From a virus: a DNA stretch of 64,000 nucleotides. A program made the position numbers and the translations under genes. Numbering within the stretch: position 1 is the first letter of the stretch; each line of letters opens with the position of its first letter. The stretch is from IMG/VR virus record IMGVR_UViG_3300037493_002747, positions 1-64,000 of that record. The stretch is one strand, 5' to 3'. Shown here in pieces: positions 1 to 64,000 of this stretch. The notes under the pieces were generated by a model. That model searched no databases and was not told where the DNA came from. It saw nothing but the letters and a program-made list of their open reading frames with translations.

Positions 1-8
1 GATGGAAT

Positions 9-716
9 ATGAATAGGATCGACAGGATTGCAGACATGGTTGCTGCTGACGTGGAGGTCAAGTATCCACGAACTCCTCATTTGCCATGGTCTGAGGGAGC
101 ATCCGAAGACGACATTCAACTTATTAACGCGGAAATGTTTGCAGGCAAGAATGTTGTTGTTACGGAGAAGCTGGATGGTGAAAACACCACAATGACATTT
201 GACCGGGTTCATGCCCGCAGTTTGGACAGCAGAGATCATCCTTCTAGGCATTGGGTGAAATCACTGTGGTCTCAGATGTGCTTTGACATTCCAGCAGGGA
301 TGCGGATTGTTGGTGAAAACCTTTATGCCAAGCATTCGATTTCCTACGAACGGTTGCCGTCTTACTTTTTGGTGTTTGCAGTGTTTGATGGTTCGACTTG
401 TCTGTCTTGGACAGAGACGGAGGAATGGTGTAGACTGTTTGGACTGCATCATGTCCCTGTGATTTATACGGGGCCGTGGGAGCGGACGAGGATCATGCAG
501 TGTTATACTGGACAAAGCAAATGTGGGGGATTACAGGAGGGATATGTCGTTAGAGATATGGGAAGATTTTCTTTCGGCCAGTTCTCGTCCAATGTTGCCA
601 AGTTTGTTCGCAAGGGACATGTGCAAACTTCCGAGCATTGGATGATGCAGAAGATTGTTCCTAACGGATTGATTCGGGTCGAGATTCCAGATTTCGTAGA
701 CCTCAAGGAGGCATAG
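9..716 (+). CDS. RNA ligase (nucleotidyltransferase superfamily)
   Basis: A 235-residue protein with the ordered motifs of covalent nucleotidyltransferases: motif I EKLDGE (residues 53-58, K54 the expected AMP-accepting lysine), motif III-like RIVGENLY (99-106), motif IV EGYVVR (177-182) and motif V AKFVRK (197-202). The short length and lack of OB/BRCT domains fit the Rnl2-like RNA ligase family rather than a DNA ligase. Such enzymes seal RNA nicks, for example after host tRNA cleavage. The N-terminus (MNRIDRIADMVAAD) resembles several unrelated proteins in this window. It precedes a glycosyltransferase by one base. The start near the window edge is plausible but upstream context is cut off. 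Confidence 0.85.
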   Translation: MNRIDRIADMVAADVEVKYPRTPHLPWSEGASEDDIQLINAEMFAGKNVVVTEKLDGENTTMTFDRVHARSLDSRDHPSRHWVKSLWSQMCFDIPAGMRIVGENLYAKHSISYERLPSYFLVFAVFDGSTCLSWTETEEWCRLFGLHHVPVIYTGPWERTRIMQCYTGQSKCGGLQEGYVVRDMGRFSFGQFSSNVAKFVRKGHVQTSEHWMMQKIVPNGLIRVEIPDFVDLKEA

Positions 717-717
717 A

Positions 718-1503
718 ATGTTGATAGTCATGGCAGTATGGAATACGGTTGAGAACAAACGCACGGAGATGACCCGGAAAACATTGGAGTCTCTAGCAAA
801 ACAAGTCAATATGGTAAAACATAGGGTCATTGTCTCTGATAATGGTTCATGTGATGAAACCCAAAAGCTCTATGAGGAAATGGGCGAGTTGATGCCTCTC
901 ACTGTTATCAAGAACCGAGAGAACCTAGGGACGGCAAGGGCGATCAATATCGGATGGAGTTTCAGAAATCCAGGAGAACACGCAGTTAAGATGGATAATG
1001 ACTGCGTGGTGAATTACTCCAATTGGGCGGATGACATGGAGGAAGCATTCAAGTGTGATCCTTCTATCGGAATTTGCGGATTGAAGCGGAAGGACTTGGA
1101 AGAGCGTCCTGACCATACAGTTGAGCATTATCGTTCCACATTGAGGATGTTGCCTCATCAACCAGGACAGAGGTGGATTGTTGTAGAAGAGGTAAGCCAC
1201 GTTCTTGGGACATGTCAGGCATTCAGTTCGGCTCTGTTGGACAAGATCGGTTATCTATATCAGGGAGATTGGAAATACGGTTTCGATGATAGTCTGGCGA
1301 GTCTGCGGGCGCATGTGGCAGGGTTCAAGACTGTGTTTTTGCCAAACATTGATATGGATCATATTGATCCTGGTGGTGATGCATATGCGAAGCAGAAACA
1401 AGACGATGCAGGTCTTGTCATTCAGAGGTATGGGGAAATCGTATTGGAATATAGGATGGGGAAAAGACCGGTATTCTTTGATGGCGGACAAGACATCAAC
1501 TGA
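718..1503 (+). CDS. Family 2 glycosyltransferase
   Basis: A 261-residue GT-A-fold glycosyltransferase. Seen: an N-terminal nucleotide-binding strand (LIVMAVWN), VIVSDNGSCDET near residue 40, the NLGTARAINIG segment near residue 70, and a metal-binding KMDNDC (DxD-like) near residue 95, the usual GT2 order. It would transfer a sugar from an NDP-sugar; the acceptor (phage DNA base, virion protein or host glycan) cannot be inferred. The start lies one base after the RNA ligase stop, and the gene overlaps the next by one base, so the cluster is probably one transcript. Confidence 0.85.
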   Translation: MLIVMAVWNTVENKRTEMTRKTLESLAKQVNMVKHRVIVSDNGSCDETQKLYEEMGELMPLTVIKNRENLGTARAINIGWSFRNPGEHAVKMDNDCVVNYSNWADDMEEAFKCDPSIGICGLKRKDLEERPDHTVEHYRSTLRMLPHQPGQRWIVVEEVSHVLGTCQAFSSALLDKIGYLYQGDWKYGFDDSLASLRAHVAGFKTVFLPNIDMDHIDPGGDAYAKQKQDDAGLVIQRYGEIVLEYRMGKRPVFFDGGQDIN

Positions 1504-2201
1504 TGGAGAAGCATATGAGGATCAACTTTGGCGTAGATTACTACAACGACAAGCATCCTGAGAGACAACGAGAGCTAGAGCATTGTTTGGCTAAAAACAT
1601 CGAGAACTCACACATAGATCATATCTACATGTTTTTGCAGCCTAATTGCGTGGCTCCCGAATTTTCTAAAGTGGACAAGGTCACTATTCTGCAACAGACT
1701 GAGCAGATAACGTATGCCGGTTTTTTCAGGCACACGCAGCAGTTTCCTGATGACATCAACATTGTAGCGAATGCGGATATTTATTTTGATGAGACAGTCA
1801 TACATGCCTTGACTATAAAGAAAGAAGAGGCTTGGGCGATATCAAGGTACAATTTGGACTCCAACAATGTTCCATTTTTACAAGGAAGTGTTGTGGGAGA
1901 ATATCCTACACAGGCTGCGCATGTGTCGCAGGATGTATGGGTCTTCAAGGGTGCGGTGGACCCTGTTGAAGGCAGTGAGATGCATATGGGGACAGGAGGG
2001 TGTGATAATCGGATTGCCTATTTATTGGTAATGGCAGGTTATCAGGTTACAAATCCGTGTGGAAAATTGCGGGCGTATCATTACCACATGACGAATATCC
2101 GTTATTGGACAACCGGTGGCATGCATCCATATCCTCATTTTTTTCCAAGACCAGATGTTGAATGGGATACGAATAACATAGTTAGTTTTCAGAGTCCGTA
2201 A
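1503..2201 (+). CDS. Putative glycosyltransferase-like protein
   Basis: A 232-residue protein whose start overlaps the preceding TGA (TGATGG). It has a DxD-like NADIYFDET segment near residue 97, SQDVWVFKG near 145, GCDNRIAYLL near 170 and AYHYHMT near 195. This pattern resembles a GT-A-like family without a firm functional name, so the assignment rests partly on its place directly after a family 2 glycosyltransferase. A role in the same glycan or DNA-modification pathway is inference. Confidence 0.6.
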   Translation: MEKHMRINFGVDYYNDKHPERQRELEHCLAKNIENSHIDHIYMFLQPNCVAPEFSKVDKVTILQQTEQITYAGFFRHTQQFPDDINIVANADIYFDETVIHALTIKKEEAWAISRYNLDSNNVPFLQGSVVGEYPTQAAHVSQDVWVFKGAVDPVEGSEMHMGTGGCDNRIAYLLVMAGYQVTNPCGKLRAYHYHMTNIRYWTTGGMHPYPHFFPRPDVEWDTNNIVSFQSP

Positions 2202-2221
2202 CAGAAAGAGGGGGTATAACG

Positions 2222-2920
2222 ATGGGAACGAGATTTATTGACAAAATGGACCTAGTGGACGAGTTCGCGAAGATACACGCGACAGGGGATATTCAGAACG
2301 AGGAGTTCATGGTGGACTTTGCTATGAATCGTATTGGGATATTCTTGGAGTTCGCCAAGTTGAATGACAAGATGAAGAAGGTGAACAGTCCCAACACGGG
2401 TGGCATGAATTGCGTCCAGTACCCAGAAGAGATGGCCAAGTTCCTGATGTTTATCTACAACAACAGGCACAGGATAAACAGCTACTGTGAGATTGGGATT
2501 TTCCACTGTGGAATGATTATGACGATTGATAGTTTGCTGAGAGCCACAAACCCCAACTTCAAGGGAAGCATCGGGGTTGACACGTATATTAGTGGCAGTT
2601 TCTTACAGTACATTCAGAAGTACAAAACAACACGGGCCATGGGTGTATCATCACAAAACTTGAAACTCGATGCGCCTGTTGACATGTGTTTCATAGATGC
2701 TGACCATTCCTACGAATCAGCCAAGCATGATTATGAACTGGCGTGTACGTTTACGAAGGAATTCATCGCGATACACGACATTCATACAAAATCTTTCGGT
2801 CACCAAGGTTATCGACACTGGGATGAATTGAGGGTGAAGAAGATTGAGATATTGAACACAGACTTGGAGAATTTCCCTGACCCAATGGGCATCGGGATAA
2901 TTGACAGGCGAGACGAGTGA
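2222..2920 (+). CDS. Class I SAM-dependent methyltransferase
   Basis: A 232-residue protein with a Rossmann methyltransferase core. YCEIGIFHCGM (about residue 88) is the SAM-binding motif I, and CFIDADHSYESAKHDYE (about residue 158) is the acidic post-strand motif seen in the Methyltransf_24 and cephalosporin-hydroxylase-like families. It follows two sugar-transferring enzymes, so O-methylation of a glycan is a reasonable but unproven role. A usable AGAGGGGG-type ribosome binding site lies upstream of the ATG. Confidence 0.75.
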   Translation: MGTRFIDKMDLVDEFAKIHATGDIQNEEFMVDFAMNRIGIFLEFAKLNDKMKKVNSPNTGGMNCVQYPEEMAKFLMFIYNNRHRINSYCEIGIFHCGMIMTIDSLLRATNPNFKGSIGVDTYISGSFLQYIQKYKTTRAMGVSSQNLKLDAPVDMCFIDADHSYESAKHDYELACTFTKEFIAIHDIHTKSFGHQGYRHWDELRVKKIEILNTDLENFPDPMGIGIIDRRDE

Positions 2921-2928
2921 GTGGACAC

Positions 2929-2982
2929 ATGAACAAGGTTCTAACTGCTTATGAAAATCCAACAAAATCAAAAATATATTGA
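2929..2982 (+). other. Short truncated reading frame before the DNA methylase
   Basis: An ATG followed by 16 sense codons (MNKVLTAYENPTKSKIY) ends in a TGA lying inside the -35 box of the methylase promoter. It reads like the first codons of a gene cut off where an AT-rich methylase cassette was inserted. It could equally be meaningless, since its length is within chance. Confidence 0.25.
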
Positions 2983-3007
2983 CAAAACCTAACCGATAGA
3001 TTATACT
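2979..3007 (+). promoter_or_regulatory. Sigma70 promoter of the DNA methylase
   Basis: TTGACA (2979-2984), a 17-bp spacer and TATACT (3002-3007) form a near-consensus host sigma70 promoter. It is unlike the phage-type elements elsewhere in this window and sits just upstream of an AT-rich gene, suggesting the methylase came with its own promoter and is expressed early by host polymerase. Confidence 0.8.
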
Positions 3008-3013
3008 GGAAAT

Positions 3014-3775
3014 ATGATAAATCAAGTTATAAAAGGCGACTGCCTAATAGAAATGCCAAAAATACCCGATAAGAGTATTGATATGATTTTATGCGACTTA
3101 CCTTATGGGACGACTGCCTGTAAATGGGACACCATTATCCCATTTGAGCCACTTTGGAAACAATACAAACGAATTATTAAAGATAACGGGGCGATAGTCC
3201 TAACTGCTTCACAACCATTTACCAGTGTTTTAGTGTGTAGCAATCTTGATATGTTTAAGTATTCGTGGATTTACAAAAAGAGATGTGCCTCAAACTTTGC
3301 TCAAGCAAAATATGCACCAATGAAAGAACACGAAGATGTTTTGGTTTTTGCTAAAGGGAGGGTAAATTACCACCCAATAAAAGAGCAACGACAAGGAAGT
3401 GGTAGTGAGAGAGTTAAACATCTATTTAGCGAGGTCACCAGACATAAAAGTGGAGAGTTTGTTGGTGCTATGAGTGGGGAGTATAACGATAAAGCAGACG
3501 AGCTGAGATACCCAAGTTCTGTTCAAGAGTTTAATAATCGGGCAAAAGGGGATAGAGGTTTCCACCCCACCCAAAAACCAGTAGCCCTCTTTGAGTACCT
3601 CATAAAGACCTACACCAACGAAGGAGATTTAGTTTTAGATAACTGTGCGGGAAGTGGCACAACTGGAGTAGCCTGTAAGAACCTAAACAGAAACTACATC
3701 TTAATTGAAAAAGAGCCAGAATATGTGGAGATTATAAATAAAAGATTAAATGAGACACCCGATAAATTACTATGA
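3014..3775 (+). CDS. DNA methyltransferase (N6-adenine or N4-cytosine, beta class)
   Basis: A 253-residue amino-methyltransferase with the circularly permuted beta-class order: catalytic DLPYGTT (about residues 28-34), then HPTQKP (about 180) and the SAM-binding LDNCAGSGTTG (about 210-220). DPPY-type motifs methylate adenine N6 or cytosine N4 in duplex DNA. Probable roles are protection from host restriction or epigenetic control. The gene is visibly richer in A+T (many AAA, ATA, TTA codons) than its neighbours and has its own sigma70 promoter, both signs of recent acquisition. No cognate restriction enzyme is visible. Confidence 0.9.
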   Translation: MINQVIKGDCLIEMPKIPDKSIDMILCDLPYGTTACKWDTIIPFEPLWKQYKRIIKDNGAIVLTASQPFTSVLVCSNLDMFKYSWIYKKRCASNFAQAKYAPMKEHEDVLVFAKGRVNYHPIKEQRQGSGSERVKHLFSEVTRHKSGEFVGAMSGEYNDKADELRYPSSVQEFNNRAKGDRGFHPTQKPVALFEYLIKTYTNEGDLVLDNCAGSGTTGVACKNLNRNYILIEKEPEYVEIINKRLNETPDKLL

Positions 3776-4509
3776 ACCAGTCGAATCTAATGGAATTTGA
3801 AAAGGAGGATTGGATTCATGATCTTCCTGAAAAGGGGGTTCACATATATTCACAGGTATGTCAAGATGGGCGTCTCGACTATATTTTTGAAAATGTGGGA
3901 ACCACCAACAAGATTTGTGTAGAATTTGGTTTCAACACAGATGTATTGACGGGTGGTTCCGGGGCCAATACTGCCAACCTAATACTCAACAAAGGATGGA
4001 CGGGGGTATTGTTTGACAGAGATTTTGAAAACCACTCTATCAATCTTTACAAAGAAACACTTACATGTGAAAACATAAGTGAGGTGTTCAAGAGATACGC
4101 CATACCACCCATCTTTGATTACTTATCCATCGACGTTGACAGTATCGATTTGTGGCTGATGAAAGCCGTGTTAAGTGGTGGCTTTAGGCCGAGAGTTATG
4201 ACGGTCGAATACAATTCCGGCTTTGATATAGGCACAAGCTTAACACTCAAAAAGCAAGGGTCGTTGGTTGGTGGTGCGGGGTATGGAGCATCATTACTGG
4301 CATTGGTAAGGGCTGCCGCAGAGTTCAATTATTCTCTGGTCTGTGTTGAAAGCGGACTAGACCTATTTTTTGTAGACAATGCGTTGCTGGCGGATTGCAA
4401 CATTCCAGACATATCCTCCTTTGAGAGCCACACAAAGATATGTTACCACGGGGGATTCACTCAAGAGATTTTGGCAGAATTTGTGGAGTATCCAGTGGTA
4501 GACGAGTGA
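3772..4509 (+). CDS. FkbM-type SAM methyltransferase
   Basis: A 245-residue protein whose ATG overlaps the methylase stop (ATGA). KICVEFGFNTD (about residue 47) followed by GWTGVLFDRD (about 79) matches the FkbM/Methyltransf_21 SAM-binding site, and DYLSIDVDSIDLWLM (about residues 120-134) is the second conserved block. These enzymes usually O-methylate sugars or small molecules. Codon usage returns to that of the rest of the phage, so the preceding methylase, not this gene, looks foreign. Confidence 0.7.
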   Translation: MNQSNLMEFEKEDWIHDLPEKGVHIYSQVCQDGRLDYIFENVGTTNKICVEFGFNTDVLTGGSGANTANLILNKGWTGVLFDRDFENHSINLYKETLTCENISEVFKRYAIPPIFDYLSIDVDSIDLWLMKAVLSGGFRPRVMTVEYNSGFDIGTSLTLKKQGSLVGGAGYGASLLALVRAAAEFNYSLVCVESGLDLFFVDNALLADCNIPDISSFESHTKICYHGGFTQEILAEFVEYPVVDE

Positions 4510-4515
4510 TTCTAG

Positions 4516-4544
4516 CCGTATTTTAGCTCACCTCCGGCAATGTA
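4516..4544 (+). promoter_or_regulatory. CCGTATT-N14-GCAATGTA element, copy 1
   Basis: CCGTATT at 4516-4522 and GCAATGTA at 4537-4544 are separated by exactly 14 bp. The element lies in the gap before the 4566 gene, with an AAGGAGATT ribosome binding site downstream. It is the first of nine copies in this window. Confidence 0.75.
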
Positions 4545-4565
4545 CTATTACAAGGAGATTGAGCT

Positions 4566-5063
4566 ATGAATACGGAAAACTATAAGGGTCGGGTTGTTGA
4601 GACGGGGACTCATGAGTATCGGATGAGCGACTACAGCGAGTTCGGTCGGTATGCCATCATTCTCTTGAACGATGGTACTTACTTCCGGGTTCAAGGTTAT
4701 GACCTCAAGGTCGAGGTAGATGCCTCTCCTGAGCAGGTTCAGGCGTACAAAGACCATGTTGCGGCTGCAAAGGCTGCTTCTATGGCCAAGATTGCAGCCG
4801 ACAGGGCTGAACTTGAGGCCAAAACTCCCAGAATTGGCAAGCTGGTTCGTGTCGTCAAGGGGCGCAAGGTGGCCATCGGCACGGAAGGTATCCTCTTCTG
4901 GATGAAGGAAATGACCTTCACTCCCCGGTTTCGGAATGGTTACAAGAAGGGTCCGGATACAGTCAAGATCGGGATTGCCTTGGATGATGCCAAGGATGCC
5001 CGTGGCCGGTTCGTCAACGTGGCGTGGAGCTACATCCAGAACATTGAGGTTGTGGCGGCATGA
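4566..5063 (+). CDS. Unknown protein with KOW-like segment
   Basis: A 165-residue soluble protein of unknown function. The middle is an alanine-rich helix (about residues 60-85), and GKLVRVVKGRKVAIGTEGILFW (about residues 95-116) resembles a KOW-type beta-barrel motif found in nucleic-acid-binding proteins. It is the first gene after promoter-like copy 1 and ends in an ATGA overlap with the next gene, so the two are probably cotranscribed. Confidence 0.65.
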   Translation: MNTENYKGRVVETGTHEYRMSDYSEFGRYAIILLNDGTYFRVQGYDLKVEVDASPEQVQAYKDHVAAAKAASMAKIAADRAELEAKTPRIGKLVRVVKGRKVAIGTEGILFWMKEMTFTPRFRNGYKKGPDTVKIGIALDDAKDARGRFVNVAWSYIQNIEVVAA

Positions 5064-5278
5064 AGTGGGTTGGGAATACACTTGTTCTATCTGATGGTAG
5101 CCTATTCACAGTCAACGAAGGCAATCTGGAACTTCGGGGGCAAGGCTGGGAGAGGCGGCGGAAGAAGGGTGATACCGAGAACACTGATTTGGCACGAATC
5201 TGTAGGTTTGAAGACGACGGCATGGCACGGAAAATCGCAGAAATGTTGGGGGAAATGGTAGAGGACACCGTATTCTGA
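5060..5278 (+). CDS. Small unknown protein
   Basis: A 72-residue charged protein beginning in an ATGA overlap with the gene upstream. It has a basic WERRRKK stretch near residue 31 and an acidic C-terminus. No family is recognised. Its stop codon lies inside the next CCGTATT element. Confidence 0.6.
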   Translation: MKWVGNTLVLSDGSLFTVNEGNLELRGQGWERRRKKGDTENTDLARICRFEDDGMARKIAEMLGEMVEDTVF

Positions 5279-5296
5279 CGGACTTCCGGCAATGTA
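5268..5296 (+). promoter_or_regulatory. CCGTATT-N14-GCAATGTA element, copy 2
   Basis: CCGTATT at 5268-5274 and GCAATGTA at 5289-5296, spacer 14. It overlaps the stop of the preceding gene. The ATG of the next gene begins at the last base of the box, with another ATG six bases on, so the transcript would have no room for a leader. Confidence 0.75.
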
Positions 5297-5850
5297 TGAG
5301 TATGAAAGTCACAGACATCAATCGTTATTACAGGAGTCCCAATACCACAACAGTGACTTGGGCATATCTCGAAAACACACTAGCTAGTTACGCCGATACA
5401 TGCGGTCTTCCTGGATGTCTTGGTCTGAATCTTGACCCAGACTTTCAGCGGGGACACGTTTGGTCTGAAGACAAGCAGATCGCATTTGTCGAGTTTTGCC
5501 TTCGTGAAGGGCAATACTCTCGTACCATTTTGTTCAATCACCCCGGATGGAATGATGACTATGCAGGGGAGATGGTCCTAGTGGACGGGAAACAACGGCT
5601 GGAGGCAGTCCGGAAGTTCATGCGGAACGAATTGCCCATCTTCGGTGGGAATCGGTTGAATGACTTCGATAATCCAAAGAGACTTTTGCGTACGAATGGG
5701 GCACATTTATTGTTCGGCATCAATACCTTGCAGACTCGCCGGGAGATTTTGGAGTGGTACTTGCAGATCAACACTGGTGGTGTTGTCCATACGGCTGAAG
5801 AGATTGCCAAGGTTGAGAGAATGCTTATCTCTGAGAATGGAGTTCAATGA
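5296..5850 (+). CDS. DUF262 / GmrSD-type ParB-like domain protein
   Basis: A 184-residue protein with the DUF262 signature: an N-terminal helix region, the PDFQRGHVWSEDKQ box (about residues 48-61) and LVDGKQRLEAVRKFM (about residues 95-109), equivalent to the DGQQRL motif of GmrS/ParB-like nucleotide-dependent proteins. In larger relatives this domain binds nucleotide and works with an HNH effector; here it stands alone. The start (5296, or 5302) is placed by the match of the N-terminus to the family. No Shine-Dalgarno precedes it, and it begins at the edge of a promoter-like element, suggesting leaderless translation. Confidence 0.75.
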   Translation: MSMKVTDINRYYRSPNTTTVTWAYLENTLASYADTCGLPGCLGLNLDPDFQRGHVWSEDKQIAFVEFCLREGQYSRTILFNHPGWNDDYAGEMVLVDGKQRLEAVRKFMRNELPIFGGNRLNDFDNPKRLLRTNGAHLLFGINTLQTRREILEWYLQINTGGVVHTAEEIAKVERMLISENGVQ

Positions 5851-6581
5851 AGACGTTACTGTCTGTCGATTGGGACTACTTTGTGCCTGAGCTACAGGAA
5901 TACGATCTTACACATTCTGAGTCACTGATCTTCTTGGACATGATATGGCGTAGTAGGAGTGGTCTACTGGATCACATCAAGACGACTGGGACAGAGGAAG
6001 GCTTCTGGGATCGTCTGGGAGGCTCTATGGACGGGGTAGGGCCAACATACGTTTCTGACTCCCACATGTACGCCTACCGCCTCCTGAGTGTCGTGGATCA
6101 CGTTGTATTGGTAGATGCTCACCATGACTGCTGGAAAGATGGTCGTAAGGACCATGTTTACTGTCACAACTGGTTGAGGGTGTGGTTAGCTGGTGGTAAG
6201 CATCGCAGGGTTACTTGGGTTCAGCCGGAATGGTCGAAAGGGATATTCGAGGTACCCAAGGACTTGCGGAAGCGGGTCATCATCGAAAGCGAGATCAAGG
6301 GCAAGATTGACATGGTTCATGTTTGCCGGAGTGGCTGTTGGACGCCTCCATGGTTGGACAAACAGTTCATTCAATTCGTTGATTCGCGCAAGTCGTTGAA
6401 GATCAACATGCAGGGCGAATTGCCATGGAATCCTATGGCGGAGCGATGGACTGAGGAGGATTTGAAGGAGTTGCGGGATCGTGAGGATCGGATTCAGGAT
6501 GCCATTAGGGGGATCAAGACAGGGGTTATGTCGAGTTCCTCATTTTTGGAAGCTAGGGTGGAATTGGCGGCTTCGGCATGA
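5847..6581 (+). CDS. Putative arginase-fold (UPF0489-like) hydrolase
   Basis: A 244-residue protein opening with SVDWDYFVPE and carrying VLVDAHHDCW (about residues 87-96). Paired acidic and histidine motifs of this kind coordinate metals in the ureohydrolase/UPF0489 fold, hence the tentative name. The substrate is unknown. The start overlaps the preceding stop (ATGA), and the end overlaps a small cysteine-rich gene. Confidence 0.5.
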   Translation: MKTLLSVDWDYFVPELQEYDLTHSESLIFLDMIWRSRSGLLDHIKTTGTEEGFWDRLGGSMDGVGPTYVSDSHMYAYRLLSVVDHVVLVDAHHDCWKDGRKDHVYCHNWLRVWLAGGKHRRVTWVQPEWSKGIFEVPKDLRKRVIIESEIKGKIDMVHVCRSGCWTPPWLDKQFIQFVDSRKSLKINMQGELPWNPMAERWTEEDLKELRDREDRIQDAIRGIKTGVMSSSSFLEARVELAASA

Positions 6582-6751
6582 AAATGAGGAAAAGGCGTTG
6601 TCGTTGGAGGGCCATTACTAGGGAGTGGAATCATCTGGAAGAACGCATGGGATTCTATTGCAGAAATGAAAGATGTCGTTGTTATCCAGGTCTATGTATT
6701 GAGGATTGGAGGGTGAAGAAGGTATTTTGCGAGCATTATTGCTCTGTGTGA
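6578..6751 (+). CDS. Small cysteine-rich basic protein
   Basis: A 57-residue frame starting in an ATGA overlap with the gene before it. The product has a very basic N-terminus (MKMRKRRCRWR) and seven cysteines, including CRNERCRC and a terminal CEHYC, which suggests zinc binding. No family is recognised. Tight coupling and its place directly before a promoter-like element support it as a real gene. Confidence 0.6.
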   Translation: MKMRKRRCRWRAITREWNHLEERMGFYCRNERCRCYPGLCIEDWRVKKVFCEHYCSV

Positions 6752-6757
6752 TTTCAT

Positions 6758-6786
6758 CCGTATTCTGACTGACTTTTGGCAATGTA
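6758..6786 (+). promoter_or_regulatory. CCGTATT-N14-GCAATGTA element, copy 3
   Basis: CCGTATT at 6758-6764 and GCAATGTA at 6779-6786, spacer 14, intergenic, 22 bp before the ATG at 6808. Confidence 0.75.
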
Positions 6787-6807
6787 TTGGTGTGAAGGGG
6801 AAGCATT

Positions 6808-7158
6808 ATGAGAATTTCTAGTTTGGATGATAATCTCGTGGCAGCCGATGAGAAAATCGGAGCAGCCAGACAAGCTCTCGACCAGGCTCGCAGGGAGTTG
6901 AAGAGAGAGCGGATACCCGCCGATCATCCCTTGATCCTAGCCTATAACAAGGCATCTCAAGAGTATAATGAAGCTGTGCTGGCATGGAGTGCTGGGAGAG
7001 AAGCGATTGGTTGGCAGGTCAAGGCGGATCACCCGATTCTGGCAAGACCAGATAGGGCTTTCAGAGGAGATGATGCAGAGGCATCGGCAAGGCTTTTTGC
7101 GAAAGACCTTGAAGGTATGGGATTCGACAATATCACGGTGACTCCGATAAAGGCGTAA
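6808..7158 (+). CDS. Unknown helical protein
   Basis: A 116-residue protein, mainly predicted helix (AADEKIGAARQALDQARREL near residues 12-31), with a C-terminal beta-like tail. It is first in the transcript after promoter copy 3. Its start (MRISSLDDNLVAAD) weakly resembles the N-terminal motif shared by other proteins here. Function unknown. Confidence 0.6.
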   Translation: MRISSLDDNLVAADEKIGAARQALDQARRELKRERIPADHPLILAYNKASQEYNEAVLAWSAGREAIGWQVKADHPILARPDRAFRGDDAEASARLFAKDLEGMGFDNITVTPIKA

Positions 7159-7182
7159 TCATGGGAAGGACAAGGTGGGAAT

Positions 7183-7488
7183 ATGTCGTTTACGGGATAT
7201 GAGTGGGCCAAATCGGAAGTGCCAGAACATCTTGAAGGACTGCGTGCTGCGTTTCAAGATGGTTCCTGTTACATAGGCGATATTGACGAGGAAGAATACG
7301 CAAGAATAGCCTTCCAACTTCTCAAAATTTCCACTGGGGAAAAGGACTCATTGAAAGAAGTTGCCGAGTATATTCAGAAACAACACCAAGCTTTGAAACA
7401 GGCAAAAGAGCAACACATTGTCTTTGCAAAAGCTGTCTCTTCGTGGCTTTACTGGGCGAAAAACTGGACTGTACGAAAGCCTAGCTAA
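7183..7488 (+). CDS. Unknown small protein
   Basis: A 101-residue protein, acidic in the first half and helical in the second, with a tryptophan-containing basic end. AAGGTGGG lies upstream of the ATG. No family recognised. Same transcription unit as its neighbours. Confidence 0.6.
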   Translation: MSFTGYEWAKSEVPEHLEGLRAAFQDGSCYIGDIDEEEYARIAFQLLKISTGEKDSLKEVAEYIQKQHQALKQAKEQHIVFAKAVSSWLYWAKNWTVRKPS

Positions 7489-7491
7489 GAC

Positions 7492-7746
7492 ATGATTACA
7501 AATCGTCTGAATAGGAGAGGTGAGGTAGTTGTAAGGTTATTCGACGGGGAAACAACGATAAAGCCTGGCGATGTCGTTACTGTCGCAAGATTCTGCTGTG
7601 ATAGTCTGGTGGGCAACCGGGGTACAGTGTGGGGCTGGCGGAATACTGCCACTGGGATAAAGATCATCGTTGATTATGGCAAGAATGCAGGTGGACAACG
7701 GCTGTTGAAACCGTATCCGTCTAATGTTCTGCGTCTGGGAAACTGA
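7492..7746 (+). CDS. Unknown small beta-rich protein (KOW-like)
   Basis: An 84-residue protein. GDVVTVARFCCDSLVGNRGTV (about residues 26-46) and the following strands suggest a small SH3/KOW-like barrel of the type often found in phage accessory proteins. The assignment is only a fold guess. It closes the operon that begins at 6808. Confidence 0.55.
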   Translation: MITNRLNRRGEVVVRLFDGETTIKPGDVVTVARFCCDSLVGNRGTVWGWRNTATGIKIIVDYGKNAGGQRLLKPYPSNVLRLGN

Positions 7747-7752
7747 TTCCAT

Positions 7753-7781
7753 CCGTATTTTGACCGATTTCTGGCAATGTA
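7753..7781 (+). promoter_or_regulatory. CCGTATT-N14-GCAATGTA element, copy 4
   Basis: CCGTATT at 7753-7759 and GCAATGTA at 7774-7781, spacer 14. A GGAGG ribosome binding site follows at 7787-7791, before the ATG at 7800. Confidence 0.75.
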
Positions 7782-7799
7782 TTGATGGAGGATAAAACG

Positions 7800-8135
7800 A
7801 TGAAGGTGAAGTTTCTTACGAGTGTGGATCGGTCGAAACTCCCGGCTCTTTATGCCACGGAGAATATTCCAGAGTCTGACAAGGTCGTTCAGGTCAAGTT
7901 TTTCAATCCGTATGGTGCGGCAACTTGGTTGGCGATGGAGTTTGACGGAAATGACACGTTCTTTGGGGCGGTCAACCTGTTCGGCGGCAAGGATGACTGG
8001 GAATTGGGTTATTTCAGTCTGGCTGAGTTGATGTCGGTCAAGGCTCGGATTGGTGGGCGGCAATATCCCTTTCAGGGGATTGAGAGGGATCGGTCTTTCA
8101 AGCCGATGAAGTACAGTGAGGCGAAGGCAGCATGA
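7800..8135 (+). CDS. DUF2958 family protein
   Basis: A 111-residue protein matching the DUF2958 pattern: KLPALYATE near the start, VKFFNPYGAATWLAMEFDG in the middle, DTFFGAVN, ELGYFSLAEL and a closing IERDRSFKP block. The family is common on plasmids and phages, and its biochemical role is not known to me. The start at 7800 is chosen because GGAGG at 7787-7791 is correctly spaced; an in-frame ATG at 7785 overlaps that site. The end overlaps the next gene (ATGA). Confidence 0.8.
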   Translation: MKVKFLTSVDRSKLPALYATENIPESDKVVQVKFFNPYGAATWLAMEFDGNDTFFGAVNLFGGKDDWELGYFSLAELMSVKARIGGRQYPFQGIERDRSFKPMKYSEAKAA

Positions 8136-8350
8136 AATATGCAGTACAGAGAGAAGACGGCACCTTACTTGAAATCTGTGGCAAGAAAGTAGGGTTCAAT
8201 ACCAAGGAAGAGGCGGTCGAGTGGTTTCGTGAACATTGCCGTCTTCTTGGCGGTCTCGACTGGAGTGTCGGGTTTTACTTCAAGGCCAGGGGAGATCAGA
8301 GTCCATTGAGGATTGTGTGGTCTCGGAGTCTCAAAGAACTGAAGTGGTAG
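8132..8350 (+). CDS. Unknown small protein
   Basis: A 72-residue protein coupled to the DUF2958 gene by an ATGA overlap. It starts with beta-hairpin-like sequence (YAVQREDGTLLEICG), followed by a helix and further strands. No family recognised. Confidence 0.6.
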   Translation: MKYAVQREDGTLLEICGKKVGFNTKEEAVEWFREHCRLLGGLDWSVGFYFKARGDQSPLRIVWSRSLKELKW

Positions 8351-8353
8351 GCA

Positions 8354-8590
8354 ATGAAACTTCGAGACAAGGTACCGGAATGCTTCATGCTTGAGTTTTC
8401 GGACACTCGGGCGGCGAAGTTCTTGGATGTCGAGGTGGTTAAGGAACATTCACCGGATGAGGATAATGTTCGATGGCCTGGTTCGCATCATCATGTTCAC
8501 ATTTGGTGGGAGATGGCGAATGGGTACGGGGTAGCCTGGAACGAGAATCCGGCTCGTGGATATTCATTTCCTGTCGTCAAAATCGTCTAG
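8354..8590 (+). CDS. Unknown small protein
   Basis: A 78-residue protein with a histidine cluster (GSHHHVHIWW near residues 43-52). It is the last gene of the operon led by promoter copy 4. No family recognised. Confidence 0.55.
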   Translation: MKLRDKVPECFMLEFSDTRAAKFLDVEVVKEHSPDEDNVRWPGSHHHVHIWWEMANGYGVAWNENPARGYSFPVVKIV

Positions 8591-8595
8591 TTGAA

Positions 8596-8624
8596 CCGTA
8601 TTGTGACTGACTTTCTGCAATGTA
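8596..8624 (+). promoter_or_regulatory. CCGTATT-N14-GCAATGTA element, copy 5
   Basis: CCGTATT at 8596-8602 and GCAATGTA at 8617-8624, spacer 14, followed by GGAGGAC and the ATG at 8640. Confidence 0.75.
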
Positions 8625-8639
8625 GTGGTGGAGGACAAT

Positions 8640-9047
8640 ATGAGCAATGTTAAAGCTATTCGTATTCAGGGGGAGTTGAACACACTGGCGTTGATGTCTG
8701 CTCCGGAATCTACCGACCCTAATTTGGAAGGGTTTAGTTTTGGAGCCAGCGACTTGATTCGGGGACATAACATTCCTGGGGACAAGGTCAATCTTGCGAT
8801 TGAAGCAGCCAAACGTATCAACAAGTTATTGGCGACCACTACGTTCCCGCACAGTGGATTGAAAGTGTATTTCGACAAAGTCCAGTGTCGGGTAGAGAAG
8901 AATGGATACAACGGTCAGATCAACTATTTTCGGTATACTATCGAGGGGCGAGAGGCTGTTTCCTTTAGGTGGTTCGATGAGTTGGTTGCGGCACTTGAAA
9001 TTTTCGGCAAGGTGACTCTTCGGGCTTGCCGGGATATGGATGCATAA
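8640..9047 (+). CDS. Unknown protein
   Basis: A 135-residue soluble protein of mixed helix and strand. The ATG at 8640 is preferred over an in-frame GTG at 8625 because GGAGG lies between them at the right distance. First gene after promoter copy 5. No family recognised. Confidence 0.6.
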   Translation: MSNVKAIRIQGELNTLALMSAPESTDPNLEGFSFGASDLIRGHNIPGDKVNLAIEAAKRINKLLATTTFPHSGLKVYFDKVQCRVEKNGYNGQINYFRYTIEGREAVSFRWFDELVAALEIFGKVTLRACRDMDA

Positions 9048-9049
9048 AT

Positions 9050-9244
9050 ATGAAAGTAATTTGTCCAGTATTTGTAGTCGGCAAATGTCCTGTTGAAGCT
9101 TGTGATCACTCCATAGATCATGACCATTCTATTCACTGTACAGGAAACGAGCGTAACGGATTGTGTAAGAATTGTATTCCTACAGAGGAGATGCAAACTG
9201 GAAAGACGGAATCAGAAACCGGAGAAACGGTGGTAATGGAGTAG
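9050..9244 (+). CDS. Small Cys/His-rich protein
   Basis: A 64-residue product with CPVFVVGKCPVEACDH near the N-terminus, then HCTG and CKNC, an arrangement likely to bind zinc, followed by an acidic tail. The start is taken at the ATG two bases after the preceding stop. Function unknown. Confidence 0.55.
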   Translation: MKVICPVFVVGKCPVEACDHSIDHDHSIHCTGNERNGLCKNCIPTEEMQTGKTESETGETVVME

Positions 9245-9245
9245 T

Positions 9246-9437
9246 ATGAGAAAGATGGTGAAATGCGGGTTGGACTTTATTCGGGACAAGAACTGGAATC
9301 CCGTGGTTCGTGATCGTGCCGGGGCGGCTGCGGTTGGTCGTAGGACCATGTCAGAAGACCTGAAGGCTCTAGGGTTTAGTGTGGCGATATTTGAAGCAGC
9401 GGATTACTACCGCGTGAGTTACGGGAGGAAGGCATGA
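9246..9437 (+). CDS. Unknown small protein
   Basis: A 63-residue basic protein that ends in an ATGA overlap with the next gene. No domain recognised; the support is tight packing in an operon. Confidence 0.5.
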   Translation: MRKMVKCGLDFIRDKNWNPVVRDRAGAAAVGRRTMSEDLKALGFSVAIFEAADYYRVSYGRKA

Positions 9438-9667
9438 GTGCCAAGTGGGAAGAGAATCATGCTCTTTTGAGGGGGAACTGGGTTAAATCTGACGGTTATA
9501 CTATGCCTGCATACGGCAGGGAAGCAACCAACGGGAAGGCTCAAACTATCATTCAGTTGCCGAATAAGTTGGGCTGGCGTTTGTTTGTGATGGGGAACGA
9601 GGTATTCTTGCACAAGAGTTTGTTTCAAGTGCTTCGACGGGCGAATGAAGAAGGAGTGACGGTATGA
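9434..9667 (+). CDS. Unknown small protein
   Basis: A 77-residue protein starting in an ATGA overlap and ending in another. A beta-hairpin-like middle (QTIIQLPNKLGWRLFVMG) is followed by a helix. No family recognised. Confidence 0.55.
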   Translation: MSAKWEENHALLRGNWVKSDGYTMPAYGREATNGKAQTIIQLPNKLGWRLFVMGNEVFLHKSLFQVLRRANEEGVTV

Positions 9668-9984
9668 AGACTCTGAATCAGGCGTTCAAGGCGGCGAACA
9701 AAGGCCCGGTGTCGGTGGATAAACACCTGATGATCGTGGCGGCTGACGGTGACTATCTGGCTCGGATTGATGCCAGTGAAGGCCGAAAGTGGAGGGCTTC
9801 TGCGGGATTGCTGGTTCATGGATTCAACCAACTTCAGGGATCGGAGAGGGTTCTGTGGAATGCTCTTGAAGTCATCAGGGATTGTCAGATGCCAAAGACG
9901 TATCATCGGACCAAGGAAGAGGTTGTTGCGGAGATCGAGGACCAGATTTTGAAACTCAACCAAGTGAAGGAGATTGGAGAATGA
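9664..9984 (+). CDS. Unknown protein
   Basis: A 106-residue protein, translationally coupled on both sides by ATGA overlaps. It has an N-terminal helix and a C-terminal charged helix (TKEEVVAEIEDQILKL). Function unknown. Confidence 0.55.
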   Translation: MKTLNQAFKAANKGPVSVDKHLMIVAADGDYLARIDASEGRKWRASAGLLVHGFNQLQGSERVLWNALEVIRDCQMPKTYHRTKEEVVAEIEDQILKLNQVKEIGE

Positions 9985-10238
9985 TCTGCGCGAGATTTCT
10001 TCAAAAGGTTAAGGACATCTTCCGCAGGCCAGATAGGGAGATGGAAGTTCCGAAGGTTGAATTGCGATACATCGATGGTGTAGAGTATTCGGAAAGTTTG
10101 GCCAAGTTGAACCCGAATAACTGTGCTGTGATTGAGAGAACGGCGGACGGAAGATGCGTGGGAGCATGTTACTTCCATATGAAAGATGGCAAGACTTGTC
10201 CTCGTCACGGAGTCGTAAAAACCGGAATCGTAAAATAA
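9981..10238 (+). CDS. Unknown small protein with Cys residues
   Basis: An 85-residue protein. The ATG at 9981, overlapping the previous TGA, is chosen over upstream in-frame starts that would run through the preceding gene. The C-terminal half has CVGACYFHMKDGKTCPRHG, a possible metal site. No family recognised. Confidence 0.55.
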   Translation: MICARFLQKVKDIFRRPDREMEVPKVELRYIDGVEYSESLAKLNPNNCAVIERTADGRCVGACYFHMKDGKTCPRHGVVKTGIVK

Positions 10239-10249
10239 TTCATATTGTC

Positions 10250-10456
10250 ATGCATGTACCATTGCAAAGAAAAAAGAAGTACAGCAAGTTAAAGCACAAG
10301 GTAGTCTGTTCGTGGAGAGGACACATTCTCATTCCGGTTGAGATGAATGAAGAAGCCCACAAGGCAGTATATCTTCAAAGATACATAGGCGATCTTTATG
10401 AATGCGCCTGTTGTCATGGAAGAACGTATCGATTGAGTGTTGTAGGAAAACAATGA
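10250..10456 (+). CDS. Small CxxCH protein
   Basis: A 68-residue basic protein with YECACCHGRTYRL near the C-terminus (possible zinc knuckle). The start is uncertain because no good ribosome binding site lies before the ATG. It ends one base before promoter copy 6. Confidence 0.45.
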   Translation: MHVPLQRKKKYSKLKHKVVCSWRGHILIPVEMNEEAHKAVYLQRYIGDLYECACCHGRTYRLSVVGKQ

Positions 10457-10485
10457 CCGTATTTTGGCACTGAAATAGCAATGTA
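10457..10485 (+). promoter_or_regulatory. CCGTATT-N14-GCAATGTA element, copy 6
   Basis: CCGTATT at 10457-10463 and GCAATGTA at 10478-10485, spacer 14, followed by AAAGGAGA before the ATG at 10505. Confidence 0.75.
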
Positions 10486-10504
10486 GTATAAAGGAGACCG
10501 GGAA

Positions 10505-10969
10505 ATGAAAAGGGAAATTTTGAAGGCATTGGTTCGTGAAGGTAAGAAGCCCATGGTACGTCTCACGGGCGAACTGTGGGATGAGTCGTTTGGTCAGGAG
10601 GGAATGATTGCTCGGGTGATATCTGCGGTGGATCAACCTGATGATACTCTGGTCGAATTCGTTTTCGACTACAACGAGAAACGGGACCTCAATCTAACGT
10701 TTGATCAACCGAATTGGTTTCTCCGTTGTGGGGATTCCAGCAAGATGGGTACGGCGATTGAGGCAGGGAAATTCAAAGACCCAACGAATCTTACAGAAGA
10801 AGTGGTGTTTGACGAGAATGAACCGGTGCCTGTCGAATTCATTGAAAAGGAAACACCTCTTGGGGAGTATTTGGAGTCTGACAGCAAAGTCGGTTATGTT
10901 GAGTGGTTGGAGGCGAAGTTGGAAGAACTTGTGCCTAACGCCATGAAGACTTGGAAGAATGGTCTATGA
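10505..10969 (+). CDS. Unknown acidic protein
   Basis: A 154-residue acidic protein with a beta-rich N-terminal half (MVRLTGELWDESFGQEGMIA) and a charged C-terminal region. Leads the operon after promoter copy 6 and ends in an ATGA overlap. No family recognised. Confidence 0.6.
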   Translation: MKREILKALVREGKKPMVRLTGELWDESFGQEGMIARVISAVDQPDDTLVEFVFDYNEKRDLNLTFDQPNWFLRCGDSSKMGTAIEAGKFKDPTNLTEEVVFDENEPVPVEFIEKETPLGEYLESDSKVGYVEWLEAKLEELVPNAMKTWKNGL

Positions 10970-11397
10970 GCACAAGACTGACGAAAGGGAAGATGGTGTC
11001 TGCAATTCAGGACATGATGCAGGGATTGGGAATTCCATCGGTTGAGTTTGCAGATGAGAACGGCAATGTAAAAGGACGGATTGACGTTCCGAAGCCGAAG
11101 GATGTTGCTTGTAAGGTTCCTGCGTATGGCGGCGGCATGGTTTCGATCAAGCAGGGAGATCATATCCGTTTGTGGTTGAGAGACGAGTACACCGGGATAT
11201 GGAAGCCCGAAGGGGAAAATGGTAGAGAAGCTGTTGGAAAAGTCATGTGTGTCAGGAAGGACAAATTCATGGCTGGGAGATGGTCGTTGGCGTATCTGGG
11301 GGATAACAGAGACAAGACAGATGGTCCGTCTTCGTGTATTGTGCAAAATTTCCCGAGTGGATGGGCAAGGGTAGTGGAGAAACTCAATGGCAAGTGA
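10966..11397 (+). CDS. Unknown protein
   Basis: A 143-residue protein whose ATG overlaps the preceding TGA; an in-frame upstream ATG at 10951 would overlap more. GDHIRLWLRDEYTG (about residues 63-76) suggests a small beta barrel. Function unknown. Confidence 0.55.
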   Translation: MSTRLTKGKMVSAIQDMMQGLGIPSVEFADENGNVKGRIDVPKPKDVACKVPAYGGGMVSIKQGDHIRLWLRDEYTGIWKPEGENGREAVGKVMCVRKDKFMAGRWSLAYLGDNRDKTDGPSSCIVQNFPSGWARVVEKLNGK

Positions 11398-11605
11398 ACG
11401 GAACAAGTTTCAGGCAGAGACGATGGTTGAGAAGTGTAAGCAATTGCGGCTTCACGTCCGGTGTCATTTGGACAGTTGCAAGAAACATAATCATCCAGAG
11501 ACGCCGGAACAGTGTGAGGACAATGATATTGTATTGCACTTGATGTTAATTGCTAGGGAGTTGGAAATCAGTGAGAAGGCATTGAAAGACCTTTCCAGAG
11601 GGTGA
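11387..11605 (+). CDS. Unknown small helical protein
   Basis: A 72-residue protein overlapping the previous gene by 11 bases. It has cysteine/histidine pairs (CKQLRLHVRCHLDSCKKH) and a helical C-terminus. No family recognised. Confidence 0.5.
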   Translation: MASERNKFQAETMVEKCKQLRLHVRCHLDSCKKHNHPETPEQCEDNDIVLHLMLIARELEISEKALKDLSRG

Positions 11606-11639
11606 GGTCTAACATAGGATCGAACTAGGAGGTAAAGTG

Positions 11640-11993
11640 ATGAACTTTGAAGATTACAAGGTGAAGATTCCATATCCAGACAGACCCAGCAAGCCGATCC
11701 TGGCAAGGATTGCTAAGGGGCATGTTTCGTCCAAGGATGCTCGTGCGTATGCGGACGCTCTTGAGCAGTGGGAAAAGGACATGGAGGTATTCCGCGAGGC
11801 AGAAAAGGTATACCGCCAGGCAGATCATCTGCTTCAGGTACAGTTTCAGAACGATGTATTGAAAGAGAACGGTTTGGGAAACCATCCCAAGGCGGACAAA
11901 GTGTATGCTCTGGCTTGGGAAGAAGGCCATGCTAACGGGTACAGTGAAGTCGCTGATTGGGTGGAAAAACTGGCAGAACTGGTAAAAGACTAA
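11640..11993 (+). CDS. Unknown helical protein
   Basis: A 117-residue protein with a long charged helical centre (about residues 35-75). The ATG at 11640 lies 7 bases after an AGGAGG site at 11627-11632, so the GTG just upstream is not used. Function unknown. Confidence 0.6.
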   Translation: MNFEDYKVKIPYPDRPSKPILARIAKGHVSSKDARAYADALEQWEKDMEVFREAEKVYRQADHLLQVQFQNDVLKENGLGNHPKADKVYALAWEEGHANGYSEVADWVEKLAELVKD

Positions 11994-12012
11994 CCGTAGT
12001 GGGATAGGAAGT

Positions 12013-12228
12013 ATGAGTCAACCAAACGTAGAGAAGATTAAGACGTTGATCAAAGTTGGAGAAGCCTTCGTTAAAGAGGTCAAGGCATTACTCGGAGGGT
12101 GGGAATGCAATGAAGTCGTTTTGACGCAACAGGATTGGGATAATGCTGAGGTGGTCAACCATGCAGAATCGTTGATTGAGGATGTTGAGGCAACAATCGC
12201 GGTGATGCGGGAAGAGATCGAAAACTGA
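12013..12228 (+). CDS. Unknown small acidic protein
   Basis: A 71-residue, mostly helical acidic protein, the last gene before promoter copy 7. GATAGGAAG precedes the ATG. No family recognised. Confidence 0.55.
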   Translation: MSQPNVEKIKTLIKVGEAFVKEVKALLGGWECNEVVLTQQDWDNAEVVNHAESLIEDVEATIAVMREEIEN

Positions 12229-12238
12229 AAAAGACTAA

Positions 12239-12267
12239 CCGTATTCTGGACAGATTTTAGCAATGTA
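12239..12267 (+). promoter_or_regulatory. CCGTATT-N14-GCAATGTA element, copy 7
   Basis: CCGTATT at 12239-12245 and GCAATGTA at 12260-12267, spacer 14, followed by GGAGGG and the ATG at 12286. Confidence 0.75.
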
Positions 12268-12285
12268 TGGATGGAGGGCACAACA

Positions 12286-13176
12286 ATGCTGACAGACATA
12301 CAGAATATGATTGATGAGAAGTTGGTTGAACCGACTGGTGGCAAAATGACCGAATCGAAGCTTTTGAGTGAGTGTGGACCTGTTTTGGTCGTAGATGGTA
12401 CGCCTGGTGAGCAATATCAGGTGGAGATTGAGCCGGGAGACTATCTGGTGATTCGGGCTGGAGCTACGGCGGGTAAGGCATCGGCTCGGTTCAGTCATCC
12501 GAATGTGGCAGCTTCTGGCAAGGTAATCCACGAGTTCAAGCACTATCGGTCTGGAGGAAGCAAGTTCTGGTCGGCACGGGCTGGCGTGGATCACTACTTT
12601 GTGGTTCCTCGTACTGCCGTCAAACTACTCCCGGTGAAGGGTTATTCATACATCCCGGCGGAGATCAATGGCGTCAAGGTTCGATTCAATGTAAGTGGCG
12701 GTACCGCAAATGGATGGACTGATTGGCTGCATACTTCTGTCGTGATCAGTGTGAATCACAAGGTTTCGGACCTGAAGAAGATTGCGGAAGTATCTGTTCG
12801 GAATTCCCCGTTTGAGCCGATTGTCCATAAACCACTGGATGCTGGGGATGAGATTCGTTGGAATCGTCTGGCGTCTCGGTTGTCCAAGGATTTGATCGAG
12901 AAGATTGCAAAGTTGGCGGAGGAGAAGAAGGCTCCAATTGTGAAGTTCCTGCCGGGGTTTGCGGGTAATGAAGGGAGAGTTGTGGAGGTTACTCGCCGGG
13001 CAAAAAAGGTGAATATTGAGACGGAGGCTGGGTTTGTGAAGTCATGGCGCATTGAGTATACTGGGGCCGTGAAGGGGCTGATTCTGGTGATAGACGGTAC
13101 GTGGGGGCGAGTTCGTGCGAAGGTTGGACAGATTGATTGGGCGGCGACGGCTGTCGCCAATGGGATAGCAGCATGA
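12286..13176 (+). CDS. Unknown protein, about 296 residues
   Basis: One of the larger products of the small-gene region. It is mostly beta-rich; a short KOW-like segment (FAGNEGRVVEVTRRAKKVNIE) lies near residue 228. The ATG at 12286 is preferred over 12271 because the GGAGGG ribosome binding site lies between. It heads a two-gene unit behind promoter copy 7. No family recognised. Confidence 0.6.
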   Translation: MLTDIQNMIDEKLVEPTGGKMTESKLLSECGPVLVVDGTPGEQYQVEIEPGDYLVIRAGATAGKASARFSHPNVAASGKVIHEFKHYRSGGSKFWSARAGVDHYFVVPRTAVKLLPVKGYSYIPAEINGVKVRFNVSGGTANGWTDWLHTSVVISVNHKVSDLKKIAEVSVRNSPFEPIVHKPLDAGDEIRWNRLASRLSKDLIEKIAKLAEEKKAPIVKFLPGFAGNEGRVVEVTRRAKKVNIETEAGFVKSWRIEYTGAVKGLILVIDGTWGRVRAKVGQIDWAATAVANGIAA

Positions 13177-13394
13177 AAGCAGCATATGAACGAATAGACA
13201 AGGATGACAAAAAGAAGATTATTTGGGCTGTGGCTGATACATATCGAGAAGCTAGACTTCTTGCATCAAAAAGGGCAACGGGCCATTATGGAGAGAAGGT
13301 AGCCCCCGAATATTTCATGGTTTGTGAGGCTATGCAGGGGTGGGATAAGAAATGTGGCCTTGCCGTGGCAGATTGGAGCATGATTTTTACTTGA
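13173..13394 (+). CDS. Unknown small protein
   Basis: A 73-residue helical protein coupled to the previous gene by an ATGA overlap. It contains KDDKKKIIWAVADTYREARLL near the start. No family recognised. It is followed by a late-type promoter box. Confidence 0.55.
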   Translation: MKAAYERIDKDDKKKIIWAVADTYREARLLASKRATGHYGEKVAPEYFMVCEAMQGWDKKCGLAVADWSMIFT

Positions 13395-13406
13395 GTTTGT
13401 GTCATT

Positions 13407-13420
13407 TTTTCTTGATATTC
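13407..13420 (+). promoter_or_regulatory. TTCTTTGATATTC-type element
   Basis: TTTTCTTGATATTC lies 30 bp before the ATG at 13451. It matches the second recurring motif of this window (consensus TTCTTTGATATTC) and marks the change from CCGTATT-driven operons to another promoter class. Confidence 0.5.
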
Positions 13421-13450
13421 CATCCTACTGATAGGACGGGGGATCAATAA

Positions 13451-14200
13451 ATGGACGATTCAAGAATATCAATACTGGCCAATTCTGTTGTCAACGGTAC
13501 ATACCCAAGACTAGAATTGAAGCGGACGATTTTTTGCGAACAAGCTCCAGAGCAGTCTATTCAGGCTTGGGTGGTTGACGGCGAATATGTCCGTACATTC
13601 ATTGATGAAGAGTTTACCAATTTTGGTCAGCACTACCGTTTTCCGTTCATCCCGGAGTATGAGTTCTGGATCGACAAGGAATCGGTTTGCGATGAGACAG
13701 ATTTCTACATAGAGCACCTTAAGGTTGAATGGAATTCGATGCGCCAGGGGAAACCTTACAGTGTGGCGATTGTTGAGGCGGATAATGTCGAAAAGGCGAT
13801 TCGCAGGCTAACAGATGATATCAGCAAGGTGATTGATCCAGTACGCAATGTTGTTGACCCCAAGTTGTTCCGTTTGAGGCTGTTAAAGTCCCTAGAGAAT
13901 GGTGTGAATGTTTGGTTGGTGAATGGTCGTTTGGTTCGGAGCGTACTTCATATTGACTTTACGCAGGGCGGACACCAATATGTCTATGAGTATGTTCCCG
14001 AAGGGGATGTCTGGATTGACAATGATATAGATTGGAATGAGCGAGGGTTCGTGATCTTACATGAACTTCATGAGCGTAATAGGATGGAGCAAGGACTTCC
14101 ATATTCCAAGGCTCACGCAGAATCAAGTGCATTGGAACTGAGTTGCCGGAAACAGATTGATGACTTGCATGATGCGTTGGCGGTAGAAGGCTGGGCGTAA
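13451..14200 (+). CDS. Tandem-domain protein with one HExxH metalloprotease-like site
   Basis: A 249-residue protein made of two similar halves (about residues 30-120 and 155-240). Each runs V-x-G-x-V-R, F-x-x-G-x-x-Y, F/VWID, then E-H-L/HELHE and M-x-x-G-x-PYS-x-A. The second copy keeps VILHELHERNRM, a HExxH zincin-type motif with a following glutamate; the first has the unusable FYIEHLKVEW at this place. A single active zinc-peptidase-like domain with a decayed duplicate is a reasonable reading, but activity is not established. Confidence 0.6.
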   Translation: MDDSRISILANSVVNGTYPRLELKRTIFCEQAPEQSIQAWVVDGEYVRTFIDEEFTNFGQHYRFPFIPEYEFWIDKESVCDETDFYIEHLKVEWNSMRQGKPYSVAIVEADNVEKAIRRLTDDISKVIDPVRNVVDPKLFRLRLLKSLENGVNVWLVNGRLVRSVLHIDFTQGGHQYVYEYVPEGDVWIDNDIDWNERGFVILHELHERNRMEQGLPYSKAHAESSALELSCRKQIDDLHDALAVEGWA

Positions 14201-14219
14201 GTTAAGACTGGAGACTTGT

Positions 14220-14681
14220 ATGACTCGTGAATATGCAATTGCTAGCCGGTTGGTTTCTGCTTCGCACCAAAGGAAGGCGGCGACAGTTGACATTGTTCAG
14301 GATAGAATTTCAGAAGCCATAAGGTCTCTGAGTTATCTTCCAGTGGAACACTCTTTCCAGGATAGTCGTCAGGGGAAGATGGCCAAGGATAAGGTCAGCA
14401 AGGCATTGTCTTTATTGGAGGAAGTTCTATCGGACCTGCCGACACCTGTGACATACACGGTATATGGGTTGCCTGGGGTGGGCTCATTCTCCGATGTTCA
14501 GGATTTTGAAAGAGCGTTGGCGGCTAAGGGTATTCGCAAGATTGGTGTGTCAAGAAGCCAGTCTCTCCGTAAAGAATTGCAGGGGCAACCGATGTTTGAT
14601 AGTCTTCTTGGGCCGATGTATGATGGTCCTAAGAAGGTCAGGTATGAGACCTCTGACGTGAATGACACGCTTTCGAGGTAG
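14220..14681 (+). CDS. Unknown protein
   Basis: A 153-residue protein. Its N-terminus (MTREYAIASRLVSA) resembles the recurring RIAxxLVA-type motif of other proteins here. A helical half is followed by a glycine-containing segment. GAGACTTGT before the ATG is a weak ribosome binding site. Function unknown. Confidence 0.55.
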   Translation: MTREYAIASRLVSASHQRKAATVDIVQDRISEAIRSLSYLPVEHSFQDSRQGKMAKDKVSKALSLLEEVLSDLPTPVTYTVYGLPGVGSFSDVQDFERALAAKGIRKIGVSRSQSLRKELQGQPMFDSLLGPMYDGPKKVRYETSDVNDTLSR

Positions 14682-14685
14682 GATT

Positions 14686-15558
14686 ATGTCACAGAATGCA
14701 AACGAACGTTCGGGACTGGCCTCAAAGTATCTGCCAGTTACACCACCTAGAAAGAATCTTCATCGCATTGCTATGGACTTATTGGGGATGGCCAAGTCTT
14801 TTCTAGCAGATGATAAATGGGAAGCCCCGGAAGGTGATCGTAAGAATTGGCGGAAACGGAATCAGGATGGCAGTTACGAGTACCGGGAAACTCCGCCAGA
14901 TGGTAATGCCCCAAGTCAGAAGAAGGATGAGTCGCAAGTAAAGATGTCTCCAAAGAATGAGGAGACAGGTGAAAAACCAAAGAAACGAATTCAGTATAAG
15001 TCGTACCTCAAGTTGGATAAACCTAAGCTGCAAGAGATTCTCACAAAGGGACATTATTCGCTAATATCGGCTGGCAAGAATAGTAGTGATCCCAAAGAAG
15101 CACTGATGAAAGCAGATGACGAGTTTTTCCATAAGAGACATGAGGAATTGAGAGGTGAGTTGGAGAAGGCTGGACTTCCTTACACGGAAGTAGTTGGACA
15201 TTATGGCGGAGGAAAGGAAAACACATTCTTGGTGTTTCACGATGATACTGAACTTACTCCGAAAACGGAAAAAGCCATAATGGTACATCATCGAGACGAA
15301 GATGATGCTAAGAAGAATCGGACGATTCTGAATGACATGGGAAAGAAGTTCAATCAAGAGAGCGTCCTACATGCCGGTAATGGTAGGAATGATATGTCTT
15401 TCACAACTGGTCCGAAGGCAGGAGTAACTTGTGGCGGCAATGGGTGGAATGAATCTGATGACGCTCTTGACAATTACACGGATATTGAATTGGAAGGAAC
15501 AAAACACACGAAGTTTCAGTTAGACATACGGGAGTGTTTTGAAAGGGGACTGTTGTGA
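14686..15558 (+). CDS. DUF3293-like protein
   Basis: A 290-residue protein. The N-terminal 100 residues are basic and low-complexity and contain LHRIAMDLLGMAKSFL. After that come YSLISAGKNSSD, the helix HKRHEELRGELEKAG, YTEVVGHYGG and ENTFLVFHDD, which follow the DUF3293 order (S/T-A-x-N, R-x-x-x-L-x-x-L, G-x-Y-G, E-x-SFLV). The function of that domain is unknown to me. The ATG at 14686 is chosen over 14662, which lies inside the preceding gene. Confidence 0.6.
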   Translation: MSQNANERSGLASKYLPVTPPRKNLHRIAMDLLGMAKSFLADDKWEAPEGDRKNWRKRNQDGSYEYRETPPDGNAPSQKKDESQVKMSPKNEETGEKPKKRIQYKSYLKLDKPKLQEILTKGHYSLISAGKNSSDPKEALMKADDEFFHKRHEELRGELEKAGLPYTEVVGHYGGGKENTFLVFHDDTELTPKTEKAIMVHHRDEDDAKKNRTILNDMGKKFNQESVLHAGNGRNDMSFTTGPKAGVTCGGNGWNESDDALDNYTDIELEGTKHTKFQLDIRECFERGLL

Positions 15559-15881
15559 TGTCTACTCGAATCTCAGAGGAAATTTTGGCGATAGCAGATG
15601 AACTGCAAGCACAGCCAAAGGAGAATCCACCATTCAAGCGGGATGAAGAAGGATATGCCACGGTCACTTTCAAGATCAAAGGTGACGCCCTGAATGAACT
15701 CTTGAAACTCATAAAACAGTGTGAGTATATGGGGAATATAGGGCATTCTTTTTCAATCGTTGTTGATCCCAGAGGTGGTAAAGATCGTAGACGCAATATT
15801 GGGTTCGACGGAGATGGGTCAGATCGAGTGAAGGACATTCTGGTGAATGGTGAGCCTTTACCGGAGAAGTTCGACTGGTAA
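15558..15881 (+). CDS. Unknown protein
   Basis: A 107-residue protein starting at an ATG that overlaps the previous TGA. It begins MSTRISEEILAIADELQAQ, another variant of the shared N-terminal helix. A strand-rich core follows (YATVTFKIKGDALNELLKLI). Function unknown. Confidence 0.55.
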   Translation: MSTRISEEILAIADELQAQPKENPPFKRDEEGYATVTFKIKGDALNELLKLIKQCEYMGNIGHSFSIVVDPRGGKDRRRNIGFDGDGSDRVKDILVNGEPLPEKFDW

Positions 15882-15892
15882 TGGAGGTGAAT

Positions 15893-16219
15893 ATGAGAAT
15901 TGGAAACATGCTCTCTAATATTGCATATGGAATATCTGGTACAAAGGTGTGTTGGGTTCGTGATGGTTCCGCTGTTTCGATTATGGCTATTCTTCCAGAG
16001 TCGAATCGGATGGCAAATAGAGAACAGTCTATTCGACTAGCAGAGAAGGCGGAACGAATAGCAGAACGAGAAGCTTCTCGCATTGGTGTTGTTATTAAGA
16101 CGGGTGCATTTATGGGTGGCGAGGGCAATGGACACATCCAAGCAACCGGCGTTGCTGAAATACCTTGGGCTCCAGACATTGAACATAGGCTATCTCTTGT
16201 CGGAATACATGAAGGTTGA
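15893..16219 (+). CDS. Unknown protein
   Basis: A 108-residue protein; the ATG at 15893 follows GGAGGTG at the proper distance and replaces an in-frame ATG at 15881 that overlaps this site. It has a charged helix (RLAEKAERIAEREASR). Function unknown. Confidence 0.55.
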   Translation: MRIGNMLSNIAYGISGTKVCWVRDGSAVSIMAILPESNRMANREQSIRLAEKAERIAEREASRIGVVIKTGAFMGGEGNGHIQATGVAEIPWAPDIEHRLSLVGIHEG

Positions 16220-16224
16220 TTTTT

Positions 16225-16287
16225 TTTACAAATACTTCCCTTGTGAGTGTATAATGTTAGTGTTCCCGCAGTAATGGGACTAACACT
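16225..16287 (+). promoter_or_regulatory. Sigma70-like -10 box and 5' leader hairpin
   Basis: TATAAT at 16250-16255 is a consensus -10; the best -35 candidate (TTTACA, 16225-16230) is 19 bp away and weak. Immediately downstream AGTGTT (16259-16264) can pair with AACACT (16282-16287), and CCC with GGG inside, forming a leader hairpin 14 bases before the ATG of the next gene. It may control translation or mRNA stability. Confidence 0.5.
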
Positions 16288-16301
16288 TAAAGGGAGATAA
16301 T

Positions 16302-16682
16302 ATGAGTCAGACCAAAGCGCAGCGCAAGAAACAACAAAAGTCGAAGTCGCGTGAGAAGCAGATCAAGAAAAACAGGAACATTCTGCGGAATGTTGCTGTA
16401 AAGAGATTCCGTCTTGATGTGCATATGGGGGATGATTGGAAGATTGGAGTACGACAGTGGTCCAATATTCAGCAGGTAGAAGCTCATAGAGTAGAAACTG
16501 AAGCTCGTCGTGCCAAGGGCGAGGAGATTCTGATGGGTCGGGTGGTTGATATGGCCATTGGCAATGGCAAGGTGATCTTGAACATTCCTGGAGCAACGCC
16601 AAAGCCAAAGGGTATGGCACCTGACAAGATCGCAGATGGTGCAAAGGCTTGGGATTGTGAGTACGATTCTGGCACCAAGTAA
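16302..16682 (+). CDS. Unknown basic protein
   Basis: A 126-residue protein with a very basic, glutamine-rich N-terminal 30 residues (KAQRKKQQKSKSREKQIKK), likely nucleic-acid binding. AAAGGGAGA precedes the ATG. It is the last protein gene before the RNA island and has its own sigma70-like -10 box and leader hairpin. Family unknown. Confidence 0.6.
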   Translation: MSQTKAQRKKQQKSKSREKQIKKNRNILRNVAVKRFRLDVHMGDDWKIGVRQWSNIQQVEAHRVETEARRAKGEEILMGRVVDMAIGNGKVILNIPGATPKPKGMAPDKIADGAKAWDCEYDSGTK

Positions 16683-16701
16683 GAAACTCTGAAAATTTCT
16701 C

Positions 16702-16730
16702 CGTATTTTGCAGGGCGGTTGGCAATGTAT
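16702..16730 (+). promoter_or_regulatory. CCGTATT-N14-GCAATGTA element, copy 8
   Basis: CCGTATT at 16702-16708 and GCAATGTA at 16723-16730, spacer 14. No coding frame follows; a long RNA stem starts at 16745, so this copy probably drives a noncoding RNA. Confidence 0.75.
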
Positions 16731-16744
16731 GGATGTGCGGATGT

Positions 16745-16914
16745 TCTACTGAGGATTCGGGCGTTGTTATAGCAAACCGAGTCATTGGTTTAGCGGCCAA
16801 CAAGACAGGGGCGTAAGGCGACAACGAAAAGTGGTTTAGCGGCCTCTCCCGAGTCTTCAGTAGAGCATCTGAGTGTGAGGCGATAAAGTGGGTTCAATTC
16901 CCATCAGTAGTAGG
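16745..16914 (+). ncRNA. Structured RNA with tRNA-like T arm (candidate Y-type RNA)
   Basis: CTACTGAGGATTCGGG (16747-16762) pairs with 16849-16864 along 16 bp with two wobbles; two further pairs extend it outward. Inside, CGTTGT pairs with ACAACG and AAACC with GGTTT. Downstream, GTGGG-TTCAATT-CCCAT (16889-16905) is a textbook T arm, and CAGTAG right after it can also pair with 16747-16752 like an acceptor stem. A long terminal stem plus tRNA mimicry is the plan of bacterial Y RNAs (YrlA type), partners of Ro60/TROVE proteins, and a TROVE gene lies 2.2 kb downstream. Promoter copy 8 ends 14 bp upstream. Y-RNA identity is inference; a degenerate or interrupted tRNA is the alternative. Confidence 0.45.
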
Positions 16915-16957
16915 GTCAGCCCGAACCTGGGACGGTATGGATCGTGGCTTTACATGT

Positions 16958-16969
16958 TCTTTGACAATT
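16958..16969 (+). promoter_or_regulatory. TTCTTTGATATTC-type element in the RNA island
   Basis: TTCTTTGACAAT followed by TTGAGACGAGTG strongly resembles the sequence at the tmRNA start (TTCTTTGATATAT then GGGGACGAGTG). It probably starts a further noncoding transcript near 16971. Confidence 0.45.
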
Positions 16970-17509
16970 TGAGACGAGTGATGGGTGGTAGGCTCAGAAG
17001 CAGCCATCCATAAAAAGTGAGTCGCTGAGTTCTAATCCGTGAGAGCCGCTGGAAAAGTGGCTAGTCGGATAGGCGAACAGAGATTGGGTAGGCGGGACGG
17101 GACCCGATGTCAGGACTTGTAGTGTTGTAGTCTAAAGCTGTAGATTTTTACGGCATAAAGTCTACTGTAGCTCAGTCTTGAGTGTACTGCTCTGTTGTGC
17201 GGCGTTAGAAGGTTGCGGCTTCCATGGAAGATGTAGAAAGTTCGTGTGGTTGACTTAGTATCTTCCAAGGCCAAACTCAACTGCATGGTGGACTCTTTGG
17301 CGTAATAGCAAACCCATCACAAGTCTTTTCTGGGATCAGTCGTGGAGCTAAGAATGTTAAAAACATTTGGACTAAGAAGCGACTCAAGTCATGGCTATGA
17401 AAGTGGGCCATGAGATTCCAGCGGACCATCAGCGAGCCGAATTACGCTGGGATGAAGCGAGTTGCAAAAGCGGCAAGCGGATTCCGAATAGAGTCGGTGG
17501 GATCGAGAT

Positions 17510-17585
17510 CTGATTGGATTCGGTGGGTTCCTGTTCTGATTAGAGTAGTCTGATTAGATTCGGTGGGTTCCTGTTCTGATTAGAA
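17510..17585 (+). repeat. Two-copy 36-bp direct repeat
   Basis: Copies at 17510-17545 and 17550-17585 differ at one position (G/A at 17517/17557) and are separated by GTAG. Core: ATTCGGTGGGTTCCTGTTCT. A shorter related run (AGTCGGTGGGATC) lies just upstream. With two copies and a 4-bp gap this is not a CRISPR array. Confidence 0.85.
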
Positions 17586-17849
17586 GATCATCCCGTAAAC
17601 TTGTGGTCCGGTCTTTTTTGAATCTCGTGATAACAGAAGTTAAATCTCCTGTAGTATGCCAAGTTGTATAGGTATAGGAGATTCTTATGCGGCAAGACGG
17701 TTTCTAAGCCCGTCTACGAGCATTTTTGTAGCATTGTGTGCAAACCCGACAGGAGAGGCACACGACAAGCGCAGATAGAAAAGGCCGCTCATGGCTCGTG
17801 AATAGGGAAGAGAGAGGTCGTAGGGTGTACAACCGAAAACCCAATCTTG

Positions 17850-17929
17850 TCTAGCTTAGATGGTGGAGGGTGACGGGGAAACCTGTCGCCCCTGACTCGA
17901 AAGGGCGTTCGTGGAAATCGAACTAGACC
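17850..17929 (+). ncRNA. tRNA-like multi-hairpin fold of unknown identity
   Basis: An 80-base segment closed by GTCTA/TAGAC and containing three arms in order: GACGGG-GAAA-CCTGTC (17873-17888), GCCC/GGGC (17889-17907) and GTTCG-TGGAAAT-CGAAC (17908-17924, 5-bp stem and 7-base loop). The layout is cloverleaf-like, but the last loop lacks TTCRANY and no 7-base anticodon loop is seen, so it is not a normal tRNA. It could be a tRNA mimic or part of a larger RNA. Confidence 0.35.
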
Positions 17930-18085
17930 TGTGATGGCGACCGTAGCACCACAGAGACGAGTAGCAGGTCGAAATAAACGTGGATCGGTGACAGTCGGGA
18001 GAGTACCGACAACTTTTTTGTTAGGTTTTGCTGTCTGTGGGTATAATGACTCATGGAGAAAAGAAGTGTGTGATGATTTTTCTTC

Positions 18086-18114
18086 CGTATTTGACACGGA
18101 GTGTGGCAATGTAG
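18086..18114 (+). promoter_or_regulatory. CCGTATT-N14-GCAATGTA element, copy 9 (tmRNA)
   Basis: CCGTATT at 18086-18092 and GCAATGTA at 18107-18114, spacer 14, ending 29 bp before the mature tmRNA 5' end. With the element at 18131 it gives the tmRNA two phage-type promoters. Confidence 0.75.
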
Positions 18115-18130
18115 TGTCAGATTTGATTGT

Positions 18131-18143
18131 TCTTTGATATATG
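18131..18143 (+). promoter_or_regulatory. TTCTTTGATATTC-type element at the tmRNA start
   Basis: TTCTTTGATATAT immediately precedes the GGGGACG 5' end of tmRNA at 18144, as expected if this motif acts as a -10-like box with initiation about 7 bases downstream. This anchors the position of the motif relative to an RNA end. Confidence 0.55.
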
Positions 18144-18554
18144 GGGACGAGTGGTTTCGACGAGTGTTATTGAAACTGGTCGACATGCCGAGGACACAGG
18201 TGGGCCTCGTAAATCATCCTGTAAAAAAACAACTGCCAACACTTTTGGCAAGGTGATTCGTGGTTTCTTTGGAGTGGCTGCTGAGGCTACTCCGATGCTT
18301 GCCGCTGCCTAAACAGGCACACCTCCAAAACTCCGGAGTTTCTATGACAACCGGATGAGGATCAAAGAGAATAGATGACGGTCTGCAAAGACAGGCGATG
18401 CCGGGAATGAGACGCACCGGGGCGGATAGTCGAAGACATCCCTGAAAGAAGGGATAGACCAAGTCCGTGGTCGAGAAACATCGTGACGAAGCATGTGTAT
18501 GTTCAGTTGATTTATTATTCGGACAGGGGGTTCGACTCCCCCTCGTCTCCACCA
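18144..18554 (+). ncRNA. ssrA: Transfer-messenger RNA (tmRNA)
   Basis: A complete 411-base tmRNA. The 5' end GGGGACG pairs with CGTCTCC near the 3' end; the third pair is G-U, the alanine identity signal G3-U70. GGGGG-TTCGACT-CCCCC is a perfect T arm, and ACCA is encoded (18551-18554). CATGCCGAGG and GGCCTCGTAAA are the conserved stem preceding the tag region in bacterial tmRNAs. The resume codon is GCC at 18235. It would rescue stalled ribosomes and tag nascent chains, either supporting or redirecting host trans-translation. No smpB gene is visible in this window, so host SmpB is presumably used. Confidence 0.95.
18235..18312 (+). other. tmRNA tag-peptide reading frame
   Basis: Twenty-five sense codons from the resume GCC to TAA. 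The peptide begins A-N-T-F-G-K-V-I and ends P-M-L-A-A-A. It keeps the AN start and the hydrophobic LAA-type protease signal of bacterial tags but is longer than the 10-11 residues common in well-known bacteria and ends in three alanines. Confidence 0.8.
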
Positions 18555-18588
18555 TTTTCAGAGATAATGAGGAAAGTTTGAAAAAGTG

Positions 18589-18618
18589 TTGAAAACTTAC
18601 TCGTTGTCGGAGTATAGT
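18589..18618 (+). promoter_or_regulatory. Sigma70-like promoter after tmRNA
   Basis: TTGAAA (18589-18594), an 18-bp spacer and TATAGT (18613-18618). Initiation near 18625 would produce the hairpin-array RNA listed next and perhaps read into the tRNA. Confidence 0.5.
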
Positions 18619-18624
18619 GATTTG

Positions 18625-18815
18625 TGAACGAAGTCAGGCTCCTTCAGGACTGGGTTACTTCATTACAAAAGCGAAAAAATCTCGGCGGTCTATGAGGACC
18701 GAAATTGAGATGACGATCTGCAAAGACAGAGTGGAATTCCGGGAAGACGGAATGGAGGCGTGGGAAGACACGCAAATGACAGCTCGGAAAGACGGCTTAC
18801 CTAGGACGAATATCG
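18625..18815 (+). ncRNA. Hairpin-array RNA sharing a block with tmRNA
   Basis: A run of short hairpins: GAAGT/ACTTC at the 5' end, CGGTC-TATGA-GACCG (near 18686-18701), TTCCG-GGAAGA-CGGAA and GCGTG-GGAAGA-CACGC, the last two with the same GGAAGA loop. GATGACGATCTGCAAAGACAG (18709-18729) matches 20 of 21 bases of the tmRNA segment 18374-18394, so part of this RNA may derive from a duplicated tmRNA 3' domain. A 68-codon frame crosses the region but has no ribosome binding site or recognisable product and is not called. Confidence 0.45.
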
Positions 18816-18855
18816 GAGTTTGATGGAGTTCTTGAGTTTTTGCTTGATACCTTCA

Positions 18856-18890
18856 GTTTGGGGTTACTTCTTGGTGAAAAACCCCCAAAC
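18856..18890 (+). other. Stable hairpin upstream of the tRNA
   Basis: GTTTGGGG (18856-18863) pairs perfectly with CCCCAAAC (18883-18890). It has no T tract, so it is more likely a processing or stability element of the tRNA precursor than an intrinsic terminator. Confidence 0.5.
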
Positions 18891-18914
18891 GATTATTGGT
18901 GTCGGCTATATTAT

Positions 18915-18991
18915 TGCGGGGTAGAGCAGCCCGGTAGCTTATCAGGCTCATAACCTGAAGGTCGCTGGTTCAAATCCAGCCCCCGCAACCA
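18915..18991 (+). tRNA. tRNA-Met(CAT), initiator type
   Basis: A 77-base cloverleaf with TGCGGGG/CCCCGCA acceptor stem, anticodon loop CTCATAA (anticodon CAT), T arm CTGG-TTCAAAT-CCAG and encoded ACCA. The sequence follows bacterial initiator tRNA-fMet closely (AGAGCAGCCCGGTAGCTT D region, AAGGTCG variable region). The first pair is T1-A72 rather than the strong G-C of elongators, keeping a weak end as initiators do. The anticodon stem has two of the three usual consecutive G-C pairs. A phage initiator tRNA could favour phage start codons. Confidence 0.9.
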
Positions 18992-18997
18992 ATAAAG

Positions 18998-19030
18998 GCC
19001 GGACATCAATAAAAGGATGTTCGGCTTTTT
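18998..19030 (+). terminator. Rho-independent terminator after tRNA-Met
   Basis: GCCGGACATC (18998-19007) pairs with GATGTTCGGC (19016-19025, one G-U), followed by TTTTT. It separates the RNA genes from the TROVE gene. Confidence 0.85.
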
Positions 19031-19054
19031 CTTTGTATCGAATCGTGTAGGTTC

Positions 19055-19098
19055 AATGTTCTGTGTGGAACATTGGGAATAAGGGTGCCGAAAGGCAC
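19055..19098 (+). promoter_or_regulatory. Structured 5' leader of the TROVE gene
   Basis: Two clean hairpins lie between the terminator and the TROVE start: AATGTTC/GAACATT (19055-19074) and GTGCC-GAAA-GGCAC (19085-19098, a GNRA tetraloop). GGTG/CACC can form a third stem just before the AAGGAGGT ribosome binding site. Because the encoded protein family binds structured RNA, autoregulation through this leader is possible. Confidence 0.4.
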
Positions 19099-19140
19099 AA
19101 AATTGGTGGTAGAGATATCACCTTCAAGGAGGTAAGAGAA

Positions 19141-20895
19141 GTGAATAAGGTAAAGAAGGTCGCAAGGAGTAGGGCTTCGGTAGCAAGTCTGCCGAGCAAC
19201 GCAAAGGCCGCATCGGTAAACCGGGCGGGCGGAGTGGCATTCGAGGTAAATGATCCGGCATTGAAGTTGATCACCATGACTGGTGGGTCTTTCTTCGCCG
19301 AGCCGAGGTTCTATAACGCAGAGGCATGTGTACCTAAGCGTGGGACTGGCGGTAAGTTCGAGAAGCTGGCAGCGAGGCTAGAGATCGTGGATGGCAAGCT
19401 GAAGGGCTTTGTCACCTGTGATGAGCTTCCTGAGACGGCTCGTGAGGTTATCGCAACGGCTATCGATGTCGCCAAGGGTAAGACCCCGGAGGACATGCTG
19501 GCAATCGCCAACTGGCTTCGTAATGAGATGAACATCCGGATGACCCCGCAGATTTTGCTGGTGTTGGCATCTCAGATGGATGGGACTAAGTCACTGGTTC
19601 GGAAGTATGCGACTCACATCGTGAAGCGTCCGGATGAGGTTAAGACCTGTCTGTTGACTCATCGTTTTCTGTTCGGGCTGAAGAATCTCCCGAATGGCCT
19701 AGCGAGTGGATTGGCTGATGCTACGAGTAAGTTCGGTGAGCGTGGGTTGATGAAGTACGACGACTCTGGCTTTCCGACTTGGAAGGACGTTCTTTGCTGG
19801 CTTCCGCGTAAGGCTGGATGGCCGCTGAGTGCTGAGGTCGCCAAGTATTTCATCACCGGCAAGATTGATGACCCGGCTAAGACTCCGATCATCGCGGCTC
19901 GTAAGGAGTTGGTGAAGAAGACTGTGTTCGATACCGAGGCTCGTGACCTGGCAAAGAAGTCCCAAGTCAACTGGGAGGTCTTGCTGTCTCAGTTCGGTAA
20001 GGAGAAGAACAAGGTGTGGTCGTTTCTGATCGACAACGGTCTGATTGGCTACATGGCTCTGCTCCGTAATCTGAAGAACATCTTGGAGGCGAAGGTTTCC
20101 AAGGGTGTCATTCAGAAGGTATCGGATAAGCTCTCGAACAAGGACGAGGTTGCCAAGTCAAAGCAGCTTCCGTTCAGGTTCCTGTCGGCAAAGACGGTAT
20201 TGGATACTATGTCTAGTGGTTTCGATCTTGCGGACTACTCGGAGGTCGTGGCGGCTATTGAGTTGGCGGCAAATGAGGCATGTGCCAATATCCCGGTAAT
20301 GTCGGGTGAGACCATGGTGTTTGCAGACAATTCTGGTTCGATGACGAGTGCAAAATTGTCGGAGAAGTCGGCACGGAACTGTCGTGATGCTGCAAATATG
20401 CTGTCTGGTATCGCCGCCAAGGTATGTGAGAGGCCGTACCTGTTCGCATTTGGATCGAGTCTTCAGGAGATTCGTTTTGCCAAGACGGATACCGTAATGG
20501 GTATCTGTGACAAGGTAAAGCGATCAGGGGACGGTGGTTCTACGAATGGTCACCTGTGCATTGAGCATTTGATCAAGTCTGGGAAGACTCCGGCACGGGT
20601 TATCATCCTGACGGACTGTCAGATGTGGAATGATAACAGTAACGGTGGTGGTCAGCCGTTTGCGAATGCATGGGCGAAGTACCGGAAGTCAAGTAAGGCT
20701 GCGGCGGAGACTTGGCTTCATATCGTTCACCTTTCGGGATACGGGGATAGTCCAGTGGATGTGGGAGAGAGGGTGAATCAGGTCTCTGGGTTCTCAGAGA
20801 AGGTATTCACATCGATCCTCACTGTCGAGGGAGTTATGGGATCTACTCCACTCCCTACGGTGGAGCAGGTAAGGAATGGGTGGACGGTGAAATAG
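19141..20895 (+). CDS. Ro60-like TROVE RNA-binding protein with vWA domain
   Basis: A 584-residue homologue of the Ro60/Rsr autoantigen family. Residues about 30-370 form the HEAT-like TROVE ring; the conserved GYMALLRNLKNILE (303-316) is the strongest landmark. The C-terminal von Willebrand A domain has an intact metal site, FADNSGSMTS (DxSxS at 396-400) and IILTDCQMW. Bacterial Ro proteins bind misfolded RNA and Y RNAs and can tether the exonuclease PNPase. The GTG at 19141 is chosen as start because AAGGAGGT lies 8 bases upstream; a frame extending to 19063 runs through leader hairpins. Position after tmRNA and tRNA and before a terminator suggests an RNA-handling module. Confidence 0.92.
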   Translation: MNKVKKVARSRASVASLPSNAKAASVNRAGGVAFEVNDPALKLITMTGGSFFAEPRFYNAEACVPKRGTGGKFEKLAARLEIVDGKLKGFVTCDELPETAREVIATAIDVAKGKTPEDMLAIANWLRNEMNIRMTPQILLVLASQMDGTKSLVRKYATHIVKRPDEVKTCLLTHRFLFGLKNLPNGLASGLADATSKFGERGLMKYDDSGFPTWKDVLCWLPRKAGWPLSAEVAKYFITGKIDDPAKTPIIAARKELVKKTVFDTEARDLAKKSQVNWEVLLSQFGKEKNKVWSFLIDNGLIGYMALLRNLKNILEAKVSKGVIQKVSDKLSNKDEVAKSKQLPFRFLSAKTVLDTMSSGFDLADYSEVVAAIELAANEACANIPVMSGETMVFADNSGSMTSAKLSEKSARNCRDAANMLSGIAAKVCERPYLFAFGSSLQEIRFAKTDTVMGICDKVKRSGDGGSTNGHLCIEHLIKSGKTPARVIILTDCQMWNDNSNGGGQPFANAWAKYRKSSKAAAETWLHIVHLSGYGDSPVDVGERVNQVSGFSEKVFTSILTVEGVMGSTPLPTVEQVRNGWTVK

Positions 20896-20915
20896 TGGCC
20901 TAGAAAGGCTATTTG

Positions 20916-20953
20916 GAGGGGGTGGTGTCGAAAGGCATTGCCCCCTCTTTTTT
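20916..20953 (+). terminator. Rho-independent terminator after the TROVE gene
   Basis: GAGGGGG (20916-20922) pairs with CCCCCTC (20941-20947), with an inner stem closed by a GAAA loop, followed by TTTTTT. Confidence 0.9.
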
Positions 20954-21006
20954 GTTGTTGTAACAAATCTTTGATAAGCGGATAACAGGTATAGGTAGTG
21001 TAATAA

Positions 21007-21018
21007 TTGTTTGATATT
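21007..21018 (+). promoter_or_regulatory. TTCTTTGATATTC-type element
   Basis: TAATAATTGTTTGATATT shares the AT-rich flank and core with the copies at 25293 and 30222. A related ATCTTTGATA lies 40 bp upstream. It precedes the gene at 21066. Confidence 0.5.
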
Positions 21019-21065
21019 TGATACAAGGGTGTAGGGTAGTGAAAGACAATATGGAGGACAAAGTC

Positions 21066-21302
21066 ATGGGCTACAGGAAGAATCCGACGGATAAGAACCA
21101 GAATGAGATTGAGGGAGCAGCATTTGAGCAAGGCGTTCCGGTTTTTACAGATGATAAGACTCGTGTTGTTGCCAAGGGGTTGCAGACGGCACCTCTGAGA
21201 ACGGCGCATGGTTCTGCACAAGGTGGAGAGCGAAACAACGCTGGTGTTGTGATGCCGCCTAGTGACAAGCCTGGCAAGTTCGAGCAACCTGGGAAGGCGT
21301 AA
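21066..21302 (+). CDS. Unknown small protein
   Basis: A 78-residue glycine/proline-containing, probably flexible protein. The ATG at 21066 lies 8 bases after GGAGG (21053-21057); longer in-frame starts would cover this site. Function unknown. Confidence 0.55.
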   Translation: MGYRKNPTDKNQNEIEGAAFEQGVPVFTDDKTRVVAKGLQTAPLRTAHGSAQGGERNNAGVVMPPSDKPGKFEQPGKA

Positions 21303-21309
21303 CCCAAAC

Positions 21310-21552
21310 ATGAAAAACGACATCAAAGTCGCAAAGGAACTTGTGGCAGTTGCTCGGGAATTGTCAGCATTGGGGATTGACCCTGATATGATGGTAGACC
21401 AAGATGCTGTTGGCAAGTTGGCTGAAAAGCTTTTATCTCGTCTTGGACCTGCAAAGTCCAGACAGATAAGGACATACGGAGTAGAAATCCGTCCTACTGA
21501 CACGGTTGAGCAATTGGCTCGTGCGTGGTCTACGGTTCTACTCGCGCAGTAA
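21310..21552 (+). CDS. Unknown small helical protein
   Basis: An 80-residue helical protein (KVAKELVAVARELSALG near the start). The ATG at 21310 follows the preceding stop by seven bases; upstream in-frame starts lie within that gene. Function unknown. Confidence 0.5.
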   Translation: MKNDIKVAKELVAVARELSALGIDPDMMVDQDAVGKLAEKLLSRLGPAKSRQIRTYGVEIRPTDTVEQLARAWSTVLLAQ

Positions 21553-21653
21553 ATAGCCTATGCCCAAAAGGCTGGCGTGGACGATGGGTGTCGGATCACG
21601 CTGGGGTTGCTCCGTTGAGTAACCCCCGAAGGGCAAAAAACGGAGGAAGTGTT

Positions 21654-22073
21654 ATGTCTGCAAGTACAACAGCAAGCTGGTGGCAATATTCGGCATGGGT
21701 GAAGAACATCGCTCGTAACATGCGTATTACGCCTCCTACGGACAACAGTTTAGAGGCGCAAATCAAGACGTTTATCAAGTACTTCTGGAATCCTCAGACC
21801 CAGACCGGTACTCGTCCTTGGTTGGCTGAGAAGTTCATGCGTCTTTCTGTGACGGCAGCAGCTTCTAACTATCTTGGAGATATTGATCAGGAGCCCTTTG
21901 CGGTTCAGGACAAGATGTTGGAAGTAATTGGTCGTGATCTGAAGAAGATTCCAATCACGGATGCCGAAAAAGCTCAAGCAGATGCATTGATTGCCTTGTG
22001 TGAGAATCGAAGATATGGTACAGGTCCTTACTTCGGTGGCGTGATTGGATCGACAGTTACAATTCCATCATGA
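21654..22073 (+). CDS. Unknown protein, about 139 residues
   Basis: A mostly helical protein with aromatic residues near the start (ASWWQYSAWVKNIARNM). GGAGG lies 8 bases before the ATG at 21654, so the long in-frame extension upstream is not used. The 100-bp gap before it holds a GGGGTT/AACCCC hairpin. It ends in an ATGA overlap. Function unknown. Confidence 0.6.
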   Translation: MSASTTASWWQYSAWVKNIARNMRITPPTDNSLEAQIKTFIKYFWNPQTQTGTRPWLAEKFMRLSVTAAASNYLGDIDQEPFAVQDKMLEVIGRDLKKIPITDAEKAQADALIALCENRRYGTGPYFGGVIGSTVTIPS

Positions 22074-22243
22074 CGGCTAGAGACGACCAGAGAGAAGTCA
22101 ACAATCTACCCAAGTTGCATGAGGAACAGCAACAGGGTAGAATGTTGGTGATTGATGAGGCAAAGGCTGCTAGGATAGCATCCAGAGTAGCAATTGCTTG
22201 GGAGAAGAATTTCAAGTCTAAAGTCCATAGACAATTGGACTAG
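22070..22243 (+). CDS. Small helical protein
   Basis: A 57-residue frame starting at an ATG that overlaps the previous TGA. The product is charged and helical (EAKAARIASRVAIAWEKNF). Translational coupling supports it; no family recognised. Confidence 0.5.
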   Translation: MTARDDQREVNNLPKLHEEQQQGRMLVIDEAKAARIASRVAIAWEKNFKSKVHRQLD

Positions 22244-22322
22244 ACACAGGTATTTCCGGGAGTACCGGGAAGCGGAGCTGGGGGTTCCAGTTCTGGTAGT
22301 ATTAATAAGTATGGAGGTATAT

Positions 22323-23254
<932 letters not shown>

Positions 23255-23258
<4 letters not shown>

Positions 23259-23554
23259 TCTTCCCGTTTCAGTGTCAAAAATGTAGTAAGAGTTTTGATG
23301 AGGAGTTCCCGATAGGTAAAGCACCTCGCGTGACTCCTTGTCCTCATTGCAAGGGTAATGGCAAACGCATTTACGATGGAATGTGCGTTGCTGTTAAAAT
23401 TGGAGGGGCATTTTGTCATTCGTCAACCTTTGGCGAACAGATGAAGGCCCGGAATATGCAGGCAGCGCAACGGATGAAGGGGCGTAAGGCCCCGGTACGA
23501 CTAGCCGCAATGGATCATGGCGGTGGTGACGTACGTGAGGTGAAAGCAAAGTGA
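23255..23554 (+). CDS. Zinc-ribbon protein (FmdB-like)
   Basis: A 99-residue protein with FQCQKCSKSFDEEF and CPHCKGNGKRIYDG, the paired CxxC knuckles of an FmdB-type regulatory zinc ribbon, plus a basic C-terminal half. It is coupled to the preceding gene by an ATGA overlap. The target is unknown. Confidence 0.65.
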
Positions 23555-24306
23555 TGATATGGACGGCAAGCAAAACCTTCTTTCGAGATTTGACAGGGCA
23601 TCATTACGGGATGCTTGCCGTCCTGTCTTTACATAGCAAGGTGGGTAATTTCAGAAAGTGGAATTGCCGATGTGATTGTGGAACGGAATGCGTTAAGTAT
23701 GGACATCAGATTCGGGCCGGACAAGTAGTATCCTGTGGTTGTGAACAGAAAAGAAAAGCGAAAGAGACCGGCAATAATAATGCGGTTGATTTAACAGGCA
23801 GGAGATTTGGAAGGCTTGTTGTTATTGGAAGGAGTGGGAGTAATAAGCATCAGAAGGCAAGATGGAAGTGTAAATGTGATTGTGGTAAGGAGAAGTTGCT
23901 TGTTGCTGGATCATTGATTTCTGGAAATTCAGAGTCTTGCGGTTGTATTCAGAAAGAGACGATGCACGAGATTCGATGGAATCCAAATCTTTCACAGGAA
24001 GATCGAGAGACGAATCGAAATCGAGAGATTACCATCCCTGGACTCCATCTATGGCGTAAGGCGGTTTACGAACGGGACGGGTATCGGTGTGTCGTTTGTG
24101 GTGGAAGTAAGAGTGGTCGTTTTGTTGCTCATCACATTGCCTCTTGGGCTGCGAATAAAGATGTGCGGTTAGATGTAGAGAATGGGGTTACATCATGTGT
24201 TGATTGTCACAAGGAATTCCATTCGAGATATGGTTGGGGCGGAAACACTCTCGGACAATGGTCCGAGTTTTTGACTATAAAAAGTCGGATCGGAATCGCA
24301 GTATGA
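23554..24306 (+). CDS. HNH homing endonuclease with two zinc-knuckle repeats
   Basis: A 250-residue free-standing endonuclease. Two N-terminal repeats each contain a L-T-G-x-x-x-G-x-L core, W-x-C-x-CDCG and a SCGC end (about residues 12-65 and 78-130). The C-terminal HNH domain has RDGYRCVVCGG, FVAHHIASW and a final SCVDCHKEFHSRYG, the complete H-N-H/zinc pattern. The start overlaps the previous stop. Such genes spread by cutting allelic sites lacking them; its target is not visible. Confidence 0.85.
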   Translation: MIWTASKTFFRDLTGHHYGMLAVLSLHSKVGNFRKWNCRCDCGTECVKYGHQIRAGQVVSCGCEQKRKAKETGNNNAVDLTGRRFGRLVVIGRSGSNKHQKARWKCKCDCGKEKLLVAGSLISGNSESCGCIQKETMHEIRWNPNLSQEDRETNRNREITIPGLHLWRKAVYERDGYRCVVCGGSKSGRFVAHHIASWAANKDVRLDVENGVTSCVDCHKEFHSRYGWGGNTLGQWSEFLTIKSRIGIAV

Positions 24307-24575
24307 GTGATGTAAGTAGTTCTGAATCAAAGAGTAAACTCTATAGGACCTCGGACATTTATTTTTCAGCCTTTCTGTGTTCTTTGGATTTTCCGCTTAA
24401 GACTACGGAGACTACAGGAACAGCGGATGGCGGGAAGAAGGTTGTTTTTGTATTTTCTGTTCCGGACGTTGATTTGGCGAAAGTCAAGGCACTGTACTTT
24501 GGTGGATCGGGGACAGTCAAAGCTCGTGTATTTGTAGATCATCTGCGAAGTTTCAAGCAAATGTGCTTCACCTAG
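24303..24575 (+). CDS. DUF5659 family protein
   Basis: A 90-residue protein with YRTSDIYFSAFLCSLDFPL, KVVFVFSVPD and YFGGSGTVKARVFVDHLRSFK, characteristic of DUF5659, a small domain seen in phages and bacteria without a known function. ATGA overlap with the HNH gene upstream suggests that gene was inserted ahead of it within an operon. Confidence 0.7.
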   Translation: MSDVSSSESKSKLYRTSDIYFSAFLCSLDFPLKTTETTGTADGGKKVVFVFSVPDVDLAKVKALYFGGSGTVKARVFVDHLRSFKQMCFT

Positions 24576-24630
24576 AATATGTGCTTTACTTGACACCTGA
24601 TTTGTGGTCTACTTCTTATGGAGGTAGATC

Positions 24631-25269
24631 ATGGATAAGATTTGTACAAGATGTGGTCAGGCCAAATCGGATGATTGTTTTGGGAGAGATAAGAATCGAA
24701 AAGATGGCTTGAATTCTTGGTGCCGTGAGTGTGTGAAGGAAACTTCTAAGGCTCATTATGCGGCGAATACTGAAAAACGTCGGGAAGCTAGTTTAGCCAT
24801 CTATCATCGTAACGCTCAGGACGAAGGATTTCGGGACTCTAGGAATGCTCGTCAGCGGGTGTATTCAAAGGACTATATGCGGCGTCCTCGTACTCGCCAG
24901 TTGGCGAGGGGGTGGATGAAGCGGTACATGTCCAAGATCAAGAATAGAATATCCAAACAGTTGTCGTATCAGGTCTGGTACTCGTTGCGTTTGGTACTGG
25001 ACAAGTCGAGGAGTAAGAACGGGAAGCATTGGCCCGAATTGGTAGGATGGACTGTCGAGCAGTTGATGACTCATTTGGAGTCGAAATTTCAGTCGGGGAT
25101 GACCTGGGACAATTATGGTGAGTGGCACATAGATCATGTGACTCCGAGAAGTTGGTTTCCGATTAAGGTTGTCGGGGATGAGGCATTTCGGTCTTGTTGG
25201 AGGTTGGAAAATCTTCAACCTATGTGGGCAAGGGATAATTCGGCAAAGGGCAATAGGTTTTCTGGGTAG
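24631..25269 (+). CDS. HNH-type homing endonuclease with N-terminal zinc finger
   Basis: A 212-residue protein. CTRCGQAKSDDCF and WCRECVKE near the N-terminus form a zinc knuckle; the C-terminal part has EWHIDHVTPRSWF, NLQPMWARDNSAKGNR, the H-N-H-like catalytic block of phage endonucleases. TGGAGG precedes the ATG. It is free-standing, 55 bases after the DUF5659 gene. Confidence 0.8.
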   Translation: MDKICTRCGQAKSDDCFGRDKNRKDGLNSWCRECVKETSKAHYAANTEKRREASLAIYHRNAQDEGFRDSRNARQRVYSKDYMRRPRTRQLARGWMKRYMSKIKNRISKQLSYQVWYSLRLVLDKSRSKNGKHWPELVGWTVEQLMTHLESKFQSGMTWDNYGEWHIDHVTPRSWFPIKVVGDEAFRSCWRLENLQPMWARDNSAKGNRFSG

Positions 25270-25292
25270 TGTTTCACCTGATTGTGTGATAA

Positions 25293-25305
25293 TTCTTTGA
25301 TACTC
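25293..25305 (+). promoter_or_regulatory. TTCTTTGATATTC-type element
   Basis: TTCTTTGATACTC, preceded by GATAA, 24 bp before the ATG at 25330. Strong match to the second recurring motif. Confidence 0.6.
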
Positions 25306-25329
25306 GGTCTACTTGTGAAGGAGTCGGGT

Positions 25330-25722
25330 ATGGACAGAAGAGACAGAATAGCGGGAATAGCCACGAAAGTGGTTTTTCGATTTATCGCAGCGGGGCAGCA
25401 AGAAGAGACAATCTTCGACGCTGCTTTTTCAGTTTTGAGGAAAAAGGCTCGGGAGTACAAGGACAGCCTGGAACAGTCAGCCCGAGATTCCTTACAGGGA
25501 AATTTGATAAAAGACCTTACTGGTAGAGGGTACGATGTAGTATCAGTCGAGATTAGCCTAGGAAAATACCGTGGATCACGGTTTGTTACCTCGGCGAAAG
25601 TGACAGTCAGGATGAAGGATGCTAAGGCTACGAAGAGCCTAGAGAAGGAACTACAACGGTATCATACCCGGTACAATCTCAAGTCGTTTGAAGATGGAGT
25701 GGCGGTATACAACATTAGGTAG
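25330..25722 (+). CDS. Unknown protein with shared N-terminal motif
   Basis: A 130-residue protein starting MDRRDRIAGIATKVV, the recurring N-terminal motif. The rest has a helical half and a strand-rich half (SVEISLGKYRGSRFVTSAKVTV). GAAGGAG lies before the ATG. Function unknown; the motif and late-type promoter make a virion or prohead role possible. Confidence 0.55.
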   Translation: MDRRDRIAGIATKVVFRFIAAGQQEETIFDAAFSVLRKKAREYKDSLEQSARDSLQGNLIKDLTGRGYDVVSVEISLGKYRGSRFVTSAKVTVRMKDAKATKSLEKELQRYHTRYNLKSFEDGVAVYNIR

Positions 25723-25733
25723 GGAGAAGCAAA

Positions 25734-26516
25734 ATGAATTGTGTTACAGCAGGTGTACATGAGGACTATGAATGTCCAAACTGTGGGTGGAAAGGCAACA
25801 AGAGTTATATGGACTATGACGATAAAAAGCTTACGCTGAACTGCCCTCAGTGTGGGAAAACAATTATCCGTCATTACCGTGAAGCAAAAATAGTGGATAG
25901 GGTAGTGGCATCAACGATGCACCTGGCATGGGGTGGAACTTCAATAAGACTGCCATTGGATCGTAGTTTCTATCATCCCAAAGATATTGCGATTGAGACG
26001 ATCACTCCCGAAGGTACTGATTTGGACATTAGGGCCTATCAGCAAAATGGGAGATGGATTGGAGTTGCCTTCGCAGGGAAGGCCAATCGTCCATTGTGGA
26101 ATTACTCATTCCGTGATCGTTCCCAATTGGATCGAAAGGTCGCTGAGACAGTTGAAGACCGTAAAAAGAAAATGGAATACAAACAGAACCGGATGGAGGA
26201 AAAGCGGCAATTCACACACAGTCTGAAAGAGGGAGACATCCTGTATGCCAGTTGGGGATATGATCAGACGAATGTTGATTTCTATCAGGTAACAGAAGTC
26301 GGGGCAAAGAGTGTGAAGATCAGGGAGATTGGACAGAAGGTGGTTGGTGGCTCGGTTGGCTCTGATTTGGTTGTTGCAGTACCGAATCATTTTACTGGTC
26401 CGGAACAGATGAAGATTGTGAGTACTGGCAACTCAGTGAGAATCAAATCCTACTCTAGCGCATATCGCTGGGATGGTAAGCCACAGCATCAAACAGCATC
26501 TGGATATGGGCATTGA
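25734..26516 (+). CDS. Zinc-ribbon protein with phage-type C-terminal domain
   Basis: A 260-residue protein. N-terminal zinc ribbon YECPNCGWKG and LNCPQCGKTI (about residues 12-45); the middle has a charged helix (about 145-165); the C-terminal LKEGDILYASWGYDQTNVDFYQVTE block (about 170-195) begins a beta-rich domain that I recognise as common in phage accessory proteins but cannot name. Function unknown. Confidence 0.6.
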   Translation: MNCVTAGVHEDYECPNCGWKGNKSYMDYDDKKLTLNCPQCGKTIIRHYREAKIVDRVVASTMHLAWGGTSIRLPLDRSFYHPKDIAIETITPEGTDLDIRAYQQNGRWIGVAFAGKANRPLWNYSFRDRSQLDRKVAETVEDRKKKMEYKQNRMEEKRQFTHSLKEGDILYASWGYDQTNVDFYQVTEVGAKSVKIREIGQKVVGGSVGSDLVVAVPNHFTGPEQMKIVSTGNSVRIKSYSSAYRWDGKPQHQTASGYGH

Positions 26517-26527
26517 GGGGGTTCAAG

Positions 26528-26905
26528 ATGGACAGAATAACGCGAATAGCAAGTAAGATGGTCGCAGGCACTTCTCTGGATGGAATGAGTAACCAGCGGG
26601 CAAAGAGAAGGATCAATGAGGTTCTAAAGAGACACACGAAGGGATTCTTCTCGGATGAGTATTGGGCTCCGGTGAATGAGACATGGAAGGCTTTGACGGA
26701 TGAGGGCATAGATTGGACTCTTGAAGGAACCAAATACGACCATGATAGGGATAACGTGCCTACCAGTAAGACATGGACGTTCAAAGTGGAATTCCTAAAT
26801 GACCGTGGAAGGCCAACTACGGTATATGGGGTGATTGTGGCTTCAGGATGCGCCTCTGTGAAATCACCACTTGACAGATACGATTTAGTTGCTTATGTGA
26901 GTTGA
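26528..26905 (+). CDS. Unknown protein with shared N-terminal motif
   Basis: A 125-residue protein starting MDRITRIASKMVAGTS, the clearest copy of the recurring N-terminal motif. A GAGGGGG ribosome binding site precedes the ATG. The C-terminal part is strand-rich. Function unknown. Confidence 0.55.
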   Translation: MDRITRIASKMVAGTSLDGMSNQRAKRRINEVLKRHTKGFFSDEYWAPVNETWKALTDEGIDWTLEGTKYDHDRDNVPTSKTWTFKVEFLNDRGRPTTVYGVIVASGCASVKSPLDRYDLVAYVS

Positions 26906-26915
26906 GGAGTTGATT

Positions 26916-27713
26916 ATGAGCTTTTTCCCTGGAACTTTCATTCCTACAGGGCTAGGTACTACACCAAGGTTCAGTCACCTTGTTGATGATTTGATGACGC
27001 CTCGTTTGATGTCTTTCAGGATGATTCATATAGCAGATGAGCCTTGTGAGTTGAAGCCAGACAGGGTTACATGGAAGACTACATTCGGCAATTGGCTCCA
27101 AGGAGAGAACATCGTCCTTCGCAAGGGCGGAATGATGTTGGATATGAGCACTGAGGTAACTGACATTAGTTACACTTACGGGACATTCAAGGCAGGCATT
27201 CCGGATTTGGATGGTCAGAGGGTATCGAGAGATACCCTAGAAGCGACGTATGTGTTTGATTATTTCCCAGAAGTGGTTTTGGAGGGTTTCATTACGGCTG
27301 CGGTGAGTATAATCAATACGACTGCGGTAGGTCCTCCGACAAGTTACACGGTTGATTCATCCCCAACAAACTGGGAAGGCGTCATTGTAGATGTGGCATA
27401 TGCTATGTGTATGGAGAAACTTCTTTTGGATTATGATCTATGGCGGTACCGTTTGGTATTTGCTATTGGTCCGAATGAGATGGAGGGTGGTGGTGGAGAT
27501 ATTGCCAGTCAGCTCACTACGCTCAAACAGAATGCGGAACAGCGGGCGGAGAAGGCCATGGACAACCCGAAGTTCAAGACTGGTAACTACTTATCACCTC
27601 CGACGGGTATTTACTTCAGTTCAATACGGGGATTTGGTAGTTCGATGGGAGGGCATGGAGTGCCATTCGTGACAGGAAGGCTTCGCGGATGGAAACCTAA
27701 CAAGTGGATTTAG
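26916..27713 (+). CDS. Probable virion structural protein
   Basis: A 265-residue protein rich in beta strands with phage-structural character (Gly/Ser/Thr-rich loops, few charged residues, FKAGIPDLDGQRVSRDTLEATYVFDYFPE). It opens the run of virion genes leading to the tail block. The exact role (connector, neck or minor capsid) cannot be read. Confidence 0.55.
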   Translation: MSFFPGTFIPTGLGTTPRFSHLVDDLMTPRLMSFRMIHIADEPCELKPDRVTWKTTFGNWLQGENIVLRKGGMMLDMSTEVTDISYTYGTFKAGIPDLDGQRVSRDTLEATYVFDYFPEVVLEGFITAAVSIINTTAVGPPTSYTVDSSPTNWEGVIVDVAYAMCMEKLLLDYDLWRYRLVFAIGPNEMEGGGGDIASQLTTLKQNAEQRAEKAMDNPKFKTGNYLSPPTGIYFSSIRGFGSSMGGHGVPFVTGRLRGWKPNKWI

Positions 27714-27728
27714 TCTGTGAGGTAAGTT

Positions 27729-28103
27729 ATGGCTAATGAGATACAATACAGTTTCAACATTGGACTGACTAATGGCTTGCTTTCAGACAAGTACAATACT
27801 GCTTCAAAGGCAAACCAGAGCAATGCCAATATGGTTAGGAATACTCAGACTCTCCTATCTGCTTCGGCTCAAGGAGATCAATTGGATGTTGGAGGTGTGC
27901 TTGTTCCTGGGCTTGCAGTTTTCACTAATCTTGATTCGACGAATTTTGCAGAGATTGGGATAATAGTTTCAGGGACTTTTTATCCATTTTTGAAGTTGTT
28001 GAGTGGTCAGAGTAGTGGACCATTATTCCTTGGTGCAACGGCAATTTATGGACGGGCTAACACTGGTAATGTCAAGTTGTTCTACATCATTTACGATACG
28101 TGA
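27729..28103 (+). CDS. Small virion-like protein
   Basis: A 124-residue protein of low charge, serine/asparagine/glycine-rich, with hydrophobic strands in the second half (EIGIIVSGTFYPFLKLL). Composition and place suggest a virion component. AGGTAAG precedes the ATG. Family unknown. Confidence 0.5.
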   Translation: MANEIQYSFNIGLTNGLLSDKYNTASKANQSNANMVRNTQTLLSASAQGDQLDVGGVLVPGLAVFTNLDSTNFAEIGIIVSGTFYPFLKLLSGQSSGPLFLGATAIYGRANTGNVKLFYIIYDT

Positions 28104-28106
28104 CAT

Positions 28107-28403
28107 ATGGACTATTCACAAGAAATTGAAGAGATTGGCAGTTTGATTGTTTCGGCGGCATTGATTCTTGAAATTCGCCGAGAGGTCGCCACAGTAATGC
28201 GCGAAGGTTTTGTAGTTTCTGATGGGAATCATCATCCTCTTGGAGAAGGTTATGATGTAGTGGTAAAGTGTGGTAATACAGATCGTCCAGATGTATATCG
28301 GCGACTTCGAGGGAATATACAGGATGTTCATGTTGAGAAGATAGCTGAAGGTGTATTGGGGATTCGTTCGGCTCGAAGGATGCGTGGAATGAAGGGGATT
28401 TGA
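28107..28403 (+). CDS. Unknown small protein
   Basis: A 98-residue protein, helical N-terminus then strands, basic C-terminus (GIRSARRMRGMKGI). Three bases after the preceding gene. Function unknown. Confidence 0.5.
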   Translation: MDYSQEIEEIGSLIVSAALILEIRREVATVMREGFVVSDGNHHPLGEGYDVVVKCGNTDRPDVYRRLRGNIQDVHVEKIAEGVLGIRSARRMRGMKGI

Positions 28404-28404
28404 A

Positions 28405-29184
28405 ATGAGTGATATTAGCCCTAGCACTGGAGAGCAGTTTTACAGTGGGTCATGGCAGGACATTCAAGATGTATTGAGGGTTCTGAACATTGGTGAAGGC
28501 AAGATGTCTCAGGTCACTCAGCCGATGGTGAATCGGTATCAGGAGATGGTTGACCGGGATATTGATGCTCTTCTTAATGATACGTACCATACCCCGATTC
28601 GTTCGTTCAACATGGTGCAACCGACGATCAGTAGTACACCTGCTGTACCGGGCGGTTCGGTGAGTGGAGTGATTGCAATAACATCTGGAGTCAATTCTAT
28701 TACTGTATCTGGGGCGGGGTGGGTCTTTACCCCTACAACGGTTGTAGTTACGGTTACCATGCCTGCTGGCGGGGATCATATTTTTGCCACGGTGGATGAG
28801 AGTACGATTACAATGAATGGGTTTACGGCGCATTTGTCTGCTCCTACACCGGCATCTGGATATTCTTTGTCTTACATTGTTACGGCTGAAGCTATTCCTG
28901 GGTCATCTGTTCCAAGTACGGGAACACAGGTTCGGGTATTTCCGGGAGATGTTCGTAGGGCAGCTCGGTATTGGACGGCTGGACAGCTCTTAGTTAATGA
29001 GTTTCAACAGCTTGAATCCAATCTTACGGAACAGGCGACTCAGATGGTATCGGATGCTAGGATGCAGGTATATGCGTTTAGTCGTCCGAATCACAGGATT
29101 CCGGGACAAAGGAGAAAGAGTAATATATCACATTTTCTTCCGGCATCGTTGCAGCCATCAGCTTTTCCAGAGAGACCATCGTGA
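28405..29184 (+). CDS. Putative head-tail connector with inserted Ig-like domain
   Basis: A 259-residue protein. Helical ends (about residues 15-65 and 195-235; MVDRDIDALLNDTYHTPIR and QFFQ-type helices) flank a serine/threonine/valine-rich beta domain (about 80-170, GVNSITVSGAGWVFTP) resembling an immunoglobulin-like insertion. Helical-shell adaptor proteins at the neck of tailed phages often have this layout. The assignment is by composition and position. Confidence 0.45.
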   Translation: MSDISPSTGEQFYSGSWQDIQDVLRVLNIGEGKMSQVTQPMVNRYQEMVDRDIDALLNDTYHTPIRSFNMVQPTISSTPAVPGGSVSGVIAITSGVNSITVSGAGWVFTPTTVVVTVTMPAGGDHIFATVDESTITMNGFTAHLSAPTPASGYSLSYIVTAEAIPGSSVPSTGTQVRVFPGDVRRAARYWTAGQLLVNEFQQLESNLTEQATQMVSDARMQVYAFSRPNHRIPGQRRKSNISHFLPASLQPSAFPERPS

Positions 29185-29194
29185 GGATTAACAT

Positions 29195-29524
29195 ATGAAT
29201 AGGATAGCCAGAGATATCCTTCAGGTTGCATCGGAACTTTTACCAAGGCTCAAGGTAACGTTCACTCGTACACCGAAGATTGAGGAACGAGATTTGACTT
29301 CTATTCATATCGACATTCAGAGATTCGTGACAACGCTGAGGAAGAATGAGGATTTGGAATGTCTTGTGTCGCGGAGGGATGATGACAAGGTTATGGAGAT
29401 CACCATTGGTTTTACGGATCATGAGGAGATGAAGGGCATCGTAGACAGTATGGAAGAAATGATCAAAAAACTTGGCAAGAAATCCAAAATAGATGTGAAT
29501 ATCGAACGGTCTTGCAAAAAGTGA
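29195..29524 (+). CDS. Unknown protein with shared N-terminal motif
   Basis: A 109-residue protein starting MNRIARDILQVASELL. The remaining sequence alternates strand and helix in a ferredoxin-like pattern (KVTFTRTPKIEERD, EITIGFTDHEEMKGIVDSM). Function unknown. Confidence 0.5.
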   Translation: MNRIARDILQVASELLPRLKVTFTRTPKIEERDLTSIHIDIQRFVTTLRKNEDLECLVSRRDDDKVMEITIGFTDHEEMKGIVDSMEEMIKKLGKKSKIDVNIERSCKK

Positions 29525-29604
29525 AGAAAAATCTGTAGAAAATGTACACTAGTTTGTATATCAATCACTATTGTCTGTGGTTTATGGATTAGGGGAATTC
29601 GACA

Positions 29605-29673
29605 ATGGAGCAATGGGAACAATATAAGACAGAGATGAGAGGTGTTTTATCTATACAAATCCCTCAAATTTGA
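29605..29673 (+). CDS. Short leader frame coupled to the next gene
   Basis: A 22-codon frame (MEQWEQYKTEMRG...) preceded by AGGGGA. Its TGA overlaps the TTG start of the next gene (TTGA), as ATGA overlaps do elsewhere here. It may be a leader peptide ensuring re-initiation, or the true N-terminus of the next gene displaced by a frameshift. Confidence 0.35.
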   Translation: MEQWEQYKTEMRGVLSIQIPQI

Positions 29674-30218
29674 TTCAGACGCTGATTGGTCTTCTTGATC
29701 GTAATTCACCATCAATTAATCAGGTGGTCCGTGCATATCAAGGCAATCGTAAGTTGATGGTATTACCGGGGATGCGTAGGGTAGTACCTGCGGATGCCTA
29801 TCCTGTATTGGAGATTGAGCCTGGGGATGTCCCTAATCAGTGGGCAACGACTAGGGCACAGAGACCAAGATATCAATTTCGGTGTACTTTGACGGTGAAA
29901 GTGGATAAGGAGCAGTATGGGGTAGAGTATATTTGCACCTTGGGGACGACCATTGTGGAGATAATGACCAGTCCTGAGAATCTTCAAATGCCAGTGGTGA
30001 ATGAGACGAAGTGGGATTTAGTGGGAGGGCTCTGTCAGACATTTATATTGGACAGTTTGGTGGATTCGGCGAATTATTCGGCAGACAAGCAGGGATCGAT
30101 CAGAAAGGCAGAGTTCAATTGGTTTGCTTTAATCCATGAACCGTACCCGGAATCAAAGTGGAAAGTCAATAGTTCAAGTACTCCTACGGTGATTCGACCG
30201 ATCATTCTGTCATCGTAA
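29670..30218 (+). CDS. Putative tail-completion or terminator-type protein
   Basis: A 182-residue protein with the alpha-beta pattern of phage head-tail joining or tail-terminator proteins (LIGLLDRNSPSINQVVRAYQG; VPNQWATTRAQRPRYQFRCTLTVKV). No ATG or GTG start exists in this frame because it opens after a TAA at 29625, so TTG at 29670 is the only usual start codon. It has no ribosome binding site of its own and overlaps a short upstream frame. The role is inferred from position between connector-like and tube genes. Confidence 0.5.
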   Translation: MIQTLIGLLDRNSPSINQVVRAYQGNRKLMVLPGMRRVVPADAYPVLEIEPGDVPNQWATTRAQRPRYQFRCTLTVKVDKEQYGVEYICTLGTTIVEIMTSPENLQMPVVNETKWDLVGGLCQTFILDSLVDSANYSADKQGSIRKAEFNWFALIHEPYPESKWKVNSSSTPTVIRPIILSS

Positions 30219-30221
30219 TAA

Positions 30222-30234
30222 TTCTTTGATATTC
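30222..30234 (+). promoter_or_regulatory. TTCTTTGATATTC element
   Basis: TAATAATTCTTTGATATTC, the best copy of the second recurring motif, 17 bp before the ATG at 30252. Confidence 0.6.
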
Positions 30235-30251
30235 AGACTATAGGTAGAGAC

Positions 30252-30479
30252 ATGAAAATAAGCAGTAGAACACTTAGGGATGAGATGACCCAGATCATCA
30301 AGACTGGTGATATCCCATACCAGTCTAATAGAAGGGCTGTAGAAGCATTTGACATTTATCGTGATGATGAGGAAGGTCGTCAAGAGTTGATTGCGATGCT
30401 TGAAGGGTTGGATGTTTTCATCATGAATTTGGAGATTATGGGATATGACTTCGAGACGGTTGCAAGGACGAGTGGGTAA
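30252..30479 (+). CDS. Unknown small protein
   Basis: A 75-residue acidic helical protein. It directly follows a late-type promoter element with GGTAGAG before the ATG. Function unknown. Confidence 0.5.
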   Translation: MKISSRTLRDEMTQIIKTGDIPYQSNRRAVEAFDIYRDDEEGRQELIAMLEGLDVFIMNLEIMGYDFETVARTSG

Positions 30480-30510
30480 TCCATTCGTCAGACAAGGAAC
30501 GATACGGGAT

Positions 30511-30750
30511 ATGGCAGCCGTTGCGAAGAAACTCGCAATGATCCGTTCTGCCGTAGAAGAGGTTGAAAAGGCTGAAGACATGATATCGTCGTCGAATAAG
30601 GGATCGCGGGAGTGGAGCAAGGCGGTTGAGAAAATGAACTTGTCCGGTAAGAAGGGGCAGGAATGGTGTGGTGAGGCAGTTGCGATTTTGAATGGAGTAA
30701 AGAGGAAGTCCGAAGGGTATTTGAGGGGATTGCAGAATGCCGCTTATTGA
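30511..30750 (+). CDS. Unknown helical protein
   Basis: A 79-residue helical protein (AAVAKKLAMIRSAVEEVEKAE near the start), basic C-terminus. The start is uncertain: a GTG at 30472 overlapping the previous stop is an alternative. It overlaps the next gene by 14 bases. Function unknown. Confidence 0.45.
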   Translation: MAAVAKKLAMIRSAVEEVEKAEDMISSSNKGSREWSKAVEKMNLSGKKGQEWCGEAVAILNGVKRKSEGYLRGLQNAAY

Positions 30751-31534
30751 TACAACTACGTTGTTGAAGGTTGCAGATAGGGCTGCTTATCAGTATGGCC
30801 AGCTTCAGGATACTTGTACCGCAATTCAGGCGGAAGGCAATGGGTATTACTTCGATATCGTTTCGGCTACGGAAGACCCCGATGTTGAAATCCCTTGTGA
30901 TTCTGAGTATTACGACGTTGATGAGGATTTTAACGTTGGATTCATGGTTGCGTATGGCACAAGATTGTCGAATATTTTGGGTGCAATGGAGGCTCATTTC
31001 AGCCGGGATAATGGGTCGGGATTACCATTACAGGTAGGTGGTTGGGATGGTTACCTGACAGCGAAGAATAAGCGTGTAAGCTACTACTTTGCTCAGTTGT
31101 TTTTTGCAACACATGGGTTTTATATGCTTGCGAATGATGTGTTTTCGGAGAGTGTGGACCAGTTTGCTAGGTTACAGGTTACTACTGGACCTGTTTTGAC
31201 ATATACAGATGGAGTGAATTACGGAACTGGGGCAGCGGCAAACCCCGCGAATGGAACATTCTATGCTGCTACGCAATTGAAAGTGGTCGTGACAACGATG
31301 GGAGCGACACAGTTGGATGTTCGTTTATCCGTAAAGGACCTCAACAACAACTTGGCGACTATTGATGTTACGATTCCAGGAGGATCACTGCCGGGAGCAG
31401 AGATTCCTATTGGTACGACGACTGATCGGTTTCTTGATGTGACTGCGGCGATTTTCAAGCCAGCGGGTTCAACAGGGACGGTCGGAGATGATATAAATGT
31501 GATGAACTTAAAAGAGCGACAGATTGCTTTGTAA
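30737..31534 (+). CDS. Probable virion structural protein
   Basis: A 265-residue beta-rich, threonine/asparagine-rich protein just upstream of the tube genes. The C-terminal 100 residues (LKVVVTTMGATQLDVRLSVKD) look like a small beta-sandwich. Position suggests a tail or neck component; no family is recognised. Confidence 0.5.
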   Translation: MPLIDTTTLLKVADRAAYQYGQLQDTCTAIQAEGNGYYFDIVSATEDPDVEIPCDSEYYDVDEDFNVGFMVAYGTRLSNILGAMEAHFSRDNGSGLPLQVGGWDGYLTAKNKRVSYYFAQLFFATHGFYMLANDVFSESVDQFARLQVTTGPVLTYTDGVNYGTGAAANPANGTFYAATQLKVVVTTMGATQLDVRLSVKDLNNNLATIDVTIPGGSLPGAEIPIGTTTDRFLDVTAAIFKPAGSTGTVGDDINVMNLKERQIAL

Positions 31535-31545
31535 TCCCGTCATTA

Positions 31546-31558
31546 TTCCTTTATATTC
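31546..31558 (+). promoter_or_regulatory. TTCTTTGATATTC-type element
   Basis: TTCCTTTATATTC differs from the consensus at two positions. It lies 75 bp before the intron-containing tail-tube gene and would drive the tail block. Confidence 0.5.
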
Positions 31559-31633
31559 TATCATGTATAGAGTGGCAGGAGTTAGATCGGAAAGAAACCG
31601 AGATGTTGCTGAGGAACAAAGGAGGATACTAAT

Positions 31634-32972
31634 ATGGGTATGGGTTAAGATTAGCCCATCTTAAATCTTCTCTGATTGACTCGGAAGGCCAAGAGTGGGC
31701 TGACGAGGCGGAAGGCGAAAGCCACCGTGAACGACTGAGCGAGAAGACCGTCTACGGACGGATGCAACAGTCTGCTCTCCCGCAATAACTCAAGATGAAA
31801 CGGGAGAGGGAAATCCGAAGAGATTTCCCCGCCATCGAAAGATGGTCAGTAGGTCGCAAGACTGAAGTAACAGCAATAGGTATCAAGGCTACGCGAAATT
31901 TTACAAGACTGGTCCATCAACTGATCCACTGGTTGTGTTGGCAACTGGCGCAAGCGTCAATCTGGTGTTGGAGCCAATTATGTCAACGGCAGTGTGGGGT
32001 GCTGGCTGGTATAACGCGGCAGATGCTGCGCACTATGCTGACAACGCGGTGCGTTATGAGGGAAGTATTGATCTTGAACTTCAGATGGGTGCTTCAGGAA
32101 ACTTCTGGAATTTCTTGCATCAGTTCATTGTGACAAATCGGGCATATCCTAGGTCATTGGAAATCAGTCCGGATGGAGCACACGTTTACAAGTATCTGAC
32201 GACTGGTGCCTATGATGCCAACTATGACACGAAGGGTGCATGGTGTCGTTCGGCTAACTTCTCGACATCGGAAGGTTCGTTTGTTACTTGCTCTCTTGGT
32301 GTTGTGGCTATTTTCAGAACTGAGGGCGATCCAGCAGGTGGAACAAGCTATTCGAGTTACAGTTACATCAAGCAGGTCAAGGGCGTAATTGCGTCTGACT
32401 GCACGGTGTTGTCTAAAACGAATCCGTTAAACCCGTCTGGTAACAATGTTGATCCAATCCCTTACTGGAGGTCTAATGCTCAGTTGGGTGTTGGTACATA
32501 TCCGGGGCCTTTTGGAAGTGTGACACTGCCTCAGACTGGAACGGAGACGGTCGATTGGAGTATTGATGTCTCTAACAATGAGAAGATTCTGTACACTTGC
32601 TCTGGCAGTCGTCTGCCTCGTGCGGTGTTGATGGGTGCTATGAGTGTTGATGGAAACGTGACTCTCTATCACCCGAATGGTGTGTTCGACCCGATTCTTG
32701 GACCTTCTGGTACAGGAACAATTACTTCTCCGTACTCCAGAGCTGAGAATACATGGTTCCAAGTGGGTATCAACTATGGTTCGGGAACGGCATACATCGA
32801 AATTCCAGCAGCCCTTATCAGCAGTGATACATACAACATTCAGGGAGCCGATTCGATTACGAATCGTGCGTTCTCGATCAAGGGGTTGGGTGGAAGGTGC
32901 GACGGAACGACGACACTTCCTCCATGTATCATCTCTGACTACGCTGGTGCATTGCCAACTCCTCCAACCTGA
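31634..32972 (+). CDS. Tail tube-like protein, paralogue 1 (gene split by group I intron)
   Basis: The coding sequence is 31634-31645 joined to 31881-32972, giving 367 residues. Exon 1 is ATGGGTATGGGT (MGMG), 8 bases after a GGAGG site; unspliced RNA meets TAA immediately. Exon 2 continues YQGYAKFYKTG, so the spliced start MGMGYQGYAKF aligns with MALGYEGYVKI of the next gene, which confirms both splice sites. The protein is beta-rich with repeated strand patterns shared with the genes at 32985 and 35232. Stacked tube rings are the expected role. Alternative start codons inside exon 2 (for example GTG 31935) would remove this conserved beginning. Confidence 0.75.
31646..31880 (+). ncRNA. Self-splicing group I intron, 235 nt, no ORF
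   Basis: P1: exon ATGGGT (31640-31645) pairs with GCCCAT (31654-31659), with the required U-G at the 5' splice site (T31645-G31654). P6 tip GGC-GAAA-GCC (31714-31723). P7: GACTG (31733-31737) with CAGTC (31768-31772), within a typical ACGACTGAG R element. P8: CCGTC-TACG-GACGG (31748-31761). P9 stems: CTCTCCCG/CGGGAGAG (31775-31808), GGAAATC/GATTTCC and CCATC-GAAA-GATGG. The last base is G (31880). No homing endonuclease is encoded. It is removed from the tail-tube transcript by guanosine-initiated transesterification. Confidence 0.88.
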
Positions 32973-32984
32973 TATGGGGGCAAG

Positions 32985-33872
32985 ATGGCTCTTGGATATG
33001 AGGGGTACGTCAAAATTGGCGACAAGTATGCTCTTGGGACGGGAACAGCCGTTCCAAGGGCACGTACCCGCATAACTTCTCAGGGTGCTTACGGCGGCGA
33101 GATAAATACACCTGTTGATGAAATAGGGCTATGGGGTCCTAGAGTATATGACTGGGAGGTCTTTGACGGATCAGTGAATTTCGAGATTACCAAGGATATG
33201 TTCTCCTTGCTCAAGGCGTGGGTACTGGACAGGGATAGTCAGAAGGATATCCTGTTTTCGACCCGGAAGGACAATGAACAAAAGTTCGTTGATACATTCT
33301 GGAATTCCATATCGATTTCAGCCGCTGAAGGTTCCTTATTGGATGGTTCTCTTGGGTTCGTGGCTATGGATCGGGACACTTACTCCTATGGGGCGCAAGG
33401 CATAGATAGTTATCCTGGGAATGTGAAAGGCAAGGGGTTGTTATGTACGTTGGCGACGGGAATGCCAGCTCCATTAAATGTTAGTGGTGAAAATTACAAT
33501 CCGATTCCTTCATGGTATTCTAAGATTACACTGGGTGTAGAGGTATACGACTTTCTTGCTTGGACGTTGAATTTCTCACAAGACGTGGTGAAATTTTTTG
33601 CTTGTACCGGGGTACAAGGGCCACAGGCACCTGCGTATGTTGGGGTGGGGCCGATGTCGGTAACATTTGGTGGGTCTTGGATGTGGTTAGACAAAGATGC
33701 TCAAACCAGTTTCCCGGCTGATGATGTTACCGATTTGAAGGTAGAGGTGGCGGATACGAGTATGAGTTTCAAGACTTTGGAGTTACAGAGTATTTCTGAT
33801 GATGTACAATCTATGGATTCGACAACGCCGGTACAGATGGAGTATGCTATCTACGAGTTGCAGTCTACATAG
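32985..33872 (+). CDS. Tail tube-like protein, paralogue 2
   Basis: A 295-residue beta-rich protein beginning MALGYEGYVKI, matching the spliced start of the preceding gene. Shared patterns continue: a DWEVFDGSVNFEI strand pair, a central LGVEVYDFLAWTLNFSQDVV block and a PMSVTFGGSW strand equivalent to AMSVDGNVTLY in paralogue 1. It is probably the main or a minor tail tube subunit. A terminator follows it, as often after highly expressed tube genes. Confidence 0.65.
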   Translation: MALGYEGYVKIGDKYALGTGTAVPRARTRITSQGAYGGEINTPVDEIGLWGPRVYDWEVFDGSVNFEITKDMFSLLKAWVLDRDSQKDILFSTRKDNEQKFVDTFWNSISISAAEGSLLDGSLGFVAMDRDTYSYGAQGIDSYPGNVKGKGLLCTLATGMPAPLNVSGENYNPIPSWYSKITLGVEVYDFLAWTLNFSQDVVKFFACTGVQGPQAPAYVGVGPMSVTFGGSWMWLDKDAQTSFPADDVTDLKVEVADTSMSFKTLELQSISDDVQSMDSTTPVQMEYAIYELQST

Positions 33873-33931
33873 TCGAAGACGAATTCGGGCGAAAGCTCGG
33901 TAGTATGGAAAAACCGAAGATGAAAGATGGG

Positions 33932-33979
33932 CGCAGATGCACGGGTGTTTTTTGATACCATTGGTGTACTGCGTTTTTT
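33932..33979 (+). terminator. Rho-independent terminator inside the tail block
   Basis: CGCAG (33932-33936) plus TGCAC pairs with GTGTA plus CTGCG (33964-33973), one bulged A, followed by TTTTTT (33974-33979). It would lower transcription into the chaperone-like and tape-measure genes. Confidence 0.65.
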
Positions 33980-33998
33980 GTTTTAATGGAGACGTTTT

Positions 33999-34490
33999 AT
34001 GGCGATAGTACAAGCAAAACAGCAAGATAGTCAGAAGACTGCCGGTACAGAACAGTCTCGTGTCGACGAGAGATTGATGAAGCCGGGAAAGTTTGAAATC
34101 ACCAAGGAAACGACTTTTACGGTTATGATTCATGCTAAGGAGAAGGATGGTCGCTGGATCATAATGAATGGTCCGGGTAAGGGTATTGAGAGCAATAGCA
34201 TAATCTTCAGGATGTGGACTTACGACGAGATGATAGAAATGCGCAAAATGGCGACAAACTATGATTCTCAAAAGAGAGTTCACATGATTGATAACGATGT
34301 CTTGAACAGACTAAAGATACAGAGGCTTATGGTGTCTTGGACATTCGATACTGACAACCCGAGACTAAGGATACAGCATGTGAATGGAGTAATGACAGAT
34401 GAGAGCTGGAAGGCTTTTGCGAGTCTACAGCCAAACATTTCTTCATACATAATTGACGAGATCAACAAGGTTTATGAATTCAACGGCTGA
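33999..34490 (+). CDS. Tail assembly chaperone-like protein, paralogue 1
   Basis: A 163-residue protein. After a variable polar N-terminus (about 35 residues) it shares with the proteins at 34474 and 36043 the order: strand pair (FTVMIHAKEKDGRWIIMNG), polar loop, LKIQRLMVSWTFD (LxxxNLLxSWxx-type strand) and a helix FASLQPNISSYIIDEINKVYEF. Similar small proteins upstream of tape measures act as tail chaperones. The role is inferred from position and paralogy. Confidence 0.55.
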   Translation: MAIVQAKQQDSQKTAGTEQSRVDERLMKPGKFEITKETTFTVMIHAKEKDGRWIIMNGPGKGIESNSIIFRMWTYDEMIEMRKMATNYDSQKRVHMIDNDVLNRLKIQRLMVSWTFDTDNPRLRIQHVNGVMTDESWKAFASLQPNISSYIIDEINKVYEFNG

Positions 34491-35232
34491 ACAGAATGCT
34501 CGCAAGAATTGTGCGGAGTTGTATGACCCTAACCGTGTTATGGTTCGGGTTAGGACTTCACGACGTTATGGATGTTGTTTACCGGACGAGGGTGGGAATG
34601 AAGAGCATGTTGCTGTTTTCGCTACGATGACATTTGGAGATAACTATGCCATCGATAAGGCGATAACCTATGAGGTAGAGGTTGGAGAAGCGTTCGGTAC
34701 TGGCAGGAAGATCAAGGCACATGTAACAGACATCAATGAGTACAAGCGATTGGTAGTAAAAAAGAACCTTCTTTCGTGGAGTTTGGATGTGCCGATTGAG
34801 AGAGATCCGTCAGGATGGATGACGCCAGAAAGTTATGCGCGGGTATCATCTGTTCCAGGGCCTCTTATGGAAGCATTTGTTAGGAAGTACGAGGAATCGG
34901 TGGAGGTATCAGACGAAGAGGAAGAGCGCATATCGAGACAGTGTGCGGTATTATTCTCGAAGACCTCACATGGCGTATCAGATGCTTGTGAGGCTGTTAG
35001 CAGATTTTGTACGTTGGGAAATTTCTCTGAGAAGTTTGGTATCAACAGGGAGGCTTTGCCAAGGATGCCTTACAAGGAGTTCTTGCTGTTGAAGATTATG
35101 ATCGCAAAGGAGTCAGATTCGTTGAAGTCTTCACAGCCTAAGACAAGCCCTAGTAGTGTCATAGGAGCTGGTGGAAGGGCAAAGCCTAGTCGTGGGATAA
35201 GGATTCCGATGCCAGGATCGGATGGTGGATAA
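34474..35232 (+). CDS. Tail assembly chaperone-like protein, paralogue 2, extended
   Basis: A 252-residue protein. The first 150 residues follow the same plan as the gene before (TYEVEVGEAFGTGRKIKAHVTD, LVVKKNLLSWSLDVPI, PLMEAFVRKYEESV), followed by a C-terminal extension with a second helical domain (SEKFGINREALPRMPYKEFLLLKIMIAKESD) and a Ser/Gly/Pro-rich tail. A short form plus an extended form is the usual pattern of tail chaperone pairs. The ATG at 34474 overlaps the preceding gene by 17 bases in a different frame; a frameshift fusion is an alternative. Confidence 0.55.
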   Translation: MNSTAEQNARKNCAELYDPNRVMVRVRTSRRYGCCLPDEGGNEEHVAVFATMTFGDNYAIDKAITYEVEVGEAFGTGRKIKAHVTDINEYKRLVVKKNLLSWSLDVPIERDPSGWMTPESYARVSSVPGPLMEAFVRKYEESVEVSDEEEERISRQCAVLFSKTSHGVSDACEAVSRFCTLGNFSEKFGINREALPRMPYKEFLLLKIMIAKESDSLKSSQPKTSPSSVIGAGGRAKPSRGIRIPMPGSDGG

Positions 35233-36020
35233 TGATATCTGTAAAGAAAAAGTTGGGTTATGGTGGTTCGGCAACTATCGGTACCCACCAAGTGTTGATA
35301 ACATCTGGTGGGTTTGAAAAGGCAGTTTCCATACCATACCTCAACATGATTAACACTCCACCGGATACTACATTCGCTGGCAGGGTAAAGCACGCTGATG
35401 GAACTAATGGTTATACTGGTTCGTTGTCATTTGATGTTTACGATGATACACTATCTCTTTTCGAGACTACGGACGGTCTTTTGGAGCGGTATTACGAGTT
35501 CGATATTGGGATTAATGACGGAGAGAATGATTGGAAGATGGAGGCTTGTAAGCTGACTTCGATGACGATTTCAGGATCGGCGGGTGGGTTGGTGAGTGCT
35601 CAGATTTCATTTTTGGCCAAGAGTGGGAAGGTTGCGGGATCGACGACGAATGATTTTATCAGGGATGATGCTCCTCTAGGGTATTGGTATACTGGAACAG
35701 GTGATGCTAATGACAAGGTGAAGGATTGGAGTCTGGCGATGACTCAAGAGGCAAGCATAGTCTACAAGAATGAAGACAGTATGGAACCGGCCTATATTAA
35801 GGTGGGACTGGTGATATATGTTCTTTCGATAACATCATTTACTGAAATAACGACACCAAGTCAGATAAAGATATCTACAAAGAATTTCACGTTGACGGGA
35901 GACACAACGGGAATGGGGTACGCTCCTGGCGGACTCACAGATCTAGGGACGTATAGTTATACGTTCGAGACAAGTGCTCAGAGTAGTGATGCGGTATCGG
36001 ATGCTCTCGTGATAACATAA
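35232..36020 (+). CDS. Tail tube-like protein, paralogue 3
   Basis: A 262-residue beta-rich protein (GYTGSLSFDVYDDTLSLFE; TSMTISGSAGGLVSAQISF; VKDWSLAMTQEASIVYKN). Strand order resembles the two tube-like proteins upstream, though it is shorter and more diverged. Start TAATG overlaps the preceding stop. It lies between the second and third chaperone-like genes. Confidence 0.5.
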   Translation: MISVKKKLGYGGSATIGTHQVLITSGGFEKAVSIPYLNMINTPPDTTFAGRVKHADGTNGYTGSLSFDVYDDTLSLFETTDGLLERYYEFDIGINDGENDWKMEACKLTSMTISGSAGGLVSAQISFLAKSGKVAGSTTNDFIRDDAPLGYWYTGTGDANDKVKDWSLAMTQEASIVYKNEDSMEPAYIKVGLVIYVLSITSFTEITTPSQIKISTKNFTLTGDTTGMGYAPGGLTDLGTYSYTFETSAQSSDAVSDALVIT

Positions 36021-36042
36021 TCGCGAGGGGGAAAAGGATAAT

Positions 36043-36654
36043 ATGGACAATGACACAGTAGGAACGGATAAAGAGGTAGTAGTGACAGTTCAGCCAGTGG
36101 TTGATCCAGATGCTGAGAAGCGTAGTGGAGTTCAGGAAATGGTTCAGAATGCTGAGGCGATTGTGGTTGCGAAGGAGAAGCCGGAGACGGAGAAGCCTGC
36201 TGCTAGACCTTCATTCTTCGTAAATAAATCAGTCAGACATATCGTGAAGATGGATGTTTTGACGGGTAAGGACGATGGTCGGGTAGTCAGTGTGTCGAAG
36301 TCTGGACTGGGGATCAACTTTGAGGCAGATTTCCCGTTCATGGTTCATACAGAGTTGATTTTCGAGTTTTCCATACCAAACTATGAAGATATGAGCACAT
36401 ATCGGCAGCGTAGTTCAGTGTATCGTCGGGAATCAGAGAAGATGATGGTGGACAAGCTCCAGCTCAGGAATTTCATGTTGATATGGCATCTGAAGGATTG
36501 GAATCTGACGGATGAGAATGGTAAGAAGATTGTTCTGTCGTTTGATTCAAATGGATCTATGTCAGAGGAATCTATTGCCGTGGTATATGCAATGTCGCCT
36601 ACATTGCTGGATGTCGTGATGACGGTATACGAAAAAGACATCCTGCTGACCTAA
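36043..36654 (+). CDS. Tail assembly chaperone-like protein, paralogue 3
   Basis: A 203-residue protein with a charged N-terminal extension (about 65 residues). The core matches the other two: VHTELIFEFSIPNYEDMSTYRQ, LQLRNFMLIWHLKDW, then MSEESIAVVYAMSPTLLDVVMTVYEKDI. It ends 19 bp before the tape-measure gene, the classical place of a tail chaperone. GGGGGAAAAGG precedes the ATG region. Confidence 0.55.
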   Translation: MDNDTVGTDKEVVVTVQPVVDPDAEKRSGVQEMVQNAEAIVVAKEKPETEKPAARPSFFVNKSVRHIVKMDVLTGKDDGRVVSVSKSGLGINFEADFPFMVHTELIFEFSIPNYEDMSTYRQRSSVYRRESEKMMVDKLQLRNFMLIWHLKDWNLTDENGKKIVLSFDSNGSMSEESIAVVYAMSPTLLDVVMTVYEKDILLT

Positions 36655-36673
36655 TAGGTGGTAGGAGGGGAAA

Positions 36674-39600
36674 ATGCCCTTTAGTACAGAAGAACTTGCC
36701 AAGAAGTTTGGCGATAGTGCCGAAGACGTTAAGAAGAGCCTTGAGGGAATGCTCGGGGCTGCTGACGACGTTGACAAGGTATTTGAAAAGATGACAGAGC
36801 GACAGGAAGCTGCCGCTCAGATTCAGGACAAGTTTGCGAAGGCTTTGGCTTCATCGTCAAAGTCTTTGACTGGCATTGGGCATTCTGGGATATCGGCGGC
36901 ACGGGGAATAAAGACCATTGATTCTGTATCTAGGTCTGCTGCATCATCTTTGGGTTCTCTGGGTATTGGAGCAGTCTCCGCTGTCGCCGGGTTCAAGGCA
37001 TTATCATCTGGTGCATCATCTTTCTCGTCAGATATTGAGAACACTGAGAAAAGCATTGCTGGTCTCGTTAAGGGTATAGGAGGTCTGGAAGCGAAACTCG
37101 GTGGCCTCAAGGCGGCATCTGTCTCGGTTGATGTTGTGATTGGAAGTCTTTCAGCATTGGATGACTTTGAGAAAAGAATCAAGGCGTTGCCTCAGAACGT
37201 GTCTGTAAATGTTTCTACTGGAGCTGCGGCTAAAACCGGGGCAGGAGCGGCATCGGCATCGGCAGGAGCGGCATCGGCGAAAGCAATGGCTAATGCGGCG
37301 GCTAAAGCAATGGCATCCAGAAAAACTCCTGCCTCAGCGGGAACATTGAGTGCGGCGATGTGGGGTGGACCTAATGCTGCCAAGAAAGCGGGGAGACTTT
37401 CCGGTGAATATGGAGGAAAGGCATTCGCAGAAAATTATGCTGAACAAGTAGCTAAGAACATTCGGAGTAAGTCGATCAAGTCAATGAAGGATAAGATGAC
37501 TTTGATGGCAGACGATACCGAGAAAATTAAGACTCCTGAAGGGAAGAAGAAGTATGTCGAATTGGCGGTAAAGATTGGCAAAAAGGGAGAAGTGTCGGAA
37601 ATTTTGGACGAGCTGAGTGACAATCAATCTAAGCTCTTCAAAAGGAATGTTGGCAAGATGGGCATGGAAAAGGCGATAGACAGTCTTATCGCCAAAACTC
37701 CAATTTTGGCTCTGCGTGTGAAGAAGGCGATGTCGGAAGCGGCGGAGGCTGCGGAAGAGGCAATTTCTCCATTTAAGAGACTTGAGGATCAAGTCAACAG
37801 TGAAGCAAAGACTTTCAAGGAGTTCATTTCACAAAATGTTGCTAAGGGTGGGGTGGAGTTCGGAGAGTTCGCAGGAGGATTGACGAAGAGTGCAACAGGG
37901 ATGTTTGCGGTTGGACTCGCTGCTGCATTTGTGGCAACGAAGATTTCTGAAATGGCTGAGAAATATGCGAATTACGCTTCTGAACTTGCCAAATATCGGG
38001 TAGAGACATCCGCATTGGAAGATACGATTGCCGGATTGGGTAAAAACGGGTTAGAGCCGTTACGTAAAGAACTTGGTCTTACTCGTGACCAAGCTGCTGA
38101 TTTCTACCAAGTTCTCAAGACTGGTGTGAATGAGCTTGGAATGAGTCCAGGGAAAATCATGGAGGTTTCCAAGGCACTGAGTGATACTTTTGGTGGAGAC
38201 CAAACAGCAAGGTTGAAGCAGTATGTTGATTTGCTCAAGGAGATTCCAACTATTGATGCGGACTTGAGCATTACGGCCAGCATGGATGATCAGGCAGCAT
38301 CGATTTACGCTTTGGCCAAAAGTGGTAAGATGGATGTGGTAATGGATTTACAGTCTGCTGGATTGTTTGGAGGGAAACAGGAAAGGAAAGAAGGAGCGGA
38401 CCTCGCTGATTCCAATCAAGCAGTTGCAAAAAACACAGAGGCCATTAAGGATTTCTTAACTGGATCATTATTTGGAACATGGACTCCGTATCTTGTTGCA
38501 TTGACGCAAGGTGTTTCTGCTCTTGTTGCAGCATTTGTGTCAGGATTAGCGATATGGGGAGGAATGAAAGCAGTACAGGGCGTATTCAAAACAGCTAGTA
38601 TTGCTACGATGTGGGCAACATGTAAAGCGATGGTTGCTGCAATACTTAGTTCTAAATCTGGCGGTAGGGGAAGAACTGGCAAGGGAGCTGTCAAGGGGGC
38701 TGTCAAGGGGGCATCGACGACAGCGGCCAAGGCAGCGGCCAAGGCAGTAGGGAGTAAGGCTGCGGCTACGGTGGCTACAACAGCTTCTAAAAAGGTTGCG
38801 ACGACAGCAGCTAAATCCGCCATATCACTTTCAAAATTTGGAGGTATCGCAGCTAAAATTGGTCCAAAATTGTTAGGAATTGGTCTTGCAGTAGTTGGAG
38901 TCGAGTTGGCTTGTGGTATGGCAGCAGACAAACTGGAAGAGACTGGTAAAACAGCAGCAGCGGCTGGAACTAGGATCGCTGGCAGTGCGGCAAGTATCGC
39001 AGGATTTGCACTTACCGGGGCTACTATTGGTGGGGCTATTGGGCTACTCGGAGGTCCCTTGGCGGCAGTTACTGCCACGGCTGGAGCAGTAGTTGGTGCA
39101 TTGGTTGGATTGGCAGTTGAGGCTAAAACTCTGTATAAGTCATTCAAGACTTTGGGTGTGTCGGCTTGGGAATATATTAAGAAATTCGGGTCGAGCAAGA
39201 AGTCTGAACCGACAACAGCATTGGGAAAGGCAGCAATTGAATTAAACGCGCAACTAATAGAAGAGCATGCGAAGATGGCTAAGTCTGGGATGGCCCTAGA
39301 ACAGTCTATGAACAGATTGAAGGCGGCTGTTAATAGTGCCAAGTTTGAATTCCTAGAGTTGAGTGCAAGACTTTCTAAGATTCAACTAAAAAACATTGGA
39401 GAAATTGGCGGTTCAATGGCGGGATTCACAAGTGCGATGCAGAAAGGTGAAGATGCCGCCAGGAAGATATTTAACGAGAAAAAGGCAGTAAATGAAGCAG
39501 AGCGTAAGAGAATCATGGGTAGTACGGATATGCAACCGGACCAGCGTCAATCTGCATATGATACTGTTCGAGAAGCAGAATTGAAGGCAGCCAATGATTT

Positions 39601-42600
39601 CGCAGAGGCATTGAGTGATCTTGCGACTACCTTGTATCAGACTCCTGAACTCATACAGAATGGATTGAAGCGTGAAATCGCAGGGACTACTCTTGGGCAA
39701 GCACAAGATACTGGAGCTTTCACAAGAGAATACAAGGATGTTGCTGAATCTAAAGATATTGGTTTGGCGAAAGAAGCCGTAACGAAGACTCAAGAAGCCA
39801 TGGTGAAATCATCAAAAATGGTTAGTGATTCTGTCAAAGCATATGAGGAAGCAAAGGTTGCGGCAGTTGCTAGTGGCAATGATTTGCTCAAAAAATATGA
39901 TGAAGAACTCCTTAATGATAAGATGGATGGGGCCAAGAGATTGGCCATGCAAGAGGAAAGGAACAGACTGAAGGCACTTCAGGATTCTAAGGCATTCGGT
40001 ACGGATGCTTCTAAAGAGTTGGTTGCAGCAAAAGGGAGACAGGGAAAGAAGAAAGCTGAAATTGAAATTCTGGAAGATAAACGAAAGGGAGAGTTTGAAA
40101 TAAAGCCGATGGCTGATGCAGCTAGTTCTAAGAAAGAACTTGATATCTATGGCAAGCAGAAGAAGAAGCTGGAAGAAAAACGTGATATAAAACAAAAAGA
40201 ACTTACAGATGTTGGTGGTAGCGATGAAAAATCGGAGGAGGCTCTTAAGGAAGTAGACAAGTTGAAAGGTGAGATAAAAGAGTTGAATGAGAAGATGACT
40301 CCTCTCATGAAAACAGTTTCCGAAGTTTCTTCTGATTTAAGTATAAAGATAAAAGCAATAAAGCCGGATTTGCCTACCGAGAAGATAACAGAAGCCGTAG
40401 AAGCGATTATGAACTCAGGCGGCGACATTGACAAAATGAGTAAGGCTCTAGAAGGATTCGGTCTTGCGGAGGTAGTAAAAGAAAGTATCAACAAGACAAA
40501 AGAGATTACTAAGGAGATAGGTGCTCTGAAAGACCAGAAGGGAGTTATTGACCAGGTTGTTGTACAGCATGAGTCGGTAGTCTCTAAAGAAGATGGGGTT
40601 ACAACGACACTGAAGGCGCAACTTGAGGCTGTTAAGAAGCATAGTGATGCTGTCAATGAATTAGTAAATTCTTACAAAAGATCTCTTGAGGGTGATTACA
40701 AAGAACTTCGCGTTAAGAGAGAGTCAGTTACTGCAACACAAGAGCAGGTAGCAATAGCCGGGCTTCATGGTTCTGCAACTGCGGAGTTGGCAAAACTTGG
40801 AGAGGAAGAAGGTAATTTAGCCAGAGAAGAATATGCTTATGCCAAGTCCAGTGTTAAACAGTTAGAAGGCATAATTGCAGAACATCAGAAAGCTGTTGAT
40901 TTAGCAAAACAAGTATCAGATGCGAACCCGAAAGATTTGTCTTTGAAGAAAGTATATGAGAGGGCATTAATCGAAATGGCAGGATATGAGACTCTGGCTT
41001 CTAATGCTAAAGATAGTTCGGAGAGAGCTATTCGCAAGTTGAAATTGGCAGGAGAGGGTGTGGATGAAGGATTGCAAGGATTTGCAAAGAGTATTACTGG
41101 AATCAATCTGACGAATATATCAGATTTGGCTAGTACACTGGCAGAGAGTGCTGAGTATACAGGAGATGTAGGAAAGGCTTCAGCGGAAAGTTTCAGGTTA
41201 GCTAAATATGCGTCTGATGAATGGTTGAAGAATGAGAAGGAGATTATCAAGGCGAGGATTGCTACTGCTAAAGCCAATATTGAAGCTGAAGCTGAAATTG
41301 TAAAACAGGATGCTCTGACCAAGAACAAGGATATGTCTCCGGAAGCAGCAGAGGCATTGAAGCAGCAGACGATAGCAGATATGAAGTCGGCGGTAGCGAA
41401 TAAGGAGAAACTTGCGTATGCCCAGGCGGAACTCAAACACAAGAAAGATGTTGTAGGAGCCGCAAAGAGGTCCAAGGAACTGAAGGAGGGTGAGCTTAAT
41501 ATTCAGCAGGGTTTGATTGATGACGCTATGTCGTTTGCGTCGGAGTTCGGCGGGTCTTTCGCATCAATCAATGCATTGCAGAATTTGAGTGTTGGTGTTG
41601 CCAGACAACAGTTGGATGTTGCCAAGGAATTCAGAGACAATATTCAGCAGGCATTCGAGGCTGCGGCAGGTGATGCTAATAAGCAGGCTGAGGTCGGCAA
41701 GGCATTGTTTCAGGCTCAAGCGGATGTGGCTACGCAGACTCTTAATCTTCGCAGGAAGGAGCTTGGCGTTCAGAAGAATATGATGGAGCAAATGCTTGGA
41801 GGTGTGTTTGGAGAGATGAGGAGCAATTTTGGAGCACGTCGTCAGATGGGTTCGGACGTGTCGATGATGGGCATAAATGCTACTCGTATGAAGTCAGCTT
41901 CTGGAATGTATGTCAATACTCCTGGTGGTAAGCCCGGAACAATCGAAGAACGGCGTAATAGACGGATGTTGGGTGGGGCTGGTGGGGCCGGTCCTTTGGA
42001 TGAATTGGCGAAGATGGGTGGGCCGATGGCTGAGGTTGCCAAGGCGATGAACAAGTCTCCTTCACGAGAACAGCAGGCGAAGTTGTTGGAGGAAGCAAAT
42101 GCTACTAGTAAGAACACGAAGGACGTGGCGAACTCAACTAGTCGAGGAGATCAGCCGGGATCATTTTACACGCATGATACGACAGCAGAGGGATTACTTG
42201 GAGGTATTCTCGGGGTATTGAGGGAGCTTACGGTAGGCATGTTGGATTCAGCGTTTACATCAAAATCAAAAGATGCAGGAGTAGTTGGAAAGAGATTGGA
42301 CGATGTTATTGCTGGGGCAGCTAAGACAGCGGCATCGGTAAAGGCGACTACGACACAAAAAGAGGATACGACTGCCGGTGTAGAGACAATTAAGAAGAAT
42401 TCTGAAAAGGTGGCTGGTCTGGAAGATGCTATAAGGATTCGGGAAAATGAGAATCCGATAGCAACAGGTGTTGAAGACCATAACAGGGTTCGGGCAGGCA
42501 GACCAATGACGGCAGATGGGGCCAATAAGGCATACATGGAGGCTTACCAGAAGTTTGGGGAAGGCTCTAAGGAAGTTGAAGCTGCAAGGAAGGACTATGA

Positions 42601-43219
42601 GATTGCTTCAAGCAATTCAGTGGAGGCGAATAAGGCATCAGTGGGTGAGAATAGGGCTAGCCCAGTTTCGGCTGCGAAAAAAGCCAGAAATATGTCTAAA
42701 ATGGTTGGGATTGGTGGTCGTTCAAGTTTGATGGGTACAATGCTTGGTGGGATGAGGACTGGAATAAAAGAGATGGGTGGTTTGGGGAACACCAAAGAGA
42801 TGAGTGGTTTGGGCAGCATGAAAGAGATGCGTGGTTTGAAGCCTCTTGGTGGTGTGACGAAGCAGGGTGGAAACACATCGGGTGGGGTTAAGACGGTTGG
42901 CGGTGCGACTGCAACTGGACTTGGCATGACTAAGGCGGGATATGCAGCGAATACCGCAGGTGGGGATACAATGGCTAGTAGGGCTGCGGGAACGGAAGTA
43001 GCACCACCGTCAGTTGGTATGACAGCAGCAAGGGCTCCTGGTGGTTCTACAGGAGGTGGCGGGATAGAGGCTGGGTCGAGTATCACTGTAAAAGGAGAGA
43101 TGATGGTCAAGTTTGACAACAAAATGTTCCAGCAGCAGATGACGGCTGTAGTATTGACCATCATGAACAATAGTCAGGCGCAGAAGCAGATTCAAAACGC
43201 CGTCTTGAAGAAGTCTTGA
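36674..43219 (+). CDS. Tail tape measure protein
   Basis: A 2181-residue protein, by far the longest here. The N-terminal third is alanine/serine-rich; hydrophobic segments lie near residues 410-430, 605-630, 728-745 and 770-815 (the last GATIGGAIGLLGGPLAAV); long charged coiled coils fill about 860-1700; the C-terminus is glycine/methionine-rich. This architecture is typical of tape measures, which set tail length and enter the cell envelope. At about 0.15 nm per helical residue it would correspond to a tail of roughly 300 nm. AGGAGGGG precedes the ATG. No peptidase domain is recognised. Confidence 0.88.
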   Translation: MPFSTEELAKKFGDSAEDVKKSLEGMLGAADDVDKVFEKMTERQEAAAQIQDKFAKALASSSKSLTGIGHSGISAARGIKTIDSVSRSAASSLGSLGIGAVSAVAGFKALSSGASSFSSDIENTEKSIAGLVKGIGGLEAKLGGLKAASVSVDVVIGSLSALDDFEKRIKALPQNVSVNVSTGAAAKTGAGAASASAGAASAKAMANAAAKAMASRKTPASAGTLSAAMWGGPNAAKKAGRLSGEYGGKAFAENYAEQVAKNIRSKSIKSMKDKMTLMADDTEKIKTPEGKKKYVELAVKIGKKGEVSEILDELSDNQSKLFKRNVGKMGMEKAIDSLIAKTPILALRVKKAMSEAAEAAEEAISPFKRLEDQVNSEAKTFKEFISQNVAKGGVEFGEFAGGLTKSATGMFAVGLAAAFVATKISEMAEKYANYASELAKYRVETSALEDTIAGLGKNGLEPLRKELGLTRDQAADFYQVLKTGVNELGMSPGKIMEVSKALSDTFGGDQTARLKQYVDLLKEIPTIDADLSITASMDDQAASIYALAKSGKMDVVMDLQSAGLFGGKQERKEGADLADSNQAVAKNTEAIKDFLTGSLFGTWTPYLVALTQGVSALVAAFVSGLAIWGGMKAVQGVFKTASIATMWATCKAMVAAILSSKSGGRGRTGKGAVKGAVKGASTTAAKAAAKAVGSKAAATVATTASKKVATTAAKSAISLSKFGGIAAKIGPKLLGIGLAVVGVELACGMAADKLEETGKTAAAAGTRIAGSAASIAGFALTGATIGGAIGLLGGPLAAVTATAGAVVGALVGLAVEAKTLYKSFKTLGVSAWEYIKKFGSSKKSEPTTALGKAAIELNAQLIEEHAKMAKSGMALEQSMNRLKAAVNSAKFEFLELSARLSKIQLKNIGEIGGSMAGFTSAMQKGEDAARKIFNEKKAVNEAERKRIMGSTDMQPDQRQSAYDTVREAELKAANDFAEALSDLATTLYQTPELIQNGLKREIAGTTLGQAQDTGAFTREYKDVAESKDIGLAKEAVTKTQEAMVKSSKMVSDSVKAYEEAKVAAVASGNDLLKKYDEELLNDKMDGAKRLAMQEERNRLKALQDSKAFGTDASKELVAAKGRQGKKKAEIEILEDKRKGEFEIKPMADAASSKKELDIYGKQKKKLEEKRDIKQKELTDVGGSDEKSEEALKEVDKLKGEIKELNEKMTPLMKTVSEVSSDLSIKIKAIKPDLPTEKITEAVEAIMNSGGDIDKMSKALEGFGLAEVVKESINKTKEITKEIGALKDQKGVIDQVVVQHESVVSKEDGVTTTLKAQLEAVKKHSDAVNELVNSYKRSLEGDYKELRVKRESVTATQEQVAIAGLHGSATAELAKLGEEEGNLAREEYAYAKSSVKQLEGIIAEHQKAVDLAKQVSDANPKDLSLKKVYERALIEMAGYETLASNAKDSSERAIRKLKLAGEGVDEGLQGFAKSITGINLTNISDLASTLAESAEYTGDVGKASAESFRLAKYASDEWLKNEKEIIKARIATAKANIEAEAEIVKQDALTKNKDMSPEAAEALKQQTIADMKSAVANKEKLAYAQAELKHKKDVVGAAKRSKELKEGELNIQQGLIDDAMSFASEFGGSFASINALQNLSVGVARQQLDVAKEFRDNIQQAFEAAAGDANKQAEVGKALFQAQADVATQTLNLRRKELGVQKNMMEQMLGGVFGEMRSNFGARRQMGSDVSMMGINATRMKSASGMYVNTPGGKPGTIEERRNRRMLGGAGGAGPLDELAKMGGPMAEVAKAMNKSPSREQQAKLLEEANATSKNTKDVANSTSRGDQPGSFYTHDTTAEGLLGGILGVLRELTVGMLDSAFTSKSKDAGVVGKRLDDVIAGAAKTAASVKATTTQKEDTTAGVETIKKNSEKVAGLEDAIRIRENENPIATGVEDHNRVRAGRPMTADGANKAYMEAYQKFGEGSKEVEAARKDYEIASSNSVEANKASVGENRASPVSAAKKARNMSKMVGIGGRSSLMGTMLGGMRTGIKEMGGLGNTKEMSGLGSMKEMRGLKPLGGVTKQGGNTSGGVKTVGGATATGLGMTKAGYAANTAGGDTMASRAAGTEVAPPSVGMTAARAPGGSTGGGGIEAGSSITVKGEMMVKFDNKMFQQQMTAVVLTIMNNSQAQKQIQNAVLKKS

Positions 43220-43220
43220 T

Positions 43221-45737
43221 ATGAGTAACCCAGTAGTAACATTTACGAACAGCATTGATGAGCCGTCTGATCCTCAAACGGTTCGCAAGACGTACACTAT
43301 GAAGGTGTTTGATTCGATCAACTTCTTCCTCTATAACGAAGGAGAGGATTCCTCTAATTTCACTCCAGGGGATATGGGAATGGAGTTTTATCTGTGGTAT
43401 CGTGTAAGTGGCGCACAAGGTCCACAAGGGTTTACCCAGAAGCCAAATTTTATAACGGATACTAGTTGGACAAGTATGAAGGCGGCTCCTTCAGGATTCA
43501 TTACTCCGAATAAGTCGGTTATGCCCAAACTTCTTGGTCCATCGACGCTTCTGGTCGATAATGGATTAAGAACAACAGTAGGAGTGTTTCAAGCATTGCG
43601 TTGGGATGCTGTAACGAGTACTTGGTATGACGGATTTAACTGGAATATGGACAAGTTTAACAATTTGTCTATTCCTTCTGATAAATGGTTTAAGTTTGGA
43701 CAAGTAGGTTCTACCTTCGGTGCTCAATATGTTTCAATCAAGGCCAAGGATGATAATCTTGGCACCAATAAGATGGAGATGTATTTGGAAAGTCCTAACC
43801 CTCCTTTAATCCCAGGTGATTGGGATAATACGACTTTGGTAGTGGGAGGGGCTTTCACATTAATGTTGAACATTGTAGGAATCACTCCTGGGAAGGCAGG
43901 AGCAACGAATACAGATTTGAGCCGGTGGAAGATTACGATCAAGTTCGGCGACGTAACGATGACGATTGCTGATGCTAGTACGATGAATGTCAATATTGCA
44001 GGGGATGGTCCTCTTGGTAATGACACAATGGTAAATTTGGCAGAAGGTGCGGCTAAGGAAGGGCCACCGCAACAGAGTTTTATTGCAGATAAGCCTCCTT
44101 TACTTATCAATGTGATTCCGTGTTGGAATGGGGTTATCGTATCTACGGGGCAGCAGGAAACTCGTGAAGTCGTTAGGTCTGCGCCAACATTCTGTCGCAA
44201 GTTGAAGAATTCATCGATCCAAATGGCTCCTTATTCCACATGGTTTGACCCTATGAACCCGGCAGATGTTGAGGTTGGAACGGATTCGGGGGCGGTAATT
44301 GTGGATTTCGGAACACGGATGGATGTGGTTGCTGAAAATTGTAGATTTGAGATCGCTTATTTGCCCAAATTTTTCGTAAAGGCTATGGCGTTTGATGGAT
44401 GGTTATTGCTGTCAAAAGATACGGATGACATTACTTATGATTACAACATCTACACTATTTACACCTATAATGACGATAGTGATTGGGTAGTTGCCCTACC
44501 GACGGTTACTGACTCGGGGACAGCAGGAACGCCTGACAATAGTTCTTATTTCTATATTCCTTGGTCTATGGCGACTACTTCTGAGAAGCATAAAAGGTAT
44601 GCAGGTGAAATCTTTGCATACATCTTGGAAACAAAGGAGACTAGGACAACTAGCATCAAAAATGGGAATGGCAATTTTGACATAACATGGTCCGGCGGAA
44701 CAGCAGGAGATTCTGAAGTTACTGATGATACTGATTGGGAGAAGTATATCAAGAATGTCAGTGTTACTATTGGATTAGATGGTTCGAGTGGTACGATGAC
44801 GGTAGATAAGTATGGTGTGGCTGGACAGGACGCTATTGCAGATCAGAGTATTGGAGCCGTTGTTCTTGAAGTTACGGGCGGAATCAGCACAAAGGAAGGA
44901 ACGATTTTCAAGGGACTTGGGATGGGGATATCGAATGCAGAAACTTCGGGAGACTCAGTCTGGACAGTTCCGCTGCTAGGATTAGAGAAGAAGCTTGAAG
45001 ATATAGCTCTCATCAATCCGCCATATATGGATGGAGAAACTTTAGCTACGGCATTGGATTACTTGTGTCGTAGTGCAGGTATAATACATGATATGTCGGC
45101 AGCAGATGGAACAGTAACCCTTTCAGCTTCGGAGGAAATAAATACAGCAAGATTTGATTGGAAATCAGGAACATCTATCAAGACTGCATTGGACGATGTA
45201 ATGGGCGATACGAAACATGTGTATGTTGTCAGAGATGGTAAAATCTTCTTTTACGAATTAGGGACAGATGGACTTCCAACTACGTTGGGAGATGATCAGT
45301 CTACGGGATATGATTTTACCAACATGGTGGCGATAGATAAGACTCCGGATTTTGATGATCTTCGTAACTATGTCGTTGCAATGGCAATGCAGAAAGTTCC
45401 TGAAGGACAAGGAACGGAAATCCAACAAGTTCCAACATGGCCAATGATCGAAACCAGAACGAAGACAACGACACCGGATGTTCCATGGGCCAAATGTATG
45501 GTTGCAGTATATTCTGGCTTATTGGACCCTGCGACTCTAGCAGATATTGCAGATAAGTTGGATAATCAAACTTCCACTTACGAATTAAGTGGAAGGATTA
45601 CAATTCCTGGGAATGCGGAGATCAAGCCGTATGACCAGTGGGGCACTGACTATGTGATTATGTCTGTGACACACAATGTAGATCTTGACGCGAAGACGTG
45701 GACGACGGATTTGGAATTTATGAGGAAAGCGTTGTAA
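43221..45737 (+). CDS. Distal tail / baseplate hub-like protein
   Basis: An 838-residue beta-rich protein directly after the tape measure. The C-terminal 400 residues have the run of a tail hub (LLGLEKKLEDIALINPP, LATALDYLCRSAGI, TSIKTALDDVMGDTKHVYVVRDGKIFFYE, final IPGNAEIKPYDQWGTDYVIMSVTH), like gp27/late-control-type proteins that carry tail tip components. Position after the tape measure supports this. The N-terminal half is unique and contains Ig-like strands. Confidence 0.6.
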   Translation: MSNPVVTFTNSIDEPSDPQTVRKTYTMKVFDSINFFLYNEGEDSSNFTPGDMGMEFYLWYRVSGAQGPQGFTQKPNFITDTSWTSMKAAPSGFITPNKSVMPKLLGPSTLLVDNGLRTTVGVFQALRWDAVTSTWYDGFNWNMDKFNNLSIPSDKWFKFGQVGSTFGAQYVSIKAKDDNLGTNKMEMYLESPNPPLIPGDWDNTTLVVGGAFTLMLNIVGITPGKAGATNTDLSRWKITIKFGDVTMTIADASTMNVNIAGDGPLGNDTMVNLAEGAAKEGPPQQSFIADKPPLLINVIPCWNGVIVSTGQQETREVVRSAPTFCRKLKNSSIQMAPYSTWFDPMNPADVEVGTDSGAVIVDFGTRMDVVAENCRFEIAYLPKFFVKAMAFDGWLLLSKDTDDITYDYNIYTIYTYNDDSDWVVALPTVTDSGTAGTPDNSSYFYIPWSMATTSEKHKRYAGEIFAYILETKETRTTSIKNGNGNFDITWSGGTAGDSEVTDDTDWEKYIKNVSVTIGLDGSSGTMTVDKYGVAGQDAIADQSIGAVVLEVTGGISTKEGTIFKGLGMGISNAETSGDSVWTVPLLGLEKKLEDIALINPPYMDGETLATALDYLCRSAGIIHDMSAADGTVTLSASEEINTARFDWKSGTSIKTALDDVMGDTKHVYVVRDGKIFFYELGTDGLPTTLGDDQSTGYDFTNMVAIDKTPDFDDLRNYVVAMAMQKVPEGQGTEIQQVPTWPMIETRTKTTTPDVPWAKCMVAVYSGLLDPATLADIADKLDNQTSTYELSGRITIPGNAEIKPYDQWGTDYVIMSVTHNVDLDAKTWTTDLEFMRKAL

Positions 45738-45738
45738 T

Positions 45739-45942
45739 ATGAAAATGGCAGTACAATGGTTTGCAAAACATACTCAGCAGGCGGTTATGGCTAGGACTTC
45801 TGTTTTGCCAGTAATTGCAAGGACAGGTCCGTCTAATAGGAAGTCATCTTCTCCCATAAAGACGAAGAAAAATGGAGAAGGTGTCTTTATTGTGGGGCAA
45901 TCAGAGGTCGGCGGAGATCATCGAGTAGGAGGAACACCATGA
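45739..45942 (+). CDS. Unknown small basic protein
   Basis: A 67-residue basic protein between the hub and the next tail gene, beginning one base after the hub stop and ending in an ATGA overlap. Perhaps a small baseplate component; no family recognised. Confidence 0.45.
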   Translation: MKMAVQWFAKHTQQAVMARTSVLPVIARTGPSNRKSSSPIKTKKNGEGVFIVGQSEVGGDHRVGGTP

Positions 45943-46838
45943 ATAAGAACATGTATAAGCAGACAACCAAATATTTCGGGATTCCCGTTCCTGGGTGGGG
46001 AGATGGCATTTGGCCAGAGATTGAACTACTGAAGTGGCAGATGATTGAAAATATGCTCATGGCAGCAATGCGTGGGAATGTTAATGCGGTATTCCGTGAA
46101 GGTGATATGCAGTTGAAACGAGAAACTAATGGCACATTTTCAGCACTGCTAACATCGGCAGGGAATGAGCCGTCCATTCAGGGTTCTGTGGGCGGGGCTT
46201 ACTTCGATCCATCTAAATCAGTGATATGGACAGGCTTAGAGGCTGGATCGTCGTACTACTTGTACATTAAGGGTTCAGAAAATACCTTTCAGGATGCAAC
46301 GGCGGTTATTCCGATTGCGTCACAAACGAGGTTGAATACAAAGTATGCGACACTCGTAGCCAAGGCGGATTTGACGGGAGACAAGTATACAATCGACCGA
46401 AACCCACCCGGAAAAGTTAATGCTAGAGACTTGGCACAGCATGTTCTTGACTATGATAACCCTCACGGTGATAAGATAGTTCAGGACGAATTACTCGTTA
46501 GGAATCATCTGGCGATAGGAGATGATAACGATGCAGACTTGGAACTCAATGTGAATGGGGTTGCCCACCACTTTCCAGTGTCAAAATTGGTATCAGTTCT
46601 ATCGAGGACGATTTTGGATTTCACCTCTGAAGGCTTGGAGGGGAAGATATTGACAGGAACTGGCAAAGTGGTATTTGCAAATGTTGTACGAACGACTTAT
46701 GATGTTGGGGTGGTTGCAGGAGAGATCATAATCGGATTCTACGGAATTGACCCAGATGTTAAGTCTCCAAATCAAATCATAGTTCGCAACAATGGCGGTG
46801 TTGGCATTGCGATGCGGGCGATGATTTCAAGCGAGTAA
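45939..46838 (+). CDS. Putative baseplate or tail fibre-associated protein
   Basis: A 299-residue protein. An N-terminal segment with FGIPVPGWGDGIWPEIELLKWQMIENML resembles the opening of phage tail-appendage proteins; the middle is strand-rich (GSVGGAYFDPSKSVIWTGLEAGSSYYLYI), and DYDNPHGDK with flanking sequence is a pattern found in tail fibre connectors. It precedes the collagen-like fibre gene by three bases. The function is inferred. Confidence 0.5.
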   Translation: MNKNMYKQTTKYFGIPVPGWGDGIWPEIELLKWQMIENMLMAAMRGNVNAVFREGDMQLKRETNGTFSALLTSAGNEPSIQGSVGGAYFDPSKSVIWTGLEAGSSYYLYIKGSENTFQDATAVIPIASQTRLNTKYATLVAKADLTGDKYTIDRNPPGKVNARDLAQHVLDYDNPHGDKIVQDELLVRNHLAIGDDNDADLELNVNGVAHHFPVSKLVSVLSRTILDFTSEGLEGKILTGTGKVVFANVVRTTYDVGVVAGEIIIGFYGIDPDVKSPNQIIVRNNGGVGIAMRAMISSE

Positions 46839-46841
46839 ATC

Positions 46842-49800
46842 ATGTCGGATTGGACCAGTTACGAAAAAGAGCGATTCTATCATATCGCTCGACAAGCAGA
46901 AATCGTGGTCATCAAGGACCGTGATGTCATCGCGTTTATCCCCGAAGCCATAGGGCTTGCAGCTACACAGGGGATTGATCTTTATCGTAAAAGTGATGAG
47001 ACATATTCCATGTGGAAGTCTACTCCGCCTGTTGCAGTAGAAGCTTCCGAAAGATTGCTTTGTTGGACTAGAGTTTCAGGAACAGAGATGGTGTCGGGTT
47101 ATAGATGGGTTCCTTATATTACTTCCGACAACCCGGACACTACAAAGATATTGCCATTGCGGGAAGTGTTTTCCCCACGAGTAACCTATGACAGAACTAG
47201 CAATATGTTACATCTGTGGTTCTGGACGAATGTCAAATGGGATTACACGGGAACGGAATATTCCGAGGACAATATTTTCAAGATTGGGTACAAAGACTAC
47301 AAAAGCTTTTTTGACAATGCCGCTAACAAGATGACGTGTAAACGAGTCTTGTGTTATGCGGTAGGACAGTTTGGAAATTACTGGATAAAGGGCGGATTGA
47401 TTGATGGTTATCAAGGATTTTTGGGGCTACAAGGTGTCCAGAATGATCAGTATGACATTATTCCTGTTTTCACTCGACCGACGATCATTACAAATTTTTC
47501 GGTAACGAGTTTGGATGACGCTCCCGGACTTATTACTGATGGATGGTACGAGATTCAGGGTATCCAAAGTGGCTTTCAAGGATTCCAAGGCTTTCAGGGA
47601 TTTCAAGGCTTTCAGGGTTTTCAGGGCTTTCAAGGATTTCAGGGTTTTCAGGGATTTCAAGGATTTCAGGGATTTCAAGGATTTCAGGGATTTCAAGGAT
47701 TTCAGGGATTTCAAGGCTTTCAGGGCTTTCAAGGATTTCAGGGGTATCAGGGTTTTCAAGGATTCCAAGGCTTTCAGGGATTTCAAGGATTTCAGGGTTT
47801 TCAGGGATTTCAAGGCTTTCAGGGTTTTCAGGGATTTCAAGGCTTTCAGGGTTTTCAGGGATTTCAAGGCTTTCAGGGTTTTCAGGGTTTTCAGGGATTT
47901 CAAGGCTTTCAGGGTTTTCAGGGATTTCAAGGCTTTCAGGGTTTTCAGGGATTTCAAGGCTTTCAGGGTTTTCAGGGATTTCAAGGCTTTCAGGGTTTTC
48001 AGGGATTTCAAGGCTTTCAGGGTTTTCAGGGGTATCAGGGCTTTCAAGGATTTCAGGGGTATCAGGGATTTCAAGGCTTTCAGGGATTTCAAGGCTTTCA
48101 GGGTTTTCAGGGATTTCGAGGCTTTCAGGGTTTTCAGGGATTTCAAGGATTTCAAGGTTTTCAGGGCTTTCAAGGCTTTCAGGGTTTTCAGGGATTTCAA
48201 GGATTTCAAGGTTTTCAGGGCTTTCAAGGCTTTCAGGGTTTTCAGGGGTATCAGGGTTTTCAGGGGTATCAGGGCTTTCAAGGATTTCAGGGGTATCAGG
48301 GTTTTCAGGGGCTTCAAGGATTTCAGGGTTTTCAGGGGCTTCAAGGATTTCAGGGTTTTCAGGGGCTTCAGGGTTTTCAAGGGTTTCAGGGTTTTCAAGG
48401 AAATCAGGGATTTCAGGGGAATCAGGGTTTCCAAGGGAATCAAGGATTTCAGGGGAATCAGGGATTTCAGGGGAATCAAGGTTGGCAGGGCAATCAGGGA
48501 TTTCAGGGGAATCAAGGTTGTCCGGCGTGCATGACTGCCAGCGATATCTATCTACCAACATCAGGGTCGGGGTATGCATACCCCGACGTGAATAGTGATT
48601 GTTGGTCAGCAGGAGAGATAATTTGCATATCGGTTAGTGGGAAAGTAGATCAAGGCACCATCTCGTACATTAATGAGGGTTCTATTCGATTTACACTTGA
48701 TACTAATCCTTCGACGGGGGGGTACTATTCAAATGGAACCATATGTCATGGTGGTTGTGCTATCGGAATGCAGGGTTTTCAAGGAAATCAGGGATTTCAA
48801 GGCAATCAGGGATTTCAAGGGAATCAGGGATTTCAGGGGAATCAGGGATTTCAGGGAAATCAGGGAAATCAGGGAAATCAGGGCAATCAGGGCAATCAGG
48901 GAAATCAGGGAAATCAAGGGAATCAAGGGAATCAAGGGAATCAAGGGAATATGGGGTGGCAAGGTCCGCAAGGTTTTCAGGGATTTCAAGGGAATCAAGG
49001 ATTTCAAGGGAATCAAGGAAATCAGGGATGTTCGGCGTGTGTTAAGGGTGAGTTCAATGATCAGGGATCAGGCAATATCTTTATCAGGGTCTTTACACCT
49101 GATTCGGCAGATTGTTTCATTACTGGAGAAACGATTTGTATTTCTGATAATAGTAGTGGAGTAGTTTTATGTTCCGCAACAGTTACCAGCATTTATTTGG
49201 AGAACAACGGTTTCTACGGCAATAATACTAATCCTTCGACGGGGGGGTACTATTCAAATGTAACTGTATGTCATGGTGGTTGTGCTATCGGGAATCAGGG
49301 ATTTCAGGGGAATCAGGGATTTCAGGGGAATCAGGGGAATCAGGGATTTCAGGGCAATCAGGGATTTCAAGGGAATCAAGGGATACAAGGGAATCAAGGT
49401 ATTCAGGGATTTCAAGGATTTGCAGGATGTGCGGCATGTGAGCAGACGCACAGCTCTTCTCAGGGCATCAGCATACCAACATCGGGGACTGGTAGTGCCC
49501 AGTTGGATTATACTCACAAAGATTGTTGGACTGTAGGAGAAACAATATGCGTATCGGTTAATGGGGGGGTATCATATCAATGTTCCCTTACGAGTAAGAG
49601 TGAGATTGGCGGGTTTGATATCTATTTTACACCTAATACTTATCCTTCTGTCGCCATAAGCAATGCTGGTGGAATGGTATGTCATGGTGAATGTGTAACC
49701 CAAGGACTTCAGGGATTTCAGGGGAATCAAGGTTGGCAAGGGAATCAAGGATTTCAGGGGAATCAGGGCTGGCAAGGAAATCAAGGTTTCCAAGGAAATC

Positions 49801-50126
49801 AGGGATTTCAGGGGAATCAGGGTTTCCAAGGGAATCAAGGCTGGCAAGGGAATCAAGGATTTCAGGGGAATCAAGGCTGGCAAGGGATACAGGGGCTACA
49901 GGGATTTCAGGGCTGGCAAGGAATACAGGGTCCGCAAGGGATACAGGGGATACAGGGGCTACAGGGATTTCAGGGCTGGCACGGAATACAGGGAAATCAA
50001 GGGCCACAAGGGTACCAAGGCCCTGAGATGACATTTGCAACGATTGGAACACCTGTGTATATTCTTGGCAAGGATGCGGGCGGGAACATAGGATGGGTTG
50101 CAGTACAGACATTTACATGTCCATAG
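46842..50126 (+). CDS. Collagen-like tail fibre protein with Cys modules
   Basis: A 1094-residue protein. Residues 1-243 form a globular head. Then come four Gly-X-Gln arrays: the first (about 244-557) almost pure GFQ, later ones GNQ, GWQ and GIQ. Between arrays lie three related modules of about 85 residues, each opening with C-x-x-C, containing C-W/F-x-x-G-E-x-I-C and closing with CHGGC or CHGEC. The C-terminus is a short cap (GTPVYILGKDAGGNIGWVAVQ). Gly-X-Y periodicity suggests a trimeric, collagen-like stalk, but prolines are almost absent, so stability would rest on Phe/Gln packing. Probably a host-binding fibre. Confidence 0.75.
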   Translation: MSDWTSYEKERFYHIARQAEIVVIKDRDVIAFIPEAIGLAATQGIDLYRKSDETYSMWKSTPPVAVEASERLLCWTRVSGTEMVSGYRWVPYITSDNPDTTKILPLREVFSPRVTYDRTSNMLHLWFWTNVKWDYTGTEYSEDNIFKIGYKDYKSFFDNAANKMTCKRVLCYAVGQFGNYWIKGGLIDGYQGFLGLQGVQNDQYDIIPVFTRPTIITNFSVTSLDDAPGLITDGWYEIQGIQSGFQGFQGFQGFQGFQGFQGFQGFQGFQGFQGFQGFQGFQGFQGFQGFQGFQGFQGFQGYQGFQGFQGFQGFQGFQGFQGFQGFQGFQGFQGFQGFQGFQGFQGFQGFQGFQGFQGFQGFQGFQGFQGFQGFQGFQGFQGFQGFQGFQGFQGFQGYQGFQGFQGYQGFQGFQGFQGFQGFQGFRGFQGFQGFQGFQGFQGFQGFQGFQGFQGFQGFQGFQGFQGFQGYQGFQGYQGFQGFQGYQGFQGLQGFQGFQGLQGFQGFQGLQGFQGFQGFQGNQGFQGNQGFQGNQGFQGNQGFQGNQGWQGNQGFQGNQGCPACMTASDIYLPTSGSGYAYPDVNSDCWSAGEIICISVSGKVDQGTISYINEGSIRFTLDTNPSTGGYYSNGTICHGGCAIGMQGFQGNQGFQGNQGFQGNQGFQGNQGFQGNQGNQGNQGNQGNQGNQGNQGNQGNQGNQGNMGWQGPQGFQGFQGNQGFQGNQGNQGCSACVKGEFNDQGSGNIFIRVFTPDSADCFITGETICISDNSSGVVLCSATVTSIYLENNGFYGNNTNPSTGGYYSNVTVCHGGCAIGNQGFQGNQGFQGNQGNQGFQGNQGFQGNQGIQGNQGIQGFQGFAGCAACEQTHSSSQGISIPTSGTGSAQLDYTHKDCWTVGETICVSVNGGVSYQCSLTSKSEIGGFDIYFTPNTYPSVAISNAGGMVCHGECVTQGLQGFQGNQGWQGNQGFQGNQGWQGNQGFQGNQGFQGNQGFQGNQGWQGNQGFQGNQGWQGIQGLQGFQGWQGIQGPQGIQGIQGLQGFQGWHGIQGNQGPQGYQGPEMTFATIGTPVYILGKDAGGNIGWVAVQTFTCP
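47571..48515 (+). repeat. Nine-base GFQ codon repeat array
   Basis: About 105 tandem 9-bp units of GG(A/C/T)TT(T/C)CA(A/G), with occasional GYQ, GLQ or GNQ units. Because the unit has few stop-like triplets, all six frames stay open here for hundreds of codons; only the frame of the fibre gene is meaningful. Higher-order near-identical blocks indicate expansion by unequal recombination. Confidence 0.9.
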
Positions 50127-50140
50127 TGGGAGTTTATTAG

Positions 50141-50362
50141 ATGGCTGGACCATATTTTATATTTTCCAATTCAAGCTTTCCGGTACAGGGCGGCGTTCCC
50201 GTGTTAATAACTCAGGCAGAATTCGAGGCTTGTTGTTGCGGAGCAAGGGGCGTGTCTCCAAATGTCCGATCTTTACAATTACCACGCATTGAAAAGGGGA
50301 AAGCATCTAGGACTCCCCCTGTTGCATGTTGTGGTGGAAAGATTACAGAAGCAGGAGAGTGA
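50141..50362 (+). CDS. Small Cys-rich tail-region protein
   Basis: A 73-residue protein with ACCCGARG and ACCGGK cysteine groups. It follows the fibre gene by 14 bases; a cysteine-linked fibre partner is possible. Family unknown. Confidence 0.5.
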   Translation: MAGPYFIFSNSSFPVQGGVPVLITQAEFEACCCGARGVSPNVRSLQLPRIEKGKASRTPPVACCGGKITEAGE

Positions 50363-50365
50363 GTG

Positions 50366-50830
50366 ATGCCAATCGTACTTTTTGATGCATCGAAGTTGCA
50401 CCCTGACGATTTAACGGGGATACTTCAATATGAGACGCAGTTGTGTGGAATTGTGAACAATTATCCCGTAGGGAGGTCTGCCGTGCCTTATGAACCAATG
50501 GACATCTATGCTAATAACGACCGGACTCTTCGTGTATACATAAAGACGCCGGAACTAAACATTGTGAATTTGACTGGTGCGCAAGGACTTCTGTCAGTAA
50601 AGACAGACAAGGATGCCACTTCGCCGGTAATAACGAAGTCTACGGACATCGGGTCAGAGGGAGCCATTGGATCGCCGGATCAAGGTGAGATGTTTTTCTA
50701 CCTTGTTCCTTTGGATACTGCGTCGTTGTCTATTAGACAGTATGTCTATGATGTTAAGGTGACTTTGACGACGGGGAAGAAGTATACAGTACTGGAAGGT
50801 GTCATTAATTTGCTTGAACCAGTAGGATAA
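50366..50830 (+). CDS. BppU-like baseplate/fibre adaptor
   Basis: A 154-residue beta-rich protein. NDRTLRVYIKTPELNIVNLTGAQ, VKTDKDATSPVITKS, GEMFFYLVPLDT and RQYVYDVKVTL follow the strand order of BppU N-terminal domains, which attach receptor-binding proteins to the baseplate. It is the last gene of the tail block. GAGTGAGTG before the ATG at 50366 is a weak ribosome binding site. Confidence 0.55.
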   Translation: MPIVLFDASKLHPDDLTGILQYETQLCGIVNNYPVGRSAVPYEPMDIYANNDRTLRVYIKTPELNIVNLTGAQGLLSVKTDKDATSPVITKSTDIGSEGAIGSPDQGEMFFYLVPLDTASLSIRQYVYDVKVTLTTGKKYTVLEGVINLLEPVG

Positions 50831-50885
50831 TTCCACAAGACCTGACGCATTGGTATATAATGAGGTGGTATTGCTGGAGGTCTAT

Positions 50886-53800
50886 GTGGCTTTTGTAAGT
50901 ATTGATTTGTCGAATTCTTTGGTTGTGCATGATGCCTACGAGCAAAGGACGGCTATTGCCGATCTTGGTGGGTATTGGGACGCCCAAAACAAGGCTTGGC
51001 GTATCGTATTCACGATTGCCAATTTGGAAGCACTCCTTGACGCTATTCCCGACATTTCAACATCGGAAGACTTGGCTGTAAAGGTCAAGGATCAGATGGA
51101 TAAGGAAGCCAAGCTGGAAAAACTTCGGGTGATGTCAAAGCAGGATACGCAGGTGTGTCTGCGTATTCCGGGTATGAAGCTTTCACTATACAACTACCAG
51201 CGGCTTGGCGTTATGTATGCGGCAACTAATCGTGTAGGACTATTGCTGGCGGATGAAATGGGACTAGGGAAAGGGACAACCATTGATAGCCAAGTATTTA
51301 CGACTTTTGGAAAGGTTAGAATCGGATCGTTGAAGGTGGGCGACGAGGTAGTAGGCAAGGATGGAAAACCTCATAACGTGATTGGAGTTTACCCCCAGGG
51401 AATGCGAGAAGTTTACCGTGTGTGGTTCAACGATGGGTTCTATCTTGACGTGGACAGTTCTCACTTATGGGAAGTAAGGTCTAACAACCAGCACAGCAAG
51501 GTGAGGAAAACGTCTGGGGTCGTCCTTTCGATGGAACAACTTCTGGACAAGGACGGTGTTGCGGAACGTGTCGGTGAAGGAAGGAATAGCGGTAAGACCT
51601 ACAAGTTCAAAACCTACTACAAGAAAACGAACGGGAACAACTCATGGGGAATACCGATGGTTGACCCCATCCAGTTCGTACACCGCACCATAGACATAGA
51701 CCCGTACCTCCTCGGAGTCTGGCTTGGCGATGGACATATTATGAAAACAGGGTATGTAAACCTAGTAATGCTAAAGGCAGACCTTGCTGATATGAATGTT
51801 GGAGGCAAGATTGGAAGAGTAGACGCATCACACATGGAAGCTCGTCTTTTCAATACACATAAACAGGAGTTGGTCAATCTTGGTTTGAACGGAAAGAGAG
51901 CTTGGGAGAAGTTTATACCTGATGACTATAAATACAATTCCGAAGAAGTTAGACTTGCGGTGATTCAAGGATTGATGGACACAGACGGACACGCATCGGA
52001 TTGTGCGACCGAGTATTCGACCAGTTCTAAGCAGTTGTGCGACGATGTGGTTGAGATTGTGCAGACGCTTGGTGGTATCGCAAGGGTCAGGTCCAGGATT
52101 CCACGTTACTGGTATAAGGGAGTAAAGAAGACGGGAAGGACGAGTTACAGTGTCAATATCAAGTTGCCTCCTAGTATTGTTCCGTTCCGTCTACCAAGAA
52201 AGGTTGTGGACTATGATAAGTGTGACAAGTATAGTCCCGAGCGATACATTTGTAATATAGAAAAACTCGCAGAAAAGAAAGAAACGGTTTGCATCTCAGT
52301 CGATGCTCCTGACAATCTTTATGTCACGGAACATTGTATCGTTACCCACAACACCCTCCAGGCCATTGGTACAGCAATGTTCTTAAAGGCTTCGGATGGG
52401 GCGAAGAAGGCACTTATTGTTACGCCAGCATCACTCAAGTTTAACTGGCCATTGGAGATCGAGAAGTTTACAGATGAGAAGTACGTGGTCATTGATGGTA
52501 CGCCGGATGAGAGAGTTGCGCAATGGCTTCGGGATGATGTGTTTTTCTATGTCGTCAATTTCGAGCTGTTACTGGAAGATTTGTTTGGAGGCAGGAAGTT
52601 CAGGGAGAAGAAGGGTGAGTCCGATGAGGACAGGCAGAGAAGGTTGGACAGGCATGAAAAGATTTCTACTAAAGCGAAACAGAGGCGGGGGATACTGACG
52701 ACAGTTAGGAATAGGGTATGGGATGTAATAGCGGTGGATGAATGTTTTCCGTATGGAACGATGATCGAAACGGATAAAGGACGGATGAGTATTGGAGATG
52801 TCGTATCTCAAAAATTGCCAGTGTCCGTTTTGTCTTGTGATTTTTCAAGGAATGTGTCATCGTATCGACGTGTTGTTAGATGGATGGAAAAATCTATGTC
52901 TGGACACCTCGTGGAGGTGACGCATGAAAGAGGAAGTTTTGTCTGTACTTGGAATCACAAAATCTGGACAGATGAATGGGGATATATCAAAGCGGGTGAA
53001 GCCACGAAGTATGGTGAAGCGCATTTGCGAGTTTTGCCATCACGAGTTCGATGCACCTCGCAAGGGGAAGTCAACACCGAGATTTTGTTCGGTGGTTTGT
53101 TCCGGAAGATTCAGACAGATGTGTCAGGACACCGTGGCGAAACAAGTGGCAGCAAGAACGATGCCAAAGATAGTGTTCAATTGTATGGAATGCGGTCGAG
53201 AGTTTGTGGTCAGGACGACAAAAGAGCAGGAGAGGAGATTTTGTTCGAGGAGGTGTGTGGCGATCTGGAGGTCAAAAACAGAGGATCGGAAAGACAGAAT
53301 GTTGAAGATGCAGGTGGCCTGCGGGTTAGTAACGAAGGGAAAGCCGAATCTGAGATTCTCCAAGTTTATGACAGAGAAGAATCAAGACCCGGTATTCCGA
53401 CAGAAGGTGATGGAGGGGGCAGCAAAGTGGAGGGAGACACATCCATCATTTCTTGTGAGGGGCGGGAAACCATTCATAACGAAGCCGCAGAGATTGTTGG
53501 CGGAAGCTCTTGGAGAAGAATGGGAGATGGAATACAAGGTCTCCGACAAGAGAATGGCAGATGTGTTGGTGAGTCCACCTCGGTTCTATCAGATAGACAT
53601 TGCAAATGTGGGAATGAAGATTGCTGTAGAGGTGGACGGAAGAACCCACAGGATGACGAAGTGGAAGATAATCGATGCTCGGAAGGAGAAGGCTTTGTCT
53701 TATCTCGGTTGGAAAGTATTAAGGTTCTGGAACGAAGAGATTTTGAAAGACTTGGACTTGGTAGTCCGGAAAATCTCCGAGTCTATAATCTCGAAGTAGA

Positions 53801-54842
53801 AGCTGATACGGACGACGATCATTGTTATGTTGCTGATGGTGTCCTAGTTTCTAATTGTCAAGCACTCAAGCATCATTCGTCCACCCGGACTCAGAATGTG
53901 CTGAACTTAAAGGCCAAGTGTCGTATGGCTTTAACAGGGACTCCGATGGATGGAAGGCTTGAGGAATTGCACAGTTTGATGCAGTTTGTGGCTCCCGGAC
54001 TTCTCATGTCCAAGACTCGGTTTTTTCAGAGGCATGTTGAGACGGACTTTTGGGGTAGGGTGACTGGGTACAAGAGAATGGGAGAGGTATCTCAGAAGAT
54101 TCAACAGTTCTTTCTTCGCAGGTTGAAGAGGGACGTTTTGAAGGACTTACCGGACAAGGTTTATGAGAATCGGCTAGTGTCCTTGACGGCTGAAGAACAC
54201 AAAATTTACAAGGCTCTGGCGGAGCAAGGGCATGAGGCGACAGAAGATGTTTTGGCAGTAGTTTCAGTTATTCGTTGTAAGCAGTTTTGTAATTATCCTC
54301 AGATGGTGGATGCGTCGTGTACGACAACGTCAAAGATGGATTCCTTCAGAGAGGTTCTGGATGAGGTTGTGGTCCAGAATGGTCATAAAGCATTGGTGTT
54401 CAGTCAATACAAAGAAATGCTGAATATCCTTGTCCCTGAATTGGAGAAGATGGGTATAAAGTACATGAGGATCGACGGAGACACTCCTCCAATAGAGCGG
54501 GCTTCGATGCAGAAGAAGTTCAATGAGGATAAAAGTCTTGATGTGATGATTGGAACTGAGGCTATGTCAACAGGGCTGAATTTCCAGTCAGCGGATTATG
54601 TTATCAACTATGATGACAATTGGTCTCCGGCTATTATGGCGCAACGTGAAGATAGGTGTCACAGGAATGGGCAGAGGAATGTGGTTACGGTAGTGAACTT
54701 CATTTGTAGAGACACGATTGAAGAACGTATCCGTGGAGTCATCTACGCGAAGAACAGGGTTACGGCACAAGTCCTTGGAGATGAGACTGATGATATGGTC
54801 TTGAGAAGACTTGGTCCAAAAGATGTTTGTCAGTTGTTGTGA
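50886..54842 (+). CDS. SNF2-family (SF2) DNA helicase containing two inteins
   Basis: The precursor has 1318 residues. Removing inteins at 51273-52352 and 52743-53855 leaves a helicase of about 587 residues. Joined motifs: DEMGLGK+TLQAIG (Walker A), VTPASLKFNW (Ia), AVDE+CQALKH (Walker B), ALTGTPMDG (III), KALVFSQYKEML (IV), GTEAMSTGLNFQSADYVINYD (V) and AQREDRCHRNGQ (VI). SNF2 ATPases of this size move along DNA in replication or recombination. The GTG at 50886 is chosen because GGAGG (50876-50880) lies 5 bases upstream; the open frame extends to 50850. Both inteins interrupt ATPase motifs, so the helicase is inactive until splicing. Confidence 0.9.
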   Translation: MAFVSIDLSNSLVVHDAYEQRTAIADLGGYWDAQNKAWRIVFTIANLEALLDAIPDISTSEDLAVKVKDQMDKEAKLEKLRVMSKQDTQVCLRIPGMKLSLYNYQRLGVMYAATNRVGLLLADEMGLGKGTTIDSQVFTTFGKVRIGSLKVGDEVVGKDGKPHNVIGVYPQGMREVYRVWFNDGFYLDVDSSHLWEVRSNNQHSKVRKTSGVVLSMEQLLDKDGVAERVGEGRNSGKTYKFKTYYKKTNGNNSWGIPMVDPIQFVHRTIDIDPYLLGVWLGDGHIMKTGYVNLVMLKADLADMNVGGKIGRVDASHMEARLFNTHKQELVNLGLNGKRAWEKFIPDDYKYNSEEVRLAVIQGLMDTDGHASDCATEYSTSSKQLCDDVVEIVQTLGGIARVRSRIPRYWYKGVKKTGRTSYSVNIKLPPSIVPFRLPRKVVDYDKCDKYSPERYICNIEKLAEKKETVCISVDAPDNLYVTEHCIVTHNTLQAIGTAMFLKASDGAKKALIVTPASLKFNWPLEIEKFTDEKYVVIDGTPDERVAQWLRDDVFFYVVNFELLLEDLFGGRKFREKKGESDEDRQRRLDRHEKISTKAKQRRGILTTVRNRVWDVIAVDECFPYGTMIETDKGRMSIGDVVSQKLPVSVLSCDFSRNVSSYRRVVRWMEKSMSGHLVEVTHERGSFVCTWNHKIWTDEWGYIKAGEATKYGEAHLRVLPSRVRCTSQGEVNTEILFGGLFRKIQTDVSGHRGETSGSKNDAKDSVQLYGMRSRVCGQDDKRAGEEILFEEVCGDLEVKNRGSERQNVEDAGGLRVSNEGKAESEILQVYDREESRPGIPTEGDGGGSKVEGDTSIISCEGRETIHNEAAEIVGGSSWRRMGDGIQGLRQENGRCVGESTSVLSDRHCKCGNEDCCRGGRKNPQDDEVEDNRCSEGEGFVLSRLESIKVLERRDFERLGLGSPENLRVYNLEVEADTDDDHCYVADGVLVSNCQALKHHSSTRTQNVLNLKAKCRMALTGTPMDGRLEELHSLMQFVAPGLLMSKTRFFQRHVETDFWGRVTGYKRMGEVSQKIQQFFLRRLKRDVLKDLPDKVYENRLVSLTAEEHKIYKALAEQGHEATEDVLAVVSVIRCKQFCNYPQMVDASCTTTSKMDSFREVLDEVVVQNGHKALVFSQYKEMLNILVPELEKMGIKYMRIDGDTPPIERASMQKKFNEDKSLDVMIGTEAMSTGLNFQSADYVINYDDNWSPAIMAQREDRCHRNGQRNVVTVVNFICRDTIEERIRGVIYAKNRVTAQVLGDETDDMVLRRLGPKDVCQLL
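51273..52352 (+). mobile_element. Intein 1 (class 3-like) in Walker A, with LAGLIDADG endonuclease
   Basis: A 360-residue intein between K and T of the Walker A lysine-threonine pair. Residue 1 is glycine, not Cys/Ser. The class 3 signature is present: Trp in block B (SSHLWEV), Cys in block F (VCISVDAPDNLYV) and Thr in block G (IVTHN, followed by extein T). Class 3 inteins use the block F cysteine instead of residue 1 to start splicing. Two LAGLIDADG motifs (LLGVWLGDGHI and IQGLMDTDGHA) give a homing endonuclease. Confidence 0.85.
52743..53855 (+). mobile_element. Intein 2 (class 1) in Walker B, overlapped by a separate gene
   Basis: A 371-residue intein between DE and CQALKH. It starts with Cys (CFPYGTMIETDKG), has block B (SFVCTWNHKIWTDEWGYIKAGE), block F (VYNLEVEADTDDDHCYV) and ends GVLVSN followed by extein Cys, all canonical. 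The middle (about residues 110-345) has no LAGLIDADG or HNH motif in this frame and looks compositionally odd; in the +1 frame the same DNA encodes a different endonuclease. The frame stays open over the entire overlap, as it must for splicing. Confidence 0.85.
52924..53799 (+). CDS. Vsr/DUF559-like endonuclease nested out of frame in intein 2
   Basis: A 291-residue protein in the +1 frame relative to the helicase, with its own ribosome binding site (GGAGGT at 52913-52918, ATG at 52924). Two zinc knuckles: CEFCHHEFDAPRKG...FCSVVC (about residues 35-60) and CMECGREF...FCSRRC (about 82-106). The C-terminal nuclease core has MADVLVSPPRFYQIDIAN, KIAVEVDGRTH and KALSYLGWKVLRFWNEEIL, the Vsr/DUF559 (EDxHD-like) fold known from phage homing endonucleases. 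Its reading frame is the one that looks like a conserved protein, while the intein frame tolerates it. It probably mobilises the intein. Confidence 0.85.
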   Translation: MKEEVLSVLGITKSGQMNGDISKRVKPRSMVKRICEFCHHEFDAPRKGKSTPRFCSVVCSGRFRQMCQDTVAKQVAARTMPKIVFNCMECGREFVVRTTKEQERRFCSRRCVAIWRSKTEDRKDRMLKMQVACGLVTKGKPNLRFSKFMTEKNQDPVFRQKVMEGAAKWRETHPSFLVRGGKPFITKPQRLLAEALGEEWEMEYKVSDKRMADVLVSPPRFYQIDIANVGMKIAVEVDGRTHRMTKWKIIDARKEKALSYLGWKVLRFWNEEILKDLDLVVRKISESIISK

Positions 54843-54849
54843 GGTATTT

Positions 54850-56550
54850 ATGTCGAGCTTCCATGACACAGTAGAACTTGAACGTGCCTTTCTTCGTGCG
54901 GTTACGAGTGGCATCATTATGGCCCGTACCTACATAAATCAAGGCAGGGAGGAGATGTTCACATCCGATCCTCGAAGATTCATATTTGCCATAGCGGTTA
55001 TGACTTTGAATGAGTCGAACTCTCTTTTATCTAAGCAGATATACGAATATGAGGTGAGTTCAAGACTGGGTGAAAATGATGCGGCAGACTTCATTGGCGA
55101 ATGGAACATGATTGATGGGGTGGCGTCATATGATTCACCAGAGGTACTTTTGGCGAAGATTCGTGATGCGGAGATTGGCCGTAGGGCATTGAGGTTGTCT
55201 GAAAATGTTGTCGATATGCTGACAAAGGGCAATATCAAGGATGCCGTTTCATTTCTAAAGCGTGAGGCGATGATGATTGGTGGTGGTCCAAAGGATGACC
55301 GCCCGGTAATACCATTGTCAGACATTTCCATTCGACTGAAATTGTATCAGGATAGGAAGGAAAACCCGGAGAAGTACCAAGGATTGAAGATTGGATTCAA
55401 GACATTCGATCAGTGGACTGGTGGTTTGTTTCCTGGTGAGTTGACCCTGATTGCTGGCGTTACTGGATTGGGCAAATCGACTCTTTGTCGTTCGATTGCC
55501 AAGGGGATTGTGACGCTCAATGGGGCGAAGAATGTTCTTCATGTCGCTAATGAGGAATATCTGGAACAGGTTCAGTATAAATATGATGCCTTGTTTATGG
55601 GGATTCCGTATACAGACTTCAAGTATGCTAGACTTACGGACGATGCCTTGGACCGATGGCAGAAGCAGATGCAGAAGGGAATGCAGGAATCCGGGATGGG
55701 GCAGATTTTCACGAAGGAGGTTCCGGCGTTTACGGATGTGTCTTTGGTGGAGCAGCAATATCGTATCTTGGAGAATCGTGGGATACCTATTCATGCTATC
55801 ATTATTGACCATCTTCCCCATGTGAAGCCGATTCAACAGTCGTGGGGAGAGAATGATGAGCGGTTTAAGGCGGCGGCAGATTGTAAGGAGTTGGCTCGTA
55901 GTCTTCGGGTGCCGGTAGTCACTCCTACTCAGGCGGCTACAGAGGTGGAGAAGAAACAGGCTAAGGGTCAGAGAGCCAGCAAGATGGATGTTTACGGGTC
56001 CAAGGGGCAAGTCCATGTAGCGAACACGTTTCTTATCATAACGTACAAGGGGACGGATGATACGCAACAGGATATACCCGACTATCTTCGGGATGTCTAC
56101 TGGTTGTGTGATGCTAAGAAGAATCGTGATGGACCTCCGTTCTATTTCATGGCGAAGCATCAGGTAAAGGATGGTCAGGTAACAGAGATCGCTGATCCGA
56201 GCAAGAAACCCAGCAAGGAGGCCAAGGATGGGGTAGAAAAGGCTCTGAATGAGGCGGAAGGTACTGGTAAGCCTCCAGTGGCGAAGACGGCTTCTGTGGT
56301 TGATCAGACGCCTGTGGTTCTCAATACTGGTCTTAGGGACGCTCAAATGGACTATGTTGAGGCTATTGATGGTGGAGGGGACAATGAAGATGTTCCCTCA
56401 GTTTCTGGACAAGAGGTCCAGGGTATTGATTCGGTCATATCGGAAGCGGAGCAGGATACTGTAAAGGAAAGGCCAGAATCTGCGAATTCCGCACCGAAAT
56501 CACTAATGGATAGAATTCGTGCCTCAAAGATTGCAATCCCCGGTGTATAA
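54850..56550 (+). CDS. DnaB-type replicative helicase
   Basis: A 566-residue protein. An N-terminal helical domain (about 1-140) is followed by the RecA-like core: LKIGFKTFDQWTGGLFPGELTLI, Walker A GVTGLGKST (203-211), Walker B AIIIDHLPHV (about 315) and an arginine-finger region near KGQRASKMDVYGSKG. The first 450 residues fit DnaB; the last 110 form an acidic, low-complexity tail with no known counterpart. The ATG at 54850 follows a GTGAGGT site; a frame from 54811 overlaps the helicase upstream. It would unwind the replication fork with the primase at 57951. Confidence 0.88.
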   Translation: MSSFHDTVELERAFLRAVTSGIIMARTYINQGREEMFTSDPRRFIFAIAVMTLNESNSLLSKQIYEYEVSSRLGENDAADFIGEWNMIDGVASYDSPEVLLAKIRDAEIGRRALRLSENVVDMLTKGNIKDAVSFLKREAMMIGGGPKDDRPVIPLSDISIRLKLYQDRKENPEKYQGLKIGFKTFDQWTGGLFPGELTLIAGVTGLGKSTLCRSIAKGIVTLNGAKNVLHVANEEYLEQVQYKYDALFMGIPYTDFKYARLTDDALDRWQKQMQKGMQESGMGQIFTKEVPAFTDVSLVEQQYRILENRGIPIHAIIIDHLPHVKPIQQSWGENDERFKAAADCKELARSLRVPVVTPTQAATEVEKKQAKGQRASKMDVYGSKGQVHVANTFLIITYKGTDDTQQDIPDYLRDVYWLCDAKKNRDGPPFYFMAKHQVKDGQVTEIADPSKKPSKEAKDGVEKALNEAEGTGKPPVAKTASVVDQTPVVLNTGLRDAQMDYVEAIDGGGDNEDVPSVSGQEVQGIDSVISEAEQDTVKERPESANSAPKSLMDRIRASKIAIPGV

Positions 56551-56602
56551 TGGGGCAAGAAGTAATGCTATTGGGGCTTACGGAAATAATAAGGAGACTA
56601 GA

Positions 56603-57601
56603 ATGACACAGGCAAGTGCAGAGCACGCATTGATACAGCATCAGGAAATCGGGACAGCATTTGAGAGCGTTTATTACGTTGAGAGTGCGTTCATCCGGCA
56701 GACGGTCCAGAAGAAGGATTTCACAGACTTGATTCTGAGGGACAGGTCAGGATCGCGGAATGTCAAGTACTGGGGACGAGTTGACGGGTTAGTAAAGGGG
56801 GAATACGTCTTTATTGCAGCCAATGTTGAGGAGTACATGGGTAATCCCAGCATTGTTGCGAAGAATATCGAGAGGGTGGACGTTCCTGACGACTTATCTG
56901 ATTTCATTCCCGTCTACGATGATTCTGGTTCTAAGAACAATGCATCGAAGTTCGATGATATTCGGGCTGTGTTGTCGGAAATTGAGAAGGGTATTGGGGA
57001 TACCACGGCTGGCCAGATTGTGGATGAGGTATACAAGAACTCTTCGTTCTTCGCCAGATTTGTTGTGGCACCTGGAAGTGGTCGTCCGCATTATGGTCGG
57101 CAGGGTGGTTTGCTCGCAAACACGGTTCGTGTGGCAATGGCAAGTCTTATCGGGGCTGAGTCGTATGGGCTGAACGATCAGGAGAAGGCAGTTCTTCTAG
57201 CTTCGGCTCTGTTGGCCAGAATTGGAGCCATTGAGTCGTTCGAGTTTAAGGATTGTATGCCCATTGTCACTAAGAAGGGCATACTGTTGGGGATCAACAA
57301 CTTGACGATGAATCGGATAACGTCAGCATTGAAGAGGGCTGTTGCGACACTTAATAGTGAAAACAAGACGGTCAACAATGATACGATCATTCGTATTTTG
57401 CATGCCGTAGCATCGCATGATGGAATTTCTGTGAAGCCTATGACGAAAGAAGCGATGGTTCTTCATGCGGCATTTAAGACAGACTCCGAGATTGTGGATG
57501 CGATGGACTTCATTGAATCCGACAAGAATAAGACAGAAGAGTTCACGGCATGGGACTCGTCAATGGGTCGTAAGTATTACATAGGCGGCGTTCCGGCTTA
57601 G
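56603..57601 (+). CDS. YhaM-like OB-fold + degenerate HD-domain protein
   Basis: A 332-residue protein. Residues about 35-100 form an OB fold (KDFTDLILRDRSGSRNVKYWGRVDG) and 140-310 an HD-type helical domain like the 3'-5' exoribonuclease YhaM. Key metal ligands are lost: GGLLANTV instead of GGLLEHT, SALLARIGA instead of the HDIGK motif, and LHAAFKTDS where Asp is expected; ASHDG is kept. It is probably a nucleic-acid-binding protein without nuclease activity. AAGGAG lies 6 bases before the ATG. Confidence 0.6.
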   Translation: MTQASAEHALIQHQEIGTAFESVYYVESAFIRQTVQKKDFTDLILRDRSGSRNVKYWGRVDGLVKGEYVFIAANVEEYMGNPSIVAKNIERVDVPDDLSDFIPVYDDSGSKNNASKFDDIRAVLSEIEKGIGDTTAGQIVDEVYKNSSFFARFVVAPGSGRPHYGRQGGLLANTVRVAMASLIGAESYGLNDQEKAVLLASALLARIGAIESFEFKDCMPIVTKKGILLGINNLTMNRITSALKRAVATLNSENKTVNNDTIIRILHAVASHDGISVKPMTKEAMVLHAAFKTDSEIVDAMDFIESDKNKTEEFTAWDSSMGRKYYIGGVPA

Positions 57602-57622
57602 TCGCCAAAGTGGAGACAAACA

Positions 57623-57910
57623 ATGGGTGATCTTTCCAAAGACTCTGCGGAAATGTTCGGAGGGTTTGATCCTGAAGAGCATGCCCTTATGACGATGGAC
57701 GGATATGATGACTGCATTGTGGGTGTGGTTGAACAGTTCGGTAGACCACCCATTGTTTGTTACTCCAAGCCTATGGTGATTGCCAAACTGATGAAAGATG
57801 GTATGTCGGAAGAAGAGGCAGAAGAATTCTGGTCTTTCAATCAAATCGGGGCATATTGGGGTGAAAACACTCCATGCTTCTTGTCTCCGAATCCACTGGC
57901 AAGAACCTGA
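57623..57910 (+). CDS. Conserved small phage-type protein of unknown function
   Basis: A 95-residue acidic protein (EEHALMTMDGYDDCIVGVVEQFG; a segment PPIVCYSKPMVIAKLMKDGMS; SFNQIGAYWGENTPCFL). I recognise the pattern as recurring in phages and some bacteria, but no function is known to me. It lies between replication genes and may act with them. Confidence 0.65.
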   Translation: MGDLSKDSAEMFGGFDPEEHALMTMDGYDDCIVGVVEQFGRPPIVCYSKPMVIAKLMKDGMSEEEAEEFWSFNQIGAYWGENTPCFLSPNPLART

Positions 57911-57950
57911 TTCCTTTGAATGATTTGGTTCATGGTAGATATGGGACCTC

Positions 57951-59036
57951 ATGGAAGCTGGAATCAGAGAGCGTAATAGGTACAAAGACATATCTTGGTT
58001 GATGCCTAGCATTGATTTAGACAAGGTCTTTGAACAGCTTGGTATTCTGGTGGATCATAAGTCTGGCGACCAGATCAGGGCATTCTGCCCGGATCATCAT
58101 TTGTTTACTGGAAGGAAGTCGTCAGACGCAAATTGGACAATCAACACGGAAACTGGCGAGACGTTCTGTTTCACAGAGGCAAGAGGCAGCAACCTTGTTT
58201 TCACGATATGTCGTTTGCTCAAGAAGGAGCCGGATGATGCTGCAAAGTATTTGACAGGAAATTTGACGGGACCAGAATTTGAAGAATTGAAGATTTCGGC
58301 TGTCAAGATCAAGGCGTCAAAAATATGGAAGACGAAAGAGGAAGAGGATAGGAAGCAACCACCTATAAGGGGGTTGGATGCTATTGCCAAGGATGCTTTG
58401 GCTCCTAAGATGTCAGAACGTGCGTATCAGTTCTTCATTCATCCTCCGGGCAAGAAGTATCCTACGAATATCAGTCGTGAAACGGTAGATCGGTATCATG
58501 TGTTTGAAAGGACATGGGGATTTTATGCTAATCGTGTTGTCATTCCGTACTTTATGCGGAATGAGATTGTCGGATTTTGTGCCATAGACTTGCTGGGTAA
58601 AGAGGCGTGGGTTCAGGCACATCCAACACAGGACGATAAACAGTATCGTAAGGTTCGGTATCCAGAGAATTTCCAATCTACAGAGTGTTTGTTTGGTTTT
58701 GATGATTGTCCAAAGGGGGCGGAGTACATCATTGTCACGGAGGGTGCTCGTGAGGTGATGAAGCTAAATCAGGAAGGATTCCCGGCAGTAGCGATTTTGG
58801 GGGCGTATATCAGTCAGACTCATAGGACTTTGTTGTCGGAATTACATCCTAAGAGGATCATTTTGATGTTTGATGGAGATGATGCGGGTGTGGCGATTAC
58901 GACTCGTGCGGCGAATGCTTTGACTGGTGGTGGGGTGTACTCAAAGGCGACGGTTCAGAAGTGTTTTGTACCGAGAGGGAGAGACCCGAAAACTTTGGAC
59001 AGGGAGGCTCTCAAACTTCTCGTTGAAAAACCTTAA
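57951..59036 (+). CDS. DnaG-type DNA primase
   Basis: A 361-residue protein. FCPDHH and a following CF pair (about residues 43-75) resemble a shortened CHC2-type zinc domain (one Cys/His set altered). The TOPRIM centre has IIVTEGAREVMKL (catalytic Glu) and IILMFDGDDAGVAI (DxD), plus the RNA polymerase-like basic region YHVFERTWGFYANRVVIPY. It makes RNA primers with the DnaB-type helicase nearby. It is shorter than bacterial DnaG and lacks the C-terminal helicase-binding domain. Confidence 0.85.
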   Translation: MEAGIRERNRYKDISWLMPSIDLDKVFEQLGILVDHKSGDQIRAFCPDHHLFTGRKSSDANWTINTETGETFCFTEARGSNLVFTICRLLKKEPDDAAKYLTGNLTGPEFEELKISAVKIKASKIWKTKEEEDRKQPPIRGLDAIAKDALAPKMSERAYQFFIHPPGKKYPTNISRETVDRYHVFERTWGFYANRVVIPYFMRNEIVGFCAIDLLGKEAWVQAHPTQDDKQYRKVRYPENFQSTECLFGFDDCPKGAEYIIVTEGAREVMKLNQEGFPAVAILGAYISQTHRTLLSELHPKRIILMFDGDDAGVAITTRAANALTGGGVYSKATVQKCFVPRGRDPKTLDREALKLLVEKP

Positions 59037-59044
59037 AATATGTA

Positions 59045-59078
59045 TTGACGATGTTCGTTGCGAATGATAGTGTACACT
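59045..59078 (+). promoter_or_regulatory. Sigma70-like promoter with palindromic operator candidate
   Basis: TTGACG (59045-59050), a 17-bp spacer and TAGTGT (59068-59073). The perfect 10-bp palindrome AGTGTACACT (59069-59078) covers the -10/start region. Downstream, GTCGA/TCGAC and a GGCC-flanked palindrome lie in the 60-bp leader before the sigma-like gene. Confidence 0.5.
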
Positions 59079-59134
59079 TTGTTTTAGGCCATATTGGCCA
59101 TATATGTCGATTTTCGACGAAAACAAGGAGGCGT

Positions 59135-60331
59135 ATGATTGGGCAAACTGGGCAAAATTTAGGCATTTCTGTTCGCGACAAGATTCAAGCAATCAAATCT
59201 TCTGGTAAAAGTTCAGAACCTTATTCCTCTGCATCTGCAATCCTAGCGATTCGAGCAATCAGGAATGACGTACTTAAAGGTTCAAAACCTTGTTCTGTCA
59301 TAGGTGTTACTGATCCACCTGTAGTCATTTCCGTTCGTGATAAGATTAAAGCAATCACTGCTGCTGGCAAAGGTTCAAAACCTTCTGATTTTCCTGTATG
59401 TGTTTCCATCATAGACGGTATTCGATCACTCACGAATACTGTGATCAAAGGGTCAAAACCTTGTGCTGTTGTACCTCCAACTGTCAATACGCATAAGGTT
59501 ACTGTAGCTCCTCCAACTCCTCCAACTGTCAATACGCATAAGGTTCCAGATAGTCAGAAGCTTGAACTTGTTAAGCAACTTGGCAAGTCGAATGCGGACA
59601 ATCTTGGGACTGTAATTGTTGCGACTCCATTGGCAGATGACGATAAGGATGTCGAACTAACGCGGGACCAGATGGCAGTAGCTGTGGCTCGTGATATGTC
59701 TGGAGTCAAACCTCTTTCAGAAAAGGATCGTATTCGGTACAACCGGATGTTGTATGATTCGATTCATGACTTGGTCTATCAGCGGGCGTCTCGATACCAT
59801 ACGACTTGTCCCGACGAGTCTGTTGATGACCTTTCGCAAGAGTGTATGTATCAACTTATGAGGAAACTACACGGATTCGATCCTAAGAGAGGTGCCTTCT
59901 CGACTTGGTCGTGGCATGTCTGCAAGGCAACGTTGAATAGGAAGTATCGAAAAGGCAAGCGAGATAGAAACGTCATTGTGAGTGGCCATTTTGTGAATGA
60001 AGATGGTGAAAGCACGCTGGAGAACAATCCTAAGCAACTTATTGAGGGTGTACAGACACACGAATGCCCTGGAGTTCTGGCATCAGAGATGATGACTGCT
60101 GTAAGGGAGTTAGTTGAAAAACACCCTAGGGAGAAGCATCTTCTCTTAGAGATATTCGGAAACCCAGATTCGGAAGATTTTGTTATGCCGAGCTATGTCT
60201 GTGTGGCAAAATCTGCAAAGGCTGTTGGGATGAAATACAGTCAGGCTCAGTTCTTTTTCAAAAAGGTAGTCCGACCGTTCATGTGGAGTAAGTTTATGGG
60301 GGGTGATAATGACAACGACATTGTGGACTAA
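59135..60331 (+). CDS. Sigma70-family RNA polymerase sigma factor with N-terminal repeats
   Basis: A 398-residue protein. Region 2 is clear: YDSIHDLVYQRASRYH, DESVDDLSQECMYQLMRK (2.1/2.2) and GAFSTWSWHVCKATLNRKYRK (2.3/2.4), about residues 205-275; a shorter region 4-like helical end follows (VCVAKSAKAVGMKYSQAQ). The first 117 residues form about four degenerate repeats with I-R-x-I...GSKP, for example ISVRDKIQAIKSSGK and ISVRDKIKAITAAGK, then a Pro/Thr linker with NTHKV twice. AAGGAGG precedes the ATG. It may direct host polymerase to one of the two phage promoter classes. Confidence 0.75.
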   Translation: MIGQTGQNLGISVRDKIQAIKSSGKSSEPYSSASAILAIRAIRNDVLKGSKPCSVIGVTDPPVVISVRDKIKAITAAGKGSKPSDFPVCVSIIDGIRSLTNTVIKGSKPCAVVPPTVNTHKVTVAPPTPPTVNTHKVPDSQKLELVKQLGKSNADNLGTVIVATPLADDDKDVELTRDQMAVAVARDMSGVKPLSEKDRIRYNRMLYDSIHDLVYQRASRYHTTCPDESVDDLSQECMYQLMRKLHGFDPKRGAFSTWSWHVCKATLNRKYRKGKRDRNVIVSGHFVNEDGESTLENNPKQLIEGVQTHECPGVLASEMMTAVRELVEKHPREKHLLLEIFGNPDSEDFVMPSYVCVAKSAKAVGMKYSQAQFFFKKVVRPFMWSKFMGGDNDNDIVD

Positions 60332-60743
60332 ACATCAGTACGCCAGATGTTATGGACACTGGGTCGTATCTGATCCAGAATGTGTCAAGTGTGCTCTCTC
60401 GGATGGTTGTGAGAAGAGGACAAAGGCTAAGGTTTCGGAAGTTGATCACGCGAAAGAAGTGGAAGTTGACAGTGGTCCAGAAGATGTAAAGACGGTTTTG
60501 CCTCTCGATTATTTACTTCAGAGTCTTGGGGGAAAGTTCGATCAAGAGACAGAAGAGAAGGAGAAGGAGCGGGCGACAATTCACAAGTTTCATGATGTTA
60601 AGACCAAAAAGGCTATGATTGCTGTAATTGTTGGATCTTCTGGGAGAGTCAAGATCGTCTCTGTTCCTAGGAACATTTCCAAGGTGTTAGAAGGAATAGA
60701 TAGCATTGAACAGGTTGAGTTGGTTTTGGCGGAGATATTGTGA
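60309..60743 (+). CDS. Unknown protein with N-terminal Cys cluster
   Basis: A 144-residue protein. RCYGHWVVSDPECVKCALSDGC near the N-terminus is a likely zinc site. The rest is charged with a strand-rich end (AMIAVIVGSSGRVKIVSVP). The ATG at 60309 is preceded by GGGGGG; it overlaps the sigma gene by 23 bases and ends in a GTGA overlap. Function unknown. Confidence 0.5.
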   Translation: MTTTLWTKHQYARCYGHWVVSDPECVKCALSDGCEKRTKAKVSEVDHAKEVEVDSGPEDVKTVLPLDYLLQSLGGKFDQETEEKEKERATIHKFHDVKTKKAMIAVIVGSSGRVKIVSVPRNISKVLEGIDSIEQVELVLAEIL

Positions 60744-61642
60744 ATACTATTGACTATCCTTGGTATCACCCTCCTTTCCCGGAGTATAATGAGGCACAGA
60801 CGGCTGTTATACCTTTCATAGACAAGGACTTGAACTTGGTAATCTCTTTTGCTACAGCGGTAGGTAAGACAGTTCTGGCAGAGTGTTGTTTCGGTTATCA
60901 CTTGGCAAATAGAGAGGACTGTAGGGTGGCATACATTTGTCCGTTCAAGAGTCTGGCATCGGAAAAGTTCAAGGCTTGGACGGATGACTCGCAACTCGGG
61001 CAATATGGAGTTGTGCTATGGTCTAGCGATAGTAATGATGATAGAAGGGATGGAAGACTGATTGTATCTACGCTGGAATCATTCGATATGAAGACTCGGT
61101 CAAAGGGATGGGATGATTGGATTAGCAGTTTTGATGTGGTCGTTTTTGACGAAGCACATATTATCGGTGATGAATCGAGAGGCGGGGCAATGGAGGCAGC
61201 AGCCATTAGGCTGGCAGATAAAAATCCAAAGGCGAGGATTGTTTTCTTATCAGCGACAATGGGGAATGCCGGAGATTTAGCAAAGTGGGTCAAGACGCTT
61301 AATGGTAAAAACACGAAGTGTATTACGAGTTCATGGAGGCCGACGAAGGTACGAACGGAATACCATATCGTGGATGGTCACGACGAGAAGACAGCCAAGG
61401 CCGTGGAGCTGGCAACACAATCTGCATTCCAGAAGACATTGGTGTTTGTGCATTCTAAGGTGACTGGTGGTAAAATAGTCAAGAGTTTGAGATCATCAGG
61501 AGTTCGATCCGTATTCCACAATGCCTCCTTATCGGCGGCAAAGAGGAGAAAGATCGAGGAGGCATTTAACAACCCAACATCGGGACTAAACGTTTGTGTG
61601 AGTACATCGACGTTGGGTGCCGGGGTCAATATGGGGAATTGA
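60740..61642 (+). CDS. Ski2-type (SF2) helicase, N-terminal half
   Basis: A 300-residue protein ending inside a helicase domain. Motifs: FATAVGKT (I, 38-44), CPFKSLASEK (Ia), VVFDEAHII (II, DEAH 137-140), FLSATMG (III, 171-173), KTLVFVHSKVTGGKIVKSL (IV) and CVSTSTLGAGVN (V). The chain stops three residues after motif V. Motif VI and the winged-helix/ratchet part are encoded by the separate gene at 62529. Start is GTG at 60740 overlapping the preceding stop (GTGA). It cannot be an active helicase alone. Confidence 0.85.
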   Translation: MNTIDYPWYHPPFPEYNEAQTAVIPFIDKDLNLVISFATAVGKTVLAECCFGYHLANREDCRVAYICPFKSLASEKFKAWTDDSQLGQYGVVLWSSDSNDDRRDGRLIVSTLESFDMKTRSKGWDDWISSFDVVVFDEAHIIGDESRGGAMEAAAIRLADKNPKARIVFLSATMGNAGDLAKWVKTLNGKNTKCITSSWRPTKVRTEYHIVDGHDEKTAKAVELATQSAFQKTLVFVHSKVTGGKIVKSLRSSGVRSVFHNASLSAAKRRKIEEAFNNPTSGLNVCVSTSTLGAGVNMGN

Positions 61643-61669
61643 CTCGTTTTCATAATTTAGGAGGATGAC

Positions 61670-62263
61670 GTGGATAAGACAGCGCAGCTTACAGCATTGA
61701 AGGCAGAATGTTTGGCGTGTCGGCGTTGTGAGATCGGTGGACAGATGATTGGAGATAAGTTCTTGGGGAATGTGTTCTCCAATATGAACTGTACGGCAGA
61801 GTACATGGTTGTAGGGCAGAACCCCGGCAAGGAGGAGACGGAGAGGGAAGAGCCGTTCGTTGGTATTTCAGGAAAGATGTTCGACCAGCTTGTTGAAGAA
61901 ATCCTTGGCATGAAGCGATCTATGTTCTACATCTCCAATACCGTTCATTGCTACACTCCTGGCAATAGGAAGCCAACAATGGGAGAGGTGTATAACTGCA
62001 AGTATTTTATGGATTTGGAAGTTAGGGCTCTCAATCCCAAGGTGGTTATATCCCTTGGAGGTCCGGCATTTGAGCAGTTGACGGGGATACATGGAATTAT
62101 GAAGCATCATGGTAACCCGGCATTCTCTCCACGGTATAAGGTACCTGTGTTTCCATTGTTGCATCCTAGTCCGATCAACCTGAATGACCCGGCGAAGCTG
62201 GAGTTGTTTGTAGCTGACTTGGTTAAGTTGGAGGAGTTCATCAAGAAAGGGTGTGTGATGTGA
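61670..62263 (+). CDS. Uracil-DNA glycosylase, family 4 (Fe-S type)
   Basis: A 197-residue protein. ECLACRRCEI supplies the first cysteines, YMVVGQNPGKEE is the catalytic/uracil-pocket motif, NTVHCYTPGNRKP and YNCKY supply the other cluster cysteines, and VFPLLHPSP is the C-terminal conserved block. It removes uracil from DNA. AGGAGG precedes the GTG start. The gene lies between the two halves of a split helicase. Confidence 0.88.
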   Translation: MDKTAQLTALKAECLACRRCEIGGQMIGDKFLGNVFSNMNCTAEYMVVGQNPGKEETEREEPFVGISGKMFDQLVEEILGMKRSMFYISNTVHCYTPGNRKPTMGEVYNCKYFMDLEVRALNPKVVISLGGPAFEQLTGIHGIMKHHGNPAFSPRYKVPVFPLLHPSPINLNDPAKLELFVADLVKLEEFIKKGCVM

Positions 62264-62529
62264 GATTCAAGGACTCCCTTCATCTGTACCAAGATGTTGA
62301 AGACTTCTTAGGAGACATGCGTGATGGAACATTGAAGGAAGGGTTCATATTTTCACAAGAAGTGTGGAATGGATTGATGGAAAAGGTAAATACCGATCCG
62401 GTATTCGCGGGCGACATTATTGACAATGGGATCTTATTGCTCATGGCGGCTGATTCCAAGTCAGAGATTGATGGATTGATGGTACTGGCAGAGGTATGTC
62501 GTGAAAATACTGTAAAGACAGGTGATTGA
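62260..62529 (+). CDS. Unknown small acidic protein in the helicase split
   Basis: An 89-residue acidic, helical protein (LYQDVEDFLGDMRDGTLKEG). Start GTG at 62260 overlaps the glycosylase stop (GTGA); its TGA overlaps the ATG of the helicase C-terminal half (TGATG). Function unknown; perhaps a partner of the glycosylase or of the split helicase. Confidence 0.55.
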   Translation: MRFKDSLHLYQDVEDFLGDMRDGTLKEGFIFSQEVWNGLMEKVNTDPVFAGDIIDNGILLLMAADSKSEIDGLMVLAEVCRENTVKTGD

Positions 62530-63551
62530 TGTCAGATGTGGTTATAGTGGTAGGGACTAAGCGTGGTAAGGAGAATGTCTCCACGATAGAACTCAAGCAG
62601 ATGGTGGGTCGGGCTGGTAGGAAGCATGGTGGTGAAACGGCATTGGCTCATGTTCTGGTAGAGGATGATCGAGTCGCTGAAGTTCAAGATGGCCTAGACC
62701 ATGGCACCAATATGGAAGTTCATTCCACATTTGGGGCAGGAGACCGATTGATTTTCCATTTGATGCCAGAGATAGTATCGGGAAGGGTTGTGAATGCAGC
62801 TACGGCACATAAGTGGTATTCCAGAAGTTTGGCGTCTTATCAGGGTGACAATGTTGACTTCTTAAGGCTCTTTGACAAGATGAGTAAGATGGGGGCGGTA
62901 GAGTTGGAGTCTTCCGACGAGGTCCGTCCGACTAAGATTGGAAAGATTGCATCTGATTTGTATTTTCATCCGGGAGATGTTCAAGCTTGGAAGGACAATT
63001 TCACCAAGTTGTTTGAGATGGGATTGGAGAATGATAATGCGGCGATAGCCTGGGCATTAGGAACGAGGACACATACGAAGTGTTATGGGGATTTTGGGGA
63101 TTCGAGGTTCATCATTGGAGAATGTAAGAGTGCTTTGCCATTGGGATTAGAGATGGAGGCTGGAACGGTTACGCAGGTTGTGTTGTGGTGGTGCGCTATG
63201 GGTGGGCCTCCTGCTGGTAAAATGAGAAACCAGATGCTTACACTCCGGGAAGACATTGGAAGGATCAAGAGGGCATTGGTGAGGATTGACCGGGAAGAGG
63301 CTGGATGGAATAGGGGCAGTTTCTTTGACGATGTTGAGTTAATGGTTAGTAAGGGGATAGGCGTCAACTTGATTGATTTATGCAAACTTCCCGGAATTAC
63401 GAAAGGAAGAGCGGATTTCTTGTATAATGCAGGAGCAAGGGGTGCCGACAGTATTGCAGACATTATCCAGAACATAGAGGACGATATTGACGAACCTTTT
63501 AGAATGGCATTGAAGGAGATAGCAAGTGGGATTCGCAAACAGAGCCGTTGA
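62529..63551 (+). CDS. Ski2-type helicase, C-terminal half
   Basis: A 340-residue protein starting MSDVVIVVGTKRGKENVSTIELKQMVGRAGRKHGG: the strand after motif V followed by motif VI (QMVGRAGR, 24-31). Then come a winged-helix and ratchet-like helical region (about 100-250) and a HhH-like end (GVNLIDLCKLPGITKGRADFLYNAGARG, about 275-302). Together with the product of 60740-61642 it makes a complete Ski2/Hel308-like enzyme. The ATG overlaps the preceding stop. Alone it has no ATP-binding motifs. Confidence 0.85.
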   Translation: MSDVVIVVGTKRGKENVSTIELKQMVGRAGRKHGGETALAHVLVEDDRVAEVQDGLDHGTNMEVHSTFGAGDRLIFHLMPEIVSGRVVNAATAHKWYSRSLASYQGDNVDFLRLFDKMSKMGAVELESSDEVRPTKIGKIASDLYFHPGDVQAWKDNFTKLFEMGLENDNAAIAWALGTRTHTKCYGDFGDSRFIIGECKSALPLGLEMEAGTVTQVVLWWCAMGGPPAGKMRNQMLTLREDIGRIKRALVRIDREEAGWNRGSFFDDVELMVSKGIGVNLIDLCKLPGITKGRADFLYNAGARGADSIADIIQNIEDDIDEPFRMALKEIASGIRKQSR

Positions 63552-63981
63552 AGTATGTCTTCGGGATTGGTCAGTTGGAAGGGTTGATGAAGGACATATC
63601 CGGGATGTCCTCAAATGCAGGAATGTGGATGTGAATGGGATGGAAGAATTTCTGAATGATAAATATCCTACGGAAATTCGATGGGCTGCGGCAAGGGTCT
63701 TGATGGATAAGGGTCAGGCGAAAGAGGTGGTTGCTGCGGCAATGTTGTCTCAGGACCGTGAATCCATATTGGCTTTGTTAAGTTTGATGGGGAGGAACAA
63801 GCAGGGAATAGAAGTTTTGGAAGGACTGGTCTCATCCGAGGATACAATGATTCGAGATGCGGCGGTTGAAATGTTTAGAAAGGCAGGAAAGGTGGATGCT
63901 ATCTTTCCGCTGATCTTTGACAGAGATGACATTGTCGTAAAAAGGATTAAACGGTACATAGATGAAGCGGGACAGCGTTGA
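63526..63981 (+). CDS. HEAT-repeat-like protein
   Basis: A 151-residue helical protein. Repeats such as YPTEIRWAAARVLMDKGQAKEV and EDTMIRDAAVEMFRKAGKVDAI have the two-helix spacing and conserved R/A positions of HEAT-like repeats, which mediate protein binding. The GTG at 63526 overlaps the helicase gene by 26 bases. It may be an accessory subunit of that helicase. Confidence 0.5.
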   Translation: MGFANRAVEVCLRDWSVGRVDEGHIRDVLKCRNVDVNGMEEFLNDKYPTEIRWAAARVLMDKGQAKEVVAAAMLSQDRESILALLSLMGRNKQGIEVLEGLVSSEDTMIRDAAVEMFRKAGKVDAIFPLIFDRDDIVVKRIKRYIDEAGQR

Positions 63982-64000
63982 TAGGCATGCAGTTCCAGAG

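What the first reader, a model, noticed from the sequence alone, without database searches (positions are those of the whole stretch)
51273..53855. Two inteins of different mechanistic class in Walker A and Walker B of one ATPase
Intein 1 begins with Gly, has the block B Trp, block F Cys and block G Thr of class 3 inteins and a LAGLIDADG endonuclease; intein 2 is class 1 with Cys1. They interrupt GLGK/T and DE/CQ. The enzyme is therefore off until two independent splicing events occur.
Basis: partly seen in the sequence, partly recalled or inferred. Interest (0 to 1): 0.75.

Follow-up and report, generated by a model that had tools for sequence, protein, structure and literature searches.

The report
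Intein hiding an overlapping endonuclease gene
A phage helicase gene is interrupted by two self-removing protein inserts, and the second insert carries its DNA-cutting enzyme not as part of itself but as a separate gene written in a different reading frame of the same DNA, an arrangement that recurs in many other phages and bacteria.

Summary
A phage SNF2 helicase (50886-54842) has a class 3 intein with an in-frame LAGLIDADG nuclease in Walker A (51273-52352) and a class 1 intein in Walker B (52743-53855). A related phage has the same gene with both sites empty. That pairing is not new: M. smegmatis DnaB carries a class 3 intein in its P-loop plus a class 1 intein (PMC6195587).

Intein 2 has no in-frame endonuclease. 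Its endonuclease is a separate 291-aa gene (52924-53799) with its own Shine-Dalgarno and ATG, read in the +1 frame, while the intein frame stays open across the whole overlap. Of 250 distinct relatives, 176 are nested in an intein in exactly this phase, one is fused in frame, none is in the other phase. In 156 non-redundant cases the intein frame has 0 stops where synonymous shuffling predicts 1416; 51 non-intein controls have 482 against 514. The endonuclease folds like the EDxHD enzyme I-Bth0305I.

Best reading: a widespread intein family with an overlapping, independently translated EDxHD homing endonuclease. An out-of-frame HNH in a non-intein insertion is published; one unread 2025 preprint may overlap.

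The parts
50886..54842 (+). SNF2-family helicase gene interrupted by two inteins (GTG start at 50886 inferred; ORF open from 50850)
   Evidence: Pfam SNF2-rel_dom and Helicase_C; joined exteins 63% identical over 583 residues to intein-free relative L169
50886..51272 (+). N-extein, ends in Walker A GLGK
51273..52352 (+). Intein 1: class 3 signature (Gly1; HxW, Cys, THN), in-frame LAGLIDADG endonuclease
   Evidence: alignment to 6rix/6riy; PF14528; same arrangement in L008
52353..52742 (+). Middle extein, ends in Walker B DE
52743..53855 (+). Intein 2: class 1 (Cys1, TxxH, terminal Asn), no in-frame endonuclease
   Evidence: NCBIfam TIGR01445/TIGR01443 above cut-offs; Hint fold, Foldseek 1zd7 E 2.4e-6
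52743..53042 (+). Hint N-terminal half of intein 2 (residues 1-100)
   Evidence: AlphaFold2 pLDDT block means 88-97
53043..53702 (+). Intein-frame linker (residues 101-320), predicted mostly disordered; lies inside the overlap with the endonuclease gene
   Evidence: pLDDT block means 33-65; evolves faster than the endonuclease frame in relatives
53703..53855 (+). Hint C-terminal half of intein 2 (residues 321-371), ends SN then C
   Evidence: pLDDT block means 87-96
52913..52917 (+). Shine-Dalgarno GGAGG for the nested gene, inside intein 2; TGA at 52918-52920 closes the nested frame just upstream
   Evidence: sequence; duplex energy -10.6 kcal/mol
52924..53799 (+). Overlapping gene in the +1 frame: 291-aa zinc-finger plus EDxHD (Vsr-like) homing endonuclease
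   Evidence: PF04480 1.6e-13; model mean pLDDT 84.6; 3hrl Z 13.2, 3r3p I-Bth0305I Z 11.5, Vsr 1cw0 Z 10.6; 68 of 68 aligned relatives keep D225, E236, D238, H242, D251
53596..53676 (+). Catalytic motif of the nested endonuclease, residues D225 to D251
53856..54842 (+). C-extein, starts with Cys+1 (CQALKHH), helicase C-terminal domain

Best explanation
Two inteins interrupt one phage SNF2 helicase. Intein 1 is a conventional class 3 intein with an in-frame LAGLIDADG endonuclease. Intein 2 is a class 1 intein whose homing endonuclease is a separate overlapping gene. Ribosomes reading the helicase frame make the precursor, with a mostly disordered linker between the two Hint halves; the Hint halves fold and splice (inferred). 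Ribosomes starting at the internal Shine-Dalgarno/ATG at 52913-52926 read the same DNA one base further on and make a 291-aa zinc-finger EDxHD endonuclease (coding shown by comparison; translation inferred). That enzyme would cut intein-free helicase alleles at the Walker B codons, so that repair copies the whole insert in (inferred). The intein frame is kept open by silent avoidance: a stop there arises only where an endonuclease codon ending in T precedes AA, AG or GA, and T can always be replaced by C without changing the endonuclease.
For: Window alone: 0 intein-frame stops against 13.3 expected, 0 of 1000 shuffles as low. Relatives: of 250 distinct endonuclease DNAs (324 loci), 176 are nested in phase +1 with Hint halves in the host frame and no stop, 0 in the other phase, 1 fused in frame. 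156 representatives at 70% identity: 0 stops against 1416 expected; 51 non-intein controls: 482 against 514. All 86 proteins examined can be recoded stop-free in phase +1, only 6 of 86 in the other phase. Endonuclease under selection: substitutions by its codon position 3/0/32 and 4/3/20 in two close pairs; over 130 pairs 8560/7488/13365. Internal starts carry strong Shine-Dalgarnos more often than chance: 23 of 72 at -8 kcal/mol or better against a null mean of 7.8, maximum 16 in 2000 draws. Fold; intein. Hint and endonuclease distances agree (Mantel r 0.56, maximum 0.18 in 2000 permutations, 47 inteins). Empty sites. Free-standing relatives sit directly upstream of intein-free helicases in L099 and L301.
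Against: No expression, splicing or cleavage data. 49 of 72 loci lack a very strong Shine-Dalgarno; several have no convincing start. In L216 one TAG interrupts the intein frame. One relative (L146) is fused in frame, so overlap is not obligatory. Intein 2 ends in SN rather than HN (18 of 177 relatives do too). The window's Shine-Dalgarno could pair in a hairpin, but the fold is not stronger than shuffled sequence (z -0.28).
Confidence: 0.88

Rival explanations
1. The 291-aa ORF is a chance or fossil open frame; the only real product is the intein, which is a mini-intein with a degenerate linker.
For: Out-of-frame ORFs arise by chance; the intein-frame product has recognisable Hint halves.
Against: The ORF has a DUF559 domain, a confident fold, invariant catalytic residues in 68 of 68 relatives, and is the better conserved frame in 125 of 130 pairs.
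Confidence: 0.02
2. The endonuclease is made as a Hint-N fusion by programmed +1 ribosomal frameshifting, not by its own initiation.
For: Many relatives have some open +1 frame upstream (median 90 nt before the conserved part), and weak Shine-Dalgarnos in part of the set.
Against: In the window a TGA at 52918-52920 closes the +1 frame directly before the ATG, with GGAGG at 52913-52917. Strong Shine-Dalgarnos are enriched.
Confidence: 0.07
3. An in-frame endonuclease has been put out of frame by sequencing or assembly errors.
For: An in-frame fused relative exists (L146).
Against: Two compensating frameshifts with the same net phase would be needed in 176 distinct loci from many assemblies and named phage genomes; the silent stop avoidance would not follow.
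Confidence: 0.01
4. One reading: the point is a double lock, a helicase held inactive until two inteins of different mechanism splice, possibly a regulatory switch.
For: Both inserts cut catalytic motifs; M. smegmatis DnaB has a similar pair and conditional splicing of one of them was reported (PMC6195587).
Against: A relative lacks both inteins and keeps the helicase; both inteins carry homing endonucleases, so selfish spread is enough to explain them. No test of regulation was possible.
Confidence: 0.15
5. Intein 2 no longer splices and the helicase is dead or works with the insert.
For: Penultimate residue is Ser, and Pfam does not recognise the intein.
Against: Cys1, block B His and terminal Asn are kept in all 47 aligned inteins; SN also ends 18 of 177; the helicase motifs are intact and the frame is open.
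Confidence: 0.08

Closest known systems
Mycobacterium smegmatis DnaB (class 3 DnaBi1 in the P-loop, class 1 DnaBi2) (PMC6195587, passages)
   Same: Two inteins of different mechanistic class in one helicase, one in the P-loop
   Different: No overlapping endonuclease gene is mentioned in the passages seen; DnaBi1 lacks an endonuclease; different helicase family
ShiLan domain (PMC11855218, parts 1-4 of 6 read)
   Same: Phage insertion, open in the host frame, with a homing-type endonuclease in another frame
   Different: No intein splicing domains; HNH rather than EDxHD; no detectable Shine-Dalgarno; a few phages
Fractured genes: split inteins with a separate endonuclease gene and the EDxHD family (Dassa 2009, not held; known from citations and recall)
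   Same: EDxHD-type endonuclease as a gene of its own associated with an intein
   Different: There the host gene is split in two; here it is one uninterrupted frame and the endonuclease gene overlaps it
I-Bth0305I, EDxHD homing endonuclease (structure 3r3p; PMC3943268, passages)
   Same: Catalytic domain fold (Z 11.5) and catalytic motif
   Different: Intron-associated by recall, not inside an intein
Conventional inteins with fused LAGLIDADG (intein 1 here; SPbeta bnrdE intein)
   Same: Hint splicing domain plus a homing endonuclease
   Different: Endonuclease is in frame; the other forward frames are full of stops
Deinococcus radiodurans Snf2 class 3 intein (Brace 2010, cited in PMC7664689; not read)
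   Same: Class 3 intein in a Snf2 helicase, like intein 1
   Different: Insertion site not compared here

Membership tests
Class 3 intein (intein 1) | No Cys/Ser/Thr nucleophile at residue 1 | tested here: met
   Gly1
Class 3 intein (intein 1) | WCT triplet: Trp B:12, Cys F:4, Thr G:5 | tested here: met
   Aligned with 6rix; triplet definition from PMC5222942 and PMC7891396
Class 3 intein (intein 1) | Splicing depends on the block F Cys and not on residue 1 | not testable with these tools
   needs a splicing assay
Class 1 intein (intein 2) | Cys1, block B TxxH, terminal Asn, Cys/Ser/Thr at +1 | tested here: met
   C1, TWNH, N371, C+1
Class 1 intein (intein 2) | Penultimate His (common, not universal, so not defining) | tested here: not met
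   Ser; 18 of 177 relatives also end SN; PMC7664689 passages note active inteins without it
Class 1 intein (intein 2) | Recognised by curated intein models and Hint fold | tested here: met
   TIGR01445, TIGR01443 above cut-offs; Foldseek 36 PDB hits at E<=0.001, inteins at the top; no Pfam hit
EDxHD homing endonuclease (nested gene) | Catalytic residues of the motif | tested here: met
   D225, E236, D238, H242, D251 invariant in 68 of 68; motif assignment by comparison with the 3r3p/3hrl folds and recall of the family name
EDxHD homing endonuclease (nested gene) | Vsr/I-Bth0305I-like catalytic fold | tested here: met
   3hrl Z 13.2, 3r3p Z 11.5, 1cw0 Z 10.6
EDxHD homing endonuclease (nested gene) | Site-specific cleavage of the empty allele and homing | not testable with these tools
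   needs DNA cleavage and phage cross assays
Conventional full-length intein (endonuclease fused in frame) | Endonuclease domain in the intein's own frame | tested here: not met
   Intein 2 frame: no Pfam domain, residues 101-320 mostly low confidence; endonuclease in +1 frame
Split intein / fractured gene | Host gene divided into two ORFs | tested here: not met
   Window ORF is continuous
ShiLan-type out-of-frame endonuclease insertion | HNH endonuclease, no splicing domain | tested here: not met
   Hint halves present; endonuclease is Vsr-like
Self-splicing intron | Intron RNA match | tested here: inconclusive
   No intron family among Rfam matches with E<=1 in 50000-56000; absence is not proof

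The most novel reading that the evidence does not exclude
A large, unnamed intein family, mostly seated between DE and C of Walker B motifs in helicases, clamp loaders (as judged from their sequence) and other ATPases, carries its EDxHD homing endonuclease as an independently translated gene always in the +1 phase, because that is the only sense phase whose stops can always be removed silently. Free-standing endonucleases parked beside empty helicase genes entered mini-inteins to form it, and a single silent slip in the endonuclease creates a stop that divides the host gene, so this state is a direct route from contiguous to split inteins and fractured genes (L216 may be caught at that step).
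Probability: 0.35. Interest if true: 0.87.

Novelty: new variant of a known kind. Interest (0 to 1): 0.7.

Why it matters
Inteins are described as one polypeptide in which the endonuclease is fused to the splicing domain (for example the figure legend of PMC3943268). Here the two functions share DNA but not protein. The splicing product and the endonuclease can then be made in different amounts, and endonuclease changes act on the splicing frame mainly through an unconstrained linker. Annotation misses the gene: in the 40 phage records the feature listed under the match is the host gene or an unspecific name. The arrangement offers a testable path from contiguous to split inteins and a source of minimal splicing domains with disordered linkers. 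It is also a striking case of long overlapping genes whose phase and codon choice have a simple explanation.

Tried and rejected
Close-relative search with the nested protein alone found nothing in viral contigs; the alignment query worked. Relatives of the C-extein: 1 found. I expected the SPbeta bnrdE intein, which I recalled as a possible precedent, to hold an out-of-frame endonuclease; it is an ordinary in-frame LAGLIDADG intein. Mycobacteriophage precedents: none of the phage searches returned a mycobacteriophage. The idea that relatives would often be split was tested and mostly failed: 1 candidate, L216, and its TAG could be a true stop, an error or a recoded codon (the endonuclease itself ends in TAG). 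L325 was first flagged as Hint-positive but has 9 stops and only a weak Hint-C match, and reads as free-standing. RNA structure at the internal start is not exceptional. Rfam found no intron family. Foldseek hits to mitoribosomal proteins were not pursued.

'Nested' requires a Hint half in the host frame and no stop; exceptions are told above. Most no-Hint controls are short DUF559 matches (median 74 aa, six of them are 180 aa or more and have 6-28 stops). One no-Hint locus, L124, has no stop (95 aa). In the Shine-Dalgarno test one of 73 loci had no candidate start. Identical DNAs were dropped before counting.

Literature: paper searches were. They gave one out-of-frame endonuclease paper (PMC11855218). 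It cites a 2025 preprint on actinobacteriophage inteins with 'non-canonical architecture' (10.1101/2025.01.02.630785) and Gorbalenya 1998 for overlapping frames; neither is held, nor are Dassa 2009 and Taylor 2011. So I cannot say that the arrangement is unpublished.

Full report
Observation. The window lies in a 75,760-base IMG/VR virus record. ORF 50850-54842 encodes a SNF2-family helicase. It is interrupted twice: 51273-52352 between GLGK and T of Walker A, and 52743-53855 between DE and C of Walker B. A relative, L169, has the same gene uninterrupted at both points and 63% identical to the joined exteins over 583 residues, so both are true insertions. At Walker B the empty allele has Ala where the interrupted one has Cys+1. 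A second relative, L008, carries both inteins at the same places.

Intein classes. Intein 1 starts with Gly. Its best PDB matches are the M. chimaera DnaB1 class 3 intein, with HxW, the block F Cys and THN aligned, which is the published WCT signature (PMC5222942 and PMC7891396, passages). It contains LAGLIDADG_3, as 82.5% of 1701 class 3 inteins do (PMC7891396). Intein 2 has Cys1, TWNH and a terminal Asn, exceeds the NCBIfam intein N- and C-terminal cut-offs and is modelled as a Hint fold in two confident halves (residues 1-100 and 321-371; Foldseek best 1zd7, E 2.4e-6). One helicase with a class 3 intein in the P-loop plus a class 1 intein is known from M. smegmatis DnaB (PMC6195587, passages).

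The missed gene. Intein 2 has no endonuclease in its own frame; residues 101-320 are mostly low-confidence (block means 33-65). In the +1 frame lies ORF 52924-53799, 291 aa, wholly inside the intein. It has GGAGG at 52913-52917, a closing TGA at 52918-52920 and an ATG at 52924 (duplex -10.6 kcal/mol). The protein matches DUF559 (1.6e-13). Its model (mean pLDDT 84.6) has two zinc-finger-like Cys clusters, helices and a C-terminal nuclease domain that matches 3hrl (Z 13.2), I-Bth0305I 3r3p (Z 11.5) and Vsr 1cw0 (Z 10.6). Foldseek's own E-values were 0.012-0.016, so the match rests on the Z-scores, the probability of 1.00 and sequence (3hrl, E 1.8e-10 by profile). It is therefore an EDxHD/Vsr-type enzyme by fold and motif; cleavage was not tested.

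Is the overlap real? tblastn against 50,697 phage records found 40, all under 60% identity. In the seven fetched (Vibrio, Corynebacterium and Pseudomonas phages) the match lies in the +1 frame of the annotated helicase every time. In wider searches (best 80 loci of each) together with those seven, 324 loci held the endonuclease, 250 with distinct DNA. Of these, 176 were nested in phase +1 with a Hint half in the host frame and no stop, 2 had Hint in that phase but stops (L216, L325), 1 was fused in frame (L146), none was in phase +2, and 71 had no Hint, 70 of which have stops in that frame. With the window added and clustering at 70%, 156 nested representatives (32,356 codons) have 0 stops in the intein frame, where shuffling synonymous codons predicts 1416; 51 no-Hint representatives have 482 against 514. 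In an earlier subset, codons ending in T before AA, AG or GA numbered 0 of 3390, against 3020 of 8471 in other contexts; this restates the absence of stops. The requirement 'no stop' is part of the definition of nested, but only 2 of the 178 loci with Hint in that phase failed it.

Which frame is selected? In close pairs substitutions fall on the endonuclease's third positions (3/0/32 for L002-L003, 4/3/20 for L005-L006). Over 130 pairs at 50% identity or more, endonuclease identity exceeds that of the shadow frame in 125. The pairs are not independent. The catalytic residues are invariant in 68 of 68. So the endonuclease is the constrained protein in the overlap and the intein-frame linker is freer, except that it may not contain a stop.

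Why always +1? In that phase a stop needs an endonuclease codon ending in T before AA, AG or GA, and every T-ending codon has a C-ending synonym. All 86 proteins examined can be recoded stop-free in phase +1, but only 6 of 86 in phase +2, where mean unavoidable stops are 2.7. This explains the phase without a single origin, although a single origin also remains possible: Hint and endonuclease distances correlate (Mantel r 0.56).

How it is translated. Strong Shine-Dalgarnos at or before the start are enriched (23 of 72 at -8 kcal/mol or better, null mean 7.8). In several Vibrio phage inteins the GAGGT that serves as Shine-Dalgarno is the DNA of the Hint motif DEV. Independent initiation is thus the best reading; frameshifting is not excluded everywhere.

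What it targets. Of 174 intein N-junctions, all start with Cys and 155 follow DE; of 177 C-junctions, 166 have Cys at +1 and 10 Ser. Hosts read as SF2 helicases and, by recall of motifs, DnaX-type clamp loaders. In L099 and L301 a free-standing endonuclease of this family sits directly upstream of an SF2 helicase with an empty DES/DEA-H site, as expected if the enzyme recognises that gene. L216 has one TAG in the intein frame inside the overlap and otherwise intact halves; it may be a newly divided gene, an error or a recoded codon.

Relation to print. The textbook scheme has the endonuclease free-standing in introns and fused in inteins (PMC3943268, passages). PMC11855218 (parts 1-4 of 6 and passages) describes an out-of-frame HNH in a non-splicing insertion in mycobacteriophage methylases, without a Shine-Dalgarno. 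It cites a preprint on actinobacteriophage inteins that could not be read and may contain cases like this one; phi673 here is an actinobacteriophage. Hence 'new variant of a known kind' and an interest of 0.7 rather than more.

Noticed in passing
46842-50126: 1094-aa ORF with a very long collagen-like run of QGF-type triplets, interrupted by short globular repeats; probably a tail fibre or similar.
   Followed up: no
36674-43219: 2181-aa ORF with no Pfam match at E 0.01.
   Followed up: no
59045-60331: 428-aa protein with a sigma-70 region 2 domain beside Toprim, DEAD helicase and uracil-DNA glycosylase genes.
   Followed up: no
54811-56550: DnaB_C-type helicase ORF overlapping the end of the SNF2 gene; no intein domain was found in it.
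   Followed up: partly
52880-52960: The Shine-Dalgarno of the nested gene can pair in a CACCUC/GAGGUG hairpin, which could couple its translation to that of the intein; the fold is not stronger than shuffled sequence.
   Followed up: partly
L146 358-714: Archaeal contig with the same kind of endonuclease fused in frame to a Hint C-terminal half in a radical SAM-like protein: a conventional counterpart.
   Followed up: partly
L216 2241-4385: DnaX-like gene with nested endonuclease and a single TAG in the intein frame at 3201.
   Followed up: partly
L099 2971-5036 and L301 2992-5260: Free-standing endonuclease gene overlapping the start of an intein-free SF2 helicase gene.
   Followed up: partly

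What the first reader, a model, noticed from the sequence alone, without database searches (positions are those of the whole stretch)
60740..63551. Ski2-type helicase split between motifs V and VI by a uracil-DNA glycosylase gene
The first half ends three residues after motif V and the second starts just before motif VI. The 886 bases between hold two complete coupled genes and only 27 noncoding bases, leaving no space for an intron core. Both halves keep all their motifs, so they probably assemble as two polypeptides, a rare arrangement for an SF2 helicase because the split passes through RecA domain 2.
Basis: partly seen in the sequence, partly recalled or inferred. Interest (0 to 1): 0.82.

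Follow-up and report, generated by a model that had tools for sequence, protein, structure and literature searches.

The report
Phage helicase split by glycosylase gene
A group of tailed phages makes one DNA-unwinding motor as two separate proteins, with a DNA-repair (uracil-removing) enzyme gene always lodged in the break; the break lies at a spot that selfish "homing" elements also invade in related viruses, and both halves look fully maintained.

Summary
Window 60740-61642 and 62529-63551 encode the two halves of one Ski2/Hel308-like SF2 helicase, cut inside RecA domain 2 just after motif V, with no helicase residue clearly lost. A family-4-like uracil-DNA glycosylase (UDG) gene and a 92-aa gene fill the gap. 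Eight further distinct viral lineages have N-half, UDG and C-half in the same order, cut at the same place; a tenth shows N-half and UDG before its contig ends. They form one clade; both halves keep the motifs checked and are under purifying selection. AlphaFold models of the halves align to consecutive, gap-free parts of Hel308. Splicing is excluded: in several relatives the genes abut or overlap, and the genes between the halves differ. The halves therefore most likely assemble non-covalently. Origin: two unsplit relatives carry LAGLIDADG inteins three residues from the cut, and one split relative has a Vsr/DUF559-type nuclease gene in the breach, so motif V looks like a homing-element hotspot. 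This resembles phage "genes-in-pieces" (nrdA, gene 43), but with a SF2 motor, a non-mobile UDG kept as cargo, and clade-wide fixation. Whether UDG and helicase act as one complex is open.

The parts
60740..61642 (+). N-terminal half of Hel308/Ski2-like helicase: RecA1 plus most of RecA2, ends after motif V (GVNMGN*)
60851..60871 (+). motif I (ATAVGKT)
   Evidence: motif label from general knowledge of SF2
61148..61159 (+). motif II (DEAH)
61601..61630 (+). motif V region (STSTLGAGVN); break three codons later; inteins of L043/L051 sit at the equivalent of residues 295|296
61670..62263 (+). family-4-like uracil-DNA glycosylase with four Cys in Fe-S pattern, GQNPG and HPSP motifs
62251..62529 (+). 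92-aa protein of unknown function; 60% identical copy in L029, dN/dS 0.37; not found in the other split lineages
62529..63551 (+). C-terminal half of the helicase: last RecA2 strands, motif VI, winged-helix, helical bundle and C-terminal domain
62598..62621 (+). motif VI (QMVGRAGR)
60303..60743 (+). upstream operon gene overlapping the N-half start by 4 nt (GTGA); conserved neighbour in several split relatives
63526..63981 (+). downstream HEAT-like gene, conserved neighbour of the C-half in the split loci

Best explanation
One ancestral Ski2/Hel308-like phage helicase gene was cut once, precisely, in the loop after motif V of RecA domain 2. Its two parts are now translated from one tightly coupled operon as separate polypeptides and re-form the motor non-covalently: the N-half gives the ATP site (motifs I-V), the C-half gives the last RecA2 strands, the motif VI arginines and the DNA-tracking domains. 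The breach is held open by a co-inherited UDG gene and collects further genes. Shown: the anatomy, the clade-wide conservation, one group in the trees, purifying selection, and structural complementarity of the predicted halves. Inferred: physical assembly, helicase activity, and origin by a homing element that attacked motif V.
For: Same cut and order N-UDG-C in 9 of 9 distinct loci with both halves visible (window, L029, L005, L062, L063, L067, L079, L080, L083). Unsplit homologues: 36 distinct loci have N and C regions in one uninterrupted frame at the junction. Split N-halves form one group (100/99, 7 of 45 rows); split C-halves likewise (100/100, 6 of 45). Motifs present in 10 of 10 N-halves and 9 of 9 C-halves; C residues R28 and R31 of motif VI invariant over 31 split and unsplit rows. 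dN/dS low for both halves. N and C distances correlate at r=0.89, N-UDG 0.70, C-UDG 0.81, like core genes. Models: N pLDDT 90.6 and C 90.2; N 1-300 aligns to Hel308 2p6r 8-340 (Z 23.6, 277 aligned, rmsd 3.7) and C 1-336 to 339-686 (Z 12.8, 325 aligned, rmsd 9.2). Homing hotspot: inteins at motif V in L043 and L051, nuclease gene in the breach of L079.
Against: No experiment shows that the halves meet. The C-half alignment to Hel308 has a high rmsd (9.2 A), and its first 70 residues are modelled with lower confidence (block means 69-87). dS is near or beyond saturation, so the ratios are rough. C-halves diverge faster (32-43% identity to the window outside L029) than N-halves (43-59%). Motif VI is altered to GRCAR in L079 and L080. 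The intein site and the split are 3 residues apart, not identical, and only 1 of 9 split loci has a nuclease in the breach.
Confidence: 0.8

Rival explanations
1. The halves are joined at RNA level: the 886 nt are an intron whose ORFs are UDG and the 92-aa gene.
For: Inserts with ORFs at conserved motifs are typical of introns (general knowledge).
Against: No Rfam match at E up to 1 in 60000-64000. In relatives the N-UDG and UDG-C spacings are -11 to +71 nt where nothing else is inserted, and the genes between differ: UDG only; UDG+92 aa; UDG+92 aa+119 aa; nuclease+UDG.
Confidence: 0.02
2. Protein trans-splicing by split inteins re-joins the halves.
For: Cis inteins occur at the same motif in L043 and L051.
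Against: N-halves end 1-3 residues after GVN/GIN in 9 of 10 (the tenth, L079, has 14); C-halves start M[AS]D directly before the RecA2 strand in 9 of 9. There is no room for intein pieces.
Confidence: 0.01
3. The halves work separately and do not assemble: the N-half is an ATPase-like remnant, the C-half a DNA-binding protein.
For: N- and C-halves evolve at different rates; the C-half alone carries the DNA-binding domains by fold.
Against: Motif VI arginines, which act at the ATP site of the N-half (general knowledge of SF2), are kept in 9 of 9 C-halves, and the two models meet at one seam of Hel308.
Confidence: 0.1
4. The break was made by ordinary illegitimate recombination that dropped the UDG gene into the helicase; homing elements at motif V are coincidence or came later.
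For: UDG is in every split locus; a nuclease is in 1 of 9. Inteins prefer conserved motifs in general (general knowledge), and L079's nuclease may have entered an already open breach.
Against: Two inteins and one Vsr/DUF559-type nuclease lie within about five codons of the cut; the cut lost no helicase residue.
Confidence: 0.4
5. UDG stays in the breach because it works with the helicase as a uracil-surveillance complex (not exclusive with the main explanation).
For: UDG kept in 10 of 10 N-half loci of the clade and under purifying selection (dN/dS 0.07) while other cargo turns over; UDG tracks helicase distances. E. coli Lhr joins helicase and UDG in one protein, and its helicase domains raise UDG activity (PMC10953399).
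Against: Co-inheritance of a tight operon needs no interaction; UDG-helicase r (0.70, 0.81) is no higher than among other replication genes (0.79-0.93). Five of the split loci were found through UDG-based scans (L062, L063, L066/L067 and later L079, L080, L083), so loci that lost UDG could be under-sampled.
Confidence: 0.2

Closest known systems
Phage genes-in-pieces made by free-standing homing endonucleases (Aeh1 nrdA/mobE, T4 gene 60/mobA, Aeromonas phage 25 gene 43)
   Same: A contiguous essential replication or nucleotide gene is cut at a functionally critical site into two ORFs; the halves reassemble in the tested cases (PMC2988022, passages).
   Different: Here the protein is a SF2 helicase cut inside RecA2, the constant gene in the breach is a UDG, not an endonuclease, and the split is fixed across a diverse clade (N identity down to 43%).
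Hel308/Hjm and Brr2-type Ski2-like helicases
   Same: Motifs, fold and domain order of the two halves together.
   Different: Two polypeptides with a third gene between them.
Split large helicase-related protein (Lhr) of Nanoarchaeota
   Same: SF2 helicase encoded in two genes (PMC3655853 table, passages).
   Different: Cellular, genome-reduction context, different protein; no UDG mentioned in the passages seen.
E. coli Lhr, a helicase that is also a uracil-DNA glycosylase
   Same: SF2 helicase and UDG genetically tied (PMC10953399, abstract and discussion read).
   Different: One chain and an AlkZ-like glycosylase domain, not a family-4-like Fe-S UDG.
[quoted passage not shown] 2009; only the title seen in reference lists; content recalled)
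   Same: Phage-type genes broken with a free-standing Vsr-like nuclease in the gap, as in L079.
   Different: No split intein here; the halves stay unjoined.

Membership tests
Hel308/Ski2-like SF2 helicase | RecA1 with motifs I-III and RecA2 with motifs IV-VI in register with family profiles | tested here: met
   (halves together; NCBIfam full-length cut-offs cannot be reached by halves: N 103.9 and C 37.3 of 1200 bits)
Hel308/Ski2-like SF2 helicase | winged helix, helical bundle and C-terminal domain after RecA2 | tested here: met
   C-model 1-336 on Hel308 339-686, Z 12.8, 325 aligned, rmsd 9.2
Hel308/Ski2-like SF2 helicase | single polypeptide | tested here: not met
Hel308/Ski2-like SF2 helicase | ATP-dependent unwinding | not testable with these tools
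   needs protein
Family-4 uracil-DNA glycosylase | curated score of TIGR00758 | tested here: not met
   108.7 bits against cut-off 125.3
Family-4 uracil-DNA glycosylase | four Cys positions of the Fe-S cluster | tested here: met
   C17, C20, C94 and C110 invariant in 7 of 7 and aligned to Cys of 4zbx; that these bind Fe-S is recalled
Gene in pieces made by a homing endonuclease | endonuclease gene in the breach | tested here: not met
   none in the window; 1 of 9 split loci (L079: DUF559 9e-11, Vsr 3e-7)
Gene in pieces made by a homing endonuclease | relatives carry homing elements at the same site | tested here: met
   inteins in unsplit L043 and L051, 3 residues from the cut
Group I/II intron insertion | ribozyme core between exons | tested here: not met
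Split intein | intein N and C pieces at the ends of the halves | tested here: not met

The most novel reading that the evidence does not exclude
The break is functional: N-half, UDG and C-half, translated in sequence from one coupled message, form a three-subunit uracil-surveillance motor in which a non-covalent seam through RecA2 gates the helicase, with UDG binding at or near the seam. It would be a naturally split SF2 motor and a phage counterpart of the Lhr helicase-glycosylase.
Probability: 0.17. Interest if true: 0.82.

Novelty: new variant of a known kind. Interest (0 to 1): 0.62.

Why it matters
SF2 motors are usually treated as needing a continuous RecA2. A clade of phages that has kept one cut right after motif V, with both parts under selection, gives a natural test of non-covalent reconstitution of a helicase motor. 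It also extends homing-element 'genes in pieces' to helicases, with a useful repair gene, not a selfish one, as the lasting occupant of the breach, and it offers a second case of helicase and UDG genetically tied.

Tried and rejected
Single-protein searches of viral contigs with P0001 and P0004 found no relative; alignments were needed. Genome contigs: the C-half alignment gave no relative; the N-half alignment gave 25 cellular loci at 23-30% identity, which I did not follow. GenBank phages: N-half 3 records, C-half 1 record, all about 30%; two of the N-half records were opened and are unsplit (LR756511, Mvi-JY20), the third (MT835496, partial match) was not opened. Rfam: nothing. YN00 dN/dS failed for most pairs; NG86 is quoted. 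L025 shows N and C regions in different frames but has frame changes all along and was not counted as split. L066 was not counted among loci with both halves: its contig ends before a C-half. In one search L004 had no tblastn C match but is one annotated 670-aa CDS. UDG tree: single origin of the split-clade UDGs is neither shown nor excluded (18% of bootstrap trees). Terminator-like hairpin at the N stop (61623-61645): no excess over shuffles. The A9 scan kept the best 80 of 130 relatives. Literature: (open-access library only) showed no split Hel308-type helicase in a phage; that is not proof that none is in print.
Full report
Observation. The intervening stretch is 886 nt with 27 non-coding. 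The N-half ends ...STSTLGAGVNMGN and the C-half begins MSDVVIVVG...QMVGRAGR. Both match one PHROG helicase family in register, and Hel308 and other Ski2-like chains in the PDB by sequence.

The cut. In unsplit relatives the text reads GLNL-PARR-VVILG (L003). In the split clade it reads G(V/I)N(L/M/I)(G)(G/N)-stop and M(A/S)D followed by the next RecA2 strand: L005's GVNL-stop and MADRVIIVG match the unsplit sequence in length, residue for residue. The helicase was opened in the loop after motif V with nothing clearly lost.

Conservation. Using alignments I scanned IMG/VR (8 of 8 scans). Distinct loci with both halves visible: 36 contiguous, 2 with an in-frame intein at the junction (L043, L051), and 8 split plus the window. 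L025 has many frame changes and was set aside; L066 (the same record as L086) shows N-half and UDG but its contig ends. All 9 split loci have the order N, UDG, C on one strand, followed by the HEAT-like gene and preceded by the same replication genes (DnaB-like helicase, OB-fold protein, primase). Identity to the window: N 43-82%, UDG 46-85%, C 32-79%. In the last UDG scan, 12 of 80 rows kept had the N-half nearby, and these were exactly the rows with UDG identity of 46% or more; 68 of 80 (42% or less) had no helicase half in the flanks held. Part of the split loci were found through UDG, so split loci without UDG could be under-sampled; the N- and C-based scans found none. Trees of N- and C-regions put the split rows in one group (100/99 and 100/100), so one fission followed by descent is the simplest history; rooting is by midpoint only. 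Each of the 6 records with a match, of 7 searched, holds a single C-half; the L066 record has none.

What lies in the breach varies: UDG alone (L005, L062, L063, L067, L080, L083); UDG plus the 92-aa gene (window); UDG plus that gene plus a 119-aa gene (L029); a nuclease plus UDG (L079); three small ORFs plus UDG (L066). Spacings are often negative. No common spliceable element can be there; Rfam is silent for the window stretch.

Selection and structure. NG86 dN/dS, window against L029: N 0.052, UDG 0.070, C 0.095, 92-aa gene 0.37; dS is 1.4-2.1 for the first three, so these are rough. Motifs I, II, III, V (10 of 10 N-halves) and VI (9 of 9 C-halves) are present; LSAS, LSGT and GRCAR are the mild deviations. 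AlphaFold models built from 33 and 31 rows have mean pLDDT 90.6 and 90.2. Aligned to solved chains, N covers Hel308 2p6r 8-340 (Z 23.6, rmsd 3.7) and C 339-686 (Z 12.8, rmsd 9.2); Hjm 2zj8 1-338 and 337-700; Brr2 chains 1307-1658 and 1657-2018. The RecA2 sheet is thus shared: strands up to residue 289 in N, strands 4-8 and 39-43 with the motif VI helix between them in C. The C-half's RecA2 part is modelled less surely, as expected if its partner is missing. Inference: the halves assemble, because motif VI arginines have no known role away from the ATP site that lies in the other chain (general knowledge of SF2 helicases).

Origin. L043 and L051 carry cis inteins (Intein_splicing 1.3e-16 and 4e-8, the latter below its curated cut-off; LAGLIDADG_3 1.4e-15 and 8.3e-12) between the equivalents of residues 295 and 296, three residues before the first cut-site variation. 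L035 has an in-frame insert that looks like an intein in motif II (no Pfam hit, one PHROG hit at 3.3e-7). L079, a split locus, has a 284-aa zinc-finger plus DUF559/Vsr-like nuclease gene right after ...GVNIG, absent from its relative L080 (61% N identity). In the window's own genome the SNF2-type helicase 50850-54842 holds two intein-like inserts at motifs I and II. So homing elements are common in these helicase genes and hit motif V. T4-type phages show how such insertions split nrdA, topoisomerase and gene 43, with activity of the reassembled enzyme reported for NrdA and gene 43 (PMC2988022, passages). I favour a homing-element origin only slightly over plain recombination: the intein site is close to the cut but not identical, and only one split locus has a nuclease.

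UDG. The protein is family-4-like (TIGR00758 108.7 of 125.3 bits; closest solved chain 4zbx; four conserved Cys) with motif texts GQ(N/S)PG and HPSP; the resemblance of the latter pair to SMUG1-type motifs is from memory. It is co-inherited with the helicase at the level of other replication genes. A functional tie is possible, as E. coli Lhr combines a helicase and a UDG with the helicase part raising UDG activity (PMC10953399, abstract and discussion), but not shown.

Setting. Downstream of the split helicase the record encodes an SSB-like protein, a UvsX-like recombinase and an exonuclease, so it sits inside the replication-recombination block of a tailed phage (tail tube, sub-threshold, and tail fibre matches). 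The host is unknown.

Verdict. A real, stably inherited two-chain Ski2-like helicase with UDG in the breach: a new variant of the known genes-in-pieces kind. Assembly is strongly suggested but untested.

Noticed in passing
window 18143-18554, 18915-18991, 19063-20895: Phage-encoded tmRNA (tag ANTFGKVIRGFFGVAAEATPMLAAA), tRNA-Met and directly beside them a Ro60/TROVE-domain protein (TROVE 1.6e-21): a possible RNA-surveillance module.
   Followed up: no
window 50850-54842: SNF2-type helicase with two apparent inteins, roughly 51273-52352 in motif I (LAGLIDADG_3 4.4e-6; first residue G is unusual) and 52743-53855 in motif II (TIGR01445 7e-5, below its cut-off; TIGR01443 6e-6).
   Followed up: partly
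L079 8145-8999: Zinc-finger plus DUF559/Vsr-like nuclease gene inserted at the break between N-half and UDG; candidate homing endonuclease.
   Followed up: partly
L043 6696-7979; L051 6684-7979; L035 6390-7460: In-frame inteins (L035: putative) inside unsplit viral Hel308-like helicases at motif V, motif V and motif II.
   Followed up: partly
window 59045-60331: 428-aa protein with sigma-70 region 2 (3.6e-11) just upstream of the split-helicase operon, conserved in most split relatives.
   Followed up: no
window 46842-50126: 1094-aa repetitive, collagen-like tail fibre protein.
   Followed up: no
L066 7166-7923 and 8562-8959: Several very small ORFs inserted between N-half and UDG and after UDG; one matches phrog_10299 (1.6e-22), function unknown.
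   Followed up: partly
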